Positions 1 to 35,640 are shown, numbered from the stretch's first letter. The stretch is DNA of 35,640 nucleotides from Synergistaceae bacterium (GCA_031269245.1 JAISZL010000095.1:1-35640), one strand, 5' to 3'. Program-made: numbers and translations. Notes: generated from the sequence alone by a model not told the origin.

Positions 1-225
1 GCCATGGTCAAGGCGGCCAACGTCAACCTGATCGGCAAGGTGCACGTCGGGGGCGGGCTGGTGACCGTCATGGTGCGCGGCGACGTGGGCGCCGTGAAGG
101 CCGCGACGGACGCCGGCGCAGCCGCCGCGGCGAAGGTGGGGGAGCTGGTGTCGGTGCACGTGATACCGCGCCCGCATGGCGAGGTGGAGTGCATACTCCC
201 CACGCTGGAGCAGAGCGTTAAATAA
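1..225 (+). CDS. BMC shell hexamer protein (PduA/EutM type), 5' end outside window
   Basis: This is a bacterial microcompartment shell protein with a single BMC domain. Six copies form a hexagonal tile with a central pore for small metabolites. The visible 74 residues cover most of the fold: the VKAANV helix, [22 protein letters not shown] and the end [14 protein letters not shown], all typical of the PduA/EutM/CsoS1 family. The family is usually about 90-100 residues and starts with a GMIETKG-like segment, which must lie left of base 1. The internal ATG at base 4 is therefore probably not the start. The stop codon abuts the next gene, so the two are co-transcribed. The family is clear; the exact paralogue is not. 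Confidence 0.93.
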
Positions 226-243
226 ATGACCGGCAAGGGCTCC

Positions 244-975
244 ATGAATATACTGAACGAAAGTATGTTGAGGGCCTCCTTGCTGGATGAAGATGCCCGG
301 CGGTTTTGCGTGGAGCGGGGTACATTTGTCACCCCCCTGGCCAGGGAGTACCTGAGGGATCGCGGCATCGAGCTCGTCTTCGGCGGAGCCGGTGAGGGTA
401 TGCCGTACACCCCCATTGAATACAAGGGGGAGAGGACATTTGTGGACGCGCGGAGCGGAGCTGGGTTTGAGGAAAAACCCGAGAGGATGACCCATCTTTT
501 CGGCAATCAGCTCGTGCCCAAGACGCATCCCCGCATAGCGCTCAGGGGCAAGCTCGACACGCTTCAAAGCGAAATAATCCTGACGCAGGCCGAAGCGATC
601 GAGTCTGGAATGCCTCAACTGGTGCGGGATCTCGACGATCTGCTGGCGCTGGCCAGGGAGATAATGGGGGCAGAGGTCGCCGGCAGGGATTTGAGGCCGC
701 GGTCCCTCTTTGGATATGACTTGGACGAATTGAGGCACATGTCTCATCACGTCAAAGAGCACTTCGGGTTTCCGCACCCAGTGCCAAACTACGCGATGGG
801 GCGCACGGCCGCCCGCCTGAACCTGCTGCGGGCTGAGTCCCGTGAGGTCGAGCTCGCGGCGGAACATGCGTTCGGGGACGGGGAGCGGGCGGATATCCTG
901 ACGGCATTGAACCGATTGAGCAGCGCGATCTACGTGCTGCTCTGCCGTCTGCTGGATGGAGGGTATGGGAGGTGA
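244..975 (+). CDS. eutT: EutT-type ATP:cob(I)alamin adenosyltransferase
   Basis: Transfers the adenosyl group of ATP to cob(I)alamin, making coenzyme B12 for the enzyme of the compartment. EutT-family features in order are an N-terminal module (residues 1-35, ending TPLAREYLRDRGIELVF), KPERMTHLFGNQLVPKTHPRI, FRG/LRGKLD, an all-helical core, and the C-terminal ILTALNRLSSAIYVL segment. I chose the ATG at 244 because MNILNESMLRAS lines up with the family N-terminus; an ATG at 226 adds six residues. The CCxxC iron-binding cysteines of the enteric EutT are absent before the MTHL segment, so it may not use ferrous iron. It overlaps the start of pduL (GTGA at 972-975). The family is seen in sequence; cofactor independence is inferred. 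Confidence 0.85.
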   Translation: MNILNESMLRASLLDEDARRFCVERGTFVTPLAREYLRDRGIELVFGGAGEGMPYTPIEYKGERTFVDARSGAGFEEKPERMTHLFGNQLVPKTHPRIALRGKLDTLQSEIILTQAEAIESGMPQLVRDLDDLLALAREIMGAEVAGRDLRPRSLFGYDLDELRHMSHHVKEHFGFPHPVPNYAMGRTAARLNLLRAESREVELAAEHAFGDGERADILTALNRLSSAIYVLLCRLLDGGYGR

Positions 976-1856
976 GATCGTTGGCCAGCCCCGATATTGA
1001 GGCCGTGGTGGCCCGCGTTTTGGATCGTTTGGGAAATATTGGAAGTGTTGGAAATATTGCCGTTCCGAGAGGGCATCGAATCAAGGTCGAGGCGTCGGCG
1101 AGGCATGTGCACCTCACCGAGGAGGCTGTTTGGCGTCTCTTCGGCGAGGGCGCGAGCCTGAGAAAAATCAGGGAGCTCTCCCAGCCGGGCGAATTTTTAG
1201 CCGAACAGAGGGTGAAGCTGGTAACTCCTCGCGGGGAGCTGAGGGATGTGGCGGTGCTCGGGCCGTTGCGGAAATCCGTCCAGGTGGAGCTGTCCCGCAC
1301 GGATTGCAGGGCGCTCGGTGTGAACCCCCCGGTCAACCTGTCGGGCAATATGTCCGGCGCGGGGGATGTGTGCATCGTCGGGGGCCACGGGATAGCCGAG
1401 GCCCGAGGCAGCGTCATTGTCGCCCGCGCGCACGCGCATCTGAGGCCGGAGGACGCCAGGATGTACGGCCTTTCCGACGGGGATCACGCGAGAGTGGAGA
1501 TAAAGAGCGGGCGCCCCGTGACATTGAACGATGTGATAGTGAGGGTGCGCGATGACTTTTCGCCGGCCGTCCATATTGACTTCGATGAGGCCAACGCGTG
1601 CATGTTGGACGAATCCAGCGTCGCCCGCATCTACGGCGCCGCCGCTTGCGCGCTTCCAGTCAGCGGCGCGGATGCCGTCCCTCGGCGCGAGGTCCCGGAG
1701 GCGGTTTGCGAAGAAGCGCTGATTACGGAGGCCCTAGCGATGAAAATCGCGTCCCTCGGCGCGAACCGGAATATCGCGGTAGCTTCGCGAACCATCATAA
1801 CCCCATCCGCGAAGGACGTTTTCTCCTCGGCGAGGATAACCGTGGAGAGGATATGA
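972..1856 (+). CDS. pduL: PduL phosphate acyltransferase with extra C-terminal module
   Basis: Converts acyl-CoA and phosphate to acyl-phosphate and CoA inside the compartment, recycling CoA. Residues 1-20 (SPDIEAVVARVLDRLG) look like an amphipathic encapsulation helix. The PduL core spans about residues 36-210: VEASARHVHLTEE, RELSQPGEFLAEQRV, VAVLGPLRKSVQVELS, VNLSGNMSG and ARAHAHLRPEDA. The HVH and AHAH motifs supply the expected zinc ligands. At 294 residues it is longer than the usual roughly 210-220. The extra tail (about 235-294) carries EALITEALAMKIASLG and RTIITPSAKDVF, resembling the N-terminal module of the adjacent EutT. The GTG start overlaps the eutT stop and has a GGGAGG-like site. 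The core assignment is firm; the role of the tail is unknown. Confidence 0.92.
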   Translation: MRSLASPDIEAVVARVLDRLGNIGSVGNIAVPRGHRIKVEASARHVHLTEEAVWRLFGEGASLRKIRELSQPGEFLAEQRVKLVTPRGELRDVAVLGPLRKSVQVELSRTDCRALGVNPPVNLSGNMSGAGDVCIVGGHGIAEARGSVIVARAHAHLRPEDARMYGLSDGDHARVEIKSGRPVTLNDVIVRVRDDFSPAVHIDFDEANACMLDESSVARIYGAAACALPVSGADAVPRREVPEAVCEEALITEALAMKIASLGANRNIAVASRTIITPSAKDVFSSARITVERI

Positions 1857-1875
1857 GGAGGGTCGCCGCACTCTT

Positions 1876-2166
1876 ATGATAATTTGCAAGGTGGTAGGGC
1901 ACGTGTGGTCCACGAAGAAAGAGGAAGGCCTGGTCGGAATGAAATTGATGGTCGTCGGTGAGCTGGACGATGCCGGATGCGTCACGGGGAACCCCTTTGT
2001 GGCGGCCGACGTAGTGGGTTCGGGTGTCGGGGAGACCGTGCTGGTGGTCGAGGGCAGCTCCGCCAGAATAGCGGCGGGCGGCAATGACGTCCCCGTGGAT
2101 TGCACGATAGTGGGGATCATAGACACCGTTGAGGTCGAGCGCGAAAAAAAGGGTAACCGCGGATGA
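1876..2166 (+). CDS. eutN: EutN/CcmL-type microcompartment vertex protein
   Basis: Forms pentamers that cap the vertices of the polyhedral shell. The 96-residue protein shows the BMV fold signatures: MIICKVVGHVWSTKKEEGLVGMKLMVV at the start, then DDAGCVTGNPFVAADVVGSGVGETVLVVEGSSAR and a final PVDCTIVGIIDTVEV. Length and order match the family. The ATG lies about 15 bases after an AGGAGG, farther than ideal. Its stop overlaps the start of pduS (ATGA), suggesting translational coupling. No unusual residues are seen. Confidence 0.95.
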   Translation: MIICKVVGHVWSTKKEEGLVGMKLMVVGELDDAGCVTGNPFVAADVVGSGVGETVLVVEGSSARIAAGGNDVPVDCTIVGIIDTVEVEREKKGNRG

Positions 2167-3527
2167 ACGATGTTTCCGAACTGATAAGGAGCGCGGGAGT
2201 CGTCGGATGCGGCGGGGCTGGGTTCCCAACATACGCCAAACTGCAGGGGCGCGTCGAGTATTTTATAGCGAACGGGGCGGAGTGCGAGCCGCTGCTTCAG
2301 ACCGACAGATACATAATGAGGCATTGCCCCGACGAGGTAGTGTCGGCGCTGGCCCGTGTCGGCGAAGCGGCTGGCGCCTCGCGCTGCGTCGTCGCGCTCA
2401 AGGAGACTTACGCGGAGGAGATAGAGGCCATCTCCTCCGGCATCGGGAGAACGGGCGCTCCCGTCACGGTCTGCGCGATGAGGAGCTTTTACCCCGCCGG
2501 GGATGAACAGGCGGTGGTCCGCGAGGTCACCGGCAGGGTCGTTCCTCCCGGCGGTATCCCCATTGACGTCGGCTGCGCTGTGTCAAACGCGGCCACATTG
2601 CTGGCCGCGTTTGACGCCATGAACGGCAGGCCCTTCACGCGTAAGTTTCTGACGGTGAGCGGGGAGGTGCGCAGCCCCGCCATAGTCAGCGCGCCCGTCG
2701 GCACACCGCTTTCGGACTGCCTTTCGCTGGCTGGGGGGGCTTCGGCGGACGACTATTGCGTCCTGCTGGGCGGGCCGATGATGGGCAGGATAATCTCGAA
2801 GGAGGAGACGGGCGCGGAGCGCGTGACCAAAACCACGTCAGGCGTGATCATTCTCCCCAGGGACAATCGCCTCTCCGCCGCGCAGAGCCTCAGCGACAGG
2901 CAAATCTCGGTCAGGGCGAGGGCGGCGTGCATACGATGCAGCCAGTGCACGGATCTCTGCCCCCGTTATTTGTTGGGGCACCCGCTGGAACCGCACAAGA
3001 TAATGAGGAGACTAGCCCTGTGCGGCGACCTGCGCGAACTGCCGCTCGACGAGCCCGTCGTCAGGTCGGCGGCGCTGTGCTGCGAATGCGGCATCTGCGA
3101 ACTGGTCGCCTGCCCCATGAATTTGCAGCCCCGGCGAGTCAACGCGGCGCTGCGGAGACGGTTGTCGTCCGAGGGGATTCGTTACCGGAGGGGAGAGGGG
3201 CAGCGCGAGGCGCATCCGCTGCGGGACATGCGGAAGATTCCCTCGGAGCGAGCGGCGGCTCGCGCCGGGGTGGCGCGATACAAGCATATCCATATCGACA
3301 GCTTGGCTGAGGCCCATCCGCACACCGTGTTCATATCCATGTCACAGCACATCGGAGCGCCGTGCGTCCCCGTGGTCGAGGATGGGGTGCGTGTGCGGGC
3401 GGGGGATCTGATAGCGTCTTCTCCAGTGGGAAATCTGGGGAGCAATATCCATGCCAGCATAGATGGCGTCGTCGCCATCCTGGAAAGTTCAATCGCGATT
3501 TCATCCGGAGGGAGTCATAAGGGATGA
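2163..3527 (+). CDS. pduS: PduS-like cobalamin reductase (flavin/Fe-S, RnfC-like)
   Basis: A flavin- and iron-sulfur-containing electron carrier that reduces cobalamin for the adenosyltransferase and may pass electrons across the shell. Seen in order: the RnfC/NuoF-like nucleotide-flavin region (VVGCGGAGFPTYAK at about 13-26, NGAECEP at 38-43), an SLBB-like stretch with SGEVRSPAIV, and two [4Fe-4S] motifs. The first is Cys256-x2-Cys259-x2-Cys262-x3-Cys266-Pro; the second is Cys306-x2-Cys309-x2-Cys312-x4-Cys317-Pro. A C-terminal barrel-sandwich-like domain follows (about 375-454). The length of 454 is normal for the family. It overlaps both neighbours by 4 bases. The next gene encodes its usual shell partner PduT. 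Confidence 0.93.
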   Translation: MNDVSELIRSAGVVGCGGAGFPTYAKLQGRVEYFIANGAECEPLLQTDRYIMRHCPDEVVSALARVGEAAGASRCVVALKETYAEEIEAISSGIGRTGAPVTVCAMRSFYPAGDEQAVVREVTGRVVPPGGIPIDVGCAVSNAATLLAAFDAMNGRPFTRKFLTVSGEVRSPAIVSAPVGTPLSDCLSLAGGASADDYCVLLGGPMMGRIISKEETGAERVTKTTSGVIILPRDNRLSAAQSLSDRQISVRARAACIRCSQCTDLCPRYLLGHPLEPHKIMRRLALCGDLRELPLDEPVVRSAALCCECGICELVACPMNLQPRRVNAALRRRLSSEGIRYRRGEGQREAHPLRDMRKIPSERAAARAGVARYKHIHIDSLAEAHPHTVFISMSQHIGAPCVPVVEDGVRVRAGDLIASSPVGNLGSNIHASIDGVVAILESSIAISSGGSHKG

Positions 3528-4072
3528 CGAGCTCTATTGGCTTTATCGAATTGTCAAGCATCGCCAAGGGAATAGAGGTGGCCGACACCGTGCTCAAAGC
3601 GGCGGAGGTGGCGCTTGTGCTGGCCCACCCCACCTGTCCCGGCAAGTACAGCGTTTTGTTCTCGGGGGACACGGCCGCCGTGGCTTCGTCGCTCGTTGCC
3701 GGAGAGTTGACGGGAGGCCCGCTCGTGGTGGACTCCGTCGTAATTCCAAACATCCACGCCGACGTGCTGCGCGCCATAGGCATGAGCGTCGCGCCCAAGG
3801 CCCTGAACGCGGTGGGCGTGATGGAATTTTTCAGCATTACGGCCGCGATACACGCGGCGGACGCCGCGGTCAAGGCGGCGGACGTGGAGCTGATCGACGT
3901 GCGACTCGGCACGGGCATAGGGGGCAAATCCTTCGTCGTATTGACCGGAGACGTGGCGGCGGTGACCGAGTCGGTCAATTGCGGCGCGCGCGCAGAAGGG
4001 GAAAAGGGTCTTCTGGTCGCCAGCGTGGTGATACCGAATCCGAGCCCGGAATTGTTCGAGGCGCTGCTTTAG
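3524..4072 (+). CDS. pduT: PduT-like tandem-BMC shell trimer with Fe-S site
   Basis: A shell protein with two BMC domains in tandem (about residues 4-85 and 97-178), forming pseudo-hexameric trimers. PduT trimers carry a [4Fe-4S] cluster on the three-fold axis, held by one cysteine per chain. Here Cys38 sits in HPTCPGKY, the same position and motif as in known PduT, so an electron conduit is likely. It is coded directly after PduS with an ATGA overlap, matching the proposed PduS-PduT electron route. It is the last recognisable shell gene; about 50 bases separate it from the AAA+ gene. Confidence 0.93.
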   Translation: MTSSIGFIELSSIAKGIEVADTVLKAAEVALVLAHPTCPGKYSVLFSGDTAAVASSLVAGELTGGPLVVDSVVIPNIHADVLRAIGMSVAPKALNAVGVMEFFSITAAIHAADAAVKAADVELIDVRLGTGIGGKSFVVLTGDVAAVTESVNCGARAEGEKGLLVASVVIPNPSPELFEALL

Positions 4073-4123
4073 GGAAACAATGTTTTCTTAAGTCCGTGCG
4101 GTTTTAAATAAGGGGGGGTATGT

Positions 4124-5140
4124 TTGTCCGGCAAAAATATATTTTCGCGCCTTGACACCTCCAAGGTGCCCTCGCTGGTCGGCGGGGACGCGCGGAGGCG
4201 TTTCGCGCAGTGCAAGTCGCTGCTTGACAGCACGTCGTGGCCGCTTTATTTCATCGGTCCGTCAGGCTCCGGCAAGACGTTGATGGCGATGAACCTGGCG
4301 AAGAGCTACAGCGAGGAGAGGCGCGTCCCCAGCTATTACGTTCAACTGAGCCCCGAGATGACCAAGACCAACCTGATACTCGGGTTGAGGCTCGTCGACG
4401 GAAGCCTGAAGGTGACGGACGGGGTCGTAGCCGATTGTATGCGGCGAGGAGGGATCATTGTGGTGGACGAGGCGACGCACACCACGCACGAGCTCCTGCT
4501 GATGCTGAACAGCGTGCTCGACCGAACCTCGGTGACGTCGGTCGGAGACGAGATCGTCTACTCGGCAGACACGTTCCGCGTGATTTTTTGCGGCAACGAC
4601 AGCAGCTACGCGGGCAACGTCCGCCTGCCGCAGAGCTTTGCCCAGAGGCTGGCCGCGTTTTATTTCGAGTACCCCTCGTTCGAGTCCGAGCTGGAGATAA
4701 CGAAACGCATTGTCACTAACGAGTGCGGCTTGCCGATGACCGTGCCGGACTGCGTCACGAGGTACGTCGTGGCGACGGCCAGGATCGTTCGCTCCGGCCA
4801 ATACCCGCTCAGCGCGCGCAACGCCGCCATAATCGTGGTCATGCTCAACCTCATGGAACGCGCGCGCGGCGGCATGGACCCATATTTCACGAACGAGGAC
4901 ACGGCGGAGGCTAAAAGGCGCGCCGCGGCCTCCAGGATATTTCAGGTCGACGACGGGGCGCTGTCACTGCAATTGCTTTTGGACCGCGAGGTGACGGAGT
5001 TTCATCAGTTCGTGTCGGACGTCGGGGTCGAAAATTTCCGCCAGGCCTTTTTATCCGGCAGCATGTACTATCTGGACGTCGACGGCTTGGAGCTCAACCA
5101 AGAGACTGTGCGCAGCACGGTCGCGAATATGGTCATATGA
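4124..5140 (+). CDS. MoxR/CbbQ/NorQ-type AAA+ ATPase
   Basis: An ATPase of the MoxR clade, whose members work with VWA proteins to activate or load cofactors into partner enzymes (CbbQ-CbbO for Rubisco, NorQ-NorD for nitric oxide reductase). Seen: Walker A FIGPSGSGKTLMA (about 43-55), Walker B IIVVDEATH (111-119), sensor-1 asparagine in VIFCGNDSS (about 153-161) and the helical lid including YPLSARNAAIIVVML. The length of 338 is usual. The start is read as TTG at 4124 after an A+GGGGGGG run; no in-frame ATG fits better. It lies on the same strand as the BMC genes and just ahead of the VWA gene. The clade is clear; the target is inferred to be a compartment enzyme. Confidence 0.85.
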   Translation: MSGKNIFSRLDTSKVPSLVGGDARRRFAQCKSLLDSTSWPLYFIGPSGSGKTLMAMNLAKSYSEERRVPSYYVQLSPEMTKTNLILGLRLVDGSLKVTDGVVADCMRRGGIIVVDEATHTTHELLLMLNSVLDRTSVTSVGDEIVYSADTFRVIFCGNDSSYAGNVRLPQSFAQRLAAFYFEYPSFESELEITKRIVTNECGLPMTVPDCVTRYVVATARIVRSGQYPLSARNAAIIVVMLNLMERARGGMDPYFTNEDTAEAKRRAAASRIFQVDDGALSLQLLLDREVTEFHQFVSDVGVENFRQAFLSGSMYYLDVDGLELNQETVRSTVANMVI

Positions 5141-5159
5141 TCCGCTCTCTTGCGGCGGA

Positions 5160-6692
5160 TTGAAGTGGGAGGAAACCGCCATCTTTATCAATCCGCTTCT
5201 CCTGGTCCCGGACAAAAAGGTCAGAGTGAACGAGGATTTTGAATCCGACTCGGAAAATCCCACCTACATGGAGATCCATATGGATCGTTCATTCGACCCT
5301 GGTAAAATCACACGGGACAATTTCACGGAGCAGAACTTGATTTTCGAGCTTTGGCTCAACGTCAGGAGGATCGAGTATTTTTACAGGCGCTCCAGGATCG
5401 AAAAGCGCGCGGCCTTCGATGATTTCAAGTTCGCCTTCCTGGTGAAGGAGCTCGCCCTGATACGCTGCGGCACGGTCGAGTTCATGCGCCTGATCCCTCC
5501 AGGGCCTCCGTACTCCGGCAACCAGGTCTGGGAGTACATTTTCAGCCTGCTCGAGCTGAGAAGGTCCCGATACCGCCTCTCATGCGAGTTGCCGGCGTTT
5601 TCCAGGTATGCGGCCATCTACAGCGCGTGCGTGCGCAAGCACATATCCATGGAGATGATTTCCCGCCGAGTGGAGCGCTTCGAGCACGCGCTGGCGGAGT
5701 TCAGCCGGGCCAAGGACATGCTCGAAGAGCTGTACGCTCTGGCCGCCTTGAACCGCGTGCCGGAGGGGAGCGGCTTGTCCGAGTACGCCCTTCCTTTCCT
5801 GCTCGCCGCCGAACACGGGGACATATTCACCAGCTCCCAAGCCGCGACCGCCATTTACAACTACATCCTCATGCCAAACGAGTATCACGGGATGTTCAAA
5901 TTTCGTTTCAGTGACTTTGTGGAGGAGACCGAGGAGATTTTGGACGACAGCTCCTCGGAGGAGCTTCCTGAAATAAAGGAGGACGACGCCGTTGGCTTCT
6001 ACCGGGATGTCTTGATAAAACGGATGGAGAATATAGTGAGAATCCGCAATGTATTCAAGAGAATTTTCACTATGACGGAGCAGACGGAGGTCTTTGACGG
6101 TGACGTGGATTTGCGGAAGCAGCAGCGGTTGTACATTAGCTCGTTGACGGCGGAGGAGGACCGCGCGTTCCTCCAAAGGCGTTTCAAGTCAACGACGATG
6201 GACGTCGTGGTGGTGAGGGACATAAGTTTCTCCACGGACTTGTACAAGCTGGAATACGCCGAGGCGATAGTGGCAATTCTGGCGTCGCTCGACGCCATAG
6301 CGTCGGTGCGGACGGCTCAGATTGATTTCTCCGATTTCGCGGTGCTGAACAAGGGTTTCGATCAGAGGGCGCGCGACGCCGCCGTAGCCCCGCGCGCCTT
6401 TGGCGGCACGCTCATGGGGAGCGCGCTCGAATTGGTGGGAGGATTCTCCTTCAGGGCCGCACGGAGGCTAGTCTTCATAGTGACTGACGGCGAGATCGAG
6501 GACATGGCCGATTGCTCGGAGAGGATGAAGCACCTCTCGTCGCTTCAGGGCTTGCGTTTTTTCACGATCCACATCACTCCGGAAATTTACGGAGACAGGC
6601 TGGACGTCACTGGCACCCATGCGGTTTGTGGTTTCAACACGCTCGACAGGGCGTTGTATCACGTTCTTATGAGGGAGCTCAGGGGCAGATGA
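5160..6692 (+). CDS. VWA-domain protein, CbbO/NorD/CoxE-like partner of the AAA+ ATPase
   Basis: A 510-residue protein with a long helical N-terminal part (about 1-340) and a C-terminal von Willebrand A domain (about 345-500). The metal-ion-dependent adhesion site is complete: D-I-S-F-S near residue 354 (DxSxS), a Thr in GGTLMGSALEL, and Asp in IVTDGEIED near 441. This is the layout of CbbO, NorD and CoxE, which bridge a MoxR ATPase to its substrate enzyme. An acidic linker (SSSEELPEIKEDD) precedes the VWA part. The start is taken as TTG at 5160; a stronger ribosome-binding-like GGGAGG lies just inside, so the exact start is unsure. Its stop overlaps the next start (ATGA at 6689-6692). Confidence 0.8.
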   Translation: MKWEETAIFINPLLLVPDKKVRVNEDFESDSENPTYMEIHMDRSFDPGKITRDNFTEQNLIFELWLNVRRIEYFYRRSRIEKRAAFDDFKFAFLVKELALIRCGTVEFMRLIPPGPPYSGNQVWEYIFSLLELRRSRYRLSCELPAFSRYAAIYSACVRKHISMEMISRRVERFEHALAEFSRAKDMLEELYALAALNRVPEGSGLSEYALPFLLAAEHGDIFTSSQAATAIYNYILMPNEYHGMFKFRFSDFVEETEEILDDSSSEELPEIKEDDAVGFYRDVLIKRMENIVRIRNVFKRIFTMTEQTEVFDGDVDLRKQQRLYISSLTAEEDRAFLQRRFKSTTMDVVVVRDISFSTDLYKLEYAEAIVAILASLDAIASVRTAQIDFSDFAVLNKGFDQRARDAAVAPRAFGGTLMGSALELVGGFSFRAARRLVFIVTDGEIEDMADCSERMKHLSSLQGLRFFTIHITPEIYGDRLDVTGTHAVCGFNTLDRALYHVLMRELRGR

Positions 6693-7234
6693 ACTGTCCT
6701 CACGGGAAAAAAATCGTGCCGGTCTTCCAATACGGCGTCAGGCTGTTCACCCATGAAAATGGGGACATATGCGACTTGTGCGGCTCGTTGGACGCAAACT
6801 GCGAGGGGATCGCGCTGGCGAATATGAGGGGCGCGCTTGCCAGCGTGTCCTGGGGCGAGCATATGTCGAGGGTGGCGTATTCTTCCTACAAGGTGTCGGC
6901 GGATGCGCGTTTTTTCTGGATGGAAGGGCTGTGCTCCCTTGACGCGGCCGGGTTCACCCAGAAATTCACGCCTGTACGAATGGCGCTTATGAGCGAGGAT
7001 GAGGCGGCGCTTTCAGGATTGTACCTGATGGAGCTCTACTACGCCTTCCGCGGCATCTCCGGCAGAATAAACGCGGCGAATGAGGCCGTCGCGGAGTCTC
7101 CTCTTTATATTTTTCTGGGGTCATTGGGAGCGCCGCGAGTCATTCCTCATGAGAACGAGGTGACCAGAGCGTATGCTTTGACGATGAACGAACGGTTCGC
7201 CAGGTTCAAGAACGTGTTCCGCATCCCCGTTTGA
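6689..7234 (+). CDS. Unrecognised protein with CxH...CxxC N-terminus
   Basis: A 181-residue protein whose function I do not recognise. It begins MNCPHGKKIVPVFQYG, and a CDLC follows near residues 28-31, so Cys3, His5 and two later cysteines could bind zinc. The rest is mixed helical, with no signal peptide or membrane segment, and contains SGLYLMELYYAFRGISGRINAANEAV. The ATG overlaps the stop of the VWA gene, so the product is probably made with it and acts in the same complex. It is the last gene of the run and meets a minus-strand gene head-on at 7245. No other Cys-rich motif is seen. A structural or adaptor role is possible but unproven. Confidence 0.7.
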   Translation: MNCPHGKKIVPVFQYGVRLFTHENGDICDLCGSLDANCEGIALANMRGALASVSWGEHMSRVAYSSYKVSADARFFWMEGLCSLDAAGFTQKFTPVRMALMSEDEAALSGLYLMELYYAFRGISGRINAANEAVAESPLYIFLGSLGAPRVIPHENEVTRAYALTMNERFARFKNVFRIPV

Positions 7235-7244
7235 CACCGATAAA

Positions 7245-7679
7245 TCAGGTATTCTTCGTATAATCGCGTATTATCTCCAGTGCCTCGGCGGGATTTTCCA
7301 CGTCCTTCAGAAGGATGTCCAGCTTGAAGCGAGACTCGAGATCCCTCTCGACGATGTAAGGGACGGTCTCTCCCCACAGGGCGAGCACGCCGCGGCCGCC
7401 CAGCAGGTCTATAGCTTCGTCAGCCATGGTGAGCGCGTACACCGCCCTCGCCCCGGCGCAAATCGCCAGGAAGGCAGAGGCACGCCCTACCACGCGGTCG
7501 CCTATGACCGCGCCGCGCGGCGGGAGCGCGTCCGTCTCCAGCAGAGTCAAAAGGGGGGCGAGACCGTGTTCGTCCGAGTAGTGCGCCATCTTGTTCCCAT
7601 CTATGACGACGAGCGTCTTTCCCCCGTGCGTCAGCGCCACCCTGGCCCTGTTGGCCGCTTTGTAGATAACTTCGTCCAT
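7245..7679 (-). CDS. DUF1893 family protein
   Basis: A 144-residue protein of the DUF1893 family (TM1506 type), which has a cytidine-deaminase-like fold but no assigned reaction. Family features seen: GGKTLVVIDGNKMAHYSDEHGLAPLLTLLE near the start and GAVIGDRVVGRASAFLAICAGARAVYALTMADEAIDLL in the middle. A GAGGTGAC sequence lies just ahead of the ATG. It lies downstream of the amidase genes on the same strand but is separated from them by a 15-bp perfect hairpin (7721-7762), so it may be expressed only by read-through or from its own promoter. Confidence 0.8.
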   Translation of the reverse strand: MDEVIYKAANRARVALTHGGKTLVVIDGNKMAHYSDEHGLAPLLTLLETDALPPRGAVIGDRVVGRASAFLAICAGARAVYALTMADEAIDLLGGRGVLALWGETVPYIVERDLESRFKLDILLKDVENPAEALEIIRDYTKNT

Positions 7680-7720
7680 TGTCAGTCACCTCGCAAAATC
7701 TTAAAAGTTTTTATTATTAT

Positions 7721-7762
7721 CGCACGGGCGGCCGTGGTTGTTTAAAAACGGCCGCCCGTGCG
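7721..7762 (-). terminator. 15-bp GC-rich hairpin after the amidase operon
   Basis: CGCACGGGCGGCCGT (7721-7735) is perfectly repeated in reverse complement at 7748-7762, with a 12-base loop. It sits between the 78-residue gene and the DUF1893 gene, both on the minus strand. On that strand the stem is followed by AT-rich sequence (ATAATAATAAAAACTTTT), not an immediate T run. It is either a terminator of lower efficiency or an mRNA-stabilising hairpin. Confidence 0.6.
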
Positions 7763-7788
7763 ATATCCTGGAGATCCGCCGCTAAAAA

Positions 7789-8025
7789 TTAAAACTTGGT
7801 GACGGAACCTATCAGAGCGTTGAAGAATTGGCTCTTATTCTCGAACTCGTTTATCTTTATGTCTTTGCAGTACTCCTCCAGCGTGATTTTTTTGTCGAAA
7901 TCGACCTGGATCTGTTCCTTGCCGGCTTTCTCGATGAGGGATTTTTTTGTTATGGGGAAGGATACCCCTGTCTTGGAGAAAGCTTTTACGACGTTATGCC
8001 CTGCTGCGACATAGAACTTTTTCAT
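7789..8025 (-). CDS. Small unknown protein of the amidase operon
   Basis: A 78-residue, Lys-rich soluble protein starting MKKFYVAAGHNVVKAFSKTG and ending in FFNALIGSVTKF. No known domain is recognised and there is no signal peptide or membrane helix. A perfect AGGAGG lies eight or nine bases ahead of the ATG, which makes real translation likely. It follows the amidase gene by about 50 bases on the same strand and precedes the hairpin at 7721-7762, so it appears to be the last gene of the amidase operon. It may be an accessory or regulatory subunit, but that is inference from position only. Confidence 0.72.
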   Translation of the reverse strand: MKKFYVAAGHNVVKAFSKTGVSFPITKKSLIEKAGKEQIQVDFDKKITLEEYCKDIKINEFENKSQFFNALIGSVTKF

Positions 8026-8073
8026 ACTGTAGGCCTCCTATTCTGGGTTGTTCAAAGAATCAAGGGACAGTGC

Positions 8074-8988
8074 TTACTTCTTGCTGTAAGCGCTGTACTT
8101 ATCGAGCGTGTCGCCCACTCCGGCGAAATCCGGATGCGATGCGCCGCGATTCTTGTAGGTCCACGCGAAATTGCTGGTGACGGCTTCTTTGCGAATCTGA
8201 TCGACGATCTGCGGGTAGATATCCGCCTTTATCATCCAGGGAAGCCCCATCGGCGCTTCGCAGATAATCGTGCCGTCGGGGTTCAGTATCATGCTGCGGC
8301 CGAAATATGAGTACCCCTCGTCGATGCCAACGGAGTTCGCCGTGACGACATATACCTGATTGCAATACGCGCCCGCCTTGTTGGTGATCTCCCAAGCGCG
8401 GTCCCACGGGGCCATGTAGTGCGACACGCGGATTATCACGTTTGCCCCGTTGACGGCGGCTTCGCGCCAGATTTCAGGATAGTCCCCATCCGCGCAGATG
8501 ATGGTCGCCAACTTGGAGCCCTTGGGCCCGTCCACCACCTTGCACTCCCAGCCGGGATGGGATGCCTCGCCAGGGATCCAGGGGTTCATTTTGACGTACT
8601 TGTGGATCAGCTCGCCCCTGTCGTTGACAATTATGGCCGTATTGCAGCCCTTGCGGCCATCGACGTCGCGCACGAGCGGGTTGAATACGCCAAATATCCC
8701 GAGCTCCTTGCACTTGTCCTTCAGCCTCTGGATTTCGGGGCCGTTGAGGTCAACGAGAACGTCGTTCCATATTGGCCCGAATCCCTGCAAGCCGCACTCA
8801 GGGCTCACGAAAAGATCCAGCCCGGGGAAACCGAACGAAGCCTTGTCCATCCAATCTATGATCTGGTCGATATTTTTATTGACATCCTCCATCGTCTGCG
8901 CGCTGATCGGTGGAACCTGAACGCAAACAACGCTCATGGCCTCGACCTCGAATTTTCCGCTCATTGCATGAGTACTTCCGATATTCAT
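8074..8988 (-). CDS. Aliphatic amidase / formamidase (AmiE/AmiF family, nitrilase superfamily)
   Basis: Hydrolyses short amides to ammonia and the acid. The 304-residue protein has the full nitrilase-superfamily set: Glu in FVSPECG, Lys in KYVKMNPW, Cys in IICADGDYPEIWREA, and the extra Glu of PWIPGEASHPG that marks the AmiE/AmiF branch. SYFGRSMILNPDGTIICEA also matches that branch. It lacks most of the C-terminal tail of the 340-residue AmiE enzymes. The ATG at 8988 is chosen because GAGGAGG lies eight bases ahead; an in-frame ATG 11 codons earlier has no such site. The AmiS-type channel gene upstream supports amide use. Whether formamide, acetamide or propionamide is the substrate cannot be told. 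Confidence 0.9.
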   Translation of the reverse strand: MNIGSTHAMSGKFEVEAMSVVCVQVPPISAQTMEDVNKNIDQIIDWMDKASFGFPGLDLFVSPECGLQGFGPIWNDVLVDLNGPEIQRLKDKCKELGIFGVFNPLVRDVDGRKGCNTAIIVNDRGELIHKYVKMNPWIPGEASHPGWECKVVDGPKGSKLATIICADGDYPEIWREAAVNGANVIIRVSHYMAPWDRAWEITNKAGAYCNQVYVVTANSVGIDEGYSYFGRSMILNPDGTIICEAPMGLPWMIKADIYPQIVDQIRKEAVTSNFAWTYKNRGASHPDFAGVGDTLDKYSAYSKK

Positions 8989-9052
8989 CAGACAAACCTC
9001 CTCAATTTTGTTGAAATTCACATGTGCCGCTTACGACGTTGCGGGACTTGCT

Positions 9053-9099
9053 AAAAAAACAGGATCAGCCGCATTCGATCACCACCCTTTCGCGTCCTG
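9053..9099 (-). terminator. Possible weak attenuating hairpin between channel and amidase genes
   Basis: On the minus strand CAGGA (9099-9095) can pair with TCCTG (9064-9060), and a run of seven T (9059-9053) follows at once. The stem is short and the loop is about 30 bases. It could lower transcription from the channel gene into the amidase gene without stopping it. Confidence 0.3.
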
Positions 9100-9633
9100 T
9101 CACCACCAACCGTTGAGCATGTAAAGCGATGGTATCCATAAGGTGAAGATGAAACCGATCACCATCGAGGCGACCGTGACTCTGCCAAACAACTTGCCGC
9201 TCCCTCTCCGCAGGGCCATGGAGTACCAGAAGAGCGCCCACAGCCAGCCCCACCAGATCCATATGAGGACCAGCGGTATATCGCCGGTCAAATACGTCTG
9301 ATAGGCCGGCAGGGGGATGTTGATGACCACGAACAGGCACCACCATCCCACGACGCGCCCGTCGAAGTCTTTAATCCTCTGAAGGCCGAGGAAAACGTAG
9401 GTCATCGCGAACAGCGTCACCTGGGCCGCCCACCACAGTGCCGGGGTCGGATAAACGGCGGACGTAGGACCGACCCACTCCTTCACCATACCAGCCAGTA
9501 TGACGAACAGCAGCATGAGACCAAATATCAGGTTGAACCAGCCATTCTCCCGCTGTTCACACTTTCCGCACGCAAAGGCGATGTTCACGACGAACATCGC
9601 GGCAACTATGAAGCAAACAAAACCTAATATCAC
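9100..9633 (-). CDS. amiS: AmiS/UreI-family amide or urea channel, copy 1
   Basis: A six-helix inner-membrane channel of the AmiS/UreI family, which passes small amides or urea. Family signatures: a WAAQVTLFAMTYVFLGLQRIKDFDGRVVGWWCLFVVIN-like block, IWIWWGWLWALFWYS, and GKLFGRVTVASMV before the last helix FTLWIPSLYMLNGWW. The cytoplasmic or periplasmic turn CGKCEQRENGW has a CxxC pair. I use the GTG at 9633 because a GAGGTG lies eight bases ahead; a GTG three codons earlier is possible. It sits directly upstream of the amidase gene. About nine in ten residues match copy 2 (roughly 17 differences by eye). It has its own promoter and a leader of about 310 bases. Confidence 0.88.
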   Translation of the reverse strand: MILGFVCFIVAAMFVVNIAFACGKCEQRENGWFNLIFGLMLLFVILAGMVKEWVGPTSAVYPTPALWWAAQVTLFAMTYVFLGLQRIKDFDGRVVGWWCLFVVINIPLPAYQTYLTGDIPLVLIWIWWGWLWALFWYSMALRRGSGKLFGRVTVASMVIGFIFTLWIPSLYMLNGWW

Positions 9634-9809
9634 GACCAACACCTCACGTTCAAGTATGTTAAATACGCGCTTTGGTTAAGTAAAACAGTAACACTTGATC
9701 ATGATAAGCAAGAGGTTTTCGAATATACCACGCCCCTTCCCGCATATTTTCCGCCCCAGGGCACGAAAACAGACCAACGGCGGCATGGTACGGACAACGC
9801 TCCAAACAA

Positions 9810-9851
9810 AACGAGGCCAACGCGACACGAACTTGTCGCATTGGCCTCGTT
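9810..9851 (-). terminator. 18-bp hairpin terminator inside the leader of AmiS copy 1
   Basis: AACGAGGCCAACGCGACA (9810-9827) pairs with 9834-9851 along 18 positions with a single G-T pair and a six-base loop. On the minus strand the stem ends in CGTTTTGTTTGG, giving a U-rich tail. It lies after the promoter at 9952-9992 and before the AmiS copy 1 start, so it may act as an attenuator for that gene as well as ending transcripts that read through from copy 2. Confidence 0.7.
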
Positions 9852-9951
9852 GCCATTACATACCCTATCGTATGCGTTTATATGAGTTTTAGATAAACAC
9901 CTACGCAAAAACCTCGCTTGATAATATAAAGCATATCCGAACCCGCAAGTT

Positions 9952-9992
9952 ATTATACATAACAGTCATAGAATGTCAACGTTCATGCTGAC
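9952..9992 (-). promoter_or_regulatory. Promoter with overlapping inverted repeat ahead of AmiS copy 1
   Basis: On the minus strand TTGACA (9979-9974) and TATAAT (9957-9952) are separated by 16 bases. An imperfect repeat GTCAGC-N6-GTTGAC (9992-9975) overlaps the -35 box. Nearly the same block stands ahead of copy 2, so it was duplicated with the gene. The repeat could be an operator for a repressor; this is inferred from its position. Confidence 0.8.
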
Positions 9993-10028
9993 GAGATTAA
10001 GAGCGAGAGTTTCCCGATTCGCGTCCTG

Positions 10029-10562
10029 TCACCACCAACCGTTGAGCATGTAAAGCGATGGTATCCATAAGGTGAAGAAGAAAGCGATCACCATCGAGGC
10101 GACCGTGACTCTGCCAAACAACTTGCTGGTCCCCCTCTGCAAGGCCAAGGAGTACCAGAAGAGCGCCCACAGCCAGCCCCACCAGATCCATATGAGGACC
10201 AGCGGTATATCGCCGGTCAAATACGTCTGATAGGCCGGAAGGGGAATGTTGATGAGCACAAACAGGCACCACCATCCCACGGCGCGCCCGTCGAAATCTT
10301 TGATCCTCTGCAGCCCAAGGAAAACGTAGGTCATCGCGAACAGCGTCACCTGGGCCGCCCACCACAGGACTGGGGTCGGATAGGCGGCGGACGTCGGGCC
10401 GAGCCACTCCTTCACCATACCAGCCAATATGACGAACAGCAATATGAAGCCAAATATCAGATTGAACCAGCCATTCTCCCGCTGTTCACACTTTCCGCAC
10501 GCAAAGGCAATGTTCACGACGAATATAGCTGCGATGATGAAGCAAATAAAACCTAATATCAT
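10029..10562 (-). CDS. amiS: AmiS/UreI-family amide or urea channel, copy 2
   Basis: The second of two tandem six-helix channels, with the same family signatures as copy 1 (CGKCEQRENGW turn, IWIWWGWLWALFWYS, FTLWIPSLYMLNGWW). The ATG at 10562 is chosen because AGGAGG lies eight bases ahead; a GTG nine bases earlier overlaps that site and is less likely. Most differences from copy 1 are conservative (Val/Ile/Leu/Met), plus a few in the RRGSGKL turn (QRGTSKL here). The coding similarity ends a few bases past the stop (CGTCCTGTCACC shared). Its leader is only about 55 bases, unlike copy 1. It is first in the amide locus. Confidence 0.88.
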   Translation of the reverse strand: MILGFICFIIAAIFVVNIAFACGKCEQRENGWFNLIFGFILLFVILAGMVKEWLGPTSAAYPTPVLWWAAQVTLFAMTYVFLGLQRIKDFDGRAVGWWCLFVLINIPLPAYQTYLTGDIPLVLIWIWWGWLWALFWYSLALQRGTSKLFGRVTVASMVIAFFFTLWIPSLYMLNGWW

Positions 10563-10625
10563 GACCAACACCTCCTATTTAAGTATGTTCAACCAAAGGA
10601 AACCTGCGGGTTAGACCTATAATTT

Positions 10626-10667
10626 ATTATACATAACAATCATTAGGATGTCAACGTTCATGTTGAC
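10626..10667 (-). promoter_or_regulatory. Consensus sigma-70 promoter and operator-like palindrome for AmiS copy 2
   Basis: On the minus strand TTGACA (10654-10649) and TATAAT (10631-10626) are both perfect and 17 bases apart. A perfect inverted repeat GTCAAC-N6-GTTGAC (10650-10667) covers the -35 box. A promoter this strong usually needs repression, so the palindrome is a good operator candidate. No regulator gene is seen nearby. Confidence 0.88.
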
Positions 10668-10800
10668 GAGATAGGACTGTGTTTTTACAGGATTTTTTAC
10701 CGCGGTTCTGTATTTTTTACAACTTCGTTACAATTTTTGACGCCGCGGTGACAACGCGCGCCGCCGTTTGAGCTATCATTGACCGCGGGAGGTGACAGAT

Positions 10801-13788
10801 ATGTCACGATCAATGAGATTTATAACGATATGCGCGATGATCGCGGCGGGGCTTCTGGCCGCGCCGCGCGCGCCGCGGCGAGCGCTCTGCGCCGAGGCGG
10901 AGACTGGCGGGACTATCCCGGAGACGCGCCTTGCGGTGAGCGGCGCCGAACGCCCGATAGAGCTGCGCGGACTCGACATAGCGTGCGACATCGCGGGCTC
11001 CACGGCGGCCACCACTGTGGAGATGGAGTTCTTCAATCCCAACGGCCGGGTCCTGGAGGGCGAACTGCGGTTCCCGCTGCTGGACGGGCAGACCGTCACG
11101 GGCTTCGCCCTGTCGACGGGCGAGGGCAGGAAGATGACGATGCGCGCCGCCGTGCCGGTTGACAAGGCCAAGGGGAGGGAGACCTTCGAGTCGGTCATAA
11201 GGAGGAGGGTGGACCCGGCGCTCCTCGAGGTCACGCAGGGCGGCAACTTCAAGCTGAGGGTGTACCCGCTGAACCCCGGCCAGAGCCGAGTGGTGCGAGT
11301 GACGTACAACGAGCGGCTCGCGGATGACGGCGGAGCGTCGGTGTACAGGCTGCCCCTCTCGTATGCTGACAGGGCCGCCAGGTTCAGCCTGACGGTGCGC
11401 GCCTATGGCGCGAAGGGGGCGCCCAGGGTTCTGAGCGGCGCGCCGTCTGGCATCGCGCTTGATTTCAGTGAAACCGGCGACGGAGGCGTGTTCACGGCCA
11501 GTGCGTCCACCGGGGATATAAGGCTGAGCCGGAGCGTGTTGGCGCTCTCCGTGCCGAGAGGGGGCGATGCCGTCCATCTTGGCCTCTGGGACGGCAGGGC
11601 GTACTTCCTGGCCGAGGTGTCGTCCGGCCCCGCCCCGGAGGAGGGAGTCTCCCGCGCTTGCCCGGGCAGGCTCTCGATCCTGTGGGACGCGTCGATGTCC
11701 GGTTCGAGGCGCGACCACGGGAGGGAGTTGGCGTTTCTGGACGAGTTCTTCAGCGGCGCGGCGGAGGAGCGGGAGATCGAGGTGTCGCTTCAGGTCGTGA
11801 GGGACGCGGCGGACGAGTCCAAAAAATTCACAATCCGGCGCGGCGACTGGGGGGAGCTCAGGGCGCGGCTCGAGTCCATGACGTATGACGGAGCTACGAA
11901 CCTCGGCGCGTTCGACACCGGGGATGGCGCCGACATGTATTTCCTCTTCTCCGACGGGCTTGACAACTACAGCGAAGCCCCGCTGGACGGCGCCGGCTCC
12001 CCGCTGTTCGCGTTCATCTCCGCTCCGGGCGCGCACGCGCCGAGGCTCGCCTCCTTGGCGGAGCGCTCCGGCGGCGCGCTGGTCGACCTCACGGCGCTGG
12101 ACGCGGCGGCCGCCCGGTCAGCGGTGACGAAAATCCAGCCGCGCATCGTCTCCTTTGGCGGGCGGGGCATATCGGACGTCCTCTGGAGCTCGCGCGGCGC
12201 GCGTCCGTCGGCGTTCTTCGTCGCCGGCAGGCTGGAGGGGGACGCGAGCGGGGTCCGGGACGTCCGGGCGGTCTTCGAGGATTCGCGCGGGCGCAGGGTG
12301 GAGCGGGACCTCACACTCATGTTCGCGCGGGCCGCGGAGGGAGAGCGCTTCAGCGGGGCGCCCTTCATATGGGCGTCGATGAAGGTGGAGTCGCTGGATG
12401 CCGAGTATGACCTGAACAGGGGCGAGATTCGCCGCATAGGCAGGGAGTTTCGCATAGCGACGCGCGAGACGTCGCTCATCGTGCTTGACGAGGCGGAGGA
12501 CTACATCCGCTACGACATAGAGCCTCCCGCCGAGCTCAAGGACGAGTACGACCGCGCGCGGGCGCGGATGGGCGAGTCGCGGCAGACGGGCGAGCGGAAC
12601 AAGATGGAGAGGGTTTTGGCCAAGTGGAACGCGCGCGAGGAGTGGTGGAAGCGAGACTTCCCGAAGGGAGGCCTACTGCCCCCAAAGGATCGTCCTAAGG
12701 CGCTGCCGCGGGACGGAGGCGGTGAACGCCGCGCGAATATTGCGGCGGCCCCCGAAACGATGGCGTCCGTCAACCAGAGCTACGCCGCCGCTCGGTCCGG
12801 CACGCCGCAGGCTATGGCCGCGGACGTCATGAGCGAGGCCGCGCCCGCGGGGAAGCCCGGCGGCGACTTCGGAAGCGCCGCTATAAACATCGCCCTGCGC
12901 CCATGGACTCCTGACGCGCCGTACATCAGGAGGCTCAAGGACGCGCGGGACGAGGACATGTACCGTGTATACCTGGACGAGCGCCCCGACTACGAGAACA
13001 GCGCCGCGTTCTTCCTCGACGTCTCCCGCCAGCTGGCCGAGCGGGGCCGGGAGGAGCTGTCCCTGCGCGTGCTCTCGAACCTGGCCGAGATGAACCTGGA
13101 GAGCCGCGTCATCCTGCGGATGCTCGGCTATCGGCTCATGGAGGCCGGCAGGGCCCGGCAGGCCGTCGTGATTTTTAAACGCGTCCTCGCGATCGGCGAG
13201 GAGGAGCCGCAGTCGTACAGGGACCTGGGCTTGGCACACGAGGCCGCCGGCGACCGTCAAATGGCGGTAGACAGGCTGTACGACGTGGTGGAGCGAAATT
13301 TCACGCGCTCCTTCCCCGGCATAGAAGTGATCGCTCTGACGGAGCTCAACGCGATCGTCGGCGCGGCGCCGGCCAAGCTGGACGTCAGCAGGGTGGACCA
13401 GCGCTTCCTCTCGAACCGCTCCCTGGATCTGCGAGTCGTGCTGACGTGGGACTCCGACAACACCGACATAGACCTGCACGTCATAGACCCGAACGGCGAG
13501 GAGACGTTCTACGGCTCGCCGATTAGCTGCCAGGGCGGCAGAATAACGCCGGACAACACGGCGGGCTACGGGCCGGAGGAGTTCTCGCTAAAGATCGCGA
13601 AACCCGGTAAATACCGCGTCGAGGTGAACTTCTACGGGCACACCCAGCAGATAATATCGGACGCCACGACGATACAGCTAGACTTTTACACGCGCTACGG
13701 GACGCCGGGCGTCCGAGGGCAGTCGGTCTCCATGAGGCTCAAGGAGGCCAAGGCTAGGATATTCGTCGGCGAGTTTGACGTGGAATGA
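10801..13788 (+). CDS. Exported VIT-VWA-TPR-DUF2135 protein
   Basis: A 995-residue exported protein. In order: a signal peptide (about 1-32, MRFITICAMIAAGLLAAP...); a VIT domain (about 35-170, with VEMEFFNPNGRVLEGELRFPLL and FKLRVYPLNPGQSRVVRVTY); a VWA domain (about 290-440) with an intact metal site (D-A-S-M-S, TNLGAFDTG, LFSDGLDN); a low-complexity linker; TPR-like helices (about 720-830, FLDVSRQLAERGREELSLRVLSNLAEM); and a C-terminal DUF2135 domain (about 875-965, VVLTWDSDNTDIDLHVIDPNGEE). The ATG at 10801 is favoured by GGGAGGTGA just ahead. Proteins of this layout resemble inter-alpha-trypsin inhibitor heavy chains and are thought to be adhesive or scaffold-like; the ligand is unknown. 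It probably acts in the periplasm or at the surface. Confidence 0.88.
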   Translation: MSRSMRFITICAMIAAGLLAAPRAPRRALCAEAETGGTIPETRLAVSGAERPIELRGLDIACDIAGSTAATTVEMEFFNPNGRVLEGELRFPLLDGQTVTGFALSTGEGRKMTMRAAVPVDKAKGRETFESVIRRRVDPALLEVTQGGNFKLRVYPLNPGQSRVVRVTYNERLADDGGASVYRLPLSYADRAARFSLTVRAYGAKGAPRVLSGAPSGIALDFSETGDGGVFTASASTGDIRLSRSVLALSVPRGGDAVHLGLWDGRAYFLAEVSSGPAPEEGVSRACPGRLSILWDASMSGSRRDHGRELAFLDEFFSGAAEEREIEVSLQVVRDAADESKKFTIRRGDWGELRARLESMTYDGATNLGAFDTGDGADMYFLFSDGLDNYSEAPLDGAGSPLFAFISAPGAHAPRLASLAERSGGALVDLTALDAAAARSAVTKIQPRIVSFGGRGISDVLWSSRGARPSAFFVAGRLEGDASGVRDVRAVFEDSRGRRVERDLTLMFARAAEGERFSGAPFIWASMKVESLDAEYDLNRGEIRRIGREFRIATRETSLIVLDEAEDYIRYDIEPPAELKDEYDRARARMGESRQTGERNKMERVLAKWNAREEWWKRDFPKGGLLPPKDRPKALPRDGGGERRANIAAAPETMASVNQSYAAARSGTPQAMAADVMSEAAPAGKPGGDFGSAAINIALRPWTPDAPYIRRLKDARDEDMYRVYLDERPDYENSAAFFLDVSRQLAERGREELSLRVLSNLAEMNLESRVILRMLGYRLMEAGRARQAVVIFKRVLAIGEEEPQSYRDLGLAHEAAGDRQMAVDRLYDVVERNFTRSFPGIEVIALTELNAIVGAAPAKLDVSRVDQRFLSNRSLDLRVVLTWDSDNTDIDLHVIDPNGEETFYGSPISCQGGRITPDNTAGYGPEEFSLKIAKPGKYRVEVNFYGHTQQIISDATTIQLDFYTRYGTPGVRGQSVSMRLKEAKARIFVGEFDVE

Positions 13789-13868
13789 GCCGGAGGATCG
13801 AAACCGCGTGCGCTGCCCGGGCGGGGCGAACGGCGCCGAAAAAATGTATCGCCGGGTCAAGGAGAATC

Positions 13869-13895
13869 GAGTCCCCTCGTGGGGTGCGGGGACTC
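13869..13895 (+). other. Inverted repeat between two plus-strand genes
   Basis: GAGTCCCC (13869-13876) pairs perfectly with GGGGACTC (13888-13895) around an 11-base loop. It has no T run after it, so it is not a clear terminator. It lies between the end of the VIT-VWA gene and the preferred start of the radical SAM gene. Confidence 0.4.
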
Positions 13896-13909
13896 GCCCT
13901 GAGGGAAGC

Positions 13910-15622
13910 GTGAGAGCCATCATAATCGACGGCTACGTCGACGAGCCGGCCTGCTTCGGAGTGCCGCCCTACGTGTCGCCGTATGTGAGGTACTGCGCGG
14001 GGGTGCTGCTCTCCCGAGGGTACGATGTGGACTACGTAACGTGCGACCAGTGGCGCGGCGCGCGGCGCGAAACGGACGAGACGATCGCGTCGAGCGGTAT
14101 CGCGGTGGTCATAACGGGCCTAACGGTGCCCGGCAGGTATCGCGGCGGCTCCCCCCTCACCTTGCGCGAGCTCACAAGCATAGCGGGGATGAGGAGGAAG
14201 GGAGTCCTGATGGTTGGCGGCCCCATCCACAACGGGTACGCACTGCGCGGCGGGGTGCGGGCCAGGAGGGTGCGGATTGATGGGGTGGACTGCGTGGCGG
14301 CTGGCGACCCGGAGGCGACGCTCGACACATACTGCGCGACCGGGGAGTGGGTGGACAGCGCCGTGAGGCGGTACGATTGGCTCGATGGGCCGAGGGGCAT
14401 AGCGCCGCTCGGCGCCGGGATCTTGAAGTGCCATCCGTCTTATCCCGACGTGATCGCTGAGATGGAGCTGTCGAGGGGGTGCGACAGGGTGGCCAGCTCC
14501 CGCGGCAGATGCGTTTTTTGCGCCGAGGGCAGCGGGGTTGGGTACGAGGAGCGCGGAGCAGAGGGAGCGGCTCGAGAGGCGGAGGCCGTCGCCGCAGCCG
14601 GGGTGAGCGCATTCAGGCTTGGCAGGGCTGCCAACATATTGGCCTACGGGGGGGAGATGGAGAGGGGGGTGGGGTTCCGGCCTAACGCGTCGAGAATAGA
14701 GGAGCTTTACTCCGGCATCAGACGCGCCGCCCCAAGCCTCAAGGTGCTTCACGCGGACAACTGCAACCCAGCGTCCATCGCCGGGTTCCCCGACGAGTCC
14801 GGCGCGTGCCTCAATGTAATAGCCCGCCTCAACACGGAGGGCGACGGCCTGTCGCTTGGCCTGGAGAACCTCGACCCGGAGGTCTGGAGGGCTAATGGCC
14901 TCAAGGTCTCGATGAAGGAGGCGCTCCTGGCGGTTCGCGTCATAAACGAGGCGGGAGGGGCTCGGAGGACGCCGCGCTCGCTCCCCTCGCTGTTGCCTGG
15001 ACTGAACTTTCTGTTCGGTCTCGCGGGGGAGTCCGGTCAGGGTCTCGAGTGGAACACGAAATTTTTGGAGACGCTGCTCGACGAGGGGTTGGCCGTCCGC
15101 CGCATCAACATCAGGCGCGCCATCGTGTTCCCGGGGAGCGGTCTCGAAAGGGCGCTCGAGTCCAATGCGCCGCGCCTGAGGGAACGCGACTACTCGCGGT
15201 GGAGGAGATGGGTGCGTGAGGTCGTGGACCCGGCGATGCTGGAGCGAGTGGCCCCGGACGGGACGATATTGCGCGACGTGATTGCCGAGAGCAGGGTGGG
15301 CAGCGTCGTTTTTGGCAGACAGCTCGGGAGCTATCCGCCGCTCGTCGGCATAGTGTCCGGGTCGCTAGGTGTGCGGGAGAGGACGGATGTGACAGTGACG
15401 GGAAGAGGCGGCAGATCGCTCACCGCCGTCCGCAGGCCGCTCGACATAAACGCGGCCACCGCGGCGGAGCTGATGGCACTGCCGGAGATAGGCAGGGCGC
15501 GGGCCGAATTTCTGATGTCGCGCGCGCCATACGCGTCGGCTGACGAGGTAAAAAAAACGCTCTCCGAGATGGACTCGCCCGGGATAGCCGAGAGACTCGC
15601 CAAATATTTCGAGCGCGCGTGA
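13910..15622 (+). CDS. Radical SAM protein with Cx9CxxC motif and C-terminal helix-hairpin-helix
   Basis: A radical SAM enzyme of an uncharacterised family (MJ1155-like in layout). Seen: an N-terminal Rossmann-like part beginning RAIIIDGYVDEPACFGVPPY; a cluster motif Cys191-x9-Cys201-x2-Cys204 within SRGC...RCVFC instead of the usual CxxxCxxC; a TIM-barrel body with LGLENLDPEVWRANGLKVSM and NFLFGLAGES; and a ComEA-like helix-hairpin-helix (about 510-560, DINAATAAELMALPEIGRARAEFL). The GTG at 13910 is chosen because GAGGGA precedes it and the family begins here; longer starts (ATG 13844, TTG 13775 inside the previous gene) are less likely. The substrate is unknown; the last domain suggests a nucleic acid. 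Confidence 0.85.
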   Translation: MRAIIIDGYVDEPACFGVPPYVSPYVRYCAGVLLSRGYDVDYVTCDQWRGARRETDETIASSGIAVVITGLTVPGRYRGGSPLTLRELTSIAGMRRKGVLMVGGPIHNGYALRGGVRARRVRIDGVDCVAAGDPEATLDTYCATGEWVDSAVRRYDWLDGPRGIAPLGAGILKCHPSYPDVIAEMELSRGCDRVASSRGRCVFCAEGSGVGYEERGAEGAAREAEAVAAAGVSAFRLGRAANILAYGGEMERGVGFRPNASRIEELYSGIRRAAPSLKVLHADNCNPASIAGFPDESGACLNVIARLNTEGDGLSLGLENLDPEVWRANGLKVSMKEALLAVRVINEAGGARRTPRSLPSLLPGLNFLFGLAGESGQGLEWNTKFLETLLDEGLAVRRINIRRAIVFPGSGLERALESNAPRLRERDYSRWRRWVREVVDPAMLERVAPDGTILRDVIAESRVGSVVFGRQLGSYPPLVGIVSGSLGVRERTDVTVTGRGGRSLTAVRRPLDINAATAAELMALPEIGRARAEFLMSRAPYASADEVKKTLSEMDSPGIAERLAKYFERA

Positions 15623-15644
15623 GCTTGTCAGTGCCCCTTGTGCC

Positions 15645-16697
15645 TCAGCGGCCCGCTTCGGTGCACTCCTCCCACAAACGCCATCCGTTGCGGCCGTGCT
15701 CCTTCGTCATGTACATGGCGGAGTCCGCCTTGGCCAGCATGACACCCTCGTTCTGCCCGTCGAACGGGTACAGGCTTATGCCTATGCTTGCCGAGATGTA
15801 AACCTCTTCGTCCTTGATCTGGAACGCGTTGGTGAGGGAGAGGCAGATTCTCTCCGAGACCTCGCGGGCCGTTTGGGCACAATTGTCGACGCTGAGATCC
15901 GTCAACAGGATGGCGAACTCGTCGCCGCCTATGCGCGCCACCACGTCGGCATCACGGACCTCCGAGTTGATCCTGTCCGCCACCTTAACCAGCAGGTCGT
16001 CGCCCGCCGCGTGGCCGAGCGAGTCGTTCACTCGCTTGAATTTGTCGATGTCGAGGACCAGCAGGGCGCAAGCCGCGTCGTCGCGGCGCTTGGAGCGGGC
16101 CAGCTCCTTGCAGAGGCTCGCGGAGAAGAACGCCTTGTTCGAGAGCCCGGTCAGCGGGTCGTGCGTTGCCTTATGGTAAAGCATGTCCTGAATGCCCTTG
16201 AATTCGGAAATGTCGAACAGGGTGGCTATCCCAGCTATGAAATTGCCGCCGCGGTCCGTCGCGGGAAACGCCGCGACGTGCAACCATCTGCCGTGTCCCG
16301 AGTCGGACGGCTTGACGAGCAGGTTGCACTCCATCCGCTTTTCGTTCCTTACGGCCTCGTAAACCGGATCCATGTCCTCCGGCAGCGGCATCCCCGGGGA
16401 CGCGCAAAAGTTCGTTGCGGCCCTGACGCGGGACCACGTCATGCGTTGTTTGGGGAGCTGGTCGAGTTTCAGCAGGTCGAGCGCCGCGCCGTTCACCAGC
16501 AGGACCGAATCGTCCCTGCCCACCGCCACTACCCCGTGCGACGCCTGGCCGAGCAGGGAGGAAAGTATCTCCGCGCTCACGCGGGAGATGCTCTCCATCC
16601 CGGACTCCGAGCCTGAATTCATGAAAGCCCTGAAAGCATCGCCCCAACCGTCCTCATTGAGCTGGAAAAATGGAACAGTCGCCTTTGACAAGCCCAA
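15645..16697 (-). CDS. PAS-GGDEF diguanylate cyclase
   Basis: Makes the second messenger c-di-GMP from two GTP. An N-terminal region (about 1-45) is followed by a PAS/PAC sensor (about 45-172, with HGVVAVGRDDSVLLVNGAALDLL and GNFIAGIATLFDISEFKGIQDML) and a GGDEF domain (about 175-345, with HDPLTGLSNKAFF, LDIDKFKRVNDSLGHAAGDDLL and the active motif RIGGDEFA). An RxxD inhibitory site (RDAD) lies five residues before GGDEF, so feedback control by c-di-GMP is expected. No membrane segment is seen. The start is a TTG at 16697 or two codons later; an AGAGG precedes both. It follows the nitrilase-like gene by about 30 bases on the same strand. It converges with the radical SAM gene. Confidence 0.9.
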   Translation of the reverse strand: MGLSKATVPFFQLNEDGWGDAFRAFMNSGSESGMESISRVSAEILSSLLGQASHGVVAVGRDDSVLLVNGAALDLLKLDQLPKQRMTWSRVRAATNFCASPGMPLPEDMDPVYEAVRNEKRMECNLLVKPSDSGHGRWLHVAAFPATDRGGNFIAGIATLFDISEFKGIQDMLYHKATHDPLTGLSNKAFFSASLCKELARSKRRDDAACALLVLDIDKFKRVNDSLGHAAGDDLLVKVADRINSEVRDADVVARIGGDEFAILLTDLSVDNCAQTAREVSERICLSLTNAFQIKDEEVYISASIGISLYPFDGQNEGVMLAKADSAMYMTKEHGRNGWRLWEECTEAGR

Positions 16698-16729
16698 AAC
16701 CTCTCTTCAAAAACGTTAAAGTAAAGATT

Positions 16730-17503
16730 TCACGATAATATCGTATAAATATCGCTCCGTCTATCACTTTCAATGGATAAATTTCTGCGCGTTCTCTTGA
16801 TCTCACCCAAGTCCAGCAAGACGGACAGGACTCCCTCCTCGCGTCCAAGCCTCCCCAGGACGTCCCCGCTTGGAGAGACTATCATGGAGTTTCCGTGGAA
16901 CTTCCCGTCCTCGGTCTCTCCCGTTCGGTTGCACGCCACGACGAACGCTTGGTTCCACGCAGCGGTGGCGCGAGCGGTGATCTCCCAAACGCCGTTCGCC
17001 TCGTCACACCACCTGGAGGCCACGAAAAAAATTCTGGCGCCGGCGAGCGCGATCGGGCGATGGAACTCGGGGAAGAGCATGTCATAGCTCGTCATAACCG
17101 CGCAGACCACTCCGCCGGCGTCGAAAATCCCCGCACCGCATCCGGGTTTGAATCTCTCGTTCTCACCCTCCTTTGACGACAGGTGAACCTTGTCGTAGAA
17201 CGCGTATCCGCGTCCCAGGTCGTCCACGGCCCACGCCCTGTTAGCGACGCCGTCCCCCGAGGGCCACGGCATGGTTCCAGCAACGGCGTGTATGCCCCTA
17301 GCGGCGCAGAGGGCCGACAATGAGGCCAGGGCGCTCCGGGACTCGCCCGGCGCGGCGCGCGAGCCCGTCCACAGCTCCGGCAGCATGAGCAGGTTGGGCA
17401 TCTCGCTCATCGAGCCGGCCGCATCGAGGGCCCGCTCGACGTTCCGCCTCGCGTTGGATTCCGATGCGTCCAACTGGATGATTGAGACGGCGAATCGGTC
17501 CAA
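16730..17503 (-). CDS. Nitrilase-fold protein with Ser in place of the catalytic Cys
   Basis: A 257-residue carbon-nitrogen hydrolase family protein. Two catalytic residues of the superfamily are present: Glu in LMLPELWTG and Lys in FYDKVHLSS. The nucleophile position is changed: the usual ICYDxRFPE reads MTSYDMLFPEF here, with an AGC serine codon where Cys is expected. A second cysteine sits five residues earlier (VVCAVM) but not at the active position. GNSMIVSPSGDVLG near the end is normal. It may be inactive, act as a binding or regulatory subunit, or use Ser. Its gene follows agmatinase by 30 bases, so a ligand related to agmatine, N-carbamoylputrescine or putrescine is plausible but inferred. 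Confidence 0.85.
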   Translation of the reverse strand: MDRFAVSIIQLDASESNARRNVERALDAAGSMSEMPNLLMLPELWTGSRAAPGESRSALASLSALCAARGIHAVAGTMPWPSGDGVANRAWAVDDLGRGYAFYDKVHLSSKEGENERFKPGCGAGIFDAGGVVCAVMTSYDMLFPEFHRPIALAGARIFFVASRWCDEANGVWEITARATAAWNQAFVVACNRTGETEDGKFHGNSMIVSPSGDVLGRLGREEGVLSVLLDLGEIKRTRRNLSIESDRRSDIYTILS

Positions 17504-17533
17504 CTCAGGCCGGTCCTCTGTCCTCGGGAAATT

Positions 17534-18379
17534 TCATGAGTACGCGATCAACATCTCGCGCAGCAGCTTGCACGCGAGAGCGGTGGACGTCCCCGACGAG
17601 TCGTAATGAGGCGAGAGCTCGCACAGGTCGAAGCCTATGACGTCAAGCCCCTTGAGGTTGGTGAGTGCGTCGTGGAGCGCGCGGAACGACATGCCCCCGG
17701 CCTCTGGCGTTCCCGTCCCTGGAAACTCCGCTGGGTCGATCACGTCGAGGTCGACGGTTATGTACACGGGCCGGGACGCCACCGCCTCGGCGCAGCTGTC
17801 GATGCTGTTCGCGTTGAACAGCTCCATCTTGACGTGATCCATAGCCCACTCGAACTCCTCCCTGCTGCCCGACCTGATGCCGAACTGGTATATCCTTCCG
17901 TCCCCGACGAGGTCCCAGACGCGGCGCATGACCGTGGCGTGAGAGAGGGATTCCCCCATGTAGTCCCGCCTCAGGTCGGCGTGGGCGTCGAAGTGGAGAA
18001 CGGCCAGGTCGGGGTAGCGGACGGCGGCGGCGCGGACGGCGCCGAAGGTGACGAGGTGCTCTCCGCCTATCATGACAGGCATCTTGCGGTCGTCGAGGAC
18101 CTTGCCGCAGAACGCCTCGATGGTGTCCAGCACCCTCCCGGCGTTGCCGAAGGGAAGGTCGAGATCGCCCGCGTCGAAGATTTTGTAACTGGACAGATCG
18201 CTCCTCAGATATGGGCTGTACGTCTCTATGCCGATGGACTCACCGCGCATGGCGGAGCTGGCGAACCTGGCGCCTGGCCTGTAGGACGTCGTCGAGTCGA
18301 ACGGGGCGCCGAAGAGGACCGTGTCCGCGTCGCAGTAAGGGGAATCGCAGCTTATGAACGTCTGTACGTTGAGCTCCAT
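17534..18379 (-). CDS. speB: Agmatinase (ureohydrolase family)
   Basis: Hydrolyses agmatine to putrescine and urea with two manganese ions. The 281-residue protein has all family motifs: VMIGGEHLVTFGA, VLHFDAHADLRRDY, SHATVMRRVW, and VYITVDLDVIDPAEFPGTGTPEAGG with the metal-binding Asp residues. GFDLCELSPHYDSSGTSTALACKLLREML at the end is also typical. Length matches the family. It is the first gene of a three-gene minus-strand operon with the nitrilase-like protein and the diguanylate cyclase. A strong promoter lies at 18537-18565, giving a leader of about 150 bases. A related guanidino substrate cannot be excluded from sequence alone. Confidence 0.92.
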   Translation of the reverse strand: MELNVQTFISCDSPYCDADTVLFGAPFDSTTSYRPGARFASSAMRGESIGIETYSPYLRSDLSSYKIFDAGDLDLPFGNAGRVLDTIEAFCGKVLDDRKMPVMIGGEHLVTFGAVRAAAVRYPDLAVLHFDAHADLRRDYMGESLSHATVMRRVWDLVGDGRIYQFGIRSGSREEFEWAMDHVKMELFNANSIDSCAEAVASRPVYITVDLDVIDPAEFPGTGTPEAGGMSFRALHDALTNLKGLDVIGFDLCELSPHYDSSGTSTALACKLLREMLIAYS

Positions 18380-18536
18380 GTCAGTCGTCCCGTTCGAGAG
18401 GTTTCTTGACGTATCGCCGTCTATGGTAGTTCTGTATGGAGTTTATCTCATTGTTGAACCCATAAAGCTGGATCTTCTTTTTCAATCCCGTCTCACGTCC
18501 CTTCCTGATATGGCCCTCATGAAGGAGGACTGGATA

Positions 18537-18565
18537 ACTATACAGACCGGGGGGGATATTGTCAA
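18537..18565 (-). promoter_or_regulatory. Near-consensus promoter for the agmatinase operon
   Basis: On the minus strand TTGACA (18565-18560) and TATAGT (18542-18537) are 17 bases apart. Transcription would begin near 18530, about 150 bases before the speB start. The leader has no pattern I recognise as a known riboswitch. Confidence 0.8.
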
Positions 18566-18648
18566 AGCGCCTGGCGCGGAGGAGGATATATGGATCATAA
18601 TAACAAAATATCGCGTTCATTTATTAGAGAGCGATTTGTTTTTTACTC

Positions 18649-18677
18649 TTGAAGTAAATTCCGAAATTGTCTATCAT
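18649..18677 (+). promoter_or_regulatory. Probable promoter for the HD-GYP gene
   Basis: TTGAAG (18649-18654) and TATCAT (18672-18677) are 17 bases apart in an AT-rich stretch. A start of transcription near 18684 agrees with translation from the ATG at 18748 and argues against the longer TTG start at 18667. Confidence 0.55.
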
Positions 18678-18747
18678 TACCCTGTTGGTAAAGACGTTTG
18701 TTCGCGTCGAGGGAGAGCTGATTTGCCGGAGGAGTGCGTCGGAGTTG

Positions 18748-20691
18748 ATGAGGATAAACAGGGCTGGCGGGGGGACCCGTCCGCGCGATTTTTTTGCTGA
18801 GTACGGACTGGAGATGGATGACCCGGATTGCGCGGAGAGGATCGAGTCGTTTCTCGAATCGTTCTCCGCGGAGGTCGACGCCATGATCTCGTCGATGCTC
18901 TCCGAGTTGCGGGAGGTCACGCACTCCGAGTCGGCGGTGATATACGCCGTGGACGGGAGATCGCTCATTCTGTCGTACGTTCGGAGCGACCCCCCGATCG
19001 ACGCCATGCATTGCGGCGGCGTGATGGCGCTTGGTGCTGAGTCCATATGTTCCTACGTCGCTAAGACGAGGAAACCCCTTGTGACGGGCGACGTACTGAA
19101 CGCCCCGGCTAACATGCCGTTCAGCTTCAACAGCGAGTTCGACAGCGCCACCGGCAGGGTGACGGTGTCAGCCGTGACACTGCCGGTGCTGGATGGGGTT
19201 GGCAACCTCGCCGGGCTGCTCCAGCTCATGAACCACAGGGACGAGGTGGAGGGGATGTCCCCCTACGAGGATTGGATGTTCGGGTACGCGCTGATCTTGA
19301 CGGAAAATTTTTCCTCGATTATAGCCGATGCGCTCGACAGCTACTTGGATTTGCTCCACCCGCGGCGGTGCGCGCCCAGCTCCAGGTCGTGCGAGGATAT
19401 CTCCGTCGGCGAGCTTTACAGGTCGATTCGCGGCCAAGTCTCCATGTCTGAAAGGCGGAAGAACCTGCCGTGGCTCTCAGGCTTGGGGACGGTGTGGTCG
19501 AGGAGGGACGTCCGCAAGGAGTTCAGTGTCGAGAAGCGCATCTCCGCCTACGCGCAGTACGTCAACCAGTTCGACGACGTGATCACGATCATAGAGATGA
19601 TGATGACCGAGGCCCGCGACGTCACGTGTGCCGCGGGGGGCGTGTTCTACCTCCTTGACGAGAACGACCTTCTGAGATTGGCGTACGCGCAGAACGACGG
19701 CGCCTTCTCGCATGGCTCGCGCCAGAGCCGCTATTTCAGCGGGGACGAGGCGGTCATCGACGATGCGTCCGTCGTCGCCTGGGCCGCACTGGCGCGTAGG
19801 ACCATCTGCGTCCCGGACGTCTCGGACATGCCAGACGGCATGATTCACGAGCGCGGCGGCATCTTGGACGATGTGTCCGGCGGCCGCGCCGCCTCGATCC
19901 TCACCGTGCCCGTTCTCGATTTCAGGAGCGGGCTGGTGGCGGTGTTCCAATTGACGAAAAGCGGGGATGCCGCGTCGCGGGGCGAGGCATTCGACGACGC
20001 CGACGCCGGTTACGCGGAGTTGCTGGCTAAGAAGACGATGCCCTACCTGACGAGGGCCATAATGACCCGCAGGCTGATAGACGCCATGCTCCGCATGTCA
20101 TACATGAGGGATCCCGTCGAGACTGGTTCTCACGTCAGGAGGGTGGGCGAGTTCTCCGCGGAGATATACAGGAGGTGGGCGGAGAACAGGGAGGTGAGCG
20201 AGGACGAGATAAAGGTGGAGGAGGATGCCCTGCGAGTCGCCGCCATGCTGCACGACATAGGCAAGGTCGCGGTGCCCGACGCCGTCCTGATGAAGCCAGC
20301 GAAGCTGACGGACGAGGAGTACGCCATCATCAAGACCCACTGCGCGAAGGGCGCCTCCATGTACGCTCTGGCCCATTCGAAGCTCGAGCACATAGCTTAC
20401 GACATAACGCTTCATCATCACCAGAGGTGGGACGGCAAGGGCTACACCGGCGACCCGGACGTCCCTGTGCTCGCTGGGGAGGATATACCGCTCTGCGCCC
20501 GCGTGACGGCGGTCGCCGACGTCCTGGACGCCCTGCTCTTCCAGAGGGTCTACAAGGCATCGTGGGAGTTCGACGACGCGATGGCGGAGTTGATGAGGAA
20601 CTCCGGCACTCAGTTCGACCCAGAGATAGTGGACGCGGCCTGCCAGATATCGGACACACTGCGGGCCATAGCGAGCCAGTATCAGCAGTGA
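18748..20691 (+). CDS. GAF-GAF-HD-GYP c-di-GMP phosphodiesterase
   Basis: Probably degrades c-di-GMP. In order: a short N-terminal part, a GAF-like domain (about 30-185, with AVIYAVDGRSLILSYVRSD and VTLPVLDGVGNLAGLLQLMN), a linker, a second GAF-like domain (about 280-430, GGVFYLLDENDLLRLAYAQND), and a C-terminal HD-GYP domain (about 455-640). Metal-site motifs LHDIGK, KTHCAKGASM and HHHQRWDGKGY are present, and LCARVTAVADVLDALL is typical. The GYP loop reads GYTG, so Pro is replaced by Thr. No membrane segment is seen, so the sensor is cytosolic. The ATG at 18748 is used; TTG 18745 is an alternative. It is divergent from the operon containing the diguanylate cyclase. Confidence 0.88.
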   Translation: MRINRAGGGTRPRDFFAEYGLEMDDPDCAERIESFLESFSAEVDAMISSMLSELREVTHSESAVIYAVDGRSLILSYVRSDPPIDAMHCGGVMALGAESICSYVAKTRKPLVTGDVLNAPANMPFSFNSEFDSATGRVTVSAVTLPVLDGVGNLAGLLQLMNHRDEVEGMSPYEDWMFGYALILTENFSSIIADALDSYLDLLHPRRCAPSSRSCEDISVGELYRSIRGQVSMSERRKNLPWLSGLGTVWSRRDVRKEFSVEKRISAYAQYVNQFDDVITIIEMMMTEARDVTCAAGGVFYLLDENDLLRLAYAQNDGAFSHGSRQSRYFSGDEAVIDDASVVAWAALARRTICVPDVSDMPDGMIHERGGILDDVSGGRAASILTVPVLDFRSGLVAVFQLTKSGDAASRGEAFDDADAGYAELLAKKTMPYLTRAIMTRRLIDAMLRMSYMRDPVETGSHVRRVGEFSAEIYRRWAENREVSEDEIKVEEDALRVAAMLHDIGKVAVPDAVLMKPAKLTDEEYAIIKTHCAKGASMYALAHSKLEHIAYDITLHHHQRWDGKGYTGDPDVPVLAGEDIPLCARVTAVADVLDALLFQRVYKASWEFDDAMAELMRNSGTQFDPEIVDAACQISDTLRAIASQYQQ

Positions 20692-21512
20692 ACGCGCGCG
20701 TGCACGACGTCGGCGGAGTTGAACAGGGTGAACTCGCCGCCAGTCGTCAGGACCAGCTCGCCGCCGTCCGTTATGTCCGCGGCTACGCCGAAATTCTCCC
20801 CGTCGTCGGATATTATCCTGACCTCCCTGCCTATCGTTGAGCACTTGGCCCTGTACTCCGCCATCAGCCGCTTCCTTCCCCCGTCATCGGACGCCATGGA
20901 GGATCGGGGCTCCAGCTCGTTCAATACGTCCGCCAGGAGCCGGGGCAGGTCCATTTTTTCCCCGAACGCCGCCAGAACCGACGTTGCCCGCGGCCGGCCG
21001 GAGGAGTCGGGGCAGGGCAGCTCGTCCTCCCGCCTGTTCACGTTGATCCCTATCCCAAGCACCGCGTAGTCCAGTTTTTCGCGCGTCCCGGAGCTCTCGC
21101 AGATTATCCCGCAGATTTTTCGCGCGTCCGCGAGCACGTCGTTGGGCCACTTTATGCTCACTCTGCCGCCGGAGCCGGGGAAATTTTTTTCAAGTGCGGC
21201 GGCAACAGCCAGGGCCGCGGCGAAATTCAGCGTGTGGGCGTGCCGCGTCTCGACATCCAGCCTGAAGATCGCGGAAAACGTCAGGTCAACGCGCGGGGCG
21301 GATCGCCACGACCGATCGCGCCTCCCCCTGCCGTCGCTCTGGTAGTCCGTGACGAACACCGTGCCGCCGCGCGCGCCGCCGCGCGCCGCCTCCTTGGCCA
21401 GGCCCTGCGTTGAAGGCATCTGGGGCGCGGAGCGTATTGTGTATCCCAGGCGCTCCGTCCGCAAAAATTTTCTGGCGCTCTCCCAATCGATGCGCCGCTC
21501 CGAGTCCGACAT
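20682..21512 (-). CDS. birA: Biotin--[acetyl-CoA-carboxylase] ligase, short form
   Basis: Activates biotin with ATP and attaches it to carboxyl-carrier proteins. The 276-residue protein has the catalytic domain (about 25-215): SAPQMPSTQGLAKEAARGG, TDYQSDGRGRRDRSW with the biotinyl-AMP loop, LTFSAIFRLD, IKWPNDVLADARKICGIICE and LGIGINVNRRE. A C-terminal SH3-like part follows. It lacks the N-terminal winged-helix of the E. coli protein, so it should not be a repressor of biotin genes. Its last bases overlap the end of the convergent HD-GYP gene by about 10 bases. Confidence 0.92.
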   Translation of the reverse strand: MSDSERRIDWESARKFLRTERLGYTIRSAPQMPSTQGLAKEAARGGARGGTVFVTDYQSDGRGRRDRSWRSAPRVDLTFSAIFRLDVETRHAHTLNFAAALAVAAALEKNFPGSGGRVSIKWPNDVLADARKICGIICESSGTREKLDYAVLGIGINVNRREDELPCPDSSGRPRATSVLAAFGEKMDLPRLLADVLNELEPRSSMASDDGGRKRLMAEYRAKCSTIGREVRIISDDGENFGVAADITDGGELVLTTGGEFTLFNSADVVHARVHC

Positions 21513-21598
21513 GGTTGCGCCGGTCCCCCCCTTCCGCCGATAAATCGGCGTTTCTGGGGTTATTCTATACCAATGCGCAACGGACGCGAGTGCCTCGC

Positions 21599-21627
21599 TT
21601 TACCGGCGCGGCCGTTTAATATATACT
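21599..21627 (+). promoter_or_regulatory. Probable promoter for gpmA
   Basis: TTTACC (21599-21604) and TATACT (21622-21627) are 17 bases apart, ending about 40 bases ahead of the gpmA start. The short region is shared with the divergent birA gene. Confidence 0.6.
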
Positions 21628-21665
21628 TCACGCCGTAAGAATAGCGGCAGCGGGAGGGATTTGGA

Positions 21666-22412
21666 GTGTATAAAGTCGTTTTGCTTCGTCATGGCGAGAG
21701 CGAGTGGAACAGGGAGAACCGGTTCACCGGGTGGACGGACGTACCCCTGTCCGACAAGGGCAGGGAGGAGGCGCGCGCCGCCGGGGCTTTGCTGAAGCGC
21801 GAGGGCTTCTCGTTCGACCTGGCGTTCACATCGGTCCTGAAGCGCGCCATAAAGACGCTCTGGCTCGCGCTGGAGGAGATGGACGAGATGTGGATCCCCA
21901 CTGAATTCTCGTGGAGGCTGAACGAGCGCCACTACGGCGCGCTTCAGGGGCTCAACAAGGCGGAGACGGCTGCCAAGTACGGCGACGCGCAGGTCAAGAC
22001 ATGGCGCCGCAGCTACGACGTCCGGCCCCCGCTGCTGGAGAGCGGGGACGAGCGCGACCCGTCGCGCGACCCGAGGTACAAAGGACTCGCCCAGGGCGAC
22101 ATACCGGCGGGAGAGTGCCTGGCCGACACGGTGGCCCGTGTCATCCCCTACTGGCGGAGCGCCGTCGTGCCCGCGATATCGTCCGGCAAGAGGGTGATAA
22201 TAGCGGCGCACGGCAACAGCCTCCGCGCCCTCGCAAAGCACCTGGACGGGGTATCCGACGAGGACATCGTGGAGATGAACATACCGACTGGCATACCGCT
22301 GGTCTATGAGCTGGATGGAGACATGAGACCAGTCTCGCGCGCCTATCTCGGCGACCCGGAGGCCATAGCCGCCGCCGCCTCGGCGGTGGCGAACCAGGGC
22401 AGGGCGGGGTAG
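21666..22412 (+). CDS. gpmA: 2,3-bisphosphoglycerate-dependent phosphoglycerate mutase
   Basis: Interconverts 3- and 2-phosphoglycerate in glycolysis and gluconeogenesis. All family features are present in a protein of usual length (248): the phosphohistidine motif [66 protein letters not shown], the second catalytic His in [16 protein letters not shown], and the [12 protein letters not shown] strand. The start is GTG at 21666 after a GGGAGGG. It stands alone, followed by a hairpin terminator. Confidence 0.96.
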
Positions 22413-22450
22413 GCGGCGCCCGCAAGGGCTCCCGGCGCGCATAATAAATC

Positions 22451-22484
22451 AAGGAAGGCTCGGGGATTCGAAAGAGCCTTCCTT
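22451..22484 (+). terminator. Terminator after gpmA
   Basis: AAGGAAGGCTC (22451-22461) pairs perfectly with GAGCCTTCCTT (22474-22484) around a 12-base loop, then TTAGGTTTATT. The flanking A-rich side means it could also serve the opposite-strand ferredoxin gene. Confidence 0.75.
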
Positions 22485-22697
22485 TAGGTTTATTACGCGC
22501 GCCGGAAATTCGTTCGAGAACGCTGATTTATTGTTTTAAGGAAACGCCGATTAGATGGAGGGCAAGGATTCAAACCACTCTGAAACCAGCGCCCCCAAAC
22601 GCTTGAATGCCGTTTCGGCCATCTGACAACCAGCGCGTCATTTTAGGAGACAACGAGGCTCTTCGGCATTAGCGTCCGACCGCGAATCAGCCGTTGC
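22485..22697. other. Intergenic stretch with no gene seen
   Basis: Between the gpmA terminator and the ferredoxin stop I see no coding pattern, RNA gene or long repeat on either strand. Confidence 0.5.
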
Positions 22698-22874
22698 TCA
22701 GGGCTGAGAGATCGCGGTTACCGGGCACGTCGCTACGCAGGCCCCGCACTCTACGCAGGTCTCCTCGTCAACAGCGGCCTTGCCGTCGTTAACGGTGATA
22801 GCCGACGTGGGACACTCGCTCACGCAGGACTCGCAACCGGTGCAGACATCCTGATCCACTACAATCTTCGACAT
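22698..22874 (-). CDS. Small 2[4Fe-4S] ferredoxin
   Basis: A 58-residue electron carrier of the clostridial bacterial ferredoxin type. Two complete cluster motifs are seen: Cys11-x2-Cys14-x2-Cys17-x3-Cys21-Pro and Cys40-x2-Cys43-x2-Cys46-x3-Cys50-Pro, in a symmetrical protein starting MSKIVVDQDVC and ending TAISQP. AGGAGGG lies eight bases ahead of the ATG. The gene stands alone with a leader of about 180 bases from the promoter at 23062-23089. It probably serves general anaerobic metabolism, such as ketoacid oxidoreductases or hydrogenases; the partner is not seen here. Confidence 0.95.
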   Translation of the reverse strand: MSKIVVDQDVCTGCESCVSECPTSAITVNDGKAAVDEETCVECGACVATCPVTAISQP

Positions 22875-23061
22875 TACGCAAACCCTCCTTATCGATTGTT
22901 ATTTTTTGGGCTGGAAACGCCGGCTGAATCGCTAAAAGCGGTTTTGGCCGCCGCGAATAGCCGGAAACCACAAAAAAACCCTCCTGCCCCCCTTTCAGAC
23001 GTCCAGCGGGGGAGCAACCATTCATCAGTGATTTTATCTGTGAACCCGACACAACAGCAAT

Positions 23062-23089
23062 ATTCTAGCATAGAAAATGTAATGAGCAA
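23062..23089 (-). promoter_or_regulatory. Probable promoter for the ferredoxin gene
   Basis: On the minus strand TTGCTC (23089-23084) and TAGAAT (23067-23062) are 16 bases apart. It lies about 190 bases ahead of the ferredoxin ATG, in an otherwise non-coding AT-rich stretch. Confidence 0.5.
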
Positions 23090-23189
23090 GCAAAAAAACA
23101 ACGATGCGCCATTATGATTCGGGTTTATGATTCAGGCGGTAAATGCCGTTGCCCTGACAGGCGCGGGAATTGAGGCGGTAAAAGCGAAG

Positions 23190-23218
23190 TCGACACGACA
23201 GCCCGCAGGGTATAAAAT
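23190..23218 (+). promoter_or_regulatory. Probable promoter for the lemA gene
   Basis: TCGACA (23190-23195) and TAAAAT (23213-23218) are 17 bases apart, about 65 bases ahead of the lemA ATG. This supports the shorter lemA start. Confidence 0.55.
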
Positions 23219-23282
23219 AATTTGGCGCTTCGTACGTCGCCGTGATAAAATTACCGCGCAAGGACGTGAAGGAGGAATAAGA

Positions 23283-23825
23283 ATGGTTCTGATGGGTTTT
23301 ACCGCCATTTTTTGCCTTGGAATTTTAATACTGTGGTTCATCTACACATTCAATTACTTCAGAGGAAAACAGGCGCTCATAGATTTTTGGTGGGACGAGG
23401 TCGATATGCACTTGAAAATCCGCCACAAGCTCATACCGAACCTGATAGCGACGACTCATTCGAGGATGGCGGCGGCAGCGCCCATATTGGACAAAATAGC
23501 GAGCATCGACAGCAGGATACTGGGCAAATCCATCGACTCCAACGAAGAGGTGGAGCGTCTGGAGAATGACTTGAGCAGCGAGATGCACACGCTCCAGAAG
23601 GTATTCAAAGAGCATCGCGAGGCCCAGATGAACGAGGCGCTGCTCACGGTGATGAGCGAGCTCGTCTCCGTCGAAGGAAGGGCATCGTCGGCCTGTTTCG
23701 AGCACAACAGGCTCGTAAACGACTTCAACTCGTCGATAACGAGGTTCCCCGCGCGGATCGTCCTTGACGTGCTGCACTTCCACCCGCGGGAGAAGCGCGT
23801 ATTCGGCGTGATCAACGATACATGA
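23283..23825 (+). CDS. lemA: LemA family protein
   Basis: A 180-residue membrane-anchored protein of the LemA family, whose cellular role is unsettled. One N-terminal membrane segment (about 3-22, GFTAIFCLGILILWFIYTFNY) precedes a helical domain with the family hallmarks WWDEVDMHLKIRHKLIPNLIAT, a long coiled-coil-like middle, FEHNRLVNDFNSSITRFPARIV and a final HFHPREKRVFGV. The ATG at 23283 has AAGGAGG ahead; an upstream ATG at 23127 would add a non-family extension and overlaps the likely promoter. It is followed at once by pseudogene remains, so it may be a single-gene transcript. Confidence 0.88.
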   Translation: MVLMGFTAIFCLGILILWFIYTFNYFRGKQALIDFWWDEVDMHLKIRHKLIPNLIATTHSRMAAAAPILDKIASIDSRILGKSIDSNEEVERLENDLSSEMHTLQKVFKEHREAQMNEALLTVMSELVSVEGRASSACFEHNRLVNDFNSSITRFPARIVLDVLHFHPREKRVFGVINDT

Positions 23826-23828
23826 TGG

Positions 23829-24324
23829 CCGGCTCCTAAGGGAGGCGGGGATCGCTTTTTTGGTTGGTTTGGGCATCGTGGGAAGGCTCTGATGTGCCCT
23901 GTACATAGCGGGGCGCAAGACAGAATCGCTTATAACCGAAGGGCCTTATTCCGTCTGCCGCAACCCTCTCTATTTCTTCAGCCTGCTGGGTGGTACGGGC
24001 GTCGGGCTATGCACGGAGAGCGTGACCCTGGTGTTCGCGATACCCATGATGTTCGCGCTTATATACATGATGACGATATTGGACGAGGAACGCGCCCTTC
24101 GGGAGGCGCACGGGAACGCATACGAGGATTACGTGTCGGCGGTCCCCCGCTTCATACCCAGATAGTAGTTGTTTCACGAGCCGGACAGGTACATTGTCGA
24201 CACGAAAATTTTCATGCGCGAGATGCTCGATGCCCTCTGCTTCGCGTGCGCGGTCGGATTGTTTGAGATGATAGAGGAAGTGGTCAACGGCGGGGTCATA
24301 AAGACGCTTTTCACCCTGTATTGA
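23829..24324 (+). pseudogene. Isoprenylcysteine carboxyl methyltransferase-family relic with three in-frame stops
   Basis: One reading frame still spells the C-terminal two thirds of an ICMT-like membrane methyltransferase: GIAFLVGLGIVGRL, stop, CALYIAGRKTESLITEGPYS, CRNPLYFFSLLGG, DEERALREAHGNAYEDYV, PRFIPR, stop, stop, LFHEPDRYIVDTKIF and ELIE-like FEMIEEVVNGGVIKTLF to a final TGA. The stops are TGA at 23890-23892, where the family tends to have Trp, and TAG-TAG at 24163-24168. There is no frameshift. The N-terminal membrane part and a start codon are missing. The most likely reading is a gene broken by point mutations after loss of its 5' end. Confidence 0.7.
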
Positions 24325-24331
24325 GGAGCGC

Positions 24332-24391
24332 GTGTGGGTTTTGTCCGCGTTCGGCTCCGCGTTTTTCGCCGGAATAACCTCAATTCTATAG
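24332..24391 (+). pseudogene. Possible fragment of an EamA-type transporter start
   Basis: A GTG after GAGGAG begins 19 residues (MWVLSAFGSAFFAGITSIL) and then meets TAG. The segment looks like the first helix of an EamA-family exporter. Nothing convincing continues after the stop. It is read as a decayed gene end, with low confidence. Confidence 0.25.
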
Positions 24392-24525
24392 CGGTGCTTC
24401 CGTTTTTCTGGTCGATCACGCGGCTCGCCGGAGCATGTGCAGGCATCGCGAAAATAGACGAGACGCCGGGAGCTTGGCGTTCCTGACGGCCCCCGTCATC
24501 GCGCCGCCGCCTCCAGCCTCCAATG

Positions 24526-26679
24526 TCACGGCATGTACCTCCTGAGCTTCGATATGACCTCCTCCATGTCTATCGGCTTGCCTATGTGGTCGTCCATCCC
24601 GGCGTCGCGGCACCGCTCTATGTCCTCGCGGAACACGTTGGCGGTCATGGCTATTATGGGGATCGTCTTGGAGCACGGCAACCCGGACGACCGTATTCGC
24701 CTGGTCGCCTCGTAGCCGTCCATGTTCGGCATCTGGACGTCCATCAGCACGAGGTCGTATCCCTCAGGGTCGATCGAGAACTTTTCCACCGCCTTAACTC
24801 CGTCCTCCGCGAAGTCCAGCGTTATCTCGGTGTCCTCCATGAGCGCCGCCACTATCTCGCGATTGATCTTCACGTCCTCTGCGAGCAGCGCCCTGCGCCG
24901 CGCGAAGATCCCCGCGGCCGGCGACGCCTCGTCTGACGACGCCTCGTCGGCCTGACTCTCGAAGCCCATGCACTCGTTGATGCAGTTGAACACGGCGGAG
25001 GGGAACAGGGGTTTTTGCAGGAAACGTGACACGCCGGCCTCCCGCGCGTCGGACGATATCTCGCCCCATTCCGTTGCGGAGATCATTATGACGACTGGGT
25101 GACGCCCGTCGCCGCGATTGATCTCCCTGCACAGTTCAATGCCGTCCATCTCCGGCATCCGCCAGTCGACCAATATGACGTCGAACGGGCGGCCCGCGCC
25201 CTCCCGCACGAGGCGAAGGGCCTCGGAGGGGTAAAGTGTCGTCTCGCAGCTCACTCCGTAAGGTTCGAGGATCGTCTTAATCAGCTCCAGCACCTCCGGC
25301 GAGTCGTCAACGGCCAGGACCCTCAGATTTCTCCAGTTGACGCCGGGCGGCAGCAGGGCGCCGCGCTCGCACTTGGGCGTTTCGGCCCTTATCTCGAAGA
25401 TGAACGATGAACCGCGTCCCAGATCGGACTCCACCCAGATGCGTCCTCCCATCAGATCCACGATGCGCTTGGATATGGCGAGCCCCAGTCCCGTCCCGCC
25501 GTATTTGCGGGATATGCTGCCGTCAGCCTGTTCGAAGGACTTGAAGAGCTTGGCCTGCTGCTCCGGCGATATGCCTATCCCGGTGTCCCGCACCTCGACG
25601 CGTATCGTTGACACCCCGTCCTCCTCGGACAGGCTCCTGACGGAGAGGGAGATCATCCCGCCTTCAGGGGTGAATTTGACCGCGTTCGAGAGCAGGTTCG
25701 TGATCACCTGGGCGAGCCGCTGCTCGTCGGAGACTATTCTGGCGGGCATATCGGGGCTTATTTCGACCAGCAGGTTCTGCTCCATCTCCTCGACCTTGAA
25801 GTTTATGACGTTCGTGACACGCTGGAGCATTCGTTCGAGGTTGAAGTCGCTGAACGACAGCTCGAACTTGTCCGCCTCTATCTTCGACATGTCGAGTATG
25901 TCGTTGATAACCCCCAACAGATGGATGGATGCCTCGCTGATTTTGTCCAGGCAGTACTCCTTGCGCTCCAGATCCTTCGCGGACTTGGCTATCGAGGTCA
26001 TGCCTATGATGGCGTTCATAGGCGTGCGCATCTCGTGGCTCATGCGGGAGAGGAAATCGGATTTGGCGCGCGAGGACTGCTCCGCCTGCGCCCGCGCGTG
26101 CTCCGCCTCCAGCTTGGCGCGCATGAGCTCCGTAGTGTCGTAGAAGAACATCATCATGCCCTCGGGAGAACCGTCGTCGTCGATCATGGGGGTGACCCGC
26201 GCCTGATAATGGCGCGGATTGCCGTCAAGCCCGAAATCCAGATCCTGTTCCACCTCTATGGGGCGTCTTTTCTCCTGGGTCGTATGAAATATTTCGACGA
26301 ACTGGAGCAAAAATTTTTCGGTGGACACCGGAGCCAACAACTCGCTGTACGTCCTGCCAAGAATCATCCCGATTGCCGGGATCTTGCTGCGCTTCAGGTA
26401 CGAGTCGCTGGCGAAGACGATGCGCCCCTCGCGGTCGAAGAGCAATATTATGTCTGGGCAGTTGCCCAGCATGAGGTTCATATACTGCTCCAAGCGAGAC
26501 TTTTCCGCCGACACGATACGGCTTAAGCTGGCCTTGGCCTCCGCTTTTACACGGTTGCGCTCATTGATCCCCTGTTCGTACGCCAGCTCGCGTGCGAGTT
26601 TTTTGTTCTCCAAGCGCAACCTTCTGTTCTCTTCAAGTAACGATTCCACGTCACTCTCTTGCGTAAACCCTAAAGACAC
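24526..26679 (-). CDS. Hybrid sensor histidine kinase (coiled coil-PAS-HisKA-HATPase-REC-REC)
   Basis: A 717-residue soluble signalling protein. In order: a coiled coil (about 10-60); a PAS/PAC domain (about 65-205, DIILLFDREGRIVFASDSYLKRS); HisKA with the phospho-acceptor in FLSRMSHEMRTPMNAIIGM (about 215-285); a HATPase (about 325-440) with N box NLLSNAVKFTPEGG, RDTGIGISPEQ and GGTGLGLAISKRIV; a first receiver (about 460-575, phospho-Asp in VDWRMPEMDG); and a second receiver (about 600-715, LMDVQMPNMDGYEATRRIR). No membrane helix or HPt domain is seen, so an output partner lies elsewhere. The GTG at 26679 is chosen because GAGGTG lies six bases ahead. It is 56 bases after the FIST gene, a typical sensor partner. 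Confidence 0.93.
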   Translation of the reverse strand: MSLGFTQESDVESLLEENRRLRLENKKLARELAYEQGINERNRVKAEAKASLSRIVSAEKSRLEQYMNLMLGNCPDIILLFDREGRIVFASDSYLKRSKIPAIGMILGRTYSELLAPVSTEKFLLQFVEIFHTTQEKRRPIEVEQDLDFGLDGNPRHYQARVTPMIDDDGSPEGMMMFFYDTTELMRAKLEAEHARAQAEQSSRAKSDFLSRMSHEMRTPMNAIIGMTSIAKSAKDLERKEYCLDKISEASIHLLGVINDILDMSKIEADKFELSFSDFNLERMLQRVTNVINFKVEEMEQNLLVEISPDMPARIVSDEQRLAQVITNLLSNAVKFTPEGGMISLSVRSLSEEDGVSTIRVEVRDTGIGISPEQQAKLFKSFEQADGSISRKYGGTGLGLAISKRIVDLMGGRIWVESDLGRGSSFIFEIRAETPKCERGALLPPGVNWRNLRVLAVDDSPEVLELIKTILEPYGVSCETTLYPSEALRLVREGAGRPFDVILVDWRMPEMDGIELCREINRGDGRHPVVIMISATEWGEISSDAREAGVSRFLQKPLFPSAVFNCINECMGFESQADEASSDEASPAAGIFARRRALLAEDVKINREIVAALMEDTEITLDFAEDGVKAVEKFSIDPEGYDLVLMDVQMPNMDGYEATRRIRSSGLPCSKTIPIIAMTANVFREDIERCRDAGMDDHIGKPIDMEEVISKLRRYMP

Positions 26680-26735
26680 TTGATCCACCTCAAAAAATTA
26701 TGTCATATTCGTCAAACTGGCACCATGTCCTAGTA

Positions 26736-27911
26736 TCAGCGCAACGAGCAGATCACCAGTGTGTCGTTGTGGCCGCGATTCGCCATGCCGCCCTCGCTGT
26801 TTGAGACCGGCACTGGGCACAGCTCTCCACCGGAATAGGCTATGTTGTACGGTATGCCGGTCTTGTCCAGGATGGACTGGATTTTTTCGATCTCGCCCAT
26901 CGGATCGTAATCCATCGTGAAGTACCTGCCGACGCAGGAGAACATTATGAGGCACGAGGGTTCATCGGACGAGACCGCCGCGGTGACCGCCTCCTCCGTG
27001 GTCGCGAGCACCTCGTCGGCATCTATGGATCCCACCGACAGGGTCGCGCCCACCGGTATGTCCCCGCCGCAGACCACGCTGCCATCGGGGGTCATGGCGA
27101 ACGTCGCCCGCACCACTGGCTCCGAGCCGTCGTTGTAGTCAACGATGAACGGGAACGAGTTGATGCCGGAGATGGTACCGTCGTCGTTCTTCGTCAGGCC
27201 CAACGTCAGCAGGTAATCGACGGCCGGCACGTTGTTGACGGATTGGAGATGATTGCCCTGTGACGCCGTGACCACGCCCTTCTGCCTGAATACCCTCTCC
27301 GATGAGATCGACCCCACGTAAAACTTTGGGCTCACGCTCCCATCCACCAGGACAAACACCGCCCGGTCCGCATACGCCTCGCCGTTTCGGATGACCTGCG
27401 ACTCGCGGTAATCGCTGTTGTGGTCGACCGCAATCATCCCGAAGACCGGCACTCCGCCTGAAATTTTGGAAAACACGTTCGCGAAGAAATCCCCGCTGAC
27501 GTTCACGAGAAGCGGCGCGAAACAGAGCATGAGCGTCCCTTTGCCTCCCATCCTGGACGCCGCCTCGTCATAACCGCGTTTGAGGGCGTCCTCGTCCTCC
27601 AGCGTCAACGGAGCGCTCAGCCCGACGGAAAACGAGACGTCGTCGCTGGTCAAAACCATCAGCGAGAGGAGAATTTTGTCGCTGGATCCCCTCGTCGCGT
27701 TGCAGAGCGTGGTTGAGCCCACCACCTCGAACGGCAGGGCCCGGCATATTTCACGGACCGCATCGGAGTTTATGAACTCCGCGTAGCAGGTCAGCAGCCC
27801 TACCGAATTCTTCAACAGACCGCCGTCCGGGTTCAACTGCCCCAATATCTCGGAGACCGCCGCCTCGACGTCGTCGACCTCTCCAGTATGCGCCGTAAGA
27901 GCCTTGATCAT
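26736..27911 (-). CDS. FIST sensory domain protein
   Basis: A 391-residue protein made of a FIST N domain (about 15-215) and a FIST C domain (about 225-385). FIST domains are thought to bind small ligands and feed signals to histidine kinases or cyclases. Seen: VVGSTTLCNATRGSSD, GGVPVFGMIAVDHNSDYRESQV, GSISSERVFRQKGVVTASQGNHL, PAVDYLLTLG, and a C-terminal LIMFSCVGRYFTMDYDPMGEIEKIQ with GIPYNIAYSGGELCPV. The ATG at 27911 has GAGGAGG nine bases ahead. No signal peptide is seen. The hybrid kinase gene directly follows, so the FIST protein probably modulates it. Confidence 0.88.
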   Translation of the reverse strand: MIKALTAHTGEVDDVEAAVSEILGQLNPDGGLLKNSVGLLTCYAEFINSDAVREICRALPFEVVGSTTLCNATRGSSDKILLSLMVLTSDDVSFSVGLSAPLTLEDEDALKRGYDEAASRMGGKGTLMLCFAPLLVNVSGDFFANVFSKISGGVPVFGMIAVDHNSDYRESQVIRNGEAYADRAVFVLVDGSVSPKFYVGSISSERVFRQKGVVTASQGNHLQSVNNVPAVDYLLTLGLTKNDDGTISGINSFPFIVDYNDGSEPVVRATFAMTPDGSVVCGGDIPVGATLSVGSIDADEVLATTEEAVTAAVSSDEPSCLIMFSCVGRYFTMDYDPMGEIEKIQSILDKTGIPYNIAYSGGELCPVPVSNSEGGMANRGHNDTLVICSLR

Positions 27912-27972
27912 GATCTCGATCCTCCTCGCTCGCAGCAAAGCGACCGTCAGGGATATCCCCGGCCGGAGTCAC

Positions 27973-28905
27973 TCACGCCCGGCCCCAGAGGGGCGTCGGG
28001 TAAATTTTGTTCCTGTGCCTCTCGGCTATGGCCGCCGCCGCCTCGACCCGATCCTCCCTGTACGTGACGCCGAACCAACTGTCGCGGCTCTCCAAGACCT
28101 TCACGTCGGCCATGCCGCGCTGAATCTGGGAGTTGATCTCTGACGGCAGCAGAAATTCGCTCTTCAGGGGGTCAATCGGCACGCTCTTCTCCATAAACTC
28201 CACGAAATCCCTATCCACCCTGCTGAAGAAACTCCTGTCCAGCCCCCAGAAATTCATCGAGACCAGCGTCCCGCGCGGGATGTCGGACCAGCTCACGCCG
28301 CCGTCCTCTGAGAAACGTGCCCCGCCCGCGCTCCTCTCCACATTGGAGCGCTCGACGATGCTCGTGAGGTATCCCATCTCGTCCGCCATACAGATGCCGC
28401 GCGTCACGACCCCGTGATCGGAGACGGTGTTCTCTATCCTGTAGCCCACCATTGCGAAATGAGACTTGTCAGACGGTTCGCGGGAGGCGGAGAGCCAGTC
28501 GAAGATGGTCTTGTACGCCGAGGGCCCGTAATAATCGTCCGCGTTTATGACCGCGAATGGGCCGTCTATCAGGTGCTCCGCCGCCATCAGTGCGTGCGCC
28601 GTGCCCCACGGTTTCACTCGGCCCTCCGGAACGCGGCAGCCGCGCGGCAGAAGGCCGATCTCCTGACAGGCATAGAGCATCTCGACGTTGCGCTCCATCC
28701 TGTTCCCTATGACCTCCATGAAGTCATCCTTAATTTCGTTCTTAATAATGAACAGCACTTTTTTGAAACCCGCTTTTACAGCGTCGTAAATCGAATAATC
28801 TATCAACAGCTCGCCGTCAGCCCCTACGGGATCAATCTGCTTGAGTCCTCCGTATCTGCTGCCGATTCCGGCAGCCAAAATCACCAACACCGGTTTTTCC
28901 GCCAT
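27973..28905 (-). CDS. Sugar-phosphate nucleotidyltransferase family protein
   Basis: A 310-residue NTP-transferase of the GT-A fold. The nucleotide-binding start reads VILAAGIGSRYGGLKQIDPVG, followed by VLFIIKNEIKDDF, PWGTAHALMAAEHLIDGPFAVINADDYYGPSAY with the metal-binding Asp pair, and a C-terminal NFWGLDRSFF segment. This matches a group often annotated only as nucleotidyltransferase and related to GalU or RmlA. It is 12 bases downstream of galE on the same strand, which suggests UDP- or dTDP-sugar supply. The exact nucleotide and sugar cannot be read from sequence. FIST and kinase genes follow after about 60 bases. Confidence 0.85.
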   Translation of the reverse strand: MAEKPVLVILAAGIGSRYGGLKQIDPVGADGELLIDYSIYDAVKAGFKKVLFIIKNEIKDDFMEVIGNRMERNVEMLYACQEIGLLPRGCRVPEGRVKPWGTAHALMAAEHLIDGPFAVINADDYYGPSAYKTIFDWLSASREPSDKSHFAMVGYRIENTVSDHGVVTRGICMADEMGYLTSIVERSNVERSAGGARFSEDGGVSWSDIPRGTLVSMNFWGLDRSFFSRVDRDFVEFMEKSVPIDPLKSEFLLPSEINSQIQRGMADVKVLESRDSWFGVTYREDRVEAAAAIAERHRNKIYPTPLWGRA

Positions 28906-28917
28906 ACGCGTTCCCCC

Positions 28918-29934
28918 TCATCTGACATAACCGTTTGGATTGCCGCTCTGCCATCGCCATGAGTCGGCGCACATGTCATCTATGCCGCGCTCCGCGCTCC
29001 AGCCCAGCTCCGTCCGAGCCCTGGTCGGGTCGGCGTACACGGAGGCTATATCACCGGGCCGCCGTGCGGTGAACTCGAACGGTATGCGCCTGCCGCAAGC
29101 TCGCTCGAACGCCGCTATAACCTCCAAAACGCTGTAGCCCCTGCCTGTCCCGAGGTTGCAGACGAACGCCCCGCACCCGTCCTTGAGTTTCTTCAGCGCG
29201 GCGACGTGCCCCTTCGCGAGGTCGACCACGTGGATGTAGTCCCTGACGCCGGTTCCATCGGCGGTCGGGTAGTCGCTGCCGAAGACCCTGACCCTGTCGA
29301 GACGGCCCGCCGCCACCTGGGCTATGTAAGGAACCAGGTTGTTCGGAATGCCGTTCGGATCCTCTCCCATCATCCCGCTCCCGTGAGCCCCGATGGGGTT
29401 GAAGTAGCGCAGCACCGCCGCGTTGAAGCTCGGGTCCGCCGCGCATATGTCGCTTATCATGCGCTCGATGAAGAGTTTCGTCGCGCCGTACGGATTCGTC
29501 GCGGAGGTCGGGAAATCCTCCCTGACCGGCACCGCGGCGGGATCCCCGTACACCGTCGCCGACGACGAGAAGACGAAATCCTTGACGCCGAACTTCTTCA
29601 TGATCCCTAAAATGGTCATGGCGCACGACAGGTTGTTGGAGTAGTACTCCAACGGCTTCTCCACGCTCTCCCCCACCGACTTGAGCGCGGCGAAGTGGAT
29701 CACTGCGTCGATGCCGGGATTCTCCGCGAATATCTCGTCGCAAGCGCGCGCGTCACACACGTCCGCCGCGTAAAACTTGACGGGGCGCCCCGTTATCCTC
29801 TCCACCCTGCGCACGGATTCCTCGCTGGAGTTGACGAGGTTGTCCGCCGCGACCACATCGCAACCGGCGTTAATAAGCTCGACGCACGTATGGCTGCCTA
29901 TAAATCCCGCTCCTCCGGTGACCAGCACCGCCAC
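28918..29934 (-). CDS. galE: UDP-glucose 4-epimerase
   Basis: Interconverts UDP-glucose and UDP-galactose with bound NAD. The extended short-chain dehydrogenase features are all there: LVTGGAGFIGSHTCVELINAG, the VIHFAALKSVGESVEKPLEYY segment, catalytic Ser-Ser-Ala-Thr and YGATKLFIERM (YxxxK), LRYFNPIGAHGSGMMGEDPNGIPNNLVPYIAQVA, and VFGSDYPTADGTGVRDYIHVVDLAKGHV. With the GTG start at 29934 (GGGGG just ahead) the protein has 338 residues, the length of the E. coli enzyme. It heads a four-gene minus-strand run. A -10-like TACAAT near 30110 may belong to its promoter. Confidence 0.95.
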   Translation of the reverse strand: MAVLVTGGAGFIGSHTCVELINAGCDVVAADNLVNSSEESVRRVERITGRPVKFYAADVCDARACDEIFAENPGIDAVIHFAALKSVGESVEKPLEYYSNNLSCAMTILGIMKKFGVKDFVFSSSATVYGDPAAVPVREDFPTSATNPYGATKLFIERMISDICAADPSFNAAVLRYFNPIGAHGSGMMGEDPNGIPNNLVPYIAQVAAGRLDRVRVFGSDYPTADGTGVRDYIHVVDLAKGHVAALKKLKDGCGAFVCNLGTGRGYSVLEVIAAFERACGRRIPFEFTARRPGDIASVYADPTRARTELGWSAERGIDDMCADSWRWQSGNPNGYVR

Positions 29935-30239
29935 GCAAACACCCCCATCCTCCAAGCCGCCGCGCGGTCCGACTTCGCCGCCGCCGTGATATCCAGGCTG
30001 ACGGCAACCACCATCACTATGCCGTTTCTCGCGTCATCGGCCAAATCTCCCCCTCGGTATTGCCCTGAAACGTCAAACGGCGGCATTGTGAGATCGGCAA
30101 ACGTATTGTACAGCATTACAGTGCTTTCCGTGAAATTCTTCTTTTAAGAAAAGACCGATTTATTGAGGAATTTTATTTTTGATTTTGTTATAGACAGTTG
30201 GAGGAGGGTGAATGTATAATGGGGTTGTCATGGGGGAAG

Positions 30240-30465
30240 TTAATGGGACGAGCCTATGACGTAATAAGACATCCCGGCGAGAGGAATTCGGTTGAAAGCC
30301 GAAGCGGCCGCGCCACTGTAATCGGGACGAAACCACTATTGCGGCGTGCCACTGCTCGTAATGACGAGCGGGAAGGCGTGGGAGTAGGAGGAACGAGAGC
30401 CAGGAGACCCGCGGGGATGGACGCGCGTAGCGTTGCCCTTGCGTACATAGCCGTCACGGGACGGT
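30240..30465 (+). ncRNA. Cobalamin (AdoCbl) riboswitch
   Basis: The conserved core of the B12 riboswitch is readable: GAGAGGAATTCGGTTGAAAGCCGAAGC-like P3-P4 region (30279-30304), the B12-box part CGCGCCACTGTAATCGGGA (GCCACTGT at 30312-30319), and the closing GAGAGCCAGGAGACCCGC (30396-30413). A hairpin after it (GTCACGGGACGGTGA, near 30453-30467) could be P13 for the kissing loop. The 5' edge is approximate. It precedes a terminator and a B12-receptor operon, so high coenzyme B12 should switch those genes off. Confidence 0.9.
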
Positions 30466-30482
30466 GAGTTAAGAAGCGACGG

Positions 30483-30517
30483 GAGGCCTTCACGCGTATG
30501 TGAAGGCCTCTTTTTTT
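30483..30517 (+). terminator. Intrinsic terminator of the riboswitch
   Basis: GAGGCCTTCAC (30483-30493) pairs with GTGAAGGCCTC (30500-30510) around a six-base loop, followed by seven T. It lies between the cobalamin riboswitch and the first gene, the expected place for transcriptional control by ligand. Confidence 0.93.
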
Positions 30518-30556
30518 GCGTACGCCACAAACGAAGAGGAGAAGGAGGATATTTTC

Positions 30557-32494
30557 ATGAAAACGTTCAAACGCATCGCGGTGTCACTGTTTCTTTTGCT
30601 GCTGCCGGCCGTTACGGCCAGCGCCGATATATTCTACGCGGCGTCGAACTACAGCAGCGGCCTTGCCGGGACGGTGGTCCGGCAGGGCTCCCTGTTCACG
30701 GTGTACGACAAGCCCTACGCGGGCCTTAACGGCGACGCGGCGGGCTTCACGTTCAGAGACCACAATGGCGAGAGCAGGGCGTTCACGCGCGAGCGCGTCG
30801 CGGGCAAAGACGACACGGTGCGCGTCTTCGACCCGGCGGACCTGAGCAAGCCCATAACGACATCCCCCTCCTGGAGGGCGGCCAACATACACGCGGCGGC
30901 GTCCATAGGGGATTACCTGTACGTCACGACCTACGAGAGCTACGCGGATTCGGCCGTGGAGAACACCGGCAAGGTGGTCCGCATCGACATGGCGGACGGC
31001 TACAAAGCGGACAAGGGGTATCACTATGAAAGGCAGGGGAGCGTCAACCCGCACGGCGAGGCACTGCACATCGAGGGAGACGAGAGCGGTTACAAGGTCT
31101 ACGCGCTCTTCGGCCTCTCCACGTCCCTGGCTCTGAAATACGAGCCCACCGAGATAGTGGAGTTCGACGAGGAGCTGAATGTGCTGCGCAAGGCGAAGCT
31201 GGAGTCCGGCGCGAAGAAGGGCCTCAACGCGATGCGCATGGCGTATCGCGGCGGCAAGCTCTACGTGGCGTGCATGGGAGGCTACCAGGGACCGGACTCG
31301 TGGGGCGACGTGTGGGAGGTCGACCTAAAGACCATGACGCCCCGCCAGGTCCTGGACGGCAAGAGCCTGACGTACAAGGTAAACGGGCAGGACGTCGCGA
31401 TAGGGATGTACGGCGTGCAGTTCGCGCCGGACGGGACGGCGTACCTGCTTACCGGGAGCTACAGCGCGGACTATAATTTCCGGGGCAGGCTCTATGTGAC
31501 GACGGCGGCCGCCCTGGCAAAAGGCAATGCCGGCGTTCTGAGGGCGGAGTACAGCGCGAAGGAAGGATACTCCGGCTTCTCGTGGGACATCCTCTATGAC
31601 AGGGGCTCCGGCGTGCTTTGGTGCATGGTGGGAAAATCACTGGAGGCCCGCAACCCGGACGGCTCGCTGATCAAGAAGCTCACCCCCGGCGCGCTCGGCG
31701 ACAACATATACTCAATAGCGGAGATCCTGACGGACACGGACGAGGAGGAGACACCGGAGAGGCCTTCTTTGGTCCAGGTAACGGTTCCCCAGGAGAAACC
31801 CGAATGGGTGGAGGCGGTTCAGGAGGGGAAAATGGATTTCGCGGAACTGGAAGATCTCAAGAAAATTAATAACGGCGCTTTAGAATCAATCATAGACGAG
31901 GACGAAGAAAAAGGCGTGACAGTCGTCAGCGTAGGAGCGGCCTTCTCTCTGGCGAAAGAACTTTATGGGGACGAGAGCGATCCGCAGGTGAGGCCGCAGC
32001 CCGCGTTCAAGGCGGAAGTTGGATCGGGCAGGGTGGCGGCGGTCGGCCTGAGGGTGAAGGGCCCCGACTTCCTCGCGAACAACGCGAAGTCCGTCAAGGT
32101 AATGAAGGTCAAGGGCGCGGGCGACACCGACACTAGAAAGTTCACCTACGTCTTGGAGGCGAGCGAGTACGATGACGGCACATTCACGATCCTGAAAGAG
32201 GACGGTACGCCCGCCGGTGATCTTTCCGGCGACGGGACATACATCCTCACGCTCTTCGTCAAGGACGGCGGAGAATACGACTTAGACGGATCAGAGAACG
32301 GCTCAGTAATTGATCCGAGCGTGATCGTCGGAGTCACGGGCAGCTCCGCTGAGGTCCCGGAGAGTCCCTCCACAGAGTCCGGCGGCGATGCCGGCGGAGG
32401 CGGCTGCTCGTCCGGCATCCCCGTAACGGTTCTTTTGGCCGGCTTGTTCGGATTGGCCTCGGCCTGGACGATCCGGCGCCCGCGCCGCCGCTAA
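30557..32494 (+). CDS. B12-regulated secreted protein with Synergist-CTERM anchor
   Basis: A 645-residue exported protein. It has a signal peptide (about 1-23, MKTFKRIAVSLFLLLLPAVTASA), then a large repeat-rich domain (about 24-410) that looks like a beta propeller (DYLYVTTYESY, GGKLYVACMGGYQ, FAPDGTAYLLTGSY, GVLWCMVGKS). A linker and a second, beta-rich domain (about 490-600) follow. The tail (about 615-645) is GGDAGGGGCSSG, a hydrophobic helix and RRPRRR, the Synergist-CTERM sorting form; the Cys may be lipidated or cleaved near. AAGGAGG lies eight bases ahead of the ATG. It is controlled by the cobalamin riboswitch and sits four bases before the receptor gene, so it may capture or pass on cobalamin. 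That role is inferred. Confidence 0.82.
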   Translation: MKTFKRIAVSLFLLLLPAVTASADIFYAASNYSSGLAGTVVRQGSLFTVYDKPYAGLNGDAAGFTFRDHNGESRAFTRERVAGKDDTVRVFDPADLSKPITTSPSWRAANIHAAASIGDYLYVTTYESYADSAVENTGKVVRIDMADGYKADKGYHYERQGSVNPHGEALHIEGDESGYKVYALFGLSTSLALKYEPTEIVEFDEELNVLRKAKLESGAKKGLNAMRMAYRGGKLYVACMGGYQGPDSWGDVWEVDLKTMTPRQVLDGKSLTYKVNGQDVAIGMYGVQFAPDGTAYLLTGSYSADYNFRGRLYVTTAAALAKGNAGVLRAEYSAKEGYSGFSWDILYDRGSGVLWCMVGKSLEARNPDGSLIKKLTPGALGDNIYSIAEILTDTDEEETPERPSLVQVTVPQEKPEWVEAVQEGKMDFAELEDLKKINNGALESIIDEDEEKGVTVVSVGAAFSLAKELYGDESDPQVRPQPAFKAEVGSGRVAAVGLRVKGPDFLANNAKSVKVMKVKGAGDTDTRKFTYVLEASEYDDGTFTILKEDGTPAGDLSGDGTYILTLFVKDGGEYDLDGSENGSVIDPSVIVGVTGSSAEVPESPSTESGGDAGGGGCSSGIPVTVLLAGLFGLASAWTIRRPRRR

Positions 32495-32498
32495 TCCA

Positions 32499-34541
32499 AT
32501 GAATCCGAAGGGGGCCAGGAAATTCGCAGCCCTGCTGGCGGCGCTGCTCCTCTCCGCGCCGCCAGCCCCGGCCGCCGTCGACCTGCCGGAGGAGCTGGTG
32601 GTGGGCGTCGGCGAACTGGGAGAGGAGGAGGACAGATATCTCTCCCCGGGCGCCGTCACCGTGGTCCGGCCGGAGGACTACGCAGGCGAGCAGAGAACCC
32701 TCCCGGACCTCCTGGAGGACGTGCCGGGGCTCCGCGTCATACGCCTCCAGGGCAGACACGGCTACTCCGTGGCGAGCATACGCGGCAGCACGTCGTCGCA
32801 GGTAGCCGTGTACGTGGACGGCGTGCCGGTGAACCTGCAGAGCGAGGCGGCCGTCGACCTCTCCTCGATACCCTCCGACAGCGTGGAGCGGGTCGAGGTT
32901 TACAGGGGGTACATCCCTTCGAGGTTCGGAGCCCAGGCGATGGGCGGAGTGATAAACATAGTGACGAAGCACCCGTCGGAGCCGGAGACGTTCGTCTCCC
33001 TCGGCACGGGCTCGTTCGGCAGGTACAAGGGCACCGTGTCGCGCTCCATGCCGTTGGGGGACGGGAAGCTCTTCGGCTCGTTCGGGTACGAGAGTTACGA
33101 GGGGGACTTCACGTACCATAACGACAACGACACGCAGGACGACCCCAGCGACGACTACGAGGGCCGCAGGGAGAACAACGGGTTCAGGAACGCGGACGCC
33201 CTGCTCAAGTGGAGCGACGGCAGATGGAGCGCAAAGGCGTCCTACGTGAGGAGGGACAGGGAACTGGCCCTCACCGCGAGCGGCCTCGACAGACCCCTGG
33301 GCTACAAACCTCAGAGGCCGGAGCTCGATACCAGCAGGTGGGACGTCTCCCTGGGGAGGTCACAGTCGTCCGGCTCCGTGGAGTGGGGCTGGGAGGCGTC
33401 GTACACGGGGCAGAGCAAGAAGTACGACAGCGGGACCGAGGGCGGCGGCAACAGCATGATAGGCAAAGAGAACATCAGCAGAAGCGAGTACGACACGAAA
33501 AGGATAGGGATCTCCGCCAACGCCGCGTGGTCGATGGGCAGCCGCCACTTCATGGAGTTACGCGCCGGGTACTGGAACGAGAAGCTCGATGTGGACAGCG
33601 ACGAGCCATTCACGCAACTCGGCGGCATAGAGAGTTACAGCCGCGACGACGTGGACGCTACGCTTCAGGACACGATAGCGCTGGACGGCGCCGGGACGTT
33701 TCTCGCCACCCCGTCGCTCCGCTGGCACAAGATGGGCGGCGAGAGCCGCCTCACGTGGCAGGTCGCTCTGTCGAAGGATCTGCCGCGCGGCTGGATGCTG
33801 AAGGGGACGTATGGCACGTACTCGCGCGCGCCGAACACATACGAACAGTACGGAGACGGGGCATTCATCCTGCCCGCCGCCGATGACCTGAAGTGGGAGG
33901 ACGGCACGCAGTTCGACCTGGGCGTCTCGTGGAGCGGGGTTCTCGCCTCTCTGGGGGGCGCGAGGTCAAACGTCTCGCTCACGGCGTTCCGGCGCGAGTC
34001 GGAGAATTTGATAGAGTTCGACATGGAGAGCAACCGGTTTGCCCGCTACAGGAACGTGGCGGAGGCGACGGCTGAGGGGGCGGAGCTGGAGCTGGGCCTG
34101 GATTGGAGGAGATGGGCTCTCACGTTCTCCGGGACGTGGATGGACGCGGAGGGCTGGACGCCCGACCCTGACGCCACGAGGCACGGAGGCAAGCCCCTCC
34201 CGAACAGGCCGGACCTGAGCTGGATGGCCCGGCTCACGCGCAAGATATCCGGCCGCGGAGGGACCGAAATGGGTTCCCTGTTCGCGGAGTACCGCCATAT
34301 CGATGAGAACTACCAGAACTACTCCGCTAACTACATGTTCGGGGCGAGGGACGTTCTGAACCTCGGGTTGAAGTGGAAACTGTCAGGCTCCGCGCAGCTC
34401 GCTCTGGGTGTGGACGACGTCCTGAACGACGCCGACGACTGGAGGATGTACCCCCCCCCTGGCTTCAACGGCCCGACGAGGATACTATGGTATCCAGTGG
34501 AGGGCCGCACGTACTACATGACACTAGACATGAGATTTTAG
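32499..34541 (+). CDS. btuB: TonB-dependent outer-membrane receptor, BtuB-like
   Basis: An outer-membrane beta barrel that imports a scarce ligand using TonB. The 680-residue protein has a signal peptide (about 1-26), a TonB-box-like ELVVGVGE, a plug domain (about 45-160, LPDLLEDVPGLRVIRLQGRHGYSVASIRGSTSSQVAVYVDGVPVN and VERVEVYRGYIPSRFGAQAMGGVINIVTK), and a long barrel ending in Phe (YYMTLDMRF) as outer-membrane porins do. The start follows the previous stop by four bases with no clear ribosome site, suggesting coupling. The riboswitch upstream makes cobalamin, or a related corrinoid, the likely cargo. The family is certain; the ligand comes from regulation. Confidence 0.88.
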   Translation: MNPKGARKFAALLAALLLSAPPAPAAVDLPEELVVGVGELGEEEDRYLSPGAVTVVRPEDYAGEQRTLPDLLEDVPGLRVIRLQGRHGYSVASIRGSTSSQVAVYVDGVPVNLQSEAAVDLSSIPSDSVERVEVYRGYIPSRFGAQAMGGVINIVTKHPSEPETFVSLGTGSFGRYKGTVSRSMPLGDGKLFGSFGYESYEGDFTYHNDNDTQDDPSDDYEGRRENNGFRNADALLKWSDGRWSAKASYVRRDRELALTASGLDRPLGYKPQRPELDTSRWDVSLGRSQSSGSVEWGWEASYTGQSKKYDSGTEGGGNSMIGKENISRSEYDTKRIGISANAAWSMGSRHFMELRAGYWNEKLDVDSDEPFTQLGGIESYSRDDVDATLQDTIALDGAGTFLATPSLRWHKMGGESRLTWQVALSKDLPRGWMLKGTYGTYSRAPNTYEQYGDGAFILPAADDLKWEDGTQFDLGVSWSGVLASLGGARSNVSLTAFRRESENLIEFDMESNRFARYRNVAEATAEGAELELGLDWRRWALTFSGTWMDAEGWTPDPDATRHGGKPLPNRPDLSWMARLTRKISGRGGTEMGSLFAEYRHIDENYQNYSANYMFGARDVLNLGLKWKLSGSAQLALGVDDVLNDADDWRMYPPPGFNGPTRILWYPVEGRTYYMTLDMRF

Positions 34542-34976
34542 CGCGGGGAGAGGGTCTCGTATTTGTGGAAGGGATCTTTGGAGGGCAGTTGAGCTGATAG
34601 AGGACATTATGGACATTATATAGGGCATATCAGGCATCATTGCCGCTATGTTTTCAGTATCAGTACGGGCTTCCCTAAGACTGTCCTGGGCGTTGGGAAA
34701 GCACAGACCGACACGTCTAGCAGTCTTGCGGCGGCCACGTCGTTTATCATGAGAGGCAAGGAATCCCACCGGATGCTAGGAAGTTCGCGGCCACGGATAG
34801 TCATGCCGCCCGCCCCCTTGAGTGAAAGTCGGGCACGAATGGGAGCGCGTCGAGCGTGCGTAACCACGCGTATAATTCTTTGCTATCATTCCGCGATCAT
34901 TCGTCGCATGTATTTCTACATTTGTCGATGTTTGAGGGATTTCAAGAAAACCCTGCTAGCTGGCGCAAATGCGGCA
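34542..34976. other. Non-coding stretch with possible gene remains
   Basis: No intact gene is seen here. Two adjacent copies of GGACATTAT lie at 34602-34619. On the minus strand, 34800 to 34646 reads MTIRGRELPSIRWDSLPLMI and then NDVAAARLL, which faintly resembles the end of an ABC substrate-binding protein. This would be a decayed fragment. No terminator for the receptor gene is obvious. Confidence 0.4.
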
Positions 34977-34977
34977 C

Positions 34978-35018
34978 AAAATAAGAAAAAGGCTTCACGG
35001 TGAATTCCGTGAAGCCTT
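34978..35018 (-). terminator. Terminator of the tRNA pair
   Basis: AAGGCTTCACGG (34989-35000) pairs perfectly with CCGTGAAGCCTT (35007-35018) around a six-base loop. On the minus strand the stem is followed by TTTTTCTTATTTT. It lies just downstream of tRNA-Glu. Confidence 0.92.
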
Positions 35019-35026
35019 GATATTCC

Positions 35027-35104
35027 TGGCGGTCCCAACGGGGTTCGAACCCGTGTCGCCGCCTTGAAAGGGCGATGTCCTAGACCGCTGGACGATGGGA
35101 CCGC
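35027..35104 (-). tRNA. tRNA-Glu (anticodon TTC)
   Basis: On the minus strand a complete cloverleaf starts GCGGTCCCATCGTCCAGCGG. The acceptor stem GCGGTCC pairs with GGACCGC. The anticodon arm is CGCCC-TTTCAAG-like, with TTC flanked by T and A. The T arm reads ACGGGTTCGAACCCCGT. The CCA end is encoded (35029-35027). Confidence 0.96.
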
Positions 35105-35114
35105 TTGATGTAAA

Positions 35115-35190
35115 TGGTGAGCCGTCCGGGGCTCGAACCCGGGACACCTGGATTAAAAATCCAGTGCTCTGCCTACTGAGCTAACGGCTC
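35115..35190 (-). tRNA. tRNA-Lys (anticodon TTT)
   Basis: On the minus strand the sequence begins GAGCCGTTAGCTCAGTAGG. A seven-bp acceptor stem (GAGCCGT with ACGGCTC) and the arm CTGGA-TTTTTAA-TCCAG give anticodon TTT. The T arm contains GGTTCGAGCC and the CCA end is encoded. It lies 10 bases upstream of tRNA-Glu and shares its promoter. Confidence 0.96.
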
Positions 35191-35207
35191 AAACACCACA
35201 GACGCAT

Positions 35208-35236
35208 ATTTTACGCGAGGGGATCTAATAAGTCAA
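35208..35236 (-). promoter_or_regulatory. Promoter of the tRNA-Lys/tRNA-Glu operon
   Basis: On the minus strand TTGACT (35236-35231) and TAAAAT (35213-35208) are 17 bases apart, ending about 18 bases ahead of the tRNA-Lys 5' end. Confidence 0.8.
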
Positions 35237-35405
35237 CCTCACGAACAGGACCCGGATCTCCAATGAGTATCAAAATAGCGAAGGCGGATTGCGAGACGCT
35301 GAAAGATTTCATGATATCAGGGCGCTGAGAAGTAAAAAAAGCGTTCCGGCCTCGCGGCCCGCTTTGGGCGCACGACAATTTGACACATGCGCTGGAGCTT
35401 GCCCA

Positions 35406-35640
35406 TGAATCGCCCCGTGTTTAGTGGAGAGTTATGATACCAGTAAACCGAAGGAGGAGATTCAAGGATGTCATCTGCGAGTAAAAGAACGCCAAGCAGT
35501 TCAAGAGGTTCCAATCGCTGCCCTGAAGAGATCAGGCGTCAGGCAGTGGAGCTGTTCAACAGCTCGCTTCCAGAGTATAAGACGCGCCAGGCGGCAGCGA
35601 AGCGGGTCGCCGGCCTGCTCGGCGTCAAATGTTTCGACAC
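35406..35640 (+). mobile_element. Left end of an IS3-family insertion sequence
   Basis: TGAATCGCCCCGTGTTTAGT begins at 35406 and is followed by GGAGAG, closely resembling the terminal repeats of many IS3-family elements (TGAACCGCCCCGG-like, then TTTAGTGGAGA). The transposase reading frame begins 62 bases inside, as usual. The right end and target duplication lie beyond the window. Confidence 0.75.
35468..35640 (+). CDS. IS3-family transposase OrfA, 3' end outside window
   Basis: The first 57 residues of a transposase OrfA with a helix-turn-helix domain: RCPEEIRRQAVELFNSSLPE and RQAAAKRVAGLLGVK match the start of IS3/IS911-type DNA-binding subunits (EEFRRQAVEL, then VAEELGVS-like). An AAGGAGGAG lies ahead of the ATG. 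The N-terminal Ser/Arg-rich stretch before the domain is a little long. Programmed frameshifting to OrfB would be expected downstream but cannot be seen. Confidence 0.8.
   Translation, partial: MSSASKRTPSSSRGSNRCPEEIRRQAVELFNSSLPEYKTRQAAAKRVAGLLGVKCFD

Follow-up and report, generated by a model that had tools for sequence, protein, structure and literature searches.

Gene content of the locus

The window analyzed in this study is a stretch of 35,640 nucleotides from a Synergistaceae bacterium (genome G000, contig C86). It begins within an operon for a bacterial microcompartment (BMC), which is followed on the same strand by three genes, hereafter referred to as the trio, encoding a MoxR-type AAA+ ATPase, a VWA protein, and a protein of 181 residues designated ORF3 (Table 1).

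Table 1. Microcompartment and trio genes at the start of the window.
Feature	Coordinates	Strand	Assignment
eutM-type BMC-H shell gene	1-224	+	PF00936 on both contigs; 5' part on contig C42
eutT-type cobalamin adenosyltransferase	226-975	+	PF01923, 3.7e-15; NCBIfam EutT, 8e-31, under cut-off
PduL/EutD-type phosphate acyltransferase	972-1856	+	PF06130, 1e-62; NCBIfam NF011652, over cut-off
eutN-type BMC-P vertex protein	1876-2166	+	PF03319, 1e-30
RnfC/PduS-type flavin and Fe-S electron-transfer protein	2163-3527	+	Complex1_51K, SLBB, Fer4, RnfC_N
pduT-type trimeric shell protein	3524-4072	+	Two BMC domains; TIGR02526, 2e-41, under cut-off
MoxR-type AAA+ ATPase gene	4124-5140	+	PF07728; TTG start at 4124
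VWA protein gene	5160-6692	+	PF05762, weak; alignment; true start uncertain
ORF3, 181 residues	6689-7234	+	No family match; putative metal site (C3, H5, H22, C28), then predicted all-helical region

The upstream part of the operon was located on a second contig, C42, the last 87 bases of which (L006, 14466-14552) are identical to positions 1 to 87 of the window, inside eutM. We infer the join between the two contigs from this overlap and from the operon of another genome of the same genus, G003 (L050), in which the genes are present in the same order, unbroken, on one contig. Since G003 harbors two tandem copies of eutM, a collapsed repeat is likely and may explain the assembly break inside this gene. 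Contig C42 encodes an ANTAR response regulator and a histidine kinase (eutVW-type), followed by eutA, eutB, eutC, eutL, and an aldehyde dehydrogenase gene. EutBC, EutA, shell proteins, an aldehyde dehydrogenase, and a phosphate acyltransferase (PTAC) are all present, and the compartment is thus an ethanolamine (Eut) BMC. The pduT-type protein contains Cys38 within the sequence PTCPGK, which we take to be the position of the PduT Fe-S cluster.

As predicted from the sequence of the window, the three open reading frames follow pduT in a row and on the same strand; their coordinates were confirmed, as was the ATGA overlap of the VWA gene and ORF3 (positions 6689 to 6692). The gap between pduT and the AAA+ gene is 51 bp long, and neither a promoter-like nor a terminator-like site was called within it. 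The AAA+ and VWA genes are separated by 19 bp. The trio is probably co-transcribed with the Eut operon. Its GC3 content (0.73 to 0.83) is similar to the values for rnfC and pduT (0.77 to 0.79), indicating that the trio is not obviously recent foreign DNA. The start of the VWA gene is less clear: the TTG codon at 5160 is not preceded by a good ribosome-binding site, and the homologues begin about 6 to 8 codons later. There is no ATG codon near the homologous start, and a well-spaced GGGAGG precedes an ATC codon at 5181. Initiation at this rare ATC codon is possible.

Further downstream, a formamidase/aliphatic-amidase-like gene (8074-9021) adjoins two tandem AmiS/UreI-type channel genes (9100-9642 and 10029-10571, minus strand), the products of which are identical at 163 of 180 residues. 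An amidase gene and a channel gene are found in G003 directly 3' of pduT, in opposite orientation. The window also encodes a 998-residue protein with VIT and DUF2135 domains (10792-13788, plus strand), which is no kin of the trio VWA protein. A cobalamin riboswitch (30283-30408; Rfam RF00174, 75 bits) is followed, at 30500-34541, by an open reading frame of 664 codons without Pfam match and by a gene for a TonB-dependent receptor, which together probably form a B12 uptake operon of the same genome.

The AAA+ and VWA proteins

The AAA+ protein matched PF07728 in Pfam (E = 9e-19) and, under the cut-off, the GvpN model of NCBIfam (2e-11). Its relatives in the PDB were Midasin (3e-19), NorQ (4e-7), and CbbQ (9e-7); the relationship to CbbQ and NorQ chains was remote (E about 1e-5 to 1e-7), and Midasin scored better. 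In the comparison with the CbbQ/NorQ (CGN) subfamily, E values ranged from 4e-7 to 9e-6. Walker A was identified at residues 45 to 52 (GPSGSGKT) and Walker B runs to D115-E116, whereas N158, R175, and R232 are candidates, by position, for sensor 1, the Arg finger, and sensor 2, respectively. The catalytic motifs were invariant in an alignment of four homologues. The protein is therefore an AAA+ ATPase of the AAA_5 clade displaying the Walker motifs and, by position, the sensor 1 and Arg finger residues that characterize the motor of a MoxR/VWA pair.

The AAA+ protein also matched a phage family of CobS-like proteins, phrog_249 of PHROGs (3e-25; 28% with cyanophage CobS). CobS and CobT are an AAA+/VWA pair, and a CobN-like protein is encoded by G000, raising the possibility that the trio provides a motor for a CobN-type metal chelatase involved in cofactor synthesis for the cobalamin enzyme. 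However, the trio does not include a chelatase large subunit, and no NCBIfam CobS model reached an E value of 0.1. In addition, no CobN-like match was detected in the three other genomes found to harbor the trio (G007, 80% complete; G021; and G172, 87% complete), whereas G003, which lacks the trio, encodes one. The chelatase motor was rejected, since the distribution of CobN does not track that of the trio, and we consider it very improbable.

The match of the VWA protein to PF05762 (CoxE-type) was weak and under the cut-off (1.7e-4). The protein comprises a helical N-terminal region and a C-terminal VWA domain, in which the MIDAS motif is complete (D354-x-S356-x-S358, T417, and D443) and invariant in four homologues, bearing out the prediction of a full metal site. 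In the low-confidence predicted model (pLDDT of 44) the VWA core alone was recognizable, with Foldseek matches to VWA/I domains at 2e-4, and a profile search of the PDB with the VWA alignment returned nothing. The VWA gene adjoins the AAA+ gene in all four genomes harboring the trio.

The third protein, ORF3

ORF3 had been described as unrecognized, and this description held: the protein had no match in Pfam, NCBIfam, PADLOC, PHROGs, or the sequences of the PDB, nor did a profile search of the PDB with the ORF3 alignment return any hit. The three other sequences of this alignment are 22 to 52% identical to the window copy, and residues C3-P4-H5-G6, G16, H22, G25, and C28 of the N-terminal region are invariant in the four proteins. 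The original prediction proposed a CxH-CxxC motif. C3 and H5 are indeed invariant. The window copy does contain the sequence C28-x-x-C31, yet C31 varies among the four homologues. The conserved candidate ligands of a metal are thus C3, H5, H22, and C28 rather than a CxxC motif, and ORF3 probably carries a C/H/H/C zinc site, as judged from the alignment. This site is likely to be located on a β hairpin followed by helices, although the predicted model is poor (four-row alignment; pLDDT of 52; best Foldseek E value of 1.2, nothing usable).

Conservation of the trio in a second species

The gene order of the window, eutM-eutT-eutD-eutN-rnfC-pduT-AAA-VWA-ORF3, recurs in G007 (L012, JAISDQ010000122.1), which represents another species of the genus. 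The trio is thus attached to a B12-dependent compartment operon, as originally proposed, directly after pduT in two diverged species of gut-type bacteria. Between the window and G007, protein identity is 72% for AAA, 59% for VWA, and 52% for ORF3, compared to 57 to 75% for the products of the eut genes. With synonymous sites at saturation (pS of about 0.7), the dN/dS ratios are 0.10 (AAA), 0.15 (VWA), and 0.28 (ORF3), compared to 0.08 to 0.20 for the neighboring eut genes for which the ratio was computable. ORF3 is the fastest evolving member of the trio. These results indicate that the trio consists of functional genes that are under purifying selection and have long been kept together. Between genera, identity decreases from 51% for AAA to about 30% for VWA and about 23% for ORF3, a gradient that would be expected if a fixed motor were combined with diverging client-facing parts.

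MoxR-vWA ternary conflict systems, which act in defense, likewise combine MoxR and vWA with a third protein (PMC7159879), and the rapid evolution of the third gene would fit such a system. In contrast, ORF3 has neither a Pfam nor a PADLOC match, Pfam revealed neither an effector nor a peptidase domain on the VWA protein or ORF3, the dN/dS ratios are low, and the trio was not found in viral contigs. Since Pfam and PADLOC revealed no VMAP, iSTAND, FtsH, or effector match, assignment of the trio to these systems was rejected, and we consider a role in defense very improbable.

Distribution of the trio in Synergistota

The trio VWA gene was detected in 4 of 183 genomes of the order, and a four-row VWA profile retrieved the same 4 among 188 genomes of the phylum. 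A profile of the AAA+ protein, tried on six genomes, also identified these four, each with a single copy. The four genomes, G000, G007, G021, and G172, belong to two genera; in all of them the three genes are adjacent and in the same order, with gaps of 16 to 28 bp or short overlaps. Broad searches covered Synergistota genomes, plasmids, phages, and viral contigs, the wider contig search relying on a one-sequence query that is insensitive and detects close relatives only. No relative of the trio was found in plasmids. None was found in viral contigs, the phage kin being limited to the remote CobS-like AAA+ proteins, and a phage origin was rejected on this basis.

The location of the trio differs between the two genera. 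In G000 and G007 it is linked to the eut operon, whereas in G021 and G172 it is free-standing, away from BMC genes, and has on its 3' side a NUDIX gene resembling isopentenyl-diphosphate isomerase, then a LysR gene and genes for a V-type ATPase. Thus, the proposal that the trio belongs with BMC loci holds for two of the four genomes and fails for the other two, and the trio does not occur only next to BMC or Eut genes, the BMC of G021 and G172 being encoded elsewhere in these genomes. This BMC is of a DeoC-type-aldolase type. Loci of this second type (L074 7691-15576, L075, L076, and L077) were observed in G172, G171, G007, and G021; they encode DeoC-type aldolases (one with a C-terminal cysteine motif), triosephosphate isomerase, two zinc alcohol dehydrogenases, RnfC, and PduT, and resemble sugar-phosphate (SPU) BMCs.

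The distribution of EutB did not support the originally suggested link to the cobalamin enzyme in particular. No EutB was detected in G021 (96% complete) or G172 (87% complete), and the trio is missing from 37 of the 39 genomes that encode EutB among the 183 of the order. Since a number of these assemblies are incomplete drafts, single absences are weak evidence, but the pattern of 37 genomes is not. Co-occurrence of the trio and EutB was not above chance (hypergeometric P = 0.20). G003 harbors the same eut operon as the window without the trio, an amidase gene being located about 450 bp 3' of pduT. In a tree based on EutB and EutC, G003 groups with the trio-bearing G007 (support of 0.87), suggesting that the trio was lost in G003 without loss of the compartment. 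All four trio genomes possess a BMC with rnfC and pduT, compared to 70 of 183 genomes of the order possessing a BMC, but a set of four genomes in two genera is too small for this association to be called significant.

The trio had been proposed to replace the usual reactivase of the cobalamin enzyme. Replacement is refuted by the presence of eutA in the same operon, as in nearly all Eut loci compared. In a broader version of this proposal, the trio is an ethanolamine ammonia-lyase reactivase that may also double EutA. The position of the trio in the eut operon and the ability of CbbQO to reactivate inhibited Rubisco (PMC4660213) would be consistent with this activity. It is nonetheless improbable, since EutA is already encoded in the operon, two trio genomes lack EutB, and nearly all Eut operons do without the trio.

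The distribution has a direct bearing on a further explanation, according to which the trio works as a self-standing MoxR/VWA module, with a client outside the compartment, and came to lie after pduT through one past insertion that has since been inherited within a single genus. The free copies of G021 and G172, located beside non-BMC genes in genomes without EutB, point to this explanation, as does the G003 operon. The BMC-linked copies are only two and both belong to one genus, which possibly reflects one insertion event. Conversely, the BMC-linked order has survived saturating synonymous divergence, whereas genes located nearby downstream (TM1506, amidase, and amiS) are rearranged between G000 and G003, and the BMC with rnfC and pduT is common to the four trio genomes, few as they are. 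We regard a self-standing module as a serious contender with appreciably less than an even chance of being correct.

Discussion

The explanation that we tentatively prefer, although we hold it at slightly less than even confidence, is that the trio is a portable MoxR/VWA remodeling module with a new third subunit, which in one genus occupies the 3'-terminal position in the Eut operon and most likely acts there on a compartment component alongside EutA. The three genes probably encode an ATP-driven machine for remodeling of a client. For NorD and CbbO, the MIDAS is thought to bind the client (PMC9976466, PMC4660213). In NorQD and CbbQO, the VWA domain sits in the AAA+ ring as a plug, with its MIDAS presumably gripping an acidic patch on the client, and the client is then reshaped by ATP hydrolysis (PMC9976466, PMC13036017, PMC4660213). 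All motifs required by a mechanism of this type are present in the trio. By analogy, a hexameric ring of the AAA+ protein would be the motor, the VWA protein would act as an adaptor plugging the ring and gripping an acidic patch of the client via the MIDAS metal, and ATP hydrolysis would lead to reshaping of the client. ORF3, with its probable C/H/H/C zinc site, may help to choose or hold the client.

A dedicated link between the trio and the Eut compartment is possible but unproven. If the client is a part of the compartment, the RnfC/PduS protein, PduT, the aldehyde dehydrogenase, or the shell, which are common to the four trio genomes, would fit better than ethanolamine ammonia-lyase, since the latter is absent from two of them. 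The trio proteins of the window and G007 have no N-terminal extensions in comparison to the BMC-unlinked copies, and there is thus no sign of an encapsulation peptide. In a more far-reaching explanation, which we consider rather unlikely, the MoxR/VWA/ORF3 machine would remodel or mature a component of a heterotrophic BMC, for example by loading the Fe-S/flavin pair RnfC-PduT or by reshaping the shell. It would then be the first such ATPase for a BMC other than the carboxysome, with an undescribed zinc-site subunit. Should the trio serve the Eut compartment, metabolosomes would also be able to recruit a motor, and loading of metal cofactors in BMCs would become testable. Regardless of the Eut link, our analysis defines a three-part MoxR/VWA module, and no relative of its third protein turned up in any library searched.

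The closest parallel in a BMC is CsoCbbQ-CsoCbbO of α-carboxysomes, in which a MoxR AAA+ protein and a VWA protein are encoded with the BMC; this ATPase is associated with the shell and was reported as the first to be linked to a BMC (PMC4633670). The original claim that no BMC case had been described therefore holds for the trio, but not for MoxR-VWA pairs in general. CsoCbbQ-CsoCbbO differs from the trio in that it is autotrophic, related to Rubisco, and devoid of a third protein, and the trio AAA+ protein is only remotely related to it. In the literature found, an ATP-driven motor is described for this one kind of BMC only. Our search combining MoxR, microcompartment, and ethanolamine retrieved no report for a metabolosome, and the terms MoxR and AAA are absent from the main texts of two BMC catalogues. 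EUT2-type ethanolamine loci resemble the operon of the window by the presence of EutA, EutBC, a PduL-type PTAC, and a two-component regulator (PMC4207490), but lack the added MoxR/VWA/ORF3 genes.

Outside BMCs, NorQ-NorD shares with the trio a MoxR AAA+ protein and a VWA partner whose MIDAS is of the DxSxS-T-D form and whose N-terminal region is separate (PMC9976466, PMC13036017), but its client is nitric oxide reductase and it has no small third subunit of the CPHG type. The CbbQ-CbbO Rubisco activases are two-part machines in which the MIDAS is needed for the client and the N-terminal part of the VWA protein is poorly conserved (PMC4660213); they act on Rubisco, and their VWA protein is larger (about 770 residues versus 510 in the trio). 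The ternary conflict systems discussed above contain as third component VMAP, iSTAND, or FtsH, or a β-propeller fused to vWA, along with variable effectors, none of which was detected in the trio. The trio is most appropriately classed as a MoxR/VWA module containing a new third part rather than as a proven BMC component.
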